Below, in pieces: positions 1-64,000 of a DNA stretch of 64,000 bases (positions are counted from its first letter, which is position 1; each line of letters begins with the position of its first letter). Origin of the DNA: Anadara kagoshimensis (lineage: Eukaryota; Mollusca; Bivalvia; Arcoida; Arcidae); the NCBI GenBank assembly GCA_021292105.1, contig CM037869.1:9892704-9956703 (forward strand), in the 5' to 3' direction. The notes beneath the pieces were generated by a model. It was not told the DNA's origin. It was given only the letters and a program-made list of their open reading frames with translations, and did not search any database. A program made the position numbers and the translations under genes.

Positions 1-1200
1 ACATCTACACCAGCAACAACATCAATAACATCTACACCAGCAACGATAAACGTACAGAGAAAACACGGACGGTGTCCACCAAAAAATGAAAATCGTCGGA
101 GTAACTTAAAGCATGTATTTAGAAATATCTAGAGCAAATCAATAACACACCAAAATATACCACACGGATTGTAAAATATAACAACATGATACACATATAT
201 TGGAACCATTGCTTTCAAAAAATCTGAATTTAATTTACCACTGATTATAAAAATTGCTTCAACTGGCGTCTAATTAACATATTTTTTATTTTTAATCTAA
301 AACCGATATATTGCACCGTAATATTTTCACTTAAGTTATCGGAAATAAACATTTATACCCCGGCTTTTCTATCTTTTATCTCTAGTTCACTTCCACATGT
401 TTTATATACTGATAATATATAGTCATATGCAGTACAGACCTGTCGAAGGTTTGACACGGAACTAACTAAAATAAAAGGCCTGCTATCTAGTGGCTGAGAT
501 ATTTACATGTATGGCTAGTGGCCGAGAACCGAGTAGGTACCAGCTGTCGAAAAGCAGTCGATATTTAGATATAGTGCGTCAAGTTTGACCTGGCCGTTTG
601 ACCATTAATTTCAATATTAAAAAAGACATATCCATTGTGTAATTTAGGGGTTTTATAAACTTGATATATAAAGATAAATGGTAGTAAATCCGGGTACAGG
701 GTGATAATGGCGATGGGACATGTTGTCTTACATAAATCATGTAGTCTTTTAGCCCAATCTAATACCGGTATTCAAATTAGAGGTCAAACTTGACGAATTA
801 TACCGAGAAGCCGAAATAAGTTGTCGTTTGTCAGTAACTCCTTAAGTAAGTGTTAAATTTTCGACTGATCTGTACTGTATGTACAATGTACTTTGATAAT
901 GTAATAACTACAATATAAAACAAGTACTTCAATTAGGTAATACTAGAATACTTGGTAAATGTTATTTCCTTCTAACATTAGTATTTACGGAAAAAGGCAA
1001 CTATTTCAAAGGATACGTGTCTACTAGCAAGGACGCTTTTACGTTGTCGCGCATTAGAACACTGTTTTGGTGCAAGCGGATGTCACTGGTCTATATTAAT
1101 GACGAAAAATTTCCCTTACAAGTAAATTGTTGACTCGGGAATAGTGTAAGCCTAGGCAAATCACGGAATTAAAAACGTTTTGTGACCATCATCGCAATGT
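1..1200. other. AT-rich non-coding flank
   Basis: No supported gene. The first 50 bases hold a short repeated motif of the type ACATCTACACCAGCAACA. The rest is AT-rich sequence with no long open frame on either strand. Confidence 0.5.
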
Positions 1201-1214
1201 TGATTAGTTAATAA

Positions 1215-1470
1215 TTATGATGTCTCTGTATCCAAAATTACTCTGGGTATATTTGGTGTACCATTGTTGCATACATTTGCATTCCTTTTATTCTCCATGT
1301 TAATTTCAGATGTGACGAATGTAGCCAGCTAGACAAGAAATGCTTACCCTTCTGCAACTCCCAGTATCATTGACACGTGGGTAGTACTACATATAGTGCT
1401 TTACTTAGTTTGAAAGTTACTTTGGTTTTAGGATTGTGATTAGGACATGGACCGGTATGTTTGTGTTTGT
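1215..1470 (+). repeat. Dispersed repeat R1, copy 1 (diverged)
   Basis: This copy shares the ordered landmarks of seven other copies in the window: GGATATATTTGAC-like, TTCCTTTCATTCTC-like, ACACGTGACG-like, GTAGCTAGCTAAACAGGA-like, TACCCTTCCGGAGCACCC-like, then GGTTTTTACTTTGTTTT and GGACATTG..GGTATGTTTGT. It is one of the more diverged copies. No coding frame or terminal repeats are visible, so the class of element is unknown. Confidence 0.55.
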
Positions 1471-1545
1471 ATCACCGTGGAATTTTACGATTTTCTCAGT
1501 CATGAATAATTTTATAATATTTTTAACTTATTTGTAAAGCATTAT

Positions 1546-1688
1546 ATAAATATTACATTTCTGACAGGGTGCCAGTACTTATTGTCACCTCGAGGAAGCA
1601 TTGTTTGCCGAGGCGATAGCCGAGGCTGACAATGCTTTTCGAGAGGTGACAATATGTACTGGCACCCTGTCAGAAATGTAATATTTAT
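1546..1688. repeat. Long near-perfect hairpin 1 (foldback element)
   Basis: Two arms of about 63 bases pair with only a few mismatches. Both begin ATAAATATTACATTTCTGAC when read inwards. The apex contains the self-similar GCCGAGGCGATAGCCGAGGC. It lies just downstream, in the minus-strand sense, of the possible recombinase relic at 1716-2123. Palindromes like this are usually foldback MITEs or the structured end of a transposon. No clear target duplication was found. Confidence 0.85.
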
Positions 1689-1715
1689 TTTATTACACCG
1701 AATGTTTGTTTTATT

Positions 1716-2123
1716 TTACCAATACATGATGTGCATCCTTTGTCTTTTGTAATGCCCACACCGATTTTCATCCAATTTATCGACCGGGAATGCCTCAAAT
1801 CCACAGTCATTTGAGCCAAGAAATTTAAGAAACATATCCACGGTCCGCTTAATGATCCGCTTAGTTGATGCAGAGTCTTTAGACTCTAACAAATTGCCAA
1901 GAAAGTCATTGTCAACCTCGACAAACATCATCCGACCGTTGTTGTTACAGACGAATGTAAACAATATCAATAACAATGAGACGCTTGCCGTAGATACAAC
2001 TGAAAACATGTTTTGTTCAAAGCGCTGATGTGATCCAGTGAAGGGAGGCGACTCGAACAAACGTACTGTCACATAGTCACGCGCGTTGCTATGTGACATT
2101 ATAAATTTTATGTGACAGTACAA
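1716..2123 (-). pseudogene. Possible Crypton-like (DUF3504-type) recombinase fragment
   Basis: A 135-codon open frame. Residues 60-125 or so contain a helical pattern, ending ...STKRIIKRTVDMFLKFL and FPVDKLDENRC.HY. It resembles the N-terminal SAM-like part of DUF3504/Crypton-type tyrosine recombinase proteins that are abundant in bivalve genomes. Those usually read F.xxLD..LC.FY..AR in this place. The catalytic R..H-R-Y domain is absent, so this is at most an N-terminal fragment or an exon. A hydrophobic run at residues 42-58 or so is unexpected for a recombinase and may be non-coding. The long hairpin lies 28 bases past the stop, which suggests a transposon end. The family call rests on remembered pattern similarity only. 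Confidence 0.35.
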
Positions 2124-2397
2124 ATTGTTACATAGCTCTTATCCAATGAAATTGCTAGATTTTTACATAAGGTGTAATAATATTGTATATTTTATCTATT
2201 TACCGCTGAAAAGTTATTTGTAGCACGTCATGTACTTATCTTTATCTATTTACCGTTTTATTACATAAGTTATAGTATTTGTTGTCAAATTATTTTATAA
2301 GTTTTACTTCTCAATATCGCCCATTACGGGAAATGAATGTCCGCACCTGTCTAATGCGGATCGACGTGCACGTGATTGACTCTATTGTCAAATATTC

Positions 2398-3583
2398 TTA
2401 AGGTAGTTCCATACCATGGTGACGTCGACGTTTTGTGCGTACGGTCAAAATGTTTGATTTGACGTCTTTTTCACCTATGACGTCACGAATATGTGGTCTC
2501 TTGGCGCCTACAGAATATTGGCGGGAATGCTGTTACGCGTATTGTTTAGAATTATTTTTTGCATTCACAACAGATTATAATTCACAATATCAATTTTAAG
2601 TACTTTTTAAAAGAAGTAAATTAATTGTATATTTTAACGGAAATTAGAAAGATATACGCTGTTGAGGACACAATTCTAAATCATGTGACTTTTTTCCGTG
2701 AATTTAAATACAGATAGCACGACGCAAACTGACGATTCTTCAATAAACATACTGTATAATAATTTTTTATCGGTGTCAAATCGACTATGCTCTTGTATTT
2801 GAGTTTCATTTCGGCGGCCTAGAATCAAGAACGCCTTATCAATATATATACGAATTCCCTTTCCACTTTAATTTATCTGTGTTTGGTAACGGTTGCTATG
2901 GATACAGATCATATGATTTGTTTTGCACAACAAAAATAGCTCAAAATCAGCGTTTTTGTTAATTATTTGTTAATAACAAACGAAAATATCGAGTTCATAA
3001 TAGTATACTAGGACATTAATGATATCTTCTTATGTAAGGAATATGGCTTTTTTCTTGTTTCAGGATTTTGATGCAGTTTTATGAAAAAAGTAGCTTGACG
3101 ACCCCCTATTTTTTGTTTCCGAAAATCAAACTTATATATTTATGTGCAATATATGTGAAAATCAGGGGTCGTATTCGACTTAGTTTTTAATTATCTACAA
3201 ATTAACGAAAGGGTGATACTTTTGGTTTTCCGGGATTTTAATGTTCATATTTGATAGGTGGCGCTGTAGAAAATCTCCACGTGACCGGAAGTAAAATTCC
3301 ATTGTTCTAAATAATTTTCATGACATAATGGTTAATTTAAATGCAAGACATTTTGGTTTCTAAGCATGACAAAAGATATTAAAGCTTATTTGTTGATACC
3401 AGTGGTCATACTTTGATCATTTATCCAGTGAAAATGGCCACAAGGTGGCGCTTCAGAACTTCTAAAGCAAGTGGAAAACCTACCCTGAAATTTTGGCATG
3501 TTGAATGGTTTATGCCCATGTACAACATATCAAAATTTCAATATATGTTTTCAAGCGATTTGTAAAGTATGGAACTACCTTAA
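2398..3583. mobile_element. MITE with TTAA ends and TTAAGGTAGTTCCATAC TIR
   Basis: TTAAGGTAGTTCCATAC at 2398 is matched by its exact reverse complement ending at 3583. If TTAA is the target duplication, the inverted repeat proper is GGTAGTTCCATAC. TTAA targets are used by piggyBac and Kolobok elements. No transposase frame lies in the 1.18 kb between, so it is non-autonomous. The interior has two loosely similar GTGGCGCT motifs near 3260 and 3445. Confidence 0.8.
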
Positions 3584-4680
3584 TGACTCGCTTGCCCCTA
3601 GCTACTAACTGATATTACGTATTTAAGACTTATATTTGTGAAAAACATATTGTTTGAAAAATAACTATATATTGTATAATGTTGACAACAGAAATCAGAC
3701 TCGCTTGGACTGTCCATCGAGACACATGTAAATTTGTACATATAAAGTTTAGAATTGTATATGGAGTTAAGACTTTTATTACATATAATTTGAATACACC
3801 AAAGTATTCTGTAACCACCCACAACAGAAATTTAGCGGTTATACTAGCCCCGTACTGGTTCAATTTGTTTTACACGGTTTTTATTTCTGTAATGACAATT
3901 TATCATTGCCTGGTTATCAAGACTGTAGAACAACACCTCATCGGCCGGTTGTTCAAGATTCTTAACAAAATGGGTTTCTTGTATTTTGTGTACATGTATT
4001 AGTCTAATGCATTTGGTAGCTTTTATCAAATAGAAACGAATGCAGAAAAACAAAGGTGTGACAACGATAAATAATTTGATTTTGAATATTTATAAATATT
4101 CATTTGAATTGAGGTATGGGTAATGGAACCCTATTCGTTGGATTCTTATACACATTGTAGTCTTTTATGCTTATTTCCGGGCTTCAGGCCCCAGTTTACA
4201 ACAATTTCTTAACTAAGATTTTCCTTCATGTAAACTCTGGCAAATTTAAAAATTAAAATTTGAATGATTTTGTTTGTTTTCAAGATATTCGTGATTTTAA
4301 TGCGTCAGCTTCTCTTTTCAATTTGAAGTACTATAAGATACTGTCCAAACTGTCCGTAATGTTAAAAAATCAAGTTTTAACTTTGGTATTTCAAACAGAG
4401 CCAAGATTTTAAAGTGTGTAACTAGATCATGTAGATAACAGGGAAGACAATATAAACAAATGTCAGTGCAGTCGTGTCAAACCCTGTGATTTATATGTGA
4501 TTACACTACATCTCAGAGAGTTCTACTGATCATTAACCCATTTAGTACGGTAGTTAAAAAAATCACAGATATTATCATAAAAAGGTCAAGGCTATGTGCG
4601 GCTGTTTACATTTTTCTAGTATCTAAATTTGCTTTTTTAATCTTGTGAGATGAACTGGTGCGTGAAAAATGTTATTGGCA
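3584..4680. other. Non-coding; contains R2 repeat copy near 4185-4350
   Basis: Short open frames on both strands overlap each other at 3600-4050 and show no recognisable protein. From 4185 the string CCCAGTTTACAACAATTTCT and the following AACTAAGATTTTCC recur near 32595 (and, inverted, near 31460), marking a second dispersed repeat. Confidence 0.5.
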
Positions 4681-4697
4681 TTGAAAATGCAAGCTGG

Positions 4698-4703
<6 letters not shown>

Positions 4704-4738
<35 letters not shown>
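4704..4738. repeat. (CT)n microsatellite
   Basis: Uninterrupted CT dinucleotide run of about 17 units. Confidence 0.95.
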
Positions 4739-4740
<2 letters not shown>

Positions 4741-4921
4741 TAAACTAGAGTTTACTTACTAAATACAGTAAGGTAAGCATTGGCTTTTCGATAACTTCTG
4801 CCTTAAGGCCAGGTATGCAAGAAGGCGGAGAACAATGTTTTCTGCTGGAACAAAATATAATTGTCTTCATGCCATGTGTCGTTACGGAAGTGTTCTTCAC
4901 TGCAAATGCTTTAAGAAAATA

Positions 4922-5152
4922 TCAATCAAAGTTTATAGCCAAATAACCAATCCCCGCTATGTTGAAGGATGCCGATAAAATGAAACCGGTAAATAAACAA
5001 ACACAGATAAAACACTGCCTTGCTTGGTAACAGTTCCTCCGCTCTAGATCTGGTGATTTATCTTGTCTTCCTGGTATTGGTTGATCTTGTTGCAGAATCA
5101 CTTCTGGAGGAATCGGACGTGGTTGTTGCATATAAATATAACTTTCATTCAT
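4922..5152 (-). CDS. Doubtful 76-residue single-pass membrane protein ORF
   Basis: ATG-initiated frame with a proline- and glutamine-rich N-terminus (PRPIPPEVILQQDQPIPG) at residues 11-28, a charged stretch, then one predicted membrane helix around residues 47-70 with four cysteines (CYQARQCFICVC). The composition is less AT-driven than that of neighbouring spurious frames, which is the only reason to list it. It could be a small gene, an exon of a larger one or chance. No family is recognised and no splice partner was identified. Confidence 0.2.
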   Translation of the reverse strand: MNESYIYMQQPRPIPPEVILQQDQPIPGRQDKSPDLERRNCYQARQCFICVCLFTGFILSASFNIAGIGYLAINFD

Positions 5153-5934
5153 ATTGAATTATTTTTACCTTTTACATGGAAATTAAAACAGTGTACCTCT
5201 ACTCAAAAGACGGCTTTACCAATAGCGATACCAATTTCCAATGTTAATAAGAAGTCTCTGTTTGTAAAATATATGAATTCCGATTTAAACACAAAAATAT
5301 TTAGTCTGCATAATAAAACACTTTATATTCTTTTCTTGTTTCTCTTTTCATTAAATTTTTCACTGAATTTCTAAAACTAATTCATATCCATTTTACAAGT
5401 TTTGTTTATTTGCAATATATTTAAAAGCTCAATATTAGTTCAATTTGTTGATTTGCACTTGCCGAAAAAACATCCATTGGCTTATGAAGCTAGCTTCATT
5501 CTTTAAATAACATTACTGTGACCTATGTTATTTCCTCGATCGTCTAATTAACTAAAACTAAGAAAGTTTTTTTAAATTTTTTTATCCCCATTTAGTTTGA
5601 ATATGAACGTTTCTATATATAAATGTATTCCTAGTATAACAGTTATACTTAGAGAAACACTTGGCCTACTAACTATATTTAGGTTGTCGTAGTGGATATT
5701 AAGACTAAAGAGGAATTTTCTTTATTAATGTTACTTATAGGTCGACAGAAGTTTTCGGAAATCACAGGGAATTCCAGAATCCGCTTTCCATGTGCCACTT
5801 GGCATTAAAAGGTTAGGTTATTTTAACATCTACATATATATTACACCCACTACATATAAAACACCATTGCACACACCAACTTAAACCTACAAACAATGTA
5901 TTTACAAACTACATGCACCACTTTACAAACTCTC
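5153..5934. other. AT-rich spacer before the satellite
   Basis: No supported gene. From about 5840 the sequence becomes CA-rich (CACCCACTACATATAAAACA) and grades into the 94-bp satellite. Confidence 0.5.
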
Positions 5935-8900
5935 TTCACACACCACAGACCACAGGCACACTTTCTCTGCACATACCCATATACCAACTAACCCGCAGGT
6001 ACACACTCTCTCCTCTCTCTTCACATACCCATATACAGACTCCACGGCACACTTCTCTGCAAACATACCCATATACAACCTACACCGCAGGTACACACTC
6101 TCTCCCTCTCTCTTCACATATCCCATATACAGACTCCACAGGTGCACACTTTTCTCTGCACATACCCATATACAACCTACACCCGCAGGTACACATCTCT
6201 TCCCCTCTCTCTTCACATACCCACATACAGACCTCCCAGGCACACTTTCTCTGCACATACCCATATACAACCTACACCCGCAGGTACACACTCTCTCCCT
6301 CTCTCTTCACATACCCACATACAGACTCCACAGGCACACTTTCTCTGCACATACCCATATACAACCTGCACCCGCAGATACACACTCTCTCCCTCTCTCT
6401 TCACATATCCACATACAGACTCCACAGGTACACTTTCTCTGCACATACCCATATACAACCTGCACCCGCAGGTACACACTCTCTCCCTCTCTCTTCACAT
6501 ATCCACATACAAACCTACAGGTAACACTTTCTCTGCACATACCCATATACAACCTGCACCCGCAGGTACACACTCTCTCCCTCTCTCTTCACACACCCAC
6601 ATACAGACTCCACATGCACACTTTCTCTGCACATACCCATATACAACCTACACCCGCAGGTACACACTCTCTCCCTCTCTCTTCACATACCCCACATGCA
6701 GACTCCACAGTACACTTTCTCTGCGCATACCCATATACAACCTGCACCCGCAGATACACACTCTCTCCCTCTCTCTTCACACACCCACTACAGACTCCAC
6801 ATGCACACTTTCTCTGCACATACCCATATACAACCTACACCCGCAGGTACACACTCTCTCCCTCTCTCTTCACACACCCACATACAGACTCCACAGGTAC
6901 CACTTTCTCTGCACATACCCATGTAACAACCTGCACCCGCAGGTACACACTCTCTCCCTCTTTCTTTCACACACCCACATACAGACTCCACAGGTACACT
7001 TTCTCTTCACATACCCATATACAGCCTGCCCCGCAGGTACACACTCTCTCCCTCTCTTCACACACCCACATACAGACTCCACAGGCACACTTTCTCTGCC
7101 ACATACCCATATACAGCCTGCACCCGCAGGCACACACTCTCTCCCTCTCTCTTCACATATCCACATACAGACTCCACAGGTACACTTTCTCTGCACATAC
7201 CCATATACAGCCTGCCCCCACAGGTACACACTCTCTCCCTCTCTCTTCACATATCCACATACAGACTCCACAGGTACACTTTCTCTGCACATACCCATAT
7301 ACAGCCTGCCCCCACAGGTACACACTCTCTCCCTCTCTCTTCACACACCCACATACAGACTCCACAGGTACACTTTCTCTGCACATACCCATATACAGCC
7401 TGCACCCGCAGGTACACACTCTCTCCCTCTCTCTTCACACACCCACATACAGACTCCACAGACACACTTTCTCTGCACATACCCATATACAACCTACACC
7501 TGCAGGTACACACTCTCTCCCTCTTTCTTCACACACCCACATAGAGACTCCACGGGCACACTTTCTCTACACATACCCATATATATACAACCTACACCCG
7601 CAGGTACCCACTCTCTCCCTCTTTCTTCACACACCCACATACAGACTCCACAGGCACACTTTCTCTGCACATACCCATATACAGACTCTACAGGCAACAC
7701 TTTATCTGCACATACCCATATACAACCTACACCCGCAGGTACACACTCTCCCTCTCTCTTCACACCCACATACAGACTCCTACAGGCACACTTTATCTGC
7801 ACATACCCATATACAGCCTGCCCCCACAGGTACACACTCTCTCCCTCTCTCTTCAAACACCCACATACAGACTCCACAGGTACACTTTATGCACATACCA
7901 CTATACAACCTGCCCCGCAGGTACACACTCTCTCCCTCTCTCTTCACACACCCACATACAGACTCCACATGCACACTTTCTCTGCACATACCCATATACA
8001 ACCTACACCCGCAGGTACACACTCTCTCCCTCTCTCTTCACACATCCACATACAGACTCCACATGCACACTTTCTCTGCACATACCCATATACAGCCTAC
8101 CCCGCAGGTACACACTCTCTCCTCTTGTTCACACACCCACATACAGACTCCACGGGCACACTTTCTCTGCACATACCCATATACAACCTGAACCCGCAGG
8201 TACACACTCTCTCCCTCTCTCTTCACACACCCACATACAGACTCCACAGGCACACTTTCTCTGCACATACCCATATACAACCTGCACCCGCAGGTACACA
8301 CTCTCTCCCTCTCTCTTCACATACCCACATACAGACTCCACATGCACACTTTCTCTGCACATAACCATATACAACCTGCACCCGCAGGTACACACTCTCT
8401 CCCTCTCTCTTCACATACCCACATACAGACTCCACATGCACACTTTCTCTGCACATACCCATATACAGCCTGCACCCGCAGGCACACACTCTCTTCCTCT
8501 CTCTTCACACACCCACATACAGACTCCACAGGTACACTTTCTCTGCACATACCCATATACAGCCTGCCCCCGCAGGTTACACACTCTCTCCTCTCTCTTC
8601 ACACACCCACATACAGGGACTCCACAGGTACACTTTCTCTGCACATACCCATATACAGCCTGCCCTCACAGGTACACACTCTCTCCCTCTCTCTTCACAC
8701 ACCCACATACAGACTCCACAGGTACACTTTCTCTGCACATACCCATATACAGCCTGCCCCCGCAGGTACACACTCTCTCCCTCTCTCTTCACACACCAAC
8801 ATAGAGACTCCACAGGTACACTTTCTCTGCACATACCCATATACAGCCTGCCCCCGCAGGTACACACTCTCTCCCTCTCTCTTCACACACCAACATACAG

Positions 8901-11900
8901 ACTCCACGGGCACACTTTCTCTGCACATACCCATATACAGCCTGCCCCCGCAGGTACACACTCTCTCCCTCTCTCTTCACACACCCACATACAGACTCCA
9001 CAGGTACACTTTCTCTGCACATACCCATATACAGCCTGCCCCCGCAGGTACACACTCTCTCCCTCTCTCTTCACACACCCACATACAGACTCCACAGGCA
9101 CACTTTCTCTGCACATACCCATATACAGCCTGCACCGCAGGTACACACTCTCTCCCTCTCTCTTCACACACCCACATACAGACTCTACAGGCACACTTTC
9201 TCTCCACATACCCATATACAACCTACACCCGCAGGTACACACTCTCTCCCTCTCTCTTCACACACCACATACAGACTCCACAGGTACACTTTCTCTGCAC
9301 ATACCCATATAAGCTGCACCCGCGGTACACACTCTCTCCCTCTCTCTTCACACACCCACATACAGACTCCACAGGCACACTTTCTCTCCACATACCCATT
9401 ATACAACCTACACCCGCAGGTACACACTCTCTCCCTCTCTCTTCACACACCCAACATACAGACTCCACAGGCACACTTTCTCTCCACATACCATATACAA
9501 CCTACACCCGCAGGTACCTCTCTCCCTCTCTCTTCACAACCCACATACAGACTCCACATGTACACTTTATCTGCACATACCCATATACAGCCGGCCCCTG
9601 CAGGTACACACTCTCTCCTCTCTCTTCACATAGCCACAACAGACTCCACAGGTACACTTTATCTGCACATACCCATATACAGCTGCCCCGCAGGTACACA
9701 CTCTCTCCCTCTCTCTTCACACACCCACATACAGACTCCACAGGCACACTTTCTCTCCACATACCCATATACAACCTACACCCGCAGGTACACACTCTCT
9801 CCCTCTCTCTTCACACACTCACATACAGACTCCACAGGTACACTTTATCTGCACATACCCATATACAGCCGGCCCCTGCAGGTACACACTCTCTCCTCTC
9901 TCTTCACATACCCACATACAGACTCCACAGTACACTTTATCTGCACATACCCATATACAGCCTGCCCCGCAGTACACACTCTCTCCCTCTCTCTTCACAC
10001 ACCCACATACAGACTCCACAGGCACACTTTCTCTGCACATACCCATATACAACCTACACCCGCAGGTACACACCTCTCCCTCTCTCTTCACACACCAATA
10101 CAGACTCCACAGGTACACTTTATCTGCACATACCCATATACAGCCGCCCTGCAGGTACACACTCTCTCCCTCTCTCTTCACATACCCACATACAGAATCC
10201 ACAGGTACACTTTATCTGCACATACCCATATACAGCCTGCCCCCGCAGGTACACACTCTCTCCTCTCTCTTCACACACCCACATACAGACTCCACAGGTA
10301 CACTTTCTCTGCACATACCCATATACAGCCTGCCCCCGCAGGTACACACTCTCTCACTCTCTTCACACCACATACAGACTCCACAGGTACACTTTCTCTG
10401 CACATACCCATATAAGCCTGCCCCCGCAGGTACACACTCTTCCCTCTCTCTTCACACACCCACATACAGACTCCACAGGTACACTTTATCTGCACATACC
10501 CATATACAGCCTGCCCCCACAGGTACACACTCTCTCCCTCTCTCTTCACACACCCACATACAGACTCCACAGGTACACTTTCTCTGCACATACCCATATA
10601 CAGCGCTGCCCCACAGTACACACTCTCTCCCTCTCTCTTCACACACCCACATACAGAATCCACAGGTACACTTTCTCTGCACATACCCATATAGCCTGCC
10701 CCCGCAGGTACACACTCTCCCTCTCTCTTCACACACCCACATACAGACACCACAGGTACACTTTCTCTGCACATACCCATATACAGCCTGCCCCCGCAGG
10801 TACACACTCTCTCCTTCTCTCTTCACACACCCACATACAGACTCCACAGGTACACTTTCTCTGCACATACCCATATACAGCCTGCCACCCGCAGGTACAC
10901 ACTCTCTCCCTCTCTCTTCACACACCCACTACAGACTCCACAGGCACACTTTCTCTCCACATACCCATATACAACCTACCCCGCAGGTACACACTCTCTC
11001 CCTCTTTCTTCACACACCCACATACAGACTCCACAGGCACACTTTCTCTGCACATACCCATATACAGACTCTACAGGCACACTTTATCTGCACATACCCA
11101 TATACAACCTACACCCGCAGGTACACACTCTCTCCCTCTCTCTTCACACACCCACATACAGACTCCACAGGCACACTTTATCTGCACATACCCATATACA
11201 GCCTGCCCCCACAGGTACACACTCTCTCCCTCTCTCTTCACACACCCACATACAGACTCCACAGGTACACTTTCTATGCACATACCACTATACAACCTGC
11301 ACCCGCAGGTACACACTCTCTCCCCTCTCTCTCACACACCACATACAGACTCCACATGCACACTTTCTCTGCACATACCCATATACAACCTACACCCGCA
11401 GGTACACACTCTCTCCCTCTCTCTTCACACATCCACATACAGACTCCACATGCACACTTTCTCTGCACATACCCATATACAGCCTGCCCCCGCAGGTACA
11501 CACTCTCCCTCTTTGTTCACACACCCACATCAGACTCCACGGCACACTTTCTCTGCACAAACCCATATACAACCTGCACCCGCAGGTACACACTCTCTCC
11601 CTCTCTCTTCACACACCCACATACAGACTCCACAGCACACTTTCTCTGCACATACCCATATACAACCTGCACCCGCAGGTACACACTCTCTCCCTCTCTC
11701 TTCACATACCCACATACAGACTCCACATGCACACTTTCTCTGCACATAACCATATACAACCTGCCCCGCAGGTACACACTCTCTCCCCTCTCTTCACATA
11801 CCCACATACAGACTCCACATGCACACTTTCTCTGCACATACCCATATACAAGCCTGCACCCGCAGGCACCACTCTCTCCTCTCTTCACACCCCACATACA

Positions 11901-14900
11901 GACTCCACAGGTACACTTTCTCTGCACATACCCATATACAGCCTGCCCCCGCAGGTACACACTCTCTCCCTCTCTCTTCACACACCCACATACAGACTCC
12001 ACAGGTACACTTTCTCTGCATACCCATATACAGCCTGCCCTCACAGGTACACACTCTCTCCCTCTCTCTTCACACACCCACATACAGACTCCACAGGTAC
12101 ACTTTCTCTGCACATACCCATATACAGCCTGCCCCCGCAGGTACACACTCTCTCCCTCTCTCTTCACACACCAACATAGAGACTCCACAGGTACACTTTC
12201 TCTGCACATACCCATTACAGCCTGCCCCCGCAGGTACACACTCTCTCCCTCTCTCTTCACACACCCACATACAGACTCCAGGGCACACTTTCTCTGCACA
12301 TACCCATATACAGCCTGCCCCCGCAGGTACACTCTCTCCCTCTCTCTTCACACCCACATACAGACTCCACAGGTACACTTTCTCTGCACATACCCATATA
12401 CAGCCTGCCCCCGCAGGTACACACTCTCTCCCTCTCTCTTCACACACCCACATACAGACTCCACAGGCACACTTTCTCTGCACATACCCATATACAGCCT
12501 GCACCCGCAGGTACACACTCTCTCCTCTCTCTTCACACACCCAACATACAGACTCTACAGGCACACTTTCTCTCCACATACCCATATACAACCTACACCC
12601 GCAGGTACACACTCTCTCCCTCTCTCTTCACACACCCACATACAGACTCCACAGGTACACTTTCTCTGCACATACCCATATACAGCCTGCACCCGCAGGT
12701 ACACACTCTCTCCCTCTCTCTTCACACACCCACATACAGACTCCACAGGCACACTTTCTCTCCACATACCCATATACAACCTACACCCGCAGGTACACAC
12801 TCTCTCCCTCTCTCTTCACACACCCACATACAGACTCCACAGGCACACTTTCTCTCCACATACCCATATACAACCTACACCCGCAGGTACACACTCTCTC
12901 CCTCTCTCTTCACACACCCACATACAGACTCCACAGGTACACTTTATCTGCACATACCCATATACAGCCGGCCCCTGCAGGTACACACTCTCTCCCTCTC
13001 TCTTCACATATCCACATACAGACTCCACAGGTACACTTTATCTGCACATACCCATATACAGCCTGCCCCGCAGGTACACACTCTCTCCCCTCTCTTCACA
13101 CACCCACATACAGACTCCAAAGGCACACTTTCTCTCCACATACCCATATACAACCTACACCCGCAGGTACACACTCTCTCCCTTCTCTCACACACTCACA
13201 TACAGACTCCACAGGTACACTTTATCTGCACATACCCATATACAGCCGGCCCCTGCAGGTACACCACTCTCTCCCTCTCTCTTCACATACCCCCATACAG
13301 AATCCACAGGTACACTTTATCTGCACATACCCATATACAGCCTGCCCCCGCAGGTACACACTCTCTCCTTCTCTCTTCACACACCACATACAGACTCACA
13401 GTACACTTTCTCTGCACATACCCATATACAGCCTGCCCGCAGGTACACACTCTCTCACTCTCTTCACACACCACATACAGACCCACAGGTACACTTTCTC
13501 TGCACATACCATATACAGCCTGCCCCGCAGGTACACACTCTCTCCCTCTCTCTTCACACACCCACATACAGACTCCACAGGTAAACTTTATCTGCACATA
13601 CCCATATACAGCCTGCCCCCACAGGTACACACTCTCTCCCTCTCTCTTCACACCCACATACAGACTCCACAGTACACTTTCTCTGCACATACCATATACA
13701 GCTGCCCCACAGGTACACACTCTCTCCCTCTCTCTTCACACACCCACATACAGACTCCACAGGTACACTTCTCTGCACATACCCATATGCAGCCTGCCCC
13801 CGCAGGTACACTCTCTCCTCTCCTTCACACACCCACATACAGACTCCACAGGTACACTTTCTCTGCACATACCCATATACAGCCTGCCCCCGCAGGCACA
13901 CACTTCTCCCTCTCTCTTCACACACCCACATACAGACTCCACAGGTACACTTTCTCTGCACATACCCATAAACAGCCTGCACCCGCAGGTACACACTCTC
14001 TCCCTCTCTCTTCACACACCCACATACAGACTCCACAGGCACACTTTCTCTGCACATACCCATATACAACCTACACCGCAGGTACACACTCTCTCCCTCT
14101 CTCTTCACACACCCACATACAGACTCCACAGGCACACTTTCTCTGCACATACCCATATACAACCTACACCCGCAGGTACTCCCTTTCTCCCTCTCTCTTC
14201 ACACACCCACATACAGACTCCACAGGCACACTTTCTCTGCACATACCCATATACAACCTACACCCGCAGGTACACACTCTCCCTCTCTCTTCACACACCC
14301 ACATACAGACTCCACAGGCACACTTTCTCTGCACATACCCATATACAACCTACACCCGCAGGTACACACTCTCTCCCTCTCTCTTCACATACCCACATAC
14401 AGACTCCACAGTTACACTTTCTCTGCACATACCCATATACAGCCTGCCCCCGCAGGTACACACTCTCTCCCTCTCTCTTCACACACCCACATAGAGACTC
14501 CACAGGCACACTTTCTCTCCACATACCCATATACAACCTACACCCGCAGGTACACACTCTCTCCCTCTCTCTTCACATACCCACATACAGACTCCACAGG
14601 TACACTTTCTCTTCACATATCCACATACAGACTCCACATGCACACTTTCTCTTCACATATCCACATACAGACTCCACATGCACACTTTCTCTGCACATAC
14701 CCATATACAACCTACACCCGCAGGTACACACTCTCTCCCTCTCTCTTCACATACCCACATACAGACTCCACATGCACACTTTCTCTGCACATACCCATAT
14801 ACAACCTGCACCCGCAGGTACACACTCTCTCCCTCTTTCTTCACATATCCACATACAGACTCCACAGGCACACTTTCTCTGCACATACCCATATACAACC

Positions 14901-15045
14901 TACACCCGCAGGTACACACTCTCTCCCTCTCTCTTCACACACCCACATACAGACTCCACAGGCACACTTTTTCTGCACATACCCATATACAACCTACACC
15001 CGCAGGTACACACTCTCTTCCTCTCTCTTCACATACCCACATACA
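5935..15045. repeat. 94-bp satellite array, about 97 copies
   Basis: A head-to-tail array. Each unit runs: CT-rich tract (CTCTCTCCCTCTCTCTTCAC), CCCACATACAGACTCCACAG, CACACTTTCTCTGCACATAC, CCATATACAACCTACACCCG, CAGGTACACA. The plus strand is pyrimidine/A-rich with little G and almost no stop codons, so it yields spurious open frames of up to 1135 codons. Because 94 is not a multiple of three, those frames rotate through all three phases. Variant signatures recur about 3.38 kb apart, equal to 36 units, for example at 8365 and 11749, 8661 and 12043, 7888 and 11272. This is a higher-order repeat. Many single-base indels occur between units. Confidence 0.97.
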
Positions 15046-15082
15046 TGTACAAACTGCATCTACCGACTAACAAACTCTCTCT

Positions 15083-15083
15083 G

Positions 15084-15139
<56 letters not shown>
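15083..15139. repeat. (CT)n microsatellite at the satellite edge
   Basis: CT run of close to 30 units right after the last satellite monomer. The satellite unit itself contains a CT tract, so the microsatellite may be an expansion of a terminal monomer. Confidence 0.95.
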
Positions 15140-15141
<2 letters not shown>

Positions 15142-15342
15142 ATTTCAGTATTTCGTGTCAATCTGCATAGCCATTTCAAGGCCACAGCTCTTGAAAATAC
15201 ACGCGTTACTTGTTCAGCTGTACAGGTATTATAATTGTAATTTAGTTTTCTGGATGATATATTTAAACAGTTAAAGATGTCATTATCATATTATAAAACA
15301 TTTTGGAAAATTTCATTCAGAAAATTAAAAAATTATAATTTA

Positions 15343-15462
15343 TATACTAGTAGTAGGGCAGGACCAATATTTTCGGTGTCGGTGGATATACTAGTAGTAG
15401 GGCAGGACCAATGTTTTCGTTGGATATACTAGTAGTAGGGCAGGACCAATGTTTTCGTTGGG
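15343..15462. repeat. Three-copy 38-44 bp tandem repeat
   Basis: TATACTAGTAGTAGGGCAGG starts at 15343, 15387 and 15425 and is followed in each copy by ACCAAT(A/G)TTTTCG. The first unit carries a 6-base insertion relative to the others. Confidence 0.9.
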
Positions 15463-16733
15463 GCGTTAAATATATATTTTATTTTCTGAATGTTTTTTCT
15501 TTATAATTTATAATATTATTGTCATATTTTATGGAAAAAATGGAATATTTTGTTCAGAAAATTGAAAATACATACATTGTATAAAATTTTAAATTATAAT
15601 ATACATAATTGGACAGAAGCAGTAATTTCGTTGGAACATTGTTAATTTTGTCGATTACCGGAATATCCATTTGATACCGTACATATATATGTATCGTATT
15701 TTAATTTTTGTTTTTGTTACAAACAGTATATTAGGTCATCAAAACGCATTTTCAATAATAAAAATTTATACGAATAGGATGGATTTTTTTCATTATAACT
15801 AATTGATATCACATTATTAGTGATTAATGAAGGGATAATTCTAAATTAAGACTTAAAACTATCAATTCGTTTAGGCGATTTTTAAAATCCTAAGAGATCA
15901 AATTCAATATAAAAAAGAACAAAATTCCAAAGATTTTTTTGTAATGATAAGGAAGTTGAAACTATTATGAACGTAAAACGTATTCAAACCATATAAAAGT
16001 CGTAATAAGAAAAACGAGTTATGAATAAAACAGGAAAGTGTTAATCAGGTGTAACCTTTTTTATATTGTCTTCAGAGTGATTCAAATTCTGGTTTTCATT
16101 AATTTCAGTGATATCAATTAAGTGTAATGATAAACATTCGTACGTGAAATACAGGTCATCTTGGTAAAAAATCAGTCACTGAGAAAAACATGATACACTG
16201 TTATGTCCTAGCTCCCGCCGTATTAGTGAAATGGATAGAACTCTCCGGCAATTATGGAGAACTCTATATGTTATTAATAGTTTATAAAATTACCAAACTC
16301 GTTCATGTATTGTTGGCATGGCATTGGATAAGATTGTTTAAAATGTTGCAACGGAGATGTTTCCTTGAACAAAAATTCCTTGTAAAACAGCAAGGGTTGA
16401 TTTCTTAATATCTTTTCCGTCAATGCACCACAAATACAAAATAATCTCTCAAATTTCAAATCGCCTAAAGTTTGGGTAGGATGAATTTCGTTGCATTTTG
16501 ATTATACAAGATATTTTTTCACAGGAAGTATACCACTGCACATACTAAAAGTTAACATTGCGCACAATTATATAATGAAATAACCCTTTTCTGCTGTTTA
16601 TAGGGAATTCATTTGGACGCTTTGAGATTACCCCTTAGATATTGTTGATAGGTCAAGGTCACTTATCCGGAATACCCAGAGTGTATCCAGAACTGCCGAG
16701 ATATCGCTTAACATTTTTGTTGTCATTATCTAT
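15463..16733. other. AT-rich non-coding stretch
   Basis: No supported gene. The open frames at 16190-16460 overlap on opposite strands and resemble nothing recognisable. Confidence 0.5.
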
Positions 16734-16736
16734 CGA

Positions 16737-19700
16737 TAGTCCGGTCTGTTAGCACATAGATTGTGCAAAATGTGATACCAGCATGAAACTTACAGGAATA
16801 TTAGTTGGCACTATTGCAATCACAATTAGATATAGACCCAACTTGCACGCACCATATTTCTCCGTATGACGTCATTTTTCAAAATGGCTGCCGTCGAAAA
16901 GGAAACACAGTTAAAAATATCATATTTCAGTGGATATAGCATGTTTTTCCGCTTTATAGAGTGTTTTCAGGATTGTTAAACAAAGTTATTTTTAACAAAA
17001 TTTTAAACTGGTTGTATCTGGGTACTTCCTATACTTTAGTATGACGTCATAATTCAAAATGGCTGCCGCAAAGTTAATAATTGTTTACGACTATCGTATT
17101 TCGATAGAAAATGCAGACTTCTTTGACAAAGTTTAATAGTACAAAATGATGTTCCTTAACTATTAAAAATATTGACTTAAATAAATGCGGAGGCGCGAGA
17201 TTCTAATCAAATTGTTTTAATAAAACAATTCTGTCCCTGACAAAGACATAGTTTTTGGAATGATTTTGCCTACTATAGTTATCAAATATCACAAGTATGA
17301 ATAAAAGAACCTATAGTTAGAAAATGTAAGCATTGAAGCGGGTAAAACAGATAACTAGACAAACCAGTACTTTTAGCAACTAAAGATTATGTTCCACGTG
17401 GCTAATCCCATACTAAATATCATCCTCTTAAGGGTCACAACCACACAAATGTATGCACTTTAAAGAAGATTTGATGCATTTACATCTTTTTGCACATCTT
17501 ACTTTGCAATAACAGTGTATAAGTTCTTAGCAGTGACAAGAAGCTTCAGCTAGATCTGTCCAAAAGGGAACAAACCTTTCATCGCTTTTATTCTAACCCC
17601 AGCAGCATAAATCTGGTATTCCTGGCATTCGTACAAGACACTGACTCCAGATAAAACCTGTTTGCAAAATGGCTTACTTCGAATGTTGCAAAAGAGCTGC
17701 TTTTTTCGATTGCACGATTCATTTTTGTGACTTACATTTAGCAATGTTCATTTACAATTCAGATGAACTTGCTCTATCGTATAACAAGACAATGTGTTTT
17801 TCAAGCAAGGTAAATAATTGTTTTCAATATCCATCTTTACTACATCTTCTGCTACCAGCTTAAAAAGTTTTTCCTTGGTTCTGTCAACCTCCAGTAATGC
17901 ATTGTAGTCTTTTGGAATTATTGTTGTTGGTGACACTTTAATTTTTTCCTGTTCCCCGTCGTTCCCTTGACTATGGTCAAGTTACCGATCAAAAATGATA
18001 TCCACTGTATCGGCCCTTTCAAATAAGTCAAAAAAGGGGATGAAAGACATTCTTGCTATAGTCTTTGAAACTTCACATGGTTTTAGATTTTGTCATGTGA
18101 ACAATTGCTGGCCCGTCAATAATAACAACAGATGCCTCTGGAGTAGTAAATTCAGTTTTACCATAGTTTTATAGACATATCAAACAGCTTATTTTTTCAT
18201 ATTCAGATATAAATGGTGGATATGGATGATTTTCGTGACTGAAAAAATCGCTAAGATCACCTTGTCTGGTTTGGCAAGCAATTAAGAGACGAGAAAAAAC
18301 TTGGCAGTCTTTTCTCAATGGAAACATTTTTGTATTCCTTTGCTCATTCCTAAGGTAGTTTTTTCTGAAAAAAACCTGAATATTGTTTCTTTTAATGACA
18401 TCATGGGTGGATGTTTCCCTCCAACTGTTCGGTTTCTGTAATATGACAAAAAAGTGGGTTTGACCGAGTTTTGTGGCTGTTTTTACGGAATCACAGGCTT
18501 TGTCATCTACAATTCTTTAATAAGCAACTAATAGCAGAGAGAACATTCTTCGAAAGGATTCTTTCATCAGTCATTACCTCTTTAACTTTTAAAACATGGT
18601 TTTGGAATCTTTTATCAAAAGCCTCGTGATGGTTCTGGTATTCGTCATATGGTATATTTATCCCTGCTTCTGTTTCACATTCAGAAATAAGCTTGCCAAT
18701 TTCTGGCCCATCACCCATCTATTTTAGCAGTGCTTGTGGATTTCTAAGTAATTCTATAGCTCCTTTTACTGATTTGACATTTCTGTTATTTTGTTTATGT
18801 GCTTGGCCATCTAACATGGCAGAAAACGGTCGAACAGTTGTCTGAGTGACACAGTGCCCTTTCTTTAACATTTCAAATACTGCTGGATATCTAATGTTAA
18901 GTTCATTGAGTGTTTTGAGAAAAATTGTATCTAACCATCTAGCATAGTTAACATGATTAAGGACAAACATCCATAGTAGCTATGCCATACACAAGACTAT
19001 CAAAGTCTTGTCTTTCTTGTACTTTCCATAGCCTATTATAGAGACCCATTAGACACACTTTGTGATATTATGTGTCAATTACGATCATATCATCCTCACT
19101 TTAAGCAAGAATCTTTTATCCCCTAGCTTCAAACCAGAAAAGCAAACTCTTTCATCTATGCCTAGAGTCTGAGCCGATACAAGGTTGTTGAAGTCATCAT
19201 CTTTTTCACAAAAGAATCAAATATATTTTGTTGAAGACGTGACCAAAACTGACCGCATGCTTACTTTTCTTGTGTCCAACACTGTATCAGATCGTGACAA
19301 CATTTTTAATCTCTCAAAAATCATATTTATTTCCACATGATTTTTGAAATTTTGCGGAGTTATTTTTAAATTTCATCTATACTATTACAATCATCAAAAC
19401 GGTTTAAAAAACTATGGTACTCGCTAGGAGACCCATTTCTGCACATTGCTCGAGGTCTCATGACAATGTTCTATATCCAGCCCCTTATCATGCCTCTTAC
19501 TATTGGCAGGGCAAACAAGAGATTTGGCTAAATTTGCTTGGCATTAACAACATTTTCTCTAGTTTCTATTATACAAATACACGAGATCAAGACAGGTTAA
19601 AATTGTAGCAATTAATATGTGACAAATATAGTAAATATTGAGATCAGAGTCACTTAAATTGTTGTGCGCCATGTATGACAATGGTGGATATTTTTCGTTG

Positions 19701-20244
19701 GTTGTTATTATTATTAAATTGTTTATTAATTAACTAATTAATTGATTGACTAATTTTTTTTTATTTATTTTATCTTATTTTTTATTTTTTGTTTTTTTTT
19801 GTTTTGAGAATTAAGTATTACAGCCAAGGATATATTGTGTAATCACCAGGTGAAATTAGCTATGCAAAACAATATAATTATTATACTATTTTAGTATTTT
19901 AACGGTATTAAAATTTGCAAAAAATGAATAATTTGTGTAAAATTCGATTAAACTATTTATTCATATGTGTTGAAAATGTAATTATCTATATATATTTCTA
20001 TAAAAATGCATTTGTAAACCGCCAGGTAAGTCACATCTGACCACACTTAATTTATGACAATTAAAGAAGTTTCTTGTATAAAGGATGAATAGTGATGACG
20101 TCATACCAGAAATCGGAGACTTTTTGAGATTGGGTCTATATCTAATTTTGTTAATGACATAACAAAGTATATTCATGGAAAGTTTCATGTTGGTATCATA
20201 CTTTGCACAATTGTACATATTTATGTTGCTAACAGACCGGACTA
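16737..20244 (-). mobile_element. 3.5-kb DNA transposon with long TIRs, unassigned superfamily
   Basis: The left end TAGTCCGGTCTGTTAGCA at 16737 is matched by its reverse complement ending at 20244. Similarity continues inwards for roughly 150 bases with gaps: shared inner blocks include TTGTGCAAA, TGATACCA, CATGAAACTT, TTAGATATAGACCCAA and TATGACGTCAT. CGA flanks both ends (16734-16736 and 20245-20247), a candidate 3-bp target duplication. The interior carries decayed coding sequence on the minus strand. Two subterminal copies of TGACGTCAT followed by CAAAATGGCTGCCG lie at about 16868 and 17042. TIR, TSD and protein together do not let me name a superfamily. Confidence 0.75.
17550..19480 (-). 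pseudogene. Decayed transposon-associated ORF (LNHVNYARW family)
   Basis: The clearest block is 18970-18503 minus. The frame there starts MFVLNHVNYARWLDTIFLKT, continues with a segment ending in FVTQTT-like and SAMLDGQAHKQNN-like motifs, then LLRNPQALLK, a stop, and MGDGPEIGKLISECE. An expanded family of uncharacterised invertebrate proteins carries HVNYARWLP, then FS.I..DQAHEQNN, then NP.AL..WM..GPE in the same order. Its usual function is not established to my knowledge. Here the frame is interrupted by stops and shifts, so it is a pseudogene. Further fragments may extend to about 19480. It sits inside the long TIRs at 16737-20244, which makes it the best candidate for that element's own gene. 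Confidence 0.55.
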
Positions 20245-20589
20245 CGAGGAGGATTCATTTGAGACTCCTATCACAAATTGTTATTTGTATGAAGATAAAT
20301 TAAAACCATTAAAGTTTTTAAGATCGGGCATTAATAATTAATATGCAGCGATCAAATGCAAACCTATCCGGAACTGCCCGAACGACTGTAATGTATTTGT
20401 AGTGTAATGACAATTGACTATAAACATTTAAAATAGACTGCTGAGTACCACGACCTTTGAAAACTCTACGAAATGTCTTACTTTGGTGATGATTATTTTG
20501 AATATAGCCCGATGACAACGAATTGTTGACAAATTAAAATAGTTAATCGTTTTTATGATCGTCGTCACAGTATTGTTGATAAGTTTGAT

Positions 20590-20830
20590 ATCTGTGTCAA
20601 GGATTGCTCTGGATATAATTGGCGTCATATAGTTCCATGTTCCTTTCACACAATTTTGATTACACACGTGGCTGGTGTAGCTAGCTGAACAGAAAGTGCT
20701 TACCCTTCCGAAGCACCCGGCCTCACGTCTCTGGTGGAAGTTTACGTGTCAAACCTAACTTGTCAGTTCCAACGTTTTTACTTTGATTCTGGATTGTGCT
20801 TCAGGCATGGATTAGAATGTTTGTTTTTGA
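20590..20830 (+). repeat. Dispersed repeat R1, copy 2
   Basis: Contains all R1 landmarks in order: CTGGATATAATTGGCGTCAT, TTCCATGTTCCTTTCA, ACACGTGGCTGGTGTAGCTA, TACCCTTCCGAAGCACCCGG, CTCTGGTGGAAGTTTACGTG, then TTTTTACTTTG. It is one of the best preserved copies. Confidence 0.7.
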
Positions 20831-20989
20831 TTATATATCTTTTTTCAGTGTATCAGTTCTCACAATTACCTCATGTGATTAGCACCGTCTGCAAAAACCA
20901 CATGTACAGTATAGATCCTGAAACTTTGACACTGAACTAATGAATTAATAAGCCAATGAATTACTACCCAATCGACAGTTCATGATCAA

Positions 20990-21296
20990 TATTATATATC
21001 CCAGCAGCTGTTCGGTCACTAACAATCGATACCTCGTCCACTCGACATAACAGCCGAGCTTCGACTGCTCCTTTTCGTTAGCTTAGTGTTAAACGTCCGA
21101 CAGGCCTGTACTTTATATCCCAGCAGTTTTTCGGTCACTAGCAGTTCATATCTCGTTCACTCAACAGTCGACCTTCGACTCCTCGTTTTCGTTAGCTCAG
21201 TGTTACACTTTCGACAGGTCAGTGTTACACTTTCGACAGGTCAGTGTTACACTTTCGACAGGTCAGTGTTACACTTTCGACAGGTCCTCAATATAC
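20990..21296. repeat. Diverged 122-bp duplication plus four exact 22-bp repeats
   Basis: TATCCCAGCAG..TTCGGTCACTA occurs at about 20995 and again at about 21117. The second copy runs into four identical consecutive units of TCAGTGTTACACTTTCGACA plus GG, starting at 21197, 21219, 21241 and 21263. The first 122-bp unit holds a single diverged version of the 22-mer, so the 22-bp array probably grew from one copy. Confidence 0.9.
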
Positions 21297-21856
21297 ATTA
21301 AGGTGGTTGGAAAGACTCACATTTGTACCCTCCATCAAAATTTTAATTTTGACTGAAAAAGTCGATAAGTGACAGATTCAAGATAATTTGAACATTTCTG
21401 TGAAAAGTGATTTTTCAAAACATTTACACATAATATAATGGGGGAGGTTAGGTTATAAAAGGAAGTCTTAACTTTGCTTTTTTCAATACCCTTTTTAATT
21501 ACTTTCCAATACATGTTACAATTCAATTAACTATTGATTAAAAATACGTAAAATGACAATTAGCAGAGGACTTTAAAATGAATTGTAAATGTATTTGACT
21601 ACCAAAAGAAAAGAACAAAGACTTTATTTTACTGACATGGTTTTTAATAACAATAAAAGTAACATCAATAAGTATGCAGTGTCATTAAGATCAGACATTA
21701 AAATGATAACATAATAACAATAACAAATAGGAGGCTTATAATAATAATATAAAACAGGTGTGTGCATGATTAAAACACCAAAACAATGAAGAATATTAGC
21801 ATTTCAGCATGCTTTATTACCAATCATAAGTAACCATATACTTCAGTTTCGATATA

Positions 21857-22184
21857 CAGTCAAACCTGTCTATAAAGGCCACCCAAGGGAACCAGTAAAA
21901 GTTGTCTTTATGGGCAGGTGGTATATTATACAGGTTCAAATAATATGAATAAAGAATAATTGGGATACAATTCGACTGGCCTTTATAAGCAGGTTACCTT
22001 TATATAAAGGTTCAAATTATGAATAAAGAACAATTGGGATACAATTCGACTGGAATTTATGGGCAGGTGACCTTTATATACAGGTTCAAATCATATGAAT
22101 AAAGAATAATTGGGATACAATTCGACTGACTTTTATAAGCAGGTGGTCCTTATATAGAGGTAGCATTTAAGGCAGGTTCGACTG
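21857..22184. mobile_element. TA-flanked MITE (CAGTCAAACCTG TIR), copy 1, with internal 75-bp repeats
   Basis: The ends CAGTCAAACCTGTCTATAAA and (inverted) CAGTCGAACCTGCCTTAAAT are each flanked by TA, as in Tc1/mariner elements. No transposase is encoded. The interior is a tandem array: TGGGATACAATTCGACTG occurs at 21961, 22035 and 22111, a period of about 75. Confidence 0.75.
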
Positions 22185-22186
22185 TA

Positions 22187-24130
22187 TTACCGGTGTAGAA
22201 TGTTCCTTTTTAAGACTGGAAATCACGTTATAAGTGAGAGATTGTATTACGATTCCCCTCCGGTACCGAGCAATCACTTTGAAACATGAAACTAAAAGAG
22301 ATTAAGAGCCCTTTTATAATAAATATATCTATTAATATATTGCATGAAATAAAAATTATAAAAATCACACTGAAACAAATGCTGTCTAAATGTATCGGGT
22401 CCGGCTATTTTCAAGTACATGTACATAAACATACCTCTTGTATTTATAATCAACAACAACTTGATCCACCCCTTGCATGATCAGAAACTCCTCGCAAATG
22501 ACATGCTCTTGGATACCATAATCTGAAAGAGCGCGTTTTGTTTTATAAAATTTAACATACCAGCTTTTAAAAACCGAATAATAAAATACTATTAAATTGA
22601 GTAGCTGCTTATTGGCATGCACTGCAATAAACAGAACATAAAAGCAAATGATCACAGAAAACGACATGAAACAGAAACAGAAACAAACACAGTATATATA
22701 CATATTGAGATCACGGGTTACGTAACTCCAGCTTTTGGACGTGCACCAATGTCCGGTGAGTTTGTCAAAAACCTTTGCGTTTCAGAAAGAAATTGTGTTC
22801 TCGTTCTATATATAATTATAAAACATTGTTGAATATATATAAAATATCCGTTGCTATATAAAATTGCATTGTTTTATAACATAGTGCTGAACCACGGTTC
22901 CGACATGGGTATAACCCCTTTGCATCACTATAATGAGCAGATTGAGCAAACCTTTATTTATTTCTATTACAAAGAAATATCTAATTATATATTGTTTAAC
23001 AGTTGGACTTATTTTGTCTTTTCTACTATTGACATATACTAATATAGATATGTTCTTTGGAGTAAAACCCGGCCATGTTATACAAAACTCAAAATAAAAG
23101 TATAAAATTTCAATTGTGATTATTACTAAGTAATTCTGGACCAAACTTGAAAATTACAAATAAAAAAAAACAAATTCAAAAGCAACCCGAAAATCACCTA
23201 AAGCCCATTGTCTGTCCTGGCAACAAAGTCAAATACCATTTTACTGGGTTTTTTTTTAATTTCCTGGAATTATAATATTTTGTTGATTTTAAAGTAGGAT
23301 ATGTTTTCTGATAAAACATGGTTCTATCAAAGAACAATTAACCGACTTTCCTTATCTAAATACTAATTGTATTTTACACTGAAATGCTAATTATTAAAAT
23401 TTTGGTTTCACCATTTCGCAATTGGTCCAAGCAGTACTAATGAGGAAATGTATTCTCAAACGACCGTCTAGTGCTGTAAAATTTACACTGCATAACACGC
23501 AATACAACAGAGAATATATTCATCATCATTATTTATTGTTATCCTCATTACATGAGATATAGTTATAAAGACATGTAACTAGAGAATATGTAAACTAACA
23601 TTGTATAACTATGAACAAAAACAATTAAACTGTGAAACATGGTAACTTATTAACTATATACAGTATATATTCCTGTTATAGCCTGTCTACTATAGCAAGT
23701 CGGAAATTATGGGTTTTGGAGTATCCATCAAGAGTTCAGCAGTCTTTGTTGCAAGGCTGAAGCACGTAAAATAAATTTGAATGATATTAGAATGAACGAT
23801 ATCCATTCTTCTGGTTGAGTGACACATTTCATTGGTTTACCCAAGAAAGACAGTCATTGCTGGTGTTCACTGTAACTATTCAATTCAATGTCCCATGTTA
23901 TTCCGAATGTATCGGTAACGTTTGACCAGAAAGTTGTGTGTACTGAAGCTAATGCAGGGAATGGACATGTTAAATGCTGAAAAACATTATCAAAAGACTG
24001 AGTACACAGGTCACATGTATGAAGGGGTTGTCCAAATTTCGCTGCTGCAAGATCATCTGCGTTTTTTTTTTTTTTTTGCTTTTTCCCAAATAACGGTTGG
24101 TGGAATGCTTGCGTAGAGCTCGCGATATAA
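22187..24130. other. AT-rich non-coding stretch
   Basis: Several short open frames of 60-105 codons overlap on both strands and none resembles a known domain. A poly-T run lies at about 24062-24077. Confidence 0.45.
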
Positions 24131-24143
24131 TTTTAAATCTGGG

Positions 24144-24800
24144 TTATTTATTGTACGATGTAACCAGTTTTCTGATTCTGTAGCGTGTACATGTAGGTTG
24201 ACTACTAAGTATTTTCTTCCATTGACATTTTGCTCGAAAAGTCTGGTTTACAAGAAACTGTTTTAGAAATTCATTCAAGTTATATTTACACAAAATGAAC
24301 CACACCTTTCTGTATATCCGGTACTTCCATAAATTGGTAAAGTCTTTGAATGAATACCTGCTTTGTAAGGTAATTTGAGTCCATGAGACAAAGCTTGCCA
24401 AGAAATAGAAGTTTGCGTTTATCCTCTTCAACTGAAAGTTTGTGCATGCCAAGCATGCCTTCACACATATCGGAGCGTGTCCTGGTAGGAAGATCTTGAA
24501 TTGTCTTGCATATAAAGTGTTGAGATTGATCCAAGGTTTTGATGTCACTTTTCCGGAGATAATTCCAAACTTCACAGCCATAAAGTGCAGTCGGTATAAC
24601 AACTTTTTAGTAGAGTTTTGATAGAACCAACGGATTTGTGGAATTATGTCTAATGTTAATAAATCCATAGAAGGCTCTACTTTATCCCTTGTGCGATTTG
24701 TGGGATTTTTTGGAGAACTCCAAGATGTAAATATTCTTTCGAAACCTGTATCTGATTATCGCCGATGTAACATGAAATCGACAGGTTATCGTAGTGCCGT
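24144..24800 (-). pseudogene. LINE 3' fragment (C-terminal, after the reverse transcriptase)
   Basis: Reading the minus strand across frame changes gives a motif series typical of the region after the RT in invertebrate LINE ORF2 proteins. It runs EYLHLGVLQ, NPLVLSKLY, VVIPTALYGCEVWNYL, KTLDQSQHFI, TRSDMCEGMLGMHKLS and DKRKLLFLGKLC. The frame is broken by at least one stop, between SKLY and KVVIPT, and by frameshifts. RT and endonuclease domains are absent, consistent with a 5'-truncated dead copy. The clade cannot be settled from this part. Confidence 0.7.
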
Positions 24801-25114
24801 TCGGATACCCCAAAAACCAGAATTTCTGACATACCGTTACCAAATCCAAGTTGTTCTTATTATTAACAGCATATATAAATGACCAATAAAACTTTATAAA
24901 TTCAGTCAATCCTTTGTCACAACATTACATCTATTACTCTTGTTCCAGATTCCTGGATTTTGTAACATACCATATTTATTTTGAATAAAATATTGTTTGT
25001 ACTAACATTACATCTTAATAAATGTGAAAAATCCGGATCCGCTGATCAACAATAATACAACTTTACACCAAGAAACAACTTAAAAAGTAAAATGAAATTA
25101 TTATTATTATAATA

Positions 25115-25273
25115 CAATCAAACCTGTCTATAAAGGGAAATACCAAAAATGGTCTTAATGGACAGGTTATAGGTTCAAATAACAGGAATAAAGACCATAA
25201 ATTTGAGATACAATTTTACACCTTTGAAAGCAGAAGGCCTTTATAGAGATGGCTTTTAAGACAAGTTTGGCTG
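25115..25273. mobile_element. TA-flanked MITE (CAATCAAACCTG TIR), copy 2
   Basis: Starts TA-CAATCAAACCTGTCTATAAA and ends ...TTTAAGACAAGTTTGGCTG-TA. The ends match the element at 21857-22184, but only one copy of its internal repeat is present, so this 159-bp copy may be nearer the ancestral form. Confidence 0.65.
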
Positions 25274-25279
25274 TATTTT

Positions 25280-25650
25280 TTTTACATCGGAAATATCTTT
25301 ACAATACAGATAATTATAATGAAACTGAACCACAAAACATAACACATCAATGACATGTACAATATATGATGACTATATATTTTAGTTATTATTATGTAAA
25401 AAATATATATAAAATTTACGCCTTTGAGAAAATTCCATAAAATAGCGTGGATCGTTATCACAATAACCAAACACCCATAAAATAACAAGAGCAGGTTATA
25501 TTTAGAAACAAAGTTAAATTAATGGTCATTCATTGTGCACCTAGGAGTAATAACATGGATTGACAAAACAGGAAATATATATACACACATATAAATAGTC
25601 ATTAAATATGATTAATATTGCAACAAGAGATGTCTATATAATTCTTTATG
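25280..25650. other. AT-rich spacer
   Basis: No gene supported. The sequence is very AT-rich with ATATAT tracts. Confidence 0.45.
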
Positions 25651-25660
25651 ATCATCGGGG

Positions 25661-25900
25661 GAGACAAAAAGCATAGACCTGTCTGCTTGACCTTTACCTT
25701 TAATTGAAATATTTATCATGGCCCAGTACATTTATGTATAGGGAACACAGGTGTTTATTTCGCAAACATCATGTCATGAAAAATTGTTTATGTATTTATC
25801 ACGAACCCCAACACTAACTGTACAATGTACTGAATGGACCCACCTATATGGATATTCCTATGAAAGGTCAAGTAGACAGGTCAGTGTTGTTTGTCCATAC
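25661..25900. mobile_element. MITE with GACCTGTCYGCTTGACCTTT ends, copy 1
   Basis: GACCTGTCTGCTTGACCTTT near the left end is mirrored by AAAGGTCAAGTAGACAGGTC near the right end. Both are embedded in a longer outer similarity (GACAAA..CA). A second copy in opposite orientation lies at 61706-61950. The two share interior sequence (GTACATTTATGTATA). Confidence 0.7.
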
Positions 25901-26436
25901 TAGCAATTGGTTAAATTCATCTTGATTTATATATTACCTATCACGCATCGAGGAAATTGTTTATAATTTAATATATGTAATAAAATAGATTATAATAGAT
26001 ATACATCCTTTTGCACCATAAATATATTATACCGTTATTGAACTGATATTGTGAAATGTTGGTCCATTGGTTCGAAAATATTTCACAATATCGGTTCAAT
26101 TTTTGTCTTACAACACATAAAAATGCACTTGTTTTTGTTTACGTATATAAGAACTAGGTATTACAATATTAGCTTTTTGTCTTCAGCCATGATTCAGACG
26201 ACAATGTCACGTTTTAAATTGTGCAGTATGAAAACATAGATTCGGGAACAAAGTTTATATTATTGCACGTTAACACCTCTGTATTTGTCGTTTCTCTTTT
26301 GGTCAATGAACCTATACATACGGCAGTGTTTTAAACCACTCGGGCAGTTCCGGTTTGCACATAGGCCGACAGACAAGATTGCACTCCGACAATCATCACC
26401 ACTCGGGCACGAAGATCACTGTTTGTCAATTTGAAT

Positions 26437-27118
26437 TTATGCAATAGTTTTTATAGTTTTATCTGATACATTAGACGGTGGAGAACTGGATGTGATATAT
26501 TTGTCGTCATTCTTTGATCTCTCACACACGTGACAAAATATAACGTTAAGCGTTTTCTTATACCCCTGTCGGAATCGCGCGTTTGTCGCAGCGTAAAACA
26601 CGGAGTTAAGCGAGCTGTTGGTATGGGCCATCTGAATTACCACAACATAAACGATTTTTGACCAATTGTCATCAAGATCTATGAGAACAATTATGGCATA
26701 AGGTGACCAACACACTAAAAACACACAAAATACGATAAATAACGTCTTGGCTAATTGTAATTCTTCATTCTGTGCTCTTTGTTCTTTTCCTCTAAACGAT
26801 TTGATGTTTTTTCCTGCGATTCGTGACAGTTCCTTCCGTGTTTTACGCACGTACAGAAATATCGAGATATAAGAGAAGAAGACCGTTACTAAGGGAATAC
26901 CGATGGCAACCAGACAAAAGAATATAGTATAGGACAAATCCGCTAGGCGATCATAGCTGCAGGCCATTGTCTTCAAATCAAATGTGTGACCACCCCATCC
27001 GATGAAGTTGGGCATTTCCAGGGCTATACAGATGATCCAGAGAAGTACGCAGTACATCAATGTCTTCTTTGTTGAAAATACTTTGTGAAATATCCGGTTT
27101 TTGCAGATCACGATGTAC
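26437..27118 (-). CDS. GPCR exon 4 (TM4 to C-terminus)
   Basis: Follows a TTTTAG acceptor and completes NRY with YIVICKNRIFHKVF. It encodes TM4-TM7 and a short C-tail. The third intracellular loop is basic (RKTRKELSRIAGKN). The tail is serine-rich (SSSPPSNVS), with possible phosphorylation sites. The stop is at 26437-26439. Confidence 0.92.
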
Positions 27119-30100
27119 CTAAAATATCAAACAACAACGTGTTACACAAAGCTAGAAGCAGGGCAATAGGTTGTATATATGCTTTTTCGTTGGCTGCAAT
27201 TTCTTTGCACAGCAAAACAAAGCAAAATGCGAGGTACAAGATTGTACATGTAATTTTGCAAAATTATGCTGGGCAGCTTAGACACCCAAGACAAACATCG
27301 AAAACTTTTAAGAGGCAAGTACTGTAGATGCGCTCTACTATCTGCGGAAGCAGAGACATATAAGTTTTTACATGTCTCTGGCAGAAACAAAGAAATCCTC
27401 TAGATTGTTCCATTCTTTTCCGCGAAACCCCTAAAGGTGTCGCCACACTAGTAATGGAATTCAACACCGTACCACGTGAACAATACCCTTGCCGTTTGTG
27501 CGAAACGTTTTGGAAAGCGTTAACGTCAAAATTCCCCGGAGTAACGCCATTTTACGAGAAAACGTGAATAGAAGCGATTCCATCTCCAATGAAAATAATT
27601 GTTTTACGGAAACTTTATGGGGTATCACGTGGTACACTGGTGAACCTAATTGGACACTAGTAGTCTCAGTGTCAGTGAAAGGATCTTGACTGGGGGGTGA
27701 AACACCATTGATTTATTTGTCCTTTTCTGACCTATCAAGTTATGTAGTATTGTAAACGAAGAAAAAAAATACCGAATACGTAATACTATGATAAAGGAAT
27801 GTAATTCTTTTTTGTAATTCCCCCCAATTAAATTTGATCATGTACATGTATTTCAAAAATTCTTTTTCAACGAATTGTTGAAAGTGGCTTGATCTAGTGG
27901 GTCGTTTTAGTCAAAATTATAGCGGAGGGTACAAAGAGAATTTTTTAAAGACAAGGGTTTGGTTAACTCGAATCTCTCGAACAGTTACGAATACTGACGC
28001 ATTATACACTATGTACCAGTGTTTAGTATTCACAGGTGTTTAGATACGTTCGAGTTACCCATACAAGGTCTTATTTCATCCATACCTGTTTACTGCTACA
28101 GCGGCTATATTCCACATTGAGCATGTGCAGCTTGTCAGACAAATTGAGGCTACCACGTGACATAAAACAAACTTGTCCTTGAAAAACTTTGGACCGCTTA
28201 TAACACCTGGAATAGAAGTACTAATAGTATATAAGATGTATGACATAATACAAAATTTGCACGTATAGCGACCTTTAGAGTGCTAGTACACACGCCTGCA
28301 ATGTAACAAACAAATGTCTTATAAAACACTGTTAATTATACTGAGTCAAACAATAAAGTCCAACGACAAGGAAACCCCTTTATAACACATGGTCGACTTG
28401 GATCCGACATACATAAGTGAGATGCCTTAGGTTTTAAAAGTTTACGCCTTAATTTTCCAGTCCCTGTTAACAAAGAGGGAATACTATGTGGCTCATTTGT
28501 ACCATTTCACCTTTTCGCCTCCAAAACGTGAAAAAGTGTCGAATAAACAAATGCGCCAAAGGGAGTAAGTCGAAATTCAGAACCAAAGCGAAATATTAAA
28601 CAGAAAGTAGGCCAAAAGCGAAATTCTCCACGCCAATGCGGAATGTTTATTCAACGTTAGGCCAAAAAGCAAGAATTTGTTTAACTTCTTTGCGTTTGTT
28701 TTTGTGCCTTTTTGCTTTCCATGGTTTTTTTTTTGTTCTTTCATGAATGCGAAAAGGAAAAATGGCGAAAATCTGCCATCATAAGATACAAAAATTAACA
28801 TATTTCGTAATTATTGTACCTGATAAACATAAACTGAGGAATAGGATTTATAACCTAATATAACTACATCACTTTACTTCATCATTATATCAAGTAGCAG
28901 TACCCATCTATAGTCGGGAGTTTTATAACCAGAGGTTCTAATATGTGTTTGTCTTGTGTTGTTTCGCGTGCACGTGCTTTCACCAAGTACTTGTATTTTA
29001 GTTTTTAATTATTTCGGCTATATAAACACGTAGCCACCGGCAACTGCACGAGTCCATAGATTAAAAGCTAATACTAACAATACCAGTTCTTCGTTAGTAA
29101 TTTAGAAACTGTAAAACACATATTGTATCAGGAAAATACTCGTGCACGTATCTCAAAAAATTATATTGGTAAAAAAATTAAAATTATATTTATATCTTTA
29201 AATAGTAATTTAAATGCTGTAGATATGAACTGTTTGAATGCCTAATATGCGTTCATAACCATTTTAAACAAATACTTTCTTAACGAAAAAACTGCTAAGT
29301 TCCAAAAGTATTCAGTTATTATAACAATTGCAAAATTCCAAATGATAAAGTGATATGATTCTAGAACCAGACAGGATCATTAATATTGACCATTCTCGTA
29401 TAAACAATAAAAATGTAATAAATGTGTAGATAAATAGTATCACCAAGAAGAAGAACAAGAAAAAAATGTTAAGTCAGTACATGTGCGTAAATCTAACAGG
29501 TTCCACGCGTGGCCAAAGATGAGGTGCTTGTCCTTCCGCAGGACTCGGCCTCAATTCTCTGGTGGAAGTGTTTGGATTAATTTATTAGTTTTCAAAATTG
29601 TTACTTTGTTTGGGAATGTGATTTGGACATTGTTTTGGTATGTTTGTTTTGAAATATAAGTGATTTCATCATATACGTTTTCTAGGTTGGAATCTAGGTA
29701 TACGTGTACCCATTACTAGAGTAATGGCATTTTTATACGTATCTAAGTATAAGTAAAATTGCGATAAAATAACACTTATCAACTGTATTTATGGTTAGGG
29801 TTTATAAACATAAAAAACATTAAAATGTAAAATTTAACAATAAGCGTGATAAAAAAGGCATTCAGTAATATGAAGTTTCTCAAAAACACACATATCACCA
29901 AACACATTCGGTTTTCAAATAAATGTTTTTGATATACATTAGAGTAAAAGGTGAAACGACATTATTATGGTAATATTTGAAAACCATGAAAGATATATAA
30001 TCATTTTGTATAAAAATGTAAATAAATAAAAAATAAAACTAAATTACAAACAATAGTGTCTTTATAAAGCGTTTTAGTTCTTGTAGGGCTCGATTATAAA

Positions 30101-33100
30101 AATCTGTTCTTACGCGTTTGTCAGTCCAAAAACTAGACAAATAGAAAATTAATCTGATCATACAGTAACAAATTATACAACATGGTTTTTGAAGCAATGA
30201 TAATAAAAAATGATCAAAAAAGTATATATTAAACTAGCACAGATCTAAATTATACATTGTAAATTGCACATTTATTAAACGTTTGATCAAACAAGGGAAA
30301 CTTCACTCGATACACAGAATTTCACAATCTCATCTTTGAAGTAAAAATACAACACATAGGTATCGCGCCTTCATCAGTTGATTTGTAAGAATTATATTCT
30401 GATGAAATAAAAGGCTATTCTTTATAATCTTATTTTACTACCATCTGCACATGTACTACATCGTTTACAACAGACAATCTGTACTTCAATAAAAATTGTC
30501 TTACACTGTTTTATTTTCTATGATAAATATAAAACAAAATTTTAAGGATAATTTATTCGTTCGTTGTTTATTCAAACAATTATAATGATTTTAGGCCATG
30601 TCAAACTAATTTATAGTTCATCGGACCAGTTTGTCCAGTTTATTTATTTATTTCTCGCCTCGGCTTGACGCAATATGTTCAATTTCCCGTCAGTCCCAGT
30701 ATCATATCCGTTCCATAACTACCACCTTTCTTTGGATATTCTGTTGACCATACTTGAACGAAATATTATGCCAGTATACCGAATATAGCTGTGTATGTCG
30801 AAAGTCAAGATTAAGAGATATTTAAATCTTAGACTTGATGCTCATATGCGATGTTAGGGTCGGCGGCAATGGTATTTGTCCCTCGAGACTGCTTATATTT
30901 CTTTTGTCATGTTTCCCGTTTCTTTTGTTTATAATTTCGTCTTTGTTATTGCCCTGTTTTCAGGTGCAAAATGACTTCATCTATATACATATATCTCTAT
31001 ATAAATAAAAATGTAATTCTCCTTTGTTGTTTACACAATCTTAGTCATTCTTAGCTTCGTAAATGGTTTACTATCGTCAGTGTGAAAGTAAATAAATACG
31101 TGTAACATCAACACAATAATTTTTAAACAGATACATGTAATTATGTTTTCAGTTTTTTTTATTCTTTAATTATCATGCTGATGATAAGAATAACGTTTTT
31201 AATGGATTGATAAAATGCATTTTAGTCATTCTAATAAACATTTGGATTACCACGATTTTGGTTTGAGGGCTATTGATGAGATTTTTTTTCTCATAATCAA
31301 ATCCATATCCAAATAACCATCCCAAAGCAAAGTAAAAACCCAGAAACTGGCTAATTTTGTTAAACACGTGAACCTTCGCTAGTGATGTGAGGTTTTGGTA
31401 CTCCGGAATGGTAAACAGCTCCTGTTTAGCTAGAAACACCCGTCATGTGTATAATTGAACTTAAGAAATTACTGTGAAACTGGGACCAGATCGTTTACAC
31501 TAAATTCTTACTACACTATCATTATGACGAATTATATGATCAAGTTTAAAAAAAACAATTCTTACCATCAGCGAGATTAATATAAGAACAACAACATATA
31601 ATCATGACTATCTATTTGGTAAGCTGACTTTATTTGTATAAAACTTGTGTCAATATCAATTTGATGATGTTTAGGTTCATTCACAGTAGGCGGTAGTAGA
31701 ATAAAATTTCTCATCAATAGTCTTCGGACCAAAATCTTGGAAATCCAAATGTTTATTAGAATGATAGAAGGACCAATATACATTTTACCATTTCATTAAG
31801 AACATCATTCTTATCATCAGCTAGATATTTAAAGAATAAAAATATCTGATAAATTATAAGCTATTATGTATAAAACTCAAATATCAAGTTAATGTTGTTT
31901 ATTTACTTTCACACTCGACGGCAGTAGATCATTTACGAAGTTAAGAATGACTAAGATTGTGTAAACAACAAAACATAATTACATTTTTATTTATATAGAG
32001 ATATAAAGTCATATAGATGAAGTCATTTTGTACCTGAAAACAGGGCAATAACAAAGACGAAATTATAAACAAATAAACATAAACAGTCTCGAGGGACAAA
32101 TACCATCGCCGCCGACCCTAACATCGCATATGTGCACCGAGTCTAAGATTTAAATATCTCTGAATCTTGACTTTCGACATACACAACTATATTCGGTATA
32201 CTGGCATAATATTTCGTTCAAGTATGGTCAACAGAATATCCAAAGAAAGGTGGTAGTTATGGAACGGGTATGATATTGGGACTGACGGGAAATCGAAAAA
32301 TATTTCTTCAAGCCGAGGCGTTCAAGTTTGGTCCGTGGACTATTGATAAGATTTTTTTTTCCGAAACGGCCGTCTACTACCGCCTGCTGTGAATGTACCC
32401 AAACATCATCAAATTGATATTGACACAAGTTTTATACAAATAAAGTCAGCTTACTAAATAGATAATAATGTTTACAAGATGTTGTTCTTCTAACAATCTT
32501 CCTGATGGTAAGAATTGCTTTTTTAAAAACTTGATCATATAATCTGTCATAATGATAGTGTAGTAAGGATTTAGTGTAAACGATCTGGTCCCAGTTTCAA
32601 AGTAATTTCTTAACTAAGATTTTCCTTTAAATCTTGCAAATTTGAATTTTTAATCATTTTGTTATTTTTTACAATATTCAGGAATTACAGATATTAAATA
32701 TCACTCTAAGCTTATTTCATTTTTAATACCATGAAATATTGCCAAAATTTGCTAGATTTAAGTTATAGAAACTTTAAAGAATGATTGTGAAACTGGGGCT
32801 CGGTTTTGGAAAATAAACCATGGTACCCGATTGGTTTAAACATACTAAACTAAATAGCACTATTTGTGTACGTTCCGGGTATCCTGTATAAACATTTCAA
32901 ATTTTAAATTTGAATCTTTCAATGGAATTGGAAATAAAATAGAATCTACTATTTCTTTCGAACGATTCAGCTATTCCATTCGAACAAATTATTTAAATTG
33001 TTGGAGGAAAACAGTACCTTAATCGAATGTATTTCGTTGCAAAGTGTTGAAAAATCAATGATACAAATAACTATATTGAAGGTTAATGGTATTGACAAAC

Positions 33101-35885
33101 TAGGCTACAATAGTTTGTTTCGATGATAAAAATCTTTTTGATCATATTTTGTATTCATCTGCAATTCTTCGGAAAAACAATATTGGTTTGCAATGAACCG
33201 CAAACATTATTGTCTATTTAATTTATTATGTATGGATATATGAGTCATACAAAGAGTAATAATATGAAATGAGCTGAGTAATGGTGTTTAACGTCCCAGT
33301 CAAGAATATTTCACTTATATCGAGACGTCGTCAGCTATAGGTGAAGGTGCAGAAATTTTGCTTGTGCGTTGCGCTTATGACATCATATATCTGGTTCTTG
33401 ATCGTGCTAAGCCCACCGTGACACGGACCTCGTTTATTTTAAGTTCCCATATGAAAAAACCGTGAGTTCCATTTCGTAATGCGGAGTGCTTAGCGAAAGA
33501 ACAGTCACTACCTACTTTCAAGTCTTGGGTCAGACCGGGTCGGGGCTCGAACTCATGACCTCCCATTTACGGAGCCAGCACTCTATATGTACCAACTGAG
33601 ATATCACAGTTGTTTACAAATAAAATGAAAAGGTACGCACAATTGTATGTAATAAAATATAGACTTTCCTTAAAAAAGGAAAAAAAAATTGAAATAGGAG
33701 GAAGAATTATATCTAAAAAAATGTATTGAGCAATAAAGCAATATAACAGTAATACAATGAAACATTAATAAAGGGTTATTTTGGACGGTTGTATTTAGTT
33801 TCTGTATCCAAATTTACAATAGATGTATTTGACGTCTTATAGATCCATGTTCCTTCCATTCTCAAGTTCAATTTTACACGTGGCGAATGTTGCTAGCTCA
33901 GAATTATTAATCATTCCGGAGTACCCAGTCTTACATCCCTGGTGACAGTTCGTGTGTTTAATATAATTTGCCAGTTTCAGGGTTTTTACTTTGTTTTAAG
34001 ATTGTTTTGGTTATGATTTTGATTTAAAACAAAAACAGTTGATAAACATCTGGTCTATTTTGGTAAGGCGATTTCTGAGTATTCTGTATTTTACCTTTTT
34101 TTTACCCATAAGACTGGTGTGCAACAAACCACTTACATACAGGGAAAGAAGAGACGGTCTCATTAAAACATAATATTAATGGAAAGCATTTAATTTTTAT
34201 CATACTTTGTATTATTACTATATTCGATCCTTGATCGGGCAACCATTTAGCGTTTTAATGTAACACTAGACTGCATTTGTTTATCAACTGAATGGGCTTG
34301 AGGGTTGAAGTGCAGTTGGGAGGTATTTAGTCATAAATAAATCACAAGAATTGAAAATTACGTAAAACACTACACAAGAACTAATTAAATGTGGAAAAAC
34401 TTGCAATTAACAGCCACAAAGGAATACATGAAATGATGCAGACTCATTTATTAAATATGAACAAAATTATTAACGGGAACTAATTACACAACATACAAAC
34501 AATTGATTCTTCGGAAAGTCAAAAAGACTACGGCCGACTTTTACCGGGTCTGAACCAAGACTTAAAAGTGGGTTAACTGTTCTTTCGCCAAGCACTCGGT
34601 ATAACGAGTCAGAATTTTTTTAGATAGACAAGGTCCCGTGTCACGGTGGGCTTAACATGATAAAGTACCCCGTGGTATAATGCCATCAGCGTTACGCACA
34701 GGCAAAATGTCTGCACCCACGCCTATAGTTTGCGACGTTTCGATATAAGTGAAATATTCTTGACTGGGACGTTAAATACCATTACTCAACTCAACTCTCA
34801 ATAAATATACAATTATGAATTGTAAATGTACATACGCGTCAACAAGCTAAAATTACCATAAATCTTTAACTCTGACCATAACCAAATGTATGAGAATGAC
34901 AATTTAGACAATTAGATATTAGGCGATATATTGAGTAGTGAACTTACATCAGGGAAATGGGACCGGGTGCTCCGAAAGGGTAGACACCTCCTGTGTAGCT
35001 ATCTTTACCCGTCACGTGTGTAATCAAATTTGAGAATGAAAGGAACTTGGATCTATGGGACATCAATTATATCCACGACGACCTTGGATAAAGATGTGTT
35101 ATATTTTGATAATTTTTTTGAAGGTCTTGATAAGCCTAAACTTGCAATATCTCTGAGGTAAGGATTTATTTGCAATCCGCTTCCTTCGTTGTTTAAAGTT
35201 TTTGTAGTTGGAACAAACTCTAACATACCGGTATCAAAATCTATTGCGTTGGTTTCAAGTGGTGTATTTTTATTTTACTTACCGATAATGCTAAATGGAT
35301 CAACTATCCCTGTTACACAAAGATCAGCTATAGCCAAGTTCACTATAAACATATTACCGTTAGTACGAAGTGGTTTATACATCAACACTGCTAATATAAC
35401 CTGAAACACAAGTTTGAATTATTTTGTTTGAATACTATAACCGACATATGATTCAGAGTTTGATAGTAGAGTTGAGTTATGATATTCAACGTCCTTTATG
35501 TGCCAGTCAAGATTCTTTTACCTATACATGATGTGTCGAGGCGATCAGTTCTGCGGTGTAACGCCACATAGCGGTGTCGCCGCTTAAACGCGCCCGACAC
35601 GTCTATGCGGAGAATTTAAACGTATAAAGAGATCGGCTACGTTTATGCGCCGGAGTTCAACGAGATGTGTTGTTTATATGCGGTACAAGGGTGCCTTTTT
35701 GACGCATTAAGAGGACCAATTTTAACGACTTAGCATGAATCTAAAAAAGAGCTTATATCACGACAAAAACGGTGATGATGACGACGACGGTATCGACGGC
35801 GTTGGCGATTGTGACTGTAATGTTGATGGTCGTAAAATTGTGATTTTGACAGAATTTCAACTTTTGCTTTTCCGTGCTCTAGTCT

Positions 35886-35921
<36 letters not shown>

Positions 35922-35922
35922 G

Positions 35923-35997
<75 letters not shown>

Positions 35998-38608
35998 CCA
36001 CCATCATCATCATTATCATCATCATCATCATCATAATCATGATAGTGATGGTGGTGGTGGTTTTAGTGAAGGTGGTAATGATAATGGAAGTATAGATGAT
36101 GATAGTAAAGGATATTATGGTATCGTGCTTTAAATATTTTCTTTATGTGGCGGAAGGTCGCCTTTTTGCTGCATAAAAGCGTCCTCTATGCGTTAAATTT
36201 CCCCGTATAGACGTATTGGAACACGTTTATGCGGCGTTACACTGCGGTGCTGGAGAAAACCTAAGTACCCAGAAAAAAACTATTGTCCTTCAGCAAGGCA
36301 ATTGACATTTCTTAAAATATAACCTGCCGGAATGAGATTCGAACCCAGGCGATGAGAGGCTCTGTGTTCCATTAGTGTTCGTTCGTCTGTCACTAAACCG
36401 CGCCCTTATGTGATCTCTTTATATTTACGACAACAGTTTTGATATGCTAGTGAACAACAAAGTCTAAATTGGTTAGCACTAACTTAGTGATATAATAAAG
36501 TTTATCTTTAGGGGTTCAGATTCATCCTAGCTATCTGCAATACGGGCTACTTGAGATTCCTGTCCTGTGGGATATTCAACGAGGCATTTTGATTTGACTC
36601 CGTTGTCAATTTGTATCAGAAATCAAATACATTGTATCTTGCATTAGCAATGATTTTGCTTTATCAAACTTTGTTTGAAACAAATTACGTTTATTATGAA
36701 TTATTACATGCAATGCTATTCATTATGCTATTATACATGACGTAAATTCACGTGTGACGTTATTTGTTTGGCTGTTCCATTGACTGGACTGACGAGGGTA
36801 AGCATAACTAGATTGCGAAATGTTCTTGCTATTGGGCAGTTTAAAATTACACTTATAGCCTTATCATAGCTTTCACGGAAGTGGAAGTAACAGCATTATA
36901 AACATCATTCAAAAACAGTTTAATGTTGATGATATTACATTTAAACCCGCCTTAATGACCACCTGTATATAAAGATCATCAACCAGTAAAATTTAATCTG
37001 ATTTAAAATTTAACCCTTTTATTAATTTTTTGACCCTGTATATCAGATTCACCTGTCAACAACAACAATAATAATAATAATAATATTAACAATAATTACT
37101 TGTTGCTTATAAACTAGGATACATGTGCAATTTTAAGAGAACAAATGTAAATGTTATACAATAAAAAGCAAAGGACAAGCTAAATTATTTTGCTTTTCTG
37201 AAGCACACTTGCGGTAGCTCAGTTGGTAGAGTGTTCGCTCTGTATGTGGGAGGTCGTGGGTTCGATCCTCGGCCGGGTCTGACCCAAGACTTGAAAGTGG
37301 GTAGTGACTGTTCTTTCGCCAAACACTCGGCATTACGAAATTAAAGTCACGGTTCTTTCGGATGGGAACTTAAAATAAACAAGGTCCCGTCTCACGGCGG
37401 GCTTGGCGAGCTGGCGAGGTCTCGATATAAGTGAAATATTCTTGACTGTGACGTTAACAACATTAGTAAACTCAACTCTTGTATCAGTTCTATTCAAGTC
37501 TTAAGACGATTGCTATATATTTGTATTAGTTTTTGAGGGTTACCATACAAAACAAAAGTCTGTTCATTCTGTTTCGCAAATGTATAGAAACTGTCCTCAG
37601 ATATTATGATAACGTTCTAACAAGAAGTGTTCTTCGGTCGCAATCCGAGCCTTACAAAACCTTCAGCGTCTCAGATCACTATGCTTGTTTTTACTTTTTC
37701 CAAATTATATCCGTTCTATCTCCTTATGTGTTTGTATCTGTTTCTACAGCCTTGGTTCTATAATGTTTTAATTTTATAATATGAATGTAGTACTCGTTAC
37801 TACATTCAATTGCAAATAATATGGAATAGATTTTGAATCCCAGTTTGAAAAAGTAATGCATTGTAATTGAAGCATATAAGTATGGCTGTATATATGAAAT
37901 CAAAACACATAGACCGTCAAATTCACGGTCAAACCACCACGCTTTGACGAAAAAGAAATACATATGTTTTACGAAATATAACAATTTTATACAGGCATTC
38001 TTAAGCGTATATTAAAACTTAATTTTTAAAATGTCAAAAACTTAAAACCTGGCTAAATATTTAACAGGAGCTGAGTTTGTAAGAGAAATTTATGTTTATA
38101 TACTAGTAGTAGTAGTGACGTACATGTAACTTATGGCTTAATAAAACTATAATATAGTATCATAACATTACTTTTTGATTTTAACATCAGTATGTTTTTA
38201 ATGTTTGTAACCAGAATCAATGTTTAACTTATATGAATTTATAATACATGGGACAGAAGTCTTCCCTGGTAGACGTTTACATGTTTAATTAAAGCCAGTT
38301 TTCAGTTTTTACTTTGCTTTTGGTATTGTTGTTTGAACATTGAACATATGTTTGTATTTGGTTAATATGTATTAGAGAAAAAAGAAAACAGAATAAAAAA
38401 TAAAACATATGATAATTAGACTTACTAGGATGTTTCCAAGATTCCCCAACAACATTGCAGCACCAAGTACTGCTAAATAACTATACGACAGAATCTGGTG
38501 CCTGTTTATGAAATCAATGTCAAAATTTGACCCATTTTGATACTCATATCCTCCTAACCAGTCGTCATCTCTCTCCTCAACTGTCCTAATAAAATCAGAT
38601 ATATCCAT
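26437..38608 (-). CDS. Melatonin-receptor-like class A GPCR, four exons, 367 residues
   Basis: Exons are 38608-38426, 35400-35283, 28206-28086 and 27118-26437. All introns are GT-AG and the phases join to an open frame of exactly 368 codons including the stop. Residues 1-41 are extracellular, with an N-glycosylation site at N25. Membrane helices follow at roughly 42-66, 75-97, 112-136, 160-180, 202-225, 262-285 and 297-317. Conserved features are a TM2 LAIADL motif, Cys116 and Cys194 for the extracellular disulphide, CWSP (277-280) in TM6 and NSVFY (312-316) in TM7. The E/DRY motif is NRY (140-142), a hallmark of melatonin receptors. The TM4 to TM5 stretch (LLWIICIALEMPNF, then C..., SYTI) also follows that family. 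A Gi-coupled plasma-membrane receptor is inferred; the ligand is unproven. The 7.1-kb second intron is packed with repeats. Confidence 0.88.
27440..27672. repeat. Possible small inverted-repeat element in GPCR intron 3
   Basis: ACACTAGTAATGGAATTCAA...GTACCACGTGA on the left is loosely mirrored by TCACGTGGTACAC...TTGGACACTAGT on the right. Arms are imperfect and no target duplication was found. Confidence 0.35.
28086..28206 (-). CDS. GPCR exon 3 (loop, TM3, start of NRY)
   Basis: Lies between an ATTCCAG acceptor and a GTATGG donor; 121 bases, phase 1 in and phase 2 out. Encodes GVISGPKFFKDKFVLCHVVA, a Cys-rich TM3 (SICLTSCTCSMW) and ends inside the arginine codon of the NRY motif. The split arginine is completed by the first base of exon 4. 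Confidence 0.87.
28207..29490. other. GPCR intron 2, 3' part: no feature recognised
   Basis: AT-rich intronic sequence. The open frame at 28577-28801 minus has no recognisable domain and its composition matches that of the surrounding intron. Confidence 0.5.
29495..29660 (+). repeat. Dispersed repeat R1, copy 3
   Basis: Landmarks CACGCGTGGCCAAAGATGAG, TCCTTCCGCAGGACTCGGCC, CTCTGGTGGAAGTG, TTGTTACTTTGTTTGGGAAT and GACATTGTTTTGGTATGTTT follow the R1 order. The copy is 5'-incomplete relative to copy 2. Confidence 0.6.
29661..30630. other. GPCR intron 2, AT-rich non-coding
   Basis: No open frame or repeat stands out. Confidence 0.45.
30640..32640. repeat. Cluster of interleaved inverted repeats inside GPCR intron 2
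   Basis: Segment B (about 30650-31110) is repeated inverted at about 31880-32295: the B strings ATCATATCCGTTCCATAACT, GATATTCTGTTGACCATACT and CATATGCGATGTTAGGGTCG all occur there reversed with small changes. A second segment C (about 31450-31785) is repeated inverted at about 32300-32640, with B' lying between C and C'. Part of C is also present in reverse at about 31160-31290 (GCTGATGATAAGAATAACG). One R1 copy sits at 31370-31465. Short minus-strand frames at 31577-31783 and 32228-32428 come from the two C copies and may be remnants of an unidentified transposon gene. Confidence 0.75.
31370..31465 (-). repeat. Dispersed repeat R1, copy 4
   Basis: On the minus strand: ATGACGGGTGTTTCTAGCTA, AACAGGAGCTGTTTACCATT, CCGGAGTACC. 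Only the central part of R1 is present. Confidence 0.6.
32641..33260. other. GPCR intron 2, non-coding with R2 traces
   Basis: At 32595-32810 a TTTCTTAACTAAGATTTTCC-type stretch and TGTGAAACTGGGGCTC recall the R2 repeat at about 4185. Nothing else is recognised. Confidence 0.4.
33268..33612 (-). mobile_element. tRNA-derived SINE, copy a (near full length)
   Basis: Minus strand: a tRNA-like head with A-box-like ATATCTCAGTTGGTACATAT and B-box-like GAGTTCGAGCC. A body follows with TGACCCAAGACTTGAAAGTA and TTCTTTCGCTAAGCACTCCG. The tail is GATATAAGTGAAATATTCTT then GACTGGGACGTTAAACACCA. The same body and tail recur at 34533, 37208 and 60265. Confidence 0.85.
33800..34030 (+). repeat. Dispersed repeat R1, copy 5
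   Basis: ATTTGACGTCTTATAGATCC, TTCCTTCCATTCTCAAGTTC, ACACGTGGCGAATGTTGCTA, ATTCCGGAGTACCCAGTCTT and GGGTTTTTACTTTGTTTTAA appear in the R1 order. Among the longest copies. Confidence 0.7.
34533..34800 (+). mobile_element. tRNA-derived SINE, copy b (head truncated)
   Basis: Begins in the B-box region, then ACCGGGTCTGAACCAAGACT, TTCTTTCGCCAAGCACTCGG and the common tail GATATAAGTGAAATATTCTT with CTCAACTCAACTCT at the end. Confidence 0.8.
34940..35100 (-). repeat. Dispersed repeat R1, copy 6
   Basis: Minus strand: GTGGATATAATTGATGTCCC, AAGTTCCTTTCATTCTCAAA, ACACACGTGACGGGTAAAGA, GGTGTCTACCCTTTCGGAGC, ACCCGGTCCCATTTCCCTGA. Ends about 180 bases from GPCR exon 2. Confidence 0.7.
35283..35400 (-). 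CDS. GPCR exon 2 (end of TM1, loop 1, TM2)
   Basis: Preceded by a GTTTCAG acceptor and followed by a GTAAGT donor; 118 bases, ending in phase 1. Encodes VILAVLMYKPLRTNGNMFIV and NLAIADLCVTGIVDPFSII, a textbook TM2 with the conserved LA.ADL. The exon lacks an ATG-led long frame, so a simple ORF scan misses it. Confidence 0.88.
35461..36400 (-). mobile_element. SINE copy c, interrupted by a MITE (inferred)
   Basis: The right part on the minus strand, about 36400-36255, has a tRNA-like B-box (GGGTTCGAATCTC) and a body with GCCTTGCTGAAGGACAATAG, then CTTAGGTTTTCTCCAG. The left part, about 35545-35461, has a SINE tail (AAGAATCTTGACTGGCACAT, ACGTTGAATAT). A TIR-bounded element at 35551-36247 separates them. 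That the two parts were one SINE is inference; the head differs from copies a, b, d and e, so it would be a second SINE family sharing the tail. Confidence 0.5.
35551..36247. mobile_element. Foldback MITE carrying a (CAT)n microsatellite
   Basis: The left end GCGGTGTAACGCCACATA is mirrored by the right end, whose reverse complement is GCAGTGTAACGCCGCATA. Similarity continues inwards over about 80 bases through ACGTCTATGCGGAGAATTTA versus ACGTCTATACGGGGAAATTT. The centre is a CAT/ATC run of about 150 bases at about 35887-36040. The run creates a polyhistidine open frame at 35735-36133 that is not considered a gene. Confidence 0.7.
36401..37200. other. GPCR intron 1, non-coding
   Basis: A short AAT microsatellite lies at about 37065-37085. 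No gene or other repeat is recognised. Confidence 0.45.
37204..37485 (+). mobile_element. tRNA-derived SINE, copy d (best head)
   Basis: A-box TAGCTCAGTTGGTAGAG (37215-37231) and B-box GGGTTCGATCC (37258-37268) are close to the RNA polymerase III consensus. The body is TGACCCAAGACTTGAAAGTG, TTCTTTCGCCAAACACTCGG, ACAAGGTCCCGTCTCACGGC. The tail is GATATAAGTGAAATATTCTT. It cannot be a tRNA gene because the acceptor stem does not close. Confidence 0.88.
37486..38244. other. GPCR intron 1, non-coding
   Basis: Open frames at 37533-37763 (plus) and 37724-37984 (minus) overlap and have no recognisable domain. Confidence 0.4.
38245..38370 (+). repeat. Dispersed repeat R1, copy 7 (3' part)
   Basis: CATGGGACAGAAGTCTTCCC, GCCAGTTTTCAGTTTTTACT, TTGTTTGAACATTGAACATA and GTTTGTATTTGG match the 3' half of R1, ending close to GPCR exon 1. 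Confidence 0.5.
38426..38608 (-). CDS. GPCR exon 1 (residues 1-61)
   Basis: Starts at ATG 38608 and encodes an acidic N-terminus followed by most of TM1 (SYLAVLGAAMLLGNLGNIL). It ends in phase 0 at a consensus GTAAGT donor. No upstream in-frame exon is needed because the N-terminal length is normal for the family. Confidence 0.88.
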
Positions 38609-41580
38609 TTCTGAGCACTCTGTGTTACTGTCTGAATGCTAAGTACTTTCTTCTTATAATTTACTATATTTAATAGCAGAGCGGCCTATGACACTGTATG
38701 AATGCTAAGTACTCTTTTATATTTTGTTGTTTGTTTTTAATTTTTAGATCACTTTCTCCAACAAAATTCAAATACAATAAGTTTACTACTTTGTAAAGAA
38801 TAATGATATACGTATTATCTCCAACAGTCAAATGTCAGCATAACACAGTTAAAAACCAATCCCATATCCAACATCGGTGATGAGGAATTCATTTAACAAA
38901 CTAACATTGTCATAATTTTATATCAATTTAAAATGGGTTTACCGCTAAAATTACGGTACAAGATCACTTTAATATAAGTCTGATTCAGTGTGCTTTAGTA
39001 TCATCATATAGACACTATTAAAAATTGTTTAGTTTCTAGTTATTGTTCTGTACACGAGTTATGTCCATTTATGATTTGGTTACTCGTCATAACGTTTCAA
39101 AACGTTTTCAGTTCTATGATAGATAATCAGAAAACCGTTATCCTTTGAATATGTTATAATAAAATCACCGATGATACCATTTCAAATGAATCCCTTTTCT
39201 AATTACGTTTTCGGTCCTGAGAAATGTTTAAATCCCCACTTTTATATAATGTAGTCATGATATAACTGTTTGATATTTTTCTGATGTTATTGCATTATAT
39301 ACATATATTATAGATATCTGATCGTTGTAAAGGGGCGTGTATAAATGAGAATGACATATTAATATTGGAGATTCTTTTTACCTCGTCATTGCATCAATTA
39401 CATTAGATATGGTCCAATGATACTGGAGTTGAACTCATATACGAAATCATATCATAAGAAACAAAATGTCGGTAGTTGTCAACTGCGTGGTACAAAGGCA
39501 TTGCTGCGATAAAATTAGGGTTCTAAGAGTGTTTGATTTAAATATTCTTGCAATTAGAATTATGTTAATTTGAAACTGAAAACAGGTGCTTGGTAATAGC
39601 TAATGAAAACGATAGAATAATAAAACAACCAAACAAGATTATAAAAAAGACAACATACTAGGACTGATAAGTAAACAGTACCAGACCTTGGACGGGCAAT
39701 TAGGTTAATGTCCAGAGGTGTGGTTAATAATAATATTGGAGGACCCCTAATCATCCTGATTTTGTTTTACAATTAATGAACCATAAAAAAACACATTTAT
39801 AAAATTAAACATAAGCCTCGTGTTATAAGATAATGGTTTGTAAGTATCCGGTACAGAATGATACAGGGTCAGTAGAAAGCATCCCGGGTGAGGCTTTAGT
39901 CGGAGTACCGGATTTCGAAAATCGCTCCAAATTAAATATGGACGAATGTTAGTGTTAAGTACAACAATTTCATTCTTGTTGTATTTTTAAAACAAATTAT
40001 TATTATCATTATTTTTAATATTAAACCTCGTTGCTAAACAACGGCTTTGTAGAAATGGTTTTCATTTGAGTACTTTCCTTTCATTAATACGGAACCTTTG
40101 GTGTCTGAAGCAGTTGAAAAATCAAAGCGTTTTGTAAAAATGCAATCGTTGAACAACGTGGTTTTATTATTACATCGTGTTTGTGCGTGTCTCAAACAAA
40201 AACTCAAGGGCATATGGGTATTCTCTTGCTTGAAAGTGTCTTTTGTTTACCATATAGTACAGACTTATGCTTATGCTCTAGACATCAGAGGGATAAAACG
40301 AAACATCATTATATAATTACAAACTTTACGTTGTTACACAATTTAGAGCATTTTCATTGGTTGTCGTCTTGCAAAAACACGGTGTTATTTTCCAATAACA
40401 ACGTTTTCTACCGGAACTACTTTGGGCCTGTTTCGGGGATTACCCATCTCTGAACAGCCATTTTAAGATTGTAAACAAACGGGAAGGTCGGGAACAATTT
40501 CACATAGAAACATTAAAATCCTTCGATTTTTTTTTATAAATTCAAATTTGAAAAATTAATTCAAACATGTTCTGATTAATTTTCACCGATATTTTTAATA
40601 ATTTACATTTAAGATTGCTGGCTCCACAAGGAGAGATGGACATAAGTCAGACATTTAAGATTGTATATTTATGAAATATTTTTCAAAATCGACATTTTAA
40701 AAATCGTCACCGAGCATTTTACGTGTCTTTAGGCTATTAAGTATAAGCAATATGACACTCGCCATGGTATTCTCGGATGCCAAACCTCAGTGCGGGGTGT
40801 TTTGTTTGAAATTCATCACATACGCATCCTTTTGAAAGCAAAGACATTTTATTTCCCTCAGGCTCAGACAATGTATAGCCGGGGATCAGGATAAATATTT
40901 TGAAGAATGCAATGCCAGTGTGCAGATAAGTCAGATGGTTGATTCTGAATTGGATCTTGATGATAATGACAGTGGTAGGCCTGTCAATAATAATCTAATA
41001 AAATTGATAACATACTATATTCCAGTCTAATGTTCACCCGTACCGCTTGTTTACCTTCTCAAAATGTCCCTGATCAGCCCATACAGCTACCACCGGTGAC
41101 ACAATCCCTCATCCCACATCCATTCCATAGGTAGTAAAACATTGATTCATCCAAGAAAACATTAATTCCATGTCAATAGTTGGTTTCAGGGTTTGTTTAA
41201 CACACTGTTCATTCAACCAATGTAGTTTTTCTGATGTTATGGGTAAAATCAAAATGTAAACACGCCTGTCCTACAAACGTTTGGCCGTCACGTATGACGT
41301 TGTACAAAGTGTTGTTTGTTTTCATGATTGCGAGACATAATATAATCCCTTTTTCTCAATGAATTTAAATGTAACATAATTTATATGTTGACTGAAAATA
41401 ACTAAAAATGAATCAAAAGATATAAATTCAAAACTATTTTAGCTTTTTTATCGGATTTTTTATCGTTTCATAAAGATGTCATTTATTGTATTACTACGCA
41501 GTTCAGCCTTGTAACGTCGATTTTCTGAAAATGAGCAGATAGGTCAGCTTTAAAAATGTTAAATGTTGGGTTTGTAATTA
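38609..41580. other. Upstream of the GPCR: AT-rich, no gene supported
   Basis: The first few hundred bases should hold the GPCR 5' UTR and promoter, but no motif can be assigned with confidence. TGTCTGAATGCTAAGTACT and TGTATGAATGCTAAGTACT at about 38628 and 38696 are a short direct repeat. Frames at 40098-40453 overlap each other and show no domain. Confidence 0.4.
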
Positions 41581-41747
41581 TAAGAATTGAATTGCACTTT
41601 TTACGTTGTTATCGGGGTGTAACAACGTGAAAATTATCACAAATTGTGTAAAACCGCGTAGCGTAGCGAAGCCGTTTTACACAATTTGTGATAATTTTCA
41701 CGTTGTTACACCCCGATAACAACGTAAAAAGTGCAATTCAATTCTTA
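41581..41747. repeat. Hairpin 2: 74-bp arms, perfect as read, 19-base loop
   Basis: The left arm (41581-41654) begins TAAGAATTGAATTGCACTTT and the right arm (41674-41747) is its reverse complement along the full 74 bases as read. The loop is CGCGTAGCGTAGCGAAGCC. Such identity implies a recent origin or active gene conversion between arms. It resembles hairpin 1 at 1546-1688 in having a GCG/AGCG-type self-similar apex. Confidence 0.9.
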
Positions 41748-42130
41748 ACTAAACCATGTTATATTTGTTTCTACACATAACCGCTCTTGCAGAAAAACAC
41801 ATTGATATAACAGATAAATGTAGATCTCGAACCCAATCAGCCATAAAAACTATATTTATATCATAAACCGGATAATTACCATTAAATTCTGTATCTGGAT
41901 ATTAGAGATATGAGTCAGTGTTAGTGATGACCACTGTGTGTAAATAAACATTTTAAGTTAAAATTGAAAACTTTTAAAAAGTAATTATGCATTTTCGTTA
42001 TTGAATCTCGTGAGTGACGTTTACATCATTGTTATTTACACCATTAAAGTACATTCTACGCAAATAGGCGATTAAATGAAAAAAAATCTATCTTTGCTTA
42101 GTACGGAAATATAGTTTCCATAGGGACTGA
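41748..42130. other. AT-rich spacer
   Basis: No gene supported. Confidence 0.4.
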
Positions 42131-42775
42131 GGTACAAATTACCGTGTGGGTGATGCAAGTTACAACGTAGCTGACCAAGCTCTCCGAACAGCGCCTAACA
42201 TTCGCGACATTCGGAGCTAGGAGGTGGACGCTGCTTCGGAGCTTGGTCACTGACGTAATAGTTTTTTTTTGGTTTAACACAAACTCCTATAGGGCTGGCA
42301 TACAAATTTAACATGCTACAACACCATCTATGTAATAGTTTCATGAGACATGACACGAATACAAAACAAAAAACGTGTGTTAGGAAACAAAGTCTCGCAT
42401 GGCGGCTGAAAATAGAAAATTAACGTGTGAATGTCCTCCCATGGCGGTTTGGGTACAACTTAACATGTGAATGACGCAAGTTACGACGTCATTTATATAA
42501 CAGTTTCAGGAGAAATGGTACGAATACAGAACAAAAACGTGTGTAAGGAAAAACAAAGACTCCTATGATGGCTGATAATATAAAATAAACGTGTGAATAA
42601 CGCAAGTTACGACGTCATTTATATAACAGTTTCAGGAGAAATGGTACGAATACAGAACAAAAACGTGTGTAAGGAAAAACAAAGACTCCTATGATGGCTG
42701 ATAATATAAAATAAACGTGTATATTACGCAAGTTACGACGTCATTTATATAACAGTTTCCTGGATATTAACACGA
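42130..42775. repeat. 126-bp tandem repeat, two exact units plus diverged flanking copies
   Basis: ACGCAAGTTACGACGTCATT starts at 42474, 42600 and 42726. Between them the units read nearly identically through CAGTTTCAGGAGAAATGGTA, AAAACGTGTGTAAGGAAAAA and CTCCTATGATGGCTGATAAT. Diverged copies extend leftwards (GTTTCATGAGACATGACACG at about 42340; GATGCAAGTTACAACGTAGC at about 42152). Confidence 0.9.
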
Positions 42776-43149
42776 AAACAAACAACTTGTTGATTTTACT
42801 TAGTGATATACAGTTGTCAATACATAGCGGTTTTTATGATGCCGTGTATATTGTTGCTGTCGATATTAGATGTCTATCATCAAATATCTATATTAAACAT
42901 CATAATCGTCATAATTAAATGGCTTATCACTTAATTAATCTGATGCGGGAAGAGAGGAACTTCAATGATATCATTAATACAGAATTGAATTACATTTGAT
43001 TTGATGGAATTTTGCCTTTTCCATGAGTTATTTATGAACAGGTCGAAAGTTCCCTGTCCTTAGACGGAAGTCATAACCTTTTATTGTCCAAATACAATTA
43101 CATTTTAATAATTTTGCGAAAGAAATATTATTAATAATTATTAAAATGA

Positions 43150-44880
43150 CACTTTGGTTATTACAGGTATGGGAATGTATCTGAAACTTCACAATGGATG
43201 GAACCAGTGATGTAGTGATGGAATCTTACCGAAAGATGATAGTCACAAAATCGACTGCTTAAAATTATGTTAAGTTTCCATTGTTTCTGTATTTTGATAA
43301 CATACACTTTTATGTATTAAGGGGTATTGATGATTTCATTACGAAGGAACTGCAGCAACTTCATCCAAATATACAGACTGAATTGTCAACGCAACATTCA
43401 AGGGATGGAGATAAGCTACAATTTTTACTCGGCAATGTACTGAATATAGATTTCCAGGACACTTACAAACAAGAAGCTGTTTTCTTTTTTGTATGAAATA
43501 TTGGATACTAGTTCATTAAATCACATTACATGTTTTAATATTTCATTTCTTTCAGCACCAATAAAAAAATCAAACAACACACAGTTCTGGGGGTCTTTTT
43601 TACGCACATCCCTTATGGTATACCGTTTGTTTGTCTCTCTGTTGGCTTTTTGCGTGTGCATCGAACTGATTTTACAATATATAAGTAAAATATTACGACT
43701 TCAGGAAGTTATGTACGTTTTTTTGAGGTTAAAAAAAACTAATTTGGCTGCCTTACGGCCATCTTAGATTTTTACAATACGCATAATCCTTGTGCAACCA
43801 ACTCTTTTTTCGGGTTTTAAGCAAATGTTTTGAAACTTTGCGTGTGTGTCTATGATAGTAAGTACTCTGATTGTACTCTGAGCATATACAAATGTATTCA
43901 TTCTATCAATTGTTGTTGGATGTTGTATTTGTCACCTTTTGGGTACATAAACTTACTTTTTGCCCATGGTCACACACTTGCAAATTCAACAAACATCTCG
44001 TTTCGACTTTCGTTTTCATACTATTTTCAGTATTATGACAAGTGTTTTTTCACACTATAGCTATTTTCCATATTATGACAAGTGTCTTTTTTGCACTATT
44101 TACAGGACTATGACAAGGAAAAAATTCTTTGTGGTCCCATTTGTCAAAGAAAAGAAAAATAAAGATAGGCACACCAAAAAACCATCATGGACTACCAATA
44201 TCATTATAACACCAAAACGGTCTGCTTTAACTCCAATTCAAAATATACCAAAATGCATTCGTTTCAAAAGCCCTGAACAAATTGTTTTGCAAACAATTGT
44301 TGATGACTACAAAGACATTCAAACTAAAACCGTTGCGACACAAAAAGACGATTTCAACGAGTGTACGTCTATCATTTATAATCAACTGGATATTAAAACA
44401 TTGTTACATATGGGTGACAAATCTGAGCGTATAACCTTTTTCCGTTTGATGAACGATGGTAAATACACTGTTACAAACACTTACTTCTTGCTGTTCTAGA
44501 AACAGCGCGATTCTTCAAAACAACATTTTTAAATTCTATGTACTACTGGTCAAAGACTGAAGGTTCTGGAAAATTGACTTAAAACTATTTCATTCTAAAT
44601 GTCTTTATTTTATGGGTGGGCCAAAAAATATTGGTCAATATACAGACGACTGGCTCGGCAACCAGAGGTAGACCATTGACAGATATTTCCTACATTAACT
44701 TGCTGTACCAAGCTTAAATACATTGTCAAATTTCAACATAAGTGACATACAAATACAAGAATCTATCAAACCAGGAATGTTAGAACCGATATTAGATTCA
44801 ATACAAGCTCACAATATCATGCGCAGATATTTTGATCCAGACACTGACTAAAAGTGAAAGGCGAAAAATTAACATATTAA
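43150..44880 (+). pseudogene. Unidentified coding-like region, possibly several exons or a relic
   Basis: Several plus-strand pieces look protein-like but no family is recognised. At 43321-43480 a frame reads GIDDFITKELQQLHPNIQTE onwards and ends KQEAV. At about 44110-44460 it reads FVVPFVKEKKNKDRH, then IPKCIRFKSPEQIVLQTIVD and CTSIIYNQLDIKTLLHMGDK. At about 44740-44850 it reads ISDIQIQESIKPGMLEPILD and AHNIMRRYFDPDTD. They are in different frames and separated by stops. A decayed transposon gene or a short multi-exon host gene are both possible. The call rests on composition only. Confidence 0.25.
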
Positions 44881-45434
44881 CTGAACTAAGTGTAATATAA
44901 TTACAAAACGCCGGGAAAATTTTAATTACTAGCTTGTTTACAGGCTGCAGTGAATTGTATATTGCGATACTTACGTCTTTGACCAGCCTGTCAAGCGATT
45001 CTCACCGACATGTCATCACAAAATTGCCGATGTTTTCACTTTGCGTATAATTTGCAATATATGTCGTGTTTGCAAGTGTGTAGGAGGCTATTCTACTTGG
45101 ATGACACAAGCTTAGATCGACAGTAGCAATATTTTGGTTAAAACACGACAACATTTACGCACTGAAGCTGATCCGAAGTGTCTAAAGAAACGGCTGGCTC
45201 ATTTAAGTGGTTAAAGACACTGGAAGATGCGTTCGAGTGTCTATTGTTCCGTGGTGTATGTGGTAATTTGCATGCTTATAATCAAAGTATGAAACAGAGT
45301 ACAAAGTAACAACAACTCACCTCGTGTTTGGATTCGAAGCGAGGCTGTGCGATTCCATCATACCTTATTTGCGTGTCACACGAGCGCTTCAGCGATTCTA
45401 ACGTGGAAAGGGTTGTAAGCGGTGTCTATGGTTA
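44881..45434. other. No feature recognised
   Basis: Moderately AT-rich sequence between the unidentified region and the end of the L1-like LINE. Confidence 0.4.
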
Positions 45435-46446
45435 AAAACTTTTTTTATAATGTATATTTTATTGACAATCACAATCAATACTGTTATTTACACATAATAC
45501 AAAACACAATGGATAAATCAACATAGCCAATAATGCTGAAATAAATAATACAAATATAAATGATAAATATTTATTCTAATATAAAATTGAATATTGTACT
45601 TTTTTGTAATCAATGTAGTTTAATTGATGCTGACAGAGGAAAGAGGTTAGAAAAAACGACTTAGAACAGCTGTGCAAAAGGTCTCCAAAATTTTCAAACT
45701 CTTCGATTTCATTTGTTTTAATTGCTTTATGGTTCTGGGTGATAAAATGAGTTTGATAGTACGAAATAAATTCTTGAATATTGAGTGTTTTTCCTTTAAC
45801 CTTTGTTCTAAAGATAAAACTTCTAACTAAAATATAAAAAAAAATTCAAAGGTTTTGTGTCCTTGTTAAAATTCAAAATTCCAAATATCGCTTCTTTCCA
45901 TTTATGTATATGTCTATTTGACATTGTTGTTACTTTCATTCAAAAATCGTTTACAATTTGGTATTTCCAGAATAAATGAGTTACTTTTACAAATAATTGT
46001 TTGTGGCGAGTAATTTATTGTTTATTCTGTATTGAAACCATTGTAAATATGAGTTTTGTGTTGTATAAAAAGGGAGACAATTAGTATTATTCCATTCTTT
46101 TTCACTAAATAAAAATTCACTTGTCCACTTTAATTCATCTGTTTTACGTCTTTTGGATTTTAGAAATACACTATACATATGTTTGCTACCTTTTTCTGAT
46201 TTTTTAATAATTTCAAAGACATTTGGAATAAATGGGCGTATTAGTTTATTATTTTGCTTTTGAATTTTTTTTTAATTTGATTTTACTTTATTTATTACTC
46301 CTAAATATTCTGAAAAATTATATTTTAACTGATGCGGTTTTTTAATTCCTCAAAAGTATAAAACTCATCATTATTATTCATTAGATCTCTTATAAATATA
46401 ACGCCTTGTTGTATTGATACTACTTTCTTGTCGATTGTAAACTCAG
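45435..46446 (-). pseudogene. L1-like ORF2, piece 4 (C-terminus and 3' end)
   Basis: Contains a frame at 46178-45987 with WFQYRINNKLLATNNYL and downstream HLFWKYQIVNDF, the usual C-terminal end of L1-type ORF2. Coding similarity fades near 45640. A short T run (A run on the element strand) at about 45440 is a likely 3' end. Confidence 0.8.
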
Positions 46447-46933
46447 CGGCGTTTTGCATTTGCGCCGATTTTTTTTTCATTTGCGCCGATTTATTTTTTC
46501 ATTTGCGCCGATTTTTTTACAGATAAATCTCAGATAAAATAGGTAATGCGTATGGTCATCTATAACCAACGATTTGACTTCCCGGTTCGTCTCTGTATGG
46601 ATTAGGTCCATCTCTTTGACTGACTTTCAAAACAATGTGAACTCATTCCGGATTTAAACATTATATAGCTTCTATTGAACAGTGGTCATACCCCAGTAAT
46701 ATTTCAAACGGTCTATATATATGGGTTTGATCACTTTACAATGGCCTAATCACAGTCTTCATGAAAATGCTCGATTTGATTGAAATTTCTGGTTTTATGA
46801 ACATACACGGTACTTAAAATATGATACCTAAAACATTTTACAGGTAATTACAGGTAAATCAGCAAATAAAAAAAATAATCGGCGCAAATAAAAAAATAGA
46901 ATTTTCAAAAATCGGCGCAAATGTCATACGGCC
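46447..46933. mobile_element. 487-bp hAT-like MITE inserted in the L1-like LINE
   Basis: Flanked by an exact 8-bp duplication AAACTCAG (46439-46446 and 46934-46941), the target size of hAT elements. Inverted ends share CATTTGCGCCGATTTTT. Near the left end the motif CATTTGCGCCGA is tandemly repeated three times, and two inverted copies lie near the right end. It has no coding capacity. Removing it together with one duplication copy brings ...IWKNSEF and TIDKKVVSIQQG of the LINE into one frame. Confidence 0.9.
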
Positions 46934-47416
46934 AAACTCAGAATTTTTCCAAATACTAGATTTTAGATATTGAAACCATGTTTTACAACAGTTTATCTCA
47001 TTTAGCTCAGTGAACATTTGCAAAAATTGTTGACAAAATTGTTGATTTCTTTACTGGGTATTGTATTTGTTATTAGACTATTCGATGTGATCCCCACGTT
47101 TTTGATTAATTTAATTAATTTAGACTTTTGTGATATTATTCTGTGAATCCATGTTAACTTTATCGCCTTAATGAAACTTTTAAGGTCACTCATTTGTAGT
47201 CCCCCGTTTAAATTGTTTTGTATAATTACTAAACTTTTAATTTTGTCTAGCTTTGAGTTCCATATAAAATTGAAAAATAAGCTTTGTAGATAGTTTATAA
47301 GTTTAGATATTACAAGTGTTTTAATAATTGTTATTCTTCCAAGTGGTGTAAGAATCCTAGAAGATCATAGTTTCCTTAATTCTTTTGTCATAATTCAAAT
47401 CTATTATTTCGTCAAA
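46934..47416 (-). pseudogene. L1-like ORF2, piece 3
   Basis: Minus-strand reading: FDEIIDLNYDKRIKETM, then, after a stop/shift, LTPLGRITIIKTLVISKL, LFFNFIWNSKLDKIKSL, GGLQMSDLKSFIKAIKLTW and IWKNSEF. This is the post-RT linker of an L1-type protein, continuous with piece 2 on the far side of the plus-strand LINE. Confidence 0.82.
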
Positions 47417-47616
47417 GGCTTGTACCGATAATGGAGGCTGAACGAGACAAAGGAAACGACGCGTATATAACATACAACAAGCTGATTGTAAATGGAAGAC
47501 CATATACAGAAACAGGAGGAAGAAGAGGGGCATATACACATGGGGATTCAAGACAAAGGCAAGGACAACGACAAAGAGAAGGACAGGACCATAGAGATTA
47601 GGACAGGCAGCAGGGT

Positions 47617-48520
47617 CAACTTAAATTTTTAGTTTGGAATGTTGACGGTCTAAAGAACAAGGTGTATGATAATGACTTTATTTCATTTGTTAACAATTAT
47701 GACCTTTTATGTTTATGTGAAACATGGCAAAGTAATGATGATACTTTAAGCATTAATGGTTATGAGTGTATAACTGTACCAGGTAAGAAGGTATTTAAGA
47801 AAGGAAGACATAGTGGTGGTGTATCCATTAATTATAAAAATGATTTTTCTGGTGGTATAAGAGTAATAGACAAAAATGAAAATGATATCATATGGGTAAA
47901 ATTGGATAAAAAGTTTTTTAATATAGAGCGTGATGTTTATTTATGTAATATTTATGTACTTCCACATACCTCTGAGGTAAGAAAGAGAGACGATATCGAT
48001 TTTTTTGACATTTTAGAAGTTGACATTGAACAGTATGAGAATAGTGGTACAGTTATACTCTGTGGTGATTTTAACAGCAGGGTTGGTTTGTCTAAAGATT
48101 ACATTGAGAACGATAATTTAATAAATTATATAGATGGTGAAACATTTAATGTAGATGATAATGTAGTCAAAAAATTAAAAAGATCAAATATGGACGGTAA
48201 GACAAATAGTGATGGTAGAAGATTGTTAAATTTATGTAAAAAAACAGAATTGTTAATTTGTAATGGGCGGAAAGGTAGAGACAGGGGTATCGGTAGATTA
48301 ACTTACACATCTGATAATGGTCATAGTGTTGTTGATTATGTAATTATTTCAAAGGATGACTTTGGTTTAATTAATGATTTTGAAATATTAGATTTCAATG
48401 AATTGTCGTGTCATGCCCCTATATATTTTTCTATTGTTCATTATGATACGGAATTTAAACCTTTTAATTACACAGAAACAAAGCTTGTGTTCTGGGATAA
48501 TGACAAGATTGATATTTTCC
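47617..48520 (+). pseudogene. LINE apurinic/apyrimidinic-type endonuclease domain
   Basis: The domain begins with FLVWNVDGLKNK at about 47622, upstream of the first start-like codon. It then has CETW (catalytic Glu), GGVSI, CGDFNSRVG (Asp and Asn), VVDYVI and ELSCHAPIYFS, where CHAPI stands for the usual SDHxPI with the catalytic His. All expected catalytic positions except the variant SDH serine/aspartate pair are visible. This domain nicks the target DNA. The frame stays open until about 48520, where a shift occurs. Confidence 0.85.
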
Positions 48521-48533
48521 GCAGTCAGTTAGG

Positions 48534-50992
48534 TTGTTACTACCTATTTTACATAATACAATGTCTGGTATGGACGGTAGTGACCAACAGAGTATCTATA
48601 GAGCTATTGAAAAAGTGTCGTCTGCATTGTATGATACAACATTTGATATATTTGGCAAAGTTGTACGGCCAGTACGAAATAAGTGTAGTAATACTAATAA
48701 ATGGTTTGATTCAGATTTTAAAACGGCAAGGCCTGCCTTTAGTAAAAGTAGAAATAAATATAATAGATACCCTACAGATGAGAATCGTAGTGAATTTTGT
48801 AAAAATAGAACATTGTACAATAAAATTAAACACAGGGCAAATGTAAATATAAACATGAACAAGGTAAACAATTGTGTGATATTGCTAAGTCTAATCCTAA
48901 AGATTTTTGGAATTTTGTTAAGGGTAAGAAATTTGTAAATAATAATTGTAAGTTAGAATTAAACGATTTTGTTTCTAATTTTAATGATGTGTTTTCAGAT
49001 GTAAATGTAAATAATAATGATGTTGTTGAAGATGAAGAAATTAGTAATACTGTATACAATGATGAGTTAGATAAAGGTATAAGTTAAATGAAAATTGCTG
49101 AGGCAATAAGAAAACATAAAAGAGGTAGAAGTGCATGTTTTGATGGTGTTATTGGTGAAATTTTTATATATGCAGGCGACTTATTGTTATCCCTTTTATG
49201 TAAAATATTTAATTTTCTTTTTGATAATTCTGTTTATCCTAATCAGTGGACAATATATTATAATTCCTATTCCAAAGAAAGGTGATTTAAATGATGTCAA
49301 TAATTATCGTGGCATTTCTTTAAAAAGTGTGATTGCTAAGTTGTTTTCTATTGTAATTAATAATAGGTTATTGAAGTGGGCTGAGATATATTATCTGATA
49401 AACAATTTGGGTTTCGCCCAAACAAATTCACACTGGATTGTATTTTTGTTTCAAACTCCGTTGTGACAGATACTTTGTGTAAAGGCAACAAGTTATTTAC
49501 AGCATTTATAGATTTTAGAAAGGCCTTTGATGCGATTCCTAGAAATATGTTATTTTTAAAATTAGTCAATACAAATATAAGTAGCAAAATGTGTAACATG
49601 ATTAGAAGTATGTATTCCACGGTTAAAGCAGCTGTACGTTATAACAATGTTATGTCTGAACCATTTGAGTTCTTTAGTGGGGTAAAACAAGGCGAGCCAT
49701 CATCTCCACTTCTATTTTTATTTTTATAAACGATTTAGTTGATTACGTTTTTACAGAGCAAAAAGATGCAGTTATTATAGATAAACATATGTTGTTCACA
49801 TTATTATATGCAGATGATACAGTTCTTTTTTCTAAAAGTAAGGAAGGGTTACAATTATTATTAGATAAACTTCAAGTTCTTTTGTGACACATGGGGTATA
49901 CATGTAAATGTTGATAAGAGTAAAGTTATGGTTTTCTGTAATGGCAAAAAGTCTATGGATGTCCAAATATTTTATAATGGTGTGTTACTAGAAGTAGTAG
50001 ACAAATTTATTTATCTAAGTTTACTTTTACATTATAATGGTTATTGGAATGAATCCCATAATAGAATTTGTGAGCAAGGCTCAAAGCATTACATAAACTT
50101 CTCACTATTTTTAAAAATGTATATTTGCCAATTGATAGGAAATTGTACTTATTTGATGTTATGGTTAGTCTTGTTTTAAATTATGCATCAGAAATATGGG
50201 GATTTCATAAAGCCGAAAATATAGAACGTTTACATTTTAAATTTTGTAAGAGAGTACTCTGTGTAAACACAAAAACAAATAATATGGCTGTTTTAGGGGA
50301 ACTGGGTAGATATAGATTTTAAGAATTGCGTTATTGTCAAATTCTCAAGTTTTGGTTGAAAATTATAAGTAGTGATAAAGATGCATTGAGATATAAAGTT
50401 TACAAATTATTGTGTAATAATATTAATGTTAAGAGAAATTTAAAACATAACTGGGCATTTAATGTTAAAAATTTGTTGTGTACTATGGGAATGTCTGATG
50501 TTTGGTATAATCAAAATATGTATATTGTTCCATTTGATGTGCTGAAGCAAAGATTACATGATCAATTTTTACAACTGTGGTATTATAGTAACTTGAATTT
50601 ATCTACAAAAATGAAAACATATATATCTTTTAAACAAATGTTTGGTTTAGAAAATCATTTCATTTTTATCGAAAATAAGAGGTTTTAGAGTATTATTAAC
50701 AAAATTTAGAATAAGTAACCATGACTTAGATATTGAGCGTGGTAGATTTAATGACATAGATAAAAACTTGCGTTTTTGTACTTGTACATGTTGCAACATG
50801 AAAGTTATTGAAAACGAAAACCAATTTTTGTTGGTCTGTCCAAAATACATATCATTAAGACATCGTTATTTACCGAAATATTATTGTCATTGGCCAAATC
50901 TACAAAAGTTTTATTGTTTAATGGGGGATAAAAGGAAAGAAATTATTACAAACGTTGCAAAATTTATATTTAATGCATTTAAATTAAGATGA
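48534..50992 (+). pseudogene. LINE reverse transcriptase and C-terminal Cys/His region, frameshifted
   Basis: Successive frames carry the pre-RT linker (WFDSDFKTARPAF), DFWNFVKGKKF, then RT motifs: IPIPKKGDLNDVNNYRGISL, FIDFRKAFDAIPR (motif A), GVKQGEPSSPLLF (motif B) and YADDTVLFS (motif C, YADD at 49807-49818). The thumb (FIYLS...) and a C-terminal CTCTCC......FLLVCPKY..LRHRY motif follow. Catalytic aspartates are intact but the frame is broken several times, so no protein is expected. Some shifts could be sequencing error. Confidence 0.85.
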
Positions 50993-51104
50993 AATATTTT
51001 GTAAAATAATGTATTCAATTTTTTCCTGTGCATAATGATTGTTGTTGTATGGCTATAAACATGATTGTAATATGTTTAATGCTAATAAACTAAATTAAAA
51101 TTGA

Positions 51105-51626
51105 AATTTAATGAAAAATTTATACCTAACAAAGAAATATATTCAGCATTACATTCAAATTTATACCTACATTTAAAAGTTTCCCCACAAAAACTTTTTT
51201 ACAACCTCTTCAAACAGATTTACATTTAGAGTCGTTAATATCCAGACCAGATATTTTTGCAAAATAATCTAGAACTTTTAAGGTTTCTCCCTGAGGAGGC
51301 TTTGGTGCGTCTAAAATAAAAGTGGTACATGTATCATCTGCAAATGGAGATATTTTGTGTTCTTCGGTACTGGTTGTGATTCTCTTTATACTCTTATTAT
51401 TTTCGACTAGAATATATAATATTTCTGTACATAGTAAAAAGATATAGCTTGAAATTGGATCTCCTTGTCTAACCCCTCGTAATATTGAAAAAAAAATCAG
51501 ATAAAATAACTATTCTGTATTACTGCTGCAGTGATATTTGTGTAGAAAACGTTAATCCCATTTTTTAATATTTTCCCCAAAATTAAAGAAATTTAAAACT
51601 TCAAATAAAAACGGCCAGGCTTCACT
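51105..51626 (-). pseudogene. L1-like ORF2, piece 2 (RT palm)
   Basis: Minus strand: EAWPFLFEVLNFFNFGENIK, WINVFYTNITAAVIQNSY, RGVRQGDPISSYIFLLCTEI, then FADDT in place of the usual (Y/F)ADD motif C, SGLDIN, and after a shift LGINFS. Bounded by the LTR element on the right and the plus-strand LINE on the left. Confidence 0.83.
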
Positions 51627-52666
51627 TGTAACGAACCCGAGAGGCCGATACCTGGACACCTAGTCAATAAGTATTTATCAATACTTTCAGTTCCGATTAT
51701 AGTTTCTGTTATTGTTATATCAGGACAGAAAATGGGTATTTTCATTGAATATTTTGATGACAGTTCTTTCAAACAACAAACAATTTTAACAACATCTTCA
51801 TAACATGAAACATTAAATGTTATTGTTCCCATAGCACAGCATAACACAGCATAACAAGCTTTTACACAAAATCAACACTTTCTTCGGAACAGTTAAAACA
51901 AACTTGTAGTATCACACAGTCCTTCGGTGATCAACCGCACAGTCCATCGGCAACATATTTCAAAACTCAGCAATTATATATTCCTGTGGTTGCTACCATA
52001 ACCATTACCAATGACTACAATGTATGAAACAAGTTATGTCTGAGTATTAAGGCACTAAAACATTATATTACTAACCCATTTCACTTATATATATAAGTAG
52101 CAACATCCGGTGTACGATCAATACAAAGTGTACGAACTTTTAGATTGTTTACGGTAATAACAGATATATTTACACCAATAACACAAAATCATTAACAGCA
52201 TAATTACAAAGTAAATTCCTAAAAAGACACATAATAAATGTTAAAATAGCCACATGTTTATAGAATTATCAAGCAGGTTCAGTATTTAGTCCGCAATATA
52301 AAGTTTTGTATTCACGTAGCATGTATATATATAATGTCACAAAAATCACGCATGTAAACTGCGGCGAGCTTTTAAAGTGGACTAACGATATATATAAGGC
52401 TACAAAATACATAATAATTGAGTGTACTCACCCTCGAGATATTCTTAAGACTTTGTTAGTTAAAATTTCTAATACATTTCTTATGGCTGAACCAACACGT
52501 TCATAAACAAACCACACTTTGAATAACTTCCGGACCCAATAACCAATCAAAACACTGGGTACACTCAATTATTCACGATGGCGAACAGCGCACAATTACC
52601 GTAAACATTATAAAAAAGTAGACACGATAAAATTATAAAAAAAATATAACAATGTCATTGGTGACA
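51627..52666 (-). repeat. 3' LTR of the Gmr1-like element (1040 bp)
   Basis: Begins TGTAACGAACCCGAGAGG and ends GGTGACA on the plus strand. It aligns along its length with 57105-58229 but with many substitutions and small indels, plus one gap of close to 100 bases relative to the other LTR near 51955. Confidence 0.92.
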
Positions 52667-52678
52667 ACTCTTCCCTCC
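52667..52678 (-). other. Polypurine tract
   Basis: Minus strand GGAGGGAAGAGT lies directly against the inner edge of the 3' LTR, the position where plus-strand DNA synthesis is primed. Confidence 0.8.
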
Positions 52679-52742
52679 GTAGAAAAAGATGTGCAACATC
52701 TTTACAAGCAGTCTTTTTGAATTCCTCCAAAGTTCGACTTAG

Positions 52743-54464
52743 TTAGTCCGCTCCAATATTTTCTCGTCCTGGAATTGCTTTTATTCTCATACGATATTGC
52801 TGTAGAAGTAAAGCCCAGCGCATTATCCTTGCGTTAGCAACTTTGCTCTTTGAAAGTGATGTAAGCGGTTGGTGATCTGTTTCAACCACAAATTCCTTTC
52901 CTAACAGGTATTGTGAGAATTTGTTCACACCCCATACAAGTGCCAAGCATTCTTTTTTAATAACGGCATATCGTCTTTCCCGAGGTAACAATTTACGACT
53001 GGCATATGCTACTGGATGCATTACACCATTCAATTCCTGAAGTAAGACCGCTCCAATGCCCAAATCAGAAGCATCTGTCCTTAAAACGAATGTCTGGTGT
53101 ATATCAGGTAAGCGAAGGATCGGTTCCGATGTCAATAACTTCTTCAGTGTAGCAAATGCATTTTCCTGTGGCTGATTCCACTCTACTTTATTCGGCATAC
53201 CCTTTTTCGTTAGATCGGTAAGTGGTACTGCAATTGTAGAAAAAATGGGAATGAACTTCCTGTAGTATCCAGCTAAACCGATAAAAGATTTAACCTGACG
53301 TTTTGTAATAGGGTGAGGAGCATTACGTATTGCCAGTATTTTATCCGGAGTCGGTTTCAAAATCTCTTGACCTATTATGTGCCCTAAACATTGATACAGT
53401 CCAAACGGAGTAGTGAAAGCGCTCTTCCGCTTTGCACTATCAGTGATAGGTACTTGCCAGTATCCTTTGCTGAGATCAAATTTGCTAAAATGTTTACATC
53501 CAGCTAATTTCACGAATAGATCGTCGACTGAAGGCATTGGTTCAGCCTCAAAGATAGTAGCTTTGTTCAACTGCCTATAATCTACACAAAACCGATAGGT
53601 AGAATCCTTCTTACGTAACAAAACCACCGGTGATGAATAATTAGAGTCGGACAGTTCTATTACATCCATGTCCAGCATCTTTTGCACTTCAGTTTTGATC
53701 GCTTCACGTATTGTATAAGGTATCGGAAATGGCTTGACCCTTATTGGTTCCTCTGTTGTTGTTCTAATATCATGTGTTGCTAAGTGAGTCCGTCCTGGGA
53801 GGTCTGTCATAACACAACTAAATTCCTTTAACAAAGTTTCTATTTCCTTCCGTTGATCCACATTCAACTCGTCAGATATGTGTACATCATTTAAAGTCTC
53901 AGTAGGGTTTAACTGTAACAACATCAATGGAGATCTGTCTGTTTCGTTCATGTGTCCATCCTCACTGTCCTCAAACGTTTCCTCTATGACTGATATACTT
54001 GCACACGCAAACACACCTTTGGTTTCTACATCCTCTACGGCAAAATTTTTATTCCTATCTACATATTCCTTCAACATATTAATATGAAATGTTTTTATCT
54101 TACTATACATTTTAATGCGATAATCTACGTCATTCAACTGTTCAACAATCTCTAATGGTCCTTTCCATTGAAGCTGTAGTTTATTCCTCTTCATCGGAAG
54201 TAATACTAAAACTTTCTTTCCAACTGTAAGATTTCTCGCTTTTGCTGCTTTGTTGTAATTCTTTGCTTGTTTAACCTTTGCCTGTTTTAAATTCTCATGT
54301 GCCAACTTGCATGTTTCTTCTAATCGCTCTCTTAGATCAAGTACATATTGATATGTTGTTTTGACGTCCGGATCTGGTACATCCTTCGTCCATAATTCTC
54401 TTAAAATCCTTAGAGGTCCCCTTACAGAATGTCCATATATCAACTCAAACGGAGCAAAACCCAA
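52743..54464 (-). pseudogene. Gmr1-like pol: integrase C-terminus, reverse transcriptase (deleted palm), RNase H
   Basis: A 573-codon frame. Residues 1-130 or so complete the integrase, including a GPY/F-like module (LQLQWKGPLEIVEQL). A linker follows, then RT: SPVVLLRKKDSTYRFCVDYR and motif A FSKFDLSKGYWQVPI. After FGLYQ the protein jumps straight to CLGHIIG, which normally lies about 80 residues further on. Motif B and the catalytic Y(L/V)DD are therefore gone, without loss of frame. The connection and RNase H follow: LRTDASDLGIGAVLLQ (Asp), KKECLALVWGV (Glu), ETDHQPL (Asp), ending GRENIGAD. This copy cannot reverse-transcribe. Confidence 0.9.
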
Positions 54465-55200
54465 ACTCTCTGAGGAACTTCGCGATAGGCGAATAACAAG
54501 GCATTCACATACCTATCCCAATCTTTAGGGCACTCAACACACATTCTGCGCAGCATCTGTTTTAATGTCCCATTAAACTTTTCAACCAATCCGTTGCAAG
54601 CGGGATGGTACGGTGTTGTCGTAAGTTGTTTGATTGATAAAAGTCGACTAACTTCTTGCATTACTTCAGAGGTGAATTGCGAACCCCGATCAGATAATAT
54701 TTCGCGAGGTATTCCTACGCGGCTAAACACATCAACCAAAGCCTCTGCTATGTCTGTAGTTTCAATACGCTTCAATGCGACTGCTTCAGGATATCTCGTG
54801 GCAAAATCTACTATTGTCAAAATATACCTATATCCCCTATCTGACGCAGGATATAACGGTCCAATCAAATCCACGGCTACCCGATCAAACGGTTTATCGA
54901 TTATAGGCATATCACCAAGCGGGACCTTTCTGACACGTCCTTTCTGTACAGTCCGTTGGCATACATCACACGATTTGCAGTATCTCGTAATGTCTGCATT
55001 AATACCTGGCCAAAAGAACTCCATCAAAATTCGATCAACAGTCTTTGTTATACCTAAGTGTCCAGACATTACCGAGTCGTGACCTAACTTCAACACCGCC
55101 TCGCGATACTGTTTTGGTACCACTAACTGAGTACGCGTTCCTCGTTTGTCAATACGTTCTCTAAGTAGAATATCATTCCGTACATAAAATCTAGTCTTAA
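54440..55200 (-). pseudogene. Gmr1-like integrase (zinc finger and DDE core)
   Basis: The 227-codon frame (55123-54440) has an HHCC-type zinc-binding segment (H15, H22, C52, C55) and a catalytic triad D85 (AVDLIGP), D145 (SDRGSQFTS) and E181 (NGLVEKFNG). That gives exactly 35 residues between the second Asp and the Glu. The same reading can be extended upstream to about 55200 without a stop. A single-base shift at about 54450 separates it from the downstream frame: its end REVPQ should join GFAPFELIYG. The domain inserts the cDNA. Its place ahead of RT is the key diagnostic of the element. Confidence 0.9.
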
Positions 55201-55222
55201 CTCCATTGTAGATTCTTTTATA

Positions 55223-55468
55223 TTATTCTCTTCCGCTAATTTCCAAAGGAACGAGTGTTTCATCATGAACTTGCGCATTTTTAAAATCGATCGGATCAAC
55301 GCCTTGTATCTCGGCTGGAACTAGTAATTTATCCGTTTTGCTTGCTCTAACTTTCATTCCTCTTGTTTCAACTGCGCTAATAACTTTCTCCCAATTATCA
55401 TTTGGATTGTCGGGTGGATGTGCACCGGGAATGTTACCGATTATCACGTCATATAGCGGCGATTCCAA
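55223..55468 (-). pseudogene. Protease-to-integrase linker frame of the Gmr1-like pol
   Basis: An 81-codon frame starting MESPLYDVIIGNIPGAHPPD. The ESPLYDVIIGNIPG motif marks the end of the retropepsin in related elements. It continues the protease begun at the end of the gag frame after a one-base shift near 55490. It stops before the integrase. Confidence 0.75.
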
Positions 55469-55482
55469 ACACCAAGCATTAG

Positions 55483-56868
55483 TTATTCCGCTGAAATATG
55501 GAGAACTATTTTAACTTGTGCAACCGGAACTATAACCTCACTACCATCGACTAATTTGCATGTTTGTTTTCTACCAAGCATTTCACTGTCTTTAACTAAG
55601 GCTGCCCGTATAACAACGCCATTACAACCAGTGTCTCGTAGTACTAAAACCTGTTCTGTTCCTAAACGACCACTTACAACTGGCATTGATTCTTTTTGCA
55701 ACGACTTAAAATCGCAAACATTCGCTAATTTACTTTCCGACTGGGGTTGCGGGTTTTCGATTTCTACTGTGTCAGTGTTTTGTTCGTTTAACGGTGAGGC
55801 ATGTACTCCTGCCGCTTTTCCTCTTTCAAACTTTCGCGGACATTTATTTGCCAGATGGTCAACGCTATTACAAATAAAACATCTTTTACTAAATTTTGGC
55901 GCTTTCATTTCAAAGTTCTTTTCTCCTTCTTTATGTGGTTCATTTCGCGATCTGGGCTGAACTTGACTTTGAACATTCGATTGTCGCATATTTAAAGTTT
56001 TGACTCTCTGAGTAAACACACGCGCTTTGCTACCGCGAGCTTCAACAAACTGGTCAGCAAGTTTGGACATATCACCCAAACTAGACGGAATCCTTTCGCG
56101 CAAAAACAGTTCTAGTTCACCACTGCAACTTAATAAAAATTGTTCACGTAATAACAAATCCCTTAAACCCTGATATGATTTCGGACATTTCGCTAAATCA
56201 ACCCATCTATCAAAATAATTAGCAAGCCTCATAGATAACTGACTAAATGTCTCGTTTTCTTCCGCACGACTTTCGCGTAATCGCTTTCGAAAACCTTCCT
56301 CGGTGTAATCAAATCGTTTCAATAACGCTGCTTTGAGTTCTGCATAGTTTAATGCTTGTTCTGGGGCTAAACGCGAAAATACCTCTAATGCTTTGCCTTT
56401 CAGTAACGTACTTAGACCAAGAGCCCACTTATCCACAGGCCAACTTTGAGCTTGTGCAAATGTTTCAAATCGTCGCAAATACGCATCCATATCGTCCTTC
56501 GTATCATCATATGCTGGTAATTTTGGATTATATTTGAACAACGTCGTACTAATACTTTCCGGTTTACTCTCCATTTCAATTTTGCCTTTCGTTTTTTTTT
56601 CAGTTCTAACACTTCAAGTTTCCTTTGGTGTTCTTTGTCAGCTTCCTTACTTCTCTGTTGTTCCAAATCCATTTCCATTGCTAACTTTTTTTCTGTTGTT
56701 GTATCTCTTGTAACTTCCATTTCTTTCTTCATTTATTTGTCTCTCCTCGCGTTCTTTAGCCCTATCCTGACGTTCCATTTCTTGTTGTTCTTTGACAAAT
56801 GTTTGCAATGCTTCATCTACATATCCTAACTGTGTTCCCATTTCAATAATTTCTTTAAGACGTTCCAT
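55483..56868 (-). pseudogene. Gmr1-like gag with SCAN-like capsid, CCHC knuckle and start of protease
   Basis: The N-terminal coiled coil (MERLKEIIEMGTQLGYVDEA, then E/K/R-rich) starts at 56868 but needs two frame changes, near 56735 and at a homopolymer run near 56590, to reach the main 363-codon frame (56574-55483). That frame has a capsid region. Residues 85-180 or so (LKAALLKRFDYTEEGFRKRL...LLLREQFLLSCSGELELFL) resemble the SCAN domain, which is thought to derive from a Gmr1-like Gag. A CCHC knuckle follows (C232, C235, H240, C245), then the retropepsin active site DTG at 314-316 (VLRDTGCNGVVIR). The frames are fused in the order Gag then protease. The shifts disable it unless they are sequence errors. 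Confidence 0.88.
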
Positions 56869-57082
56869 TTTTGTTTGTGGGTTTGAAACGCAGAGTAAAT
56901 TTCAAATAAACAAATAAATCCTACCTATACCTATTGAATATTCCCGAGGTCATACTAACTACCTTAAAACTGACTTAAATACAATCACATATAATACAAC
57001 AAAAATCACCTATCAAATAAACAAAATGTCCATAATCTTCAGACTGGAATTACTATGTCCATGTATCACAGCACACTGATGG

Positions 57083-57100
57083 ATCCCACCGCTGCCACCA
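57083..57100 (-). other. Primer binding site matching tRNA-Leu
   Basis: The plus-strand ATCCCACCGCTGCCACCA equals the 3' end of a eukaryotic leucine tRNA including its CCA, so the minus strand is its complement (TGGTGGCAGCGGTGGGAT). It starts 4 bases inside the 5' LTR. Match to tRNA-Leu is from memory of metazoan sequences. Confidence 0.75.
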
Positions 57101-57104
57101 TAAT

Positions 57105-58229
57105 TGTAACGAACCCGAGAGGCTGATACCTGGACATCTAGTCAATAAGTATTATCAGTGCTTTCAGTTCCGGTTATAGTTTCTGTTATTATATCAGGAC
57201 AGAAAATAGGTAATTTCACTGAATATTTTTATGACAGTTCTTTCAAACAACAAACAATTTTAACAACATCTTCATAACATGAAACATTTAATGTTATTGT
57301 TCACATAGCACAGCATAACACAGCTTTTACACAAAATCAACACTTTCTTCGGAACAGTTAAAACGAACTCGTAATATCACACAGTCCTTCGGTGATCAAC
57401 CGCACAGTCCATCGGCGGCTAAACAGGTACCACTCAATCCATCGGTGACACCTATAGCATCTGCACATTCCATCGGCAGATTAAATTACAAGTATATTAA
57501 CAATCTGTTCCAAGAAACACGCAACATATTTCGAAACAGCAATTATATATTCCTGTGGTCACTACCATAACCATTACCAATGACTACAATGTATGAAACA
57601 AGTTATGTCTGAGTATTAAGGCACTAAAACATTATATACTAACCCATTTCACCTATATATAAGTAGCAACATCCGGTGTACGATCAATATAAAGTGTACG
57701 AACTTTTAGATTGTTTACGGTAATAACAGATATATTTACACCAATAACACAAAATCAACAGCATAATTACAAAGTAAATTCATTAAAAGACACAGAATAA
57801 ATGTTAAAATAGCCATACGTTTATAAATTATCAAGCAGGTTCAGTATTTAGTCCGCAATATAAAGTTTTGTATTCACGTAGCATGTATATATAATGTCAC
57901 AAAAATCACGCATGCAAACTGCGGTGAGTTTTTAAAGTTGACTAACGATATATCTAAGACTACAAAATACATAATAATTGAGTGTACTCACCCTCGAGAT
58001 ATTCCTAAGACTTTGTTAGTTAAAATTTCAAATAAATTTCTTATGGCTGAACCAACACGTTCATAAACAAACCACACTTTGAATAACTTCCGGACCCAAT
58101 AACAAATCAAAACACTGGGTACACTCAATTATTCACGGTGGCGAACAGCGCACAATTACCGTAAACATTATAAAAAAGTAGACACGATAAAATTATAAAA
58201 AAATATATATAACAATGTCACTGGTGACA
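57105..58229 (-). repeat. 5' LTR of the Gmr1-like element (1125 bp)
   Basis: Same TGTAACGAACCC...GGTGACA ends as the other LTR. Carries an additional segment near 57415-57530 containing repeated CCATCGG motifs, absent from the 3' LTR. Promoter elements should lie here but none is assigned. Confidence 0.92.
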
Positions 58230-58610
58230 TCACTGTCATATGTTTTTTTGAAAATCGATAATAAACAACATCCCAGGGAAATCTTTTCGTTCTGTAAATT
58301 CAATTATTTGGTATATTAATCTTATATTTTCTCCAATATATAGCCCGCTTTTAAATCCGGTTTAGTTTTCTGAAATTAAGTTACTTAGCATCAGCTTTAA
58401 CCTATTTGCTATACAGATATATGCTATTTTATATACCGCGTTTAAGAGAGATACGGACCTCCAGTTATTTAAAAATTGTCTATCTTTATTCTCCTTTGGT
58501 ATACATGTTATGATCCCTACTCTTTGATTTATAGATAATTGGCCCAATGAATACCCGGTTAAAAACTTTATACACCATTACATCATGGTAGACTTTTTTC
58601 TTTCACATTT
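58230..58610 (-). pseudogene. L1-like ORF2, piece 1 (RT fingers)
   Basis: The frame at 58547-58362 reads QLSINQRVGIITCIPKENKD, FLNNWRSVSLLN, VYKIAYICIANRL. It continues after a stop-free stretch to TGFKSGLYIGENIRLIYQII and FPGMLFIIDFQK (start of RT motif A), ending at the LTR border with TCACT. Past about 58610 similarity is lost, so the LINE is 5'-truncated or its 5' part is unrecognisable. Confidence 0.83.
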
Positions 58611-58779
58611 ACATTTACTGATGTTGTCGTATTGGGCAGTCAAAATCGAACCGAAACCCCTAAGGAGATGGAAAGGTCCCGAATACAGTCCTCACCGTGG
58701 CAATCCAAATAAAAACAAACTTATTCATGTTCAAAAGTAAAGTAAAAACTTCAAAGGAAGCAAATTAAGTTAAACGCAT

Positions 58780-58990
58780 GGATTTCCACCAGGGAAGCGA
58801 GGACGGAACCTAAAAAAGGAAGCAGCTCCTGTTTAGCTAGCTACATCAGCTACGTGTGCAAAATGTTAAGAATGAAAGGAAAACGAACCTATTAGTCCGT
58901 GGGCTAGGTGAACCCACCGTGCACCCCCCCCCCCCCCCCCCCCAGGATCCTCCGACGCAACTTTTTTCTGGTACCTTATATGGGATGTCA
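58780..58990 (-). repeat. Dispersed repeat R1, copy 8, with a poly-C run
   Basis: Minus strand: ATGGATATATTTGACATCCC, then an interruption including a run of about 21 G (58923-58943), then TTCCTTTCATTCTTAACATT, ACACGTAGCTGATGTAGCTA and GCTAAACAGGAGCTGCTTCC. The R1 landmarks continue on both sides of the G run. Confidence 0.65.
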
Positions 58991-60260
58991 AATATATCCA
59001 TGACAATGACACAATACTTATCAACGATACTGTGATGACGCCCATGAAACTTTTTAAAACTTATTAACTTGTTTTCCTTTGACATGTAGAACATAATCAA
59101 GATATGTTTTTAGGTAAATTAATCTTCATTTTCAGACTGATGTAAATAAAAACAGACCGGCAATAATTTACTATTTAATATAGTGACTGTCTTTTGATAT
59201 CTTTGGAAGTTCTCATTATCATTGTACCACATCATAATCAAAACATAAATGTTAATATATCTTTTCAATCTTTGCGAAAAACATTATCCCAAGGGTTTTA
59301 AATGTAATAACTTCTTTTTTACGTTGTACCTGCAAGTTCAAAGACAATAGAAAACAATTAGCAATGGCGTGTGTTTTATTTGCTATTTGTCACGTATGGT
59401 ATTTCGTTTGAAGCACAGACACTTGGGGCCAGGTATTTTTCAATTTATTATTTTGTCAACCCAACAATTATATATTTTGCTAATTTATTTTATCTGACAA
59501 CGTTCTGAACTAAATGCATTGATTTTATTGAAATTTAAAATTTTCTTAAATTTTTCTATATAAAAAAGAACAAGGCATGCTACTTCAAATTTGTTTCTTC
59601 GTTTTTAAACCCCATTTTATTGTTGTTCGTACATTGTTAAATCTAAGTGTATATTATCTTTAGGATTTCTATTTCAATAACACACACAACTTTTCCTGAA
59701 AAAAATAACAAAGTTTTATCAAAGCGCTGAAAACACTGACCAATTACGACAGTGAAGAATTCGTTTGTTTCTGTTAGAGGCTCTCTCTACAGAATGGTTC
59801 ACAAATTCTATATCGGAGGTGTTCCGATAATAATGCGGTAATCGATAAGTTCCGAAGACTCTTATATTTGACATTTCGGTGCTTAATACAAAACGCTTGA
59901 AACTGACGATAAATAAAAAGTGCTTGAAAAGGATTAAAAATATTGCAGAAAAAGACATAGATATGCAAAAAATTAGATTTGCTGTTTGTAAAATGTCTCA
60001 ACGTGTAATTAGAAATATGTACAGCCCTAAGGACCTGACGCGGTAATACTGGCTTCTTATTTCTCAGATTTTTCTAAAAATCTTTCCTCCTACTTATTCT
60101 ATCATAAATAAATTCTGATAGATCTTGTTGTTTTTCTTCTTTGTATTAATTTACCAGTTGAAGATAAATACATGTACTTGCATTGTGTGATATGGAACAT
60201 GGACGCCAAAAATACATAACGCCGTATAATGATATACACAGAAAGACTCCGAAAACTCTC
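58991..60260. other. AT-rich non-coding stretch
   Basis: No gene supported. Two overlapping minus-strand frames at 59719-60001 show no domain. Confidence 0.45.
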
Positions 60261-60264
60261 TTCT

Positions 60265-60560
60265 GTTACACTACGGTAGCTTAGAGTGCCAGTGTGATAT
60301 GTTGGAGATTGTGGGTTCAAACCTCGGCTGGATCTGGTAAACTTAAAAGGGACTGTTCTTTTGACAAGTACTTGAGATTTAGAAATGAAAGTCAAGGAGT
60401 CCTTTGGAAGAGACTTTAAAAACCGAAGCCCCGTGTCAGGACAGGTTGGTCCTGAGTGCACTGCAAAGTTAACAATTTTTGGCCACTTCATCTATAGCTT
60501 GTGACGTCTCGATATAAGTGAAGTATTTTTGACTGGGACGTAAAACCCCATTTAATCAAT
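60265..60560 (+). mobile_element. tRNA-derived SINE, copy e (diverged)
   Basis: Degenerate A-box (CGGTAGCTTAGAGTGCC) and B-box (GGGTTCAAACC), then GGGACTGTTCTTTTGACAAG and the tail CTCGATATAAGTGAAGTATT with TTTGACTGGGACGTAAAACC and a terminal ATCAATCAATC repeat. Confidence 0.8.
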
Positions 60561-60899
60561 CAATCCGATAGTTCTATGTTACTTCTGTGTTCTTTAGGGA
60601 CCTTATTAAATTCTTATTTACGTCGTTTGTTTTGTAGTTACAACATGTTTTGCTAGTCTATGTAAAAAGTTGACCTCAATTAAGAAGTGTAGTAGAGTAA
60701 TGAATTGTTACCTGTCAGTCACTTATATCGAGGTAGTAGAGAAAACTGGAGAACCAAGAAGAACCACCTACTCGGTAAGCGACTTTATAAAATTTTTCAA
60801 GTCAGAATCCGTTCCGAGTGGGATTCGTACTCGTGAATCCTTCCGAAGACCAAGTCTAACTAGAAACACTGTGAGCCACAAGCTCACAAAAAACCCCGC

Positions 60900-61105
60900 T
60901 CCACCACATAAAAAAATCCATCGGATCATATTTTTACATCTACATTATATCACAAAGATTGTGTGAAAGTTTCATGAAAATCCACTGAAGGGTTTAGGAG
61001 GAGTTGCGGATAAGAGATAGGTGCCCTAAGGTGTAACGGAAGGACGGACGGACACCCTATCACTATATGCCCCCACACTTTGTAAGCGGGGGGGGGGGTA
61101 TAAAA
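60900..61105 (+). repeat. Probable dispersed-repeat tail with GGACGGACGGAC
   Basis: GTGAAAGTTTCATGAAAATC, TTTAGGAGGAGTTGCGGATA and GGAAGGACGGACGGACACCC, ending near a G run. Sequences with the same TTTCATGAAAAT...GGAGGAGTTGCG...GGACGGACGGAC order are, from memory, widespread in mollusc DNA. Only one copy occurs here. Confidence 0.45.
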
Positions 61106-61700
61106 AAAAGACATATTAATAGTGTGAAAAAGGGACTAGGGTGAAAATACATATTACATAATGCTATGCCACATCAAAATTACAAATCGGATGAAATGAA
61201 GCACATAAAACAACAACAACAATGATTTTGTACATCTTACAGGCAATTGTGTTTAATAAAATTTGAGGAAAAAACAAATATACTAACCCATGTCCAAATT
61301 ACAATCCCAAAAGCTTAAAATAAGTTAAACATTTAACTTTAATCTTTCGAAGTGAGACCGGGTGTTCATGAATACATTTTTAGAATGTGTCAATATAATT
61401 ACGTATTAAAAGAATCACACTTTCAGTTCGTGATATTAGATTTATATTTGACAAAGAAAAGCAATATTGACTTCAAACATCATTAAACTCGTGTAAAAAT
61501 ATCGCTTTCTTCTGCCGAATGTCAAAGTTATATGTCGATAAACTTGTTATAAAAACAACATACTACAGTATACTTAGTATAAAGTTTATAAGGTAAACCT
61601 TTTAATAAACGCCAACTTAATCTGACGGTTCTAATTATCAAACAATTCACTAGAGGGTTTTGTAATTCCATGATTCCAAACCAAATACAATACTAATATA
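61106..61700. other. AT-rich non-coding stretch
   Basis: No gene or repeat recognised. Confidence 0.45.
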
Positions 61701-61705
61701 TATTA

Positions 61706-61950
61706 TAGTGTTGATGATAGGCAAACAACATTGACCTGTCCGCTTGACCTTTAATTAGAAATATCCATATAAGAGGACCCATCTAAAACATAGGAAGTTT
61801 AATGATTCACAGTTAATACACAAACAATGCGTGTTTCACCTGATGTATACGGGATAAAACTTGAGTTCTTTATACATAAATGTACTTGTCTGAAAAAAAA
61901 TTGAATTAAAGGTCAAGCGGACAGGTCAATCCTGTTTGGCTAAAAATCCC
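61706..61950. mobile_element. MITE with GACCTGTCCGCTTGACCTTT ends, copy 2
   Basis: GACCTGTCCGCTTGACCTTT at about 61733 and AAAGGTCAAGCGGACAGGTC ending at about 61927 form perfect 20-bp arms. Outer flanks (GGCAAACAACATT versus its inverse in GGTCAATCCTGTTTGGC) extend the inverted repeat. Interior matches the copy at 25661-25900 in reverse. Confidence 0.75.
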
Positions 61951-62289
61951 TTTCATCTATGTTCAAACGAATATATCCTGTGTATATAGATTATAAGTTA
62001 AATTCATTAATTATTAACCTCAGTAATTATAAAATTTAATAGGATATATACTGATAACGTTACCAAATCCAGGTGATGAAGCACAAATTTCATCTGATAA
62101 TGAGGTGTTCAACTTTAAGCCTACATGTCTCACACATACAACATATAAAGGTATAAACATCATCCATGAATATTCCTTAATGACAGATTAGAACTTACCA
62201 ATATAAGCTCTATTAAACATGAAAAGGAGACACAAAACAGGTATTGTTAAACGAAATTATCAAGGACAATTATGTTGTTATTAATATAT

Positions 62290-64000
62290 ATTGACGCTTG
62301 CTGCTGTTTTCTTGGTGATGTTTTTGTTAATGACGCGTTATTTCCTGGTTGTAGTCGTATTCTCGGTGATGTTTTGTTAATGACGCGTTATTTCCTGGTT
62401 GTAGTCGTATTCCCGGTGATGTTTTTGTTAATGACGCGTTATTTCCTGGTTGTAGTCGTATTCCCGGTGATGTTTTTGTTAATGACGCGTTATTTCCTGG
62501 TTGTAGTCGTATTCCCGGTGATGCTTTTGTTAATGACGCGTTATTTCCTGGTTGTAGTCGTATTCCCGGTGATGTTTTTGTTAATGACGCGTTATTTCCT
62601 GGTTGTTGTCGTATTCCCGATGTTGTTTTGTTAATGACGCGTTATTTCCTGGCTGTAGTCGTATTCCCGGTGATGTTTTTTGTTAATGACACGTTATTTC
62701 CTGGTTGTAGTCGTATTCCCGGTGATGTTTTTGTTAATGACGCGTTATTTCCTGGTTGTTGTCGTTTTCTCGGTGATGTTTTGTTAATGACGCGTTATTT
62801 CTTGGTTGTAGTCGTATTCCCGGTGATGTTTTTGTTAATGACCCGTTATTTCTTGGTTGTAGTCGTATTCCCGGTGATGTTTTTGTTAATGACGCCTTAT
62901 TTCCTGGTTGTAGTCGTATTCCCGGTGATGCTTTTGTTAATGACGCGTTATTTCCTGGTTGTAGTCGTATTTCCGGTGATGTTTTGTTAATGACCCGTTA
63001 TTTCTTGGTTGTAGTCGTATTCCCGGTGATGTTTTTGTTAATGACGCGTTATTTCCTGGTTGTAGTCGTATTCCCGGTGATGTTTTGTTAAAGACGCGTT
63101 ATTTCCTGGCTGTAGTCGTATTCCTGGTGATGTTTTTTCTTAATGACACGTTATTTCCTGGCTGTAGTCGTATTCACGGTGATGTTTTTTGTTAATGACA
63201 CGTTATTTCCTGGCTGTAGTCGTATTCCCGGTGATGTTTTGTTAATGACGCGTTATTTCCTAGTTGTAGTCGTATTCCCGGTGATGTTTTTGTTAATGAC
63301 GCGTTATTTCCTGGTTGTAGTCGTATTCCCGGTGATGTTTTTGTTAATGACGCGTTATTTCCTGGTTGTTGTCGTTTTCTCGGTGATTTTTGCTAATGAT
63401 GCGTTATTTCCTGGTTGTAGTCGTTTTCTCGGTGATGTTTTGTTAATGACGCGTTATTTCCTGGTTGTAGTCTGTTTTCTCGGTGATGTTTTGTTAATGA
63501 CGCGTTATTTCCTGGTTTTAGTCGTATTCCCGGTGATGTTTTGTTAATATAATGACGCGTTATTTCCTGGTTGTAGTCGTATTCCCGGTGATGTTTTTGT
63601 TAATGACGCGTTATTTCCTGGTTGTAGTCGTATTCCCGGTGGTGCTTTTGTTAATGACGCGTTATTTCCTGGTTGTAGTCGTATTTCCGGTGATGTTTTG
63701 TTAATGACCCGTTATTTCTTGGTTGTAGTCGTATTCCCGGTGATGTTTTTGTTAATGACGCGTTATTTCCTGGTTGTAGTCGTATTCCCGGTGATGTTTT
63801 GTTAAAGACGCGTTATTTCCTGGCTGTAGTCGTATTCCTGGTGATGTTTTTTCTTAATGACACGTTATTTCCTGGCTGTAGTCGTATTCACGGTGATGTT
63901 TTTTGTTAATGACACGTTATTTCCTGGCTGTAGTCGTATTCCCGGTGATGTTTTGTTAATGACGCGTTATTTCCTAGTTGTAGTCGTATTCCCGGTGATG
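62290..64000. repeat. 51-bp satellite with a 714-bp higher-order period, runs off the window
   Basis: About 33 head-to-tail units of GTTAATGACGCGTTATTTCC, TGGTTGTAGTCGTATTCCCG, GTGATGTTTTT. Unit length is 50-52 bases because of a variable T run. The unit series beginning TGACCCGTTATTTC at 62991 recurs in the same order at 63705, including AAGACGCG, TTCCTGG, TTCACGG and CCTAGTTG variants. The offset is 714 bases, which is 14 units. Since 51 is divisible by three, it gives frames with a 17-residue period. They are not regarded as genes. Confidence 0.95.

Follow-up and report, generated by a model that had tools for sequence, protein, structure and literature searches.

Architecture of the nest

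Four pieces of a minus-strand, L1-like LINE lie scattered over positions 45443-58556 of the window (the whole stretch of 64,000 nucleotides analysed here, C13:9892704-9956703), which raises the question of whether they are parts of one element cut up by younger insertions and, if so, in what order these insertions took place. A first-pass annotation had proposed a four-layer nest, in which a MITE, a plus-strand LINE and a Gmr1-like LTR element interrupt an older L1-like LINE. The genome (1.115 Gb in 36 contigs) was searched with ten queries, seven taken from the window and three from fetched loci. The region 45443-58556 is best read as an ordinary two-level transposon nest with one L1-like host and three guests, a reading with a probability of about 0.93. 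Its parts are all of known element kinds (Table 1), and the host was 5'-truncated from the start. The depth of the nest is two, not four, since the guests stand side by side in one host and none lies inside another.

Table 1 Features of the nest, in window coordinates. TSD, target-site duplication; RT, reverse transcriptase.
Feature	Positions	Strand	Evidence or remark
Host TSD, left copy GGTTAAAAACTTT	45430..45442	.	Pair also found in the second locus copy
Host piece C (3' end, ORF2 C-terminal part)	45443..46446	-	Paralogs contiguous with piece B
MITE TSD, left copy AAACTCAG	46439..46446	.	
MITE	46447..46933	.	487 bp
MITE TSD, right copy AAACTCAG	46934..46941	.	
Host piece B	46942..47413	-	Paralog matches
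APE-type LINE	about 47414..51103	+	3.7 kb, with several frameshifts; domains for APE endonuclease and RT
Host piece A (RT C-terminal part, FADDT)	51104..51626	-	RVT_1, L1 ORF2 in PDB, paralogs
LTR-element TSD, left copy TCACT	51622..51626	.	
3' LTR	51627..52666	-	One gap of about 104 bp relative to its partner
ORF: integrase C-terminal part, RT, RNase H	52743..54512	-	Pfam, Ty3 comparison
Integrase: H2C2 zinc-binding and rve core	54440..55222	-	Pfam
Gag: SCAN-type capsid domain and weak zinc-knuckle match	55483..56613	-	
5' LTR	57105..58229	-	
LTR-element TSD, right copy TCACT	58230..58234	.	
Host piece N (RT N-terminal part; truncated 5' end)	58235..58556	-	Paralog matches stop at 58557
Host TSD, right copy GGTTAAAAACTTT	58557..58569	.	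Direct repeat at the outer ends

The host is a 5'-truncated L1-like LINE

The four host pieces add up to 2321 bases (about 2.3 kb). Piece A carries the end of the RT domain, with a match to RVT_1 (E 7.4e-7) slightly below the Pfam cut-off. In the PDB search, on which the assignment of the host to L1 is based, its RT was closest to L1 ORF2, the best matches being LINE-1 ORF2 chains (E about 1e-8) and the reverse transcriptase chain 8c8j. The outer ends of the host, at 45430 and 58557, bear a direct repeat that the first-pass annotation had missed; it measures 13 bp, or 10-13 bp if the last TTT is counted to the poly-A tail, and the second copy of the locus described below has it at C13:8279093 and 8285627. 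In 15 of the 19 loci that match piece N, the match goes no further than 58557, and the host copy was therefore 5'-truncated and never complete. A 5' truncation combined with a duplication of this kind is typical of target-primed insertion and is a further likeness to L1-clade LINEs, of which the present host represents the 3' 2.3 kb only, with ORF1 and the endonuclease outside the truncated copy.

The host carries stops and frameshifts. Pfam gave no match for the frames 47005-47364(-), 58365-58577(-), 45990-46271(-), 50651-50989(+), 43951-44496(+) and 58239-58361(-). In piece A, the K between the host copy and 15 paralogs is 0.074, whereas the K among those 15 paralogs has a mean of 0.010 and a maximum of 0.030; outside the present copy, the host family is young.

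Three guests of different kinds

The inverted repeats of the MITE, terminal as well as subterminal, are imperfect and show CATTTGCGCCGATTT motifs. The 8-bp duplication of the element was located at its site as the first-pass annotation had described, as was the 5-bp duplication of the LTR element. Forty of 124 candidate places of the MITE in the genome were scored. Of 30 MITE loci, 16 had both ends recognised, and 15 of these 16 showed an 8-bp duplication with at most one mismatch. The 16 include three pairs of duplicated loci and are thus not all independent. Being short, free of ORFs and equipped with inverted repeats and 8-bp duplications, the element resembles hAT-type MITEs, and to judge from the length of its duplication it may be hAT-like. 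The hAT elements typically have CAG ends, unlike the CGGCG/GGCCG ends found here.

The plus-strand LINE matches both PF03372 (E 2.3e-11) and RVT_1 (E 4.2e-12). In the PDB, its RT is matched best by 8gh6 (a reverse transcriptase-like protein) and by R2 proteins, with L1 ranking behind them; R2 elements are not known to have an APE-type endonuclease. Its 5' end at 47413 is common to 11 of 19 other matched places and its 3' end lies near 51100-51110 in most matches listed, indicating that it is a full-length insertion, and it is about 91-96% like most listed relatives. No target duplication longer than 2-3 nt was found for it, and only a few nucleotides set its join apart from the empty site. Because a clear duplication is lacking, its insertion rests on the empty sites in paralogs and on the common 5' end.

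The LTR element (51627-58229, 6.6 kb) starts with TGTAACGA and ends with TGGTGACA. It has the TG...CA LTRs and the 5-bp duplication expected of a gypsy-type element, and its genes are arranged in the order Gag, integrase, then RT and RNase H. The SCAN match of Gag (PF02023, E 3.4e-7) reaches 30.4 bits, above the cut-off of 27 bits. As described in the excerpts of PMC8220671 and PMC6238403, integrase precedes RT in Gmr1, and an excerpt of PMC3424704 derives the SCAN domain from a Gmr1-like Gag. The present element shares with the Gmr1 group of Ty3/gypsy both the integrase upstream of RT-RNase H and a Gag related to the SCAN domain, and is placed there on the basis of gene order and Gag; it differs in a gap of about 75 residues relative to Ty3 RT. 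The roughly 104 bases missing from the left LTR are present in the partner LTR and in several listed genomic copies. The LTR spacing is 5478 here, whereas adjacent LTR matches on C3, C5, C8 and C18 are spaced by 5835-5843, a shortening that would fit the gap in the LTR together with that in RT. The two LTRs differ at 36 of 1016 sites (K 0.0364, s.e. 0.0061).

Paralogous host copies have empty sites

In the genome search with piece C, 40 of 210 candidates were scored and 30 loci were cut out, leaving 28 paralogs for comparison once the nest locus and its second copy were set aside. Both flanks of the MITE site were found in 24 of the 28, and the insert was absent from all 24; the flanks overlapped by exactly 8 bp in 16 of them, by 6-7 bp in seven and by 0 in one. 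At the plus-LINE site, all 23 paralogs with both flanks had them joined, 22 by an identical join. Both flanks of the LTR site were present in 18 of the 28 and were joined in 18/18, with the same join in 16 and with flanks 39 and 5 bases apart in the two exceptions (L037 and L038, respectively). Paralogs that could not be scored at a site had one flank missing, as the copy or the fetched stretch ended there. No match to guest sequence, whether of the MITE, the plus LINE or the LTR element, was found in any of the 28 paralogs.

The duplications and empty sites show that the L1-like LINE, the MITE and the plus LINE, and the LTR element each came in by insertion, and the empty sites rule out chance repeats as the source of the duplications. 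The earlier proposal of one host LINE with three independent younger guests is thereby borne out, the LTR site being empty also in the second locus copy. Two outcomes had been named as speaking against that proposal, namely rejoined pieces matching different LINE families and duplications present in uninterrupted copies. Instead, all four host pieces find one set of paralogous LINE copies, in which their order is kept, and the uninterrupted paralogs have a single copy of the target sequence at each site, not two.

Frames were read on joined flanks with 90 bases per side. The join at the MITE site reads WKNSEF-TIDKK in one frame. At the LTR site, TYDSE-AWPF likewise reads in one frame, and a shift of one base lies a few codons upstream of it. 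LGINFS and DLNYDKR can both be recognised at the LINE site, in different frames in the nest copy. In L043 and L054, the two paralogs that were translated, the reading is continuous across all three sites. The single restored reading claimed in the first-pass annotation thus stands as homology and only in part as a frame; of the three sites, only that of the MITE keeps the frame, which is shifted at or close to those of the LINE and the LTR element. That the host pieces are unrelated LINE fragments joined by chance or rearrangement is extremely improbable, since the differing frames and the unequal identity of the pieces to paralogs (about 82% for C versus 91-92% for A and N) are set against paralogs with exact joins, a join of A and N without the LTR element in the second locus copy, and a lower identity of piece C that is spread across the non-coding 3' end, gaps included; at the level tested, an origin from different LINEs is refuted by the paralog order and by the common 13-bp duplication at the outer ends.

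A second copy of the locus lacks the LTR element

The contig carries a second copy of the locus at a distance of 1.66 Mb, at 8.247-8.293 Mb of C13. It spans the whole window, from window base 1 at 8246779 through the array at the window end, and large indels separate the two copies. C13:8276085-8285303 matches window 42482-51626 at 95%, C13:8285299-8286758 matches window 58230-59753, and one TCACT is common to both matches. The MITE and the plus LINE are present in this copy, and the LTR site is empty and reads GGCTTCACTGTCATATG. Among the scored hits, the flank 43300-45400 is found at full length in the two locus copies only, with 97% identity.

Divergence between the two copies is uneven. 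It amounts to 198/8007 (0.0247) over 43000-51095 and to 65/1552 over 51104-59750, or 96/2751 when 59800-61000 is added, and further left K is 0.045 (30909-34836), 0.10 (27661-28413) and 0.13 (25172-27201). Within 40 kb, gap-free K thus spans values between about 0.02 and 0.13. The left and right sides differ with p 0.0002 when the right side is cut at 59750 and with p 0.006 when the less-diverged 59800-61000 is added, the split at the LTR site having been chosen after the numbers were seen.

It is very unlikely that the LTR element is older than the separation of the copies and was later lost from the second one. Such a loss would agree with a divergence between the LTRs that is not lower than that between the copies, but the second copy has a single TCACT and no LTR. 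A solo LTR and two copies of the target remain when an element is lost by LTR-LTR recombination, so the observed site would need conversion from a third, empty copy.

The second copy may also be the other allele, that is, a retained haplotig, with the LTR element as a presence/absence polymorphism in one individual. We consider this possible without favouring it. The 97% identity of a flank with only two full-length places among scored hits is in line with alleles, as are the large indels and the occurrence of other MITE loci as same-contig pairs (3 further pairs among 30 loci, 0.8-1.8 Mb apart). Against it stand the spread of gap-free K given above and the results of two probes: the partner of a single-copy probe from C13:10.2 Mb lies at 8.603 Mb and matches it at only 83%, and a probe at 8.70 Mb, itself a repeat, has no partner near 10.36 Mb. 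A further probe, at C13:8.42 Mb, is a high-copy repeat and uninformative on duplication versus allele. The uneven divergence points less to two alleles than to a duplication of uneven history, without being decisive. In its explicit form, an intrachromosomal duplication of at least 46 kb (probably more than 300 kb) would hold the nest, conversion would keep overwriting the nest stretch, and the LTR element would sit in one copy only; this we regard as a tentative and somewhat doubtful reading. Conversion between the copies would be indicated by a K of 0.02-0.03 around the nest versus up to 0.13 within 20 kb.

Order of events

For the two-level nest, the following course is proposed. An L1-type LINE left a copy that was truncated at its 5' end and flanked by a 13-bp duplication, probably through target-primed reverse transcription. 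The MITE, presumably moved by a transposase made elsewhere and flanked by its 8-bp duplications, and the APE-type LINE each entered this dead copy, in either order. The locus would then have been present twice on the contig, with 1.66 Mb between the copies, and a Gmr1-type LTR retrotransposon integrated in one of the two, duplicating TCACT. We infer the enzymes of these insertions from the element families.

Presence and absence in the second copy give this as the best order of the MITE and LINE, the separation of the copies and the LTR element. The LTR insertion is placed last because the element is absent from the copy that keeps the MITE and the LINE. The three guests are therefore not of one age class, as the LTR element came after the split of the locus copies and the MITE and LINE before it. 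The place of the copy separation relative to the MITE and LINE is less sure if conversion passed sequence between the copies. The LTR-LTR K is higher than the copy divergence on the left side (p 0.055) and not higher than that on the right side (p 1.0 against the wider right side), and is compatible with integration of the element shortly after the copies had separated locally.

Significance

Reading relative age from the insertion of one element into another is an established method (PMC3014933), as in TinT and REANNOTATE. The present chronology is alike in its principle; it differs in that those approaches use genome-wide counts, whereas one locus is ordered here by empty sites in paralogs and in a duplicate locus. 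No on-topic paper on nested transposons in molluscs was found in a literature search. Such a nest is ordinary for a repeat-rich genome and has no apparent function of its own, and beyond the single locus little is altered by the finding.

In summary, the locus offers a clean example of relative dating, with paralog empty sites for each insertion and a duplicate-locus empty site for one of them. It also serves as a check on annotation boundaries, as the ORF fragments at 45.4-58.6 kb belong to four mobile elements and not to host genes.

Additional repeats in the window

A repeat that starts at position 1540 and extends to at least 2000 matches 38 further scored genomic places at 98-99% identity. 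Because the second copy of the locus, located 1.66 Mb away on the same contig, matches the window only up to 1545, this repeat looks like a recent insertion at this locus. The array at the window end was found in the second locus copy as well. A stretch at 40317-41744 was also singled out, and 34837-35154 belongs with the same observation.

Inverted and tandem repeats in the window
Feature	Position	Arm or unit (bp)	Remarks
Inverted arms	1541-1591 and 1643-1693	51	Within the repeat starting at 1540
Tandem array	5950-15045	94	9 kb; matches about 92%
Tandem array	62314-64000	51	Continues past window end

Related elements elsewhere in the genome

On contig C5, three LTRs of the Gmr1-like family lie at 5407758-5420573 with a spacing of 5835 bases, arranged as in a tandem LTR-internal-LTR-internal-LTR array.

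Moreover, the MITE loci L004/L007, L012/L016 and L024/L026 form three further pairs with matching flanks, the partners of each lying on the same contig with 0.8-1.8 Mb between them; duplications within a contig, or else haplotigs that were retained, may be frequent in this assembly.
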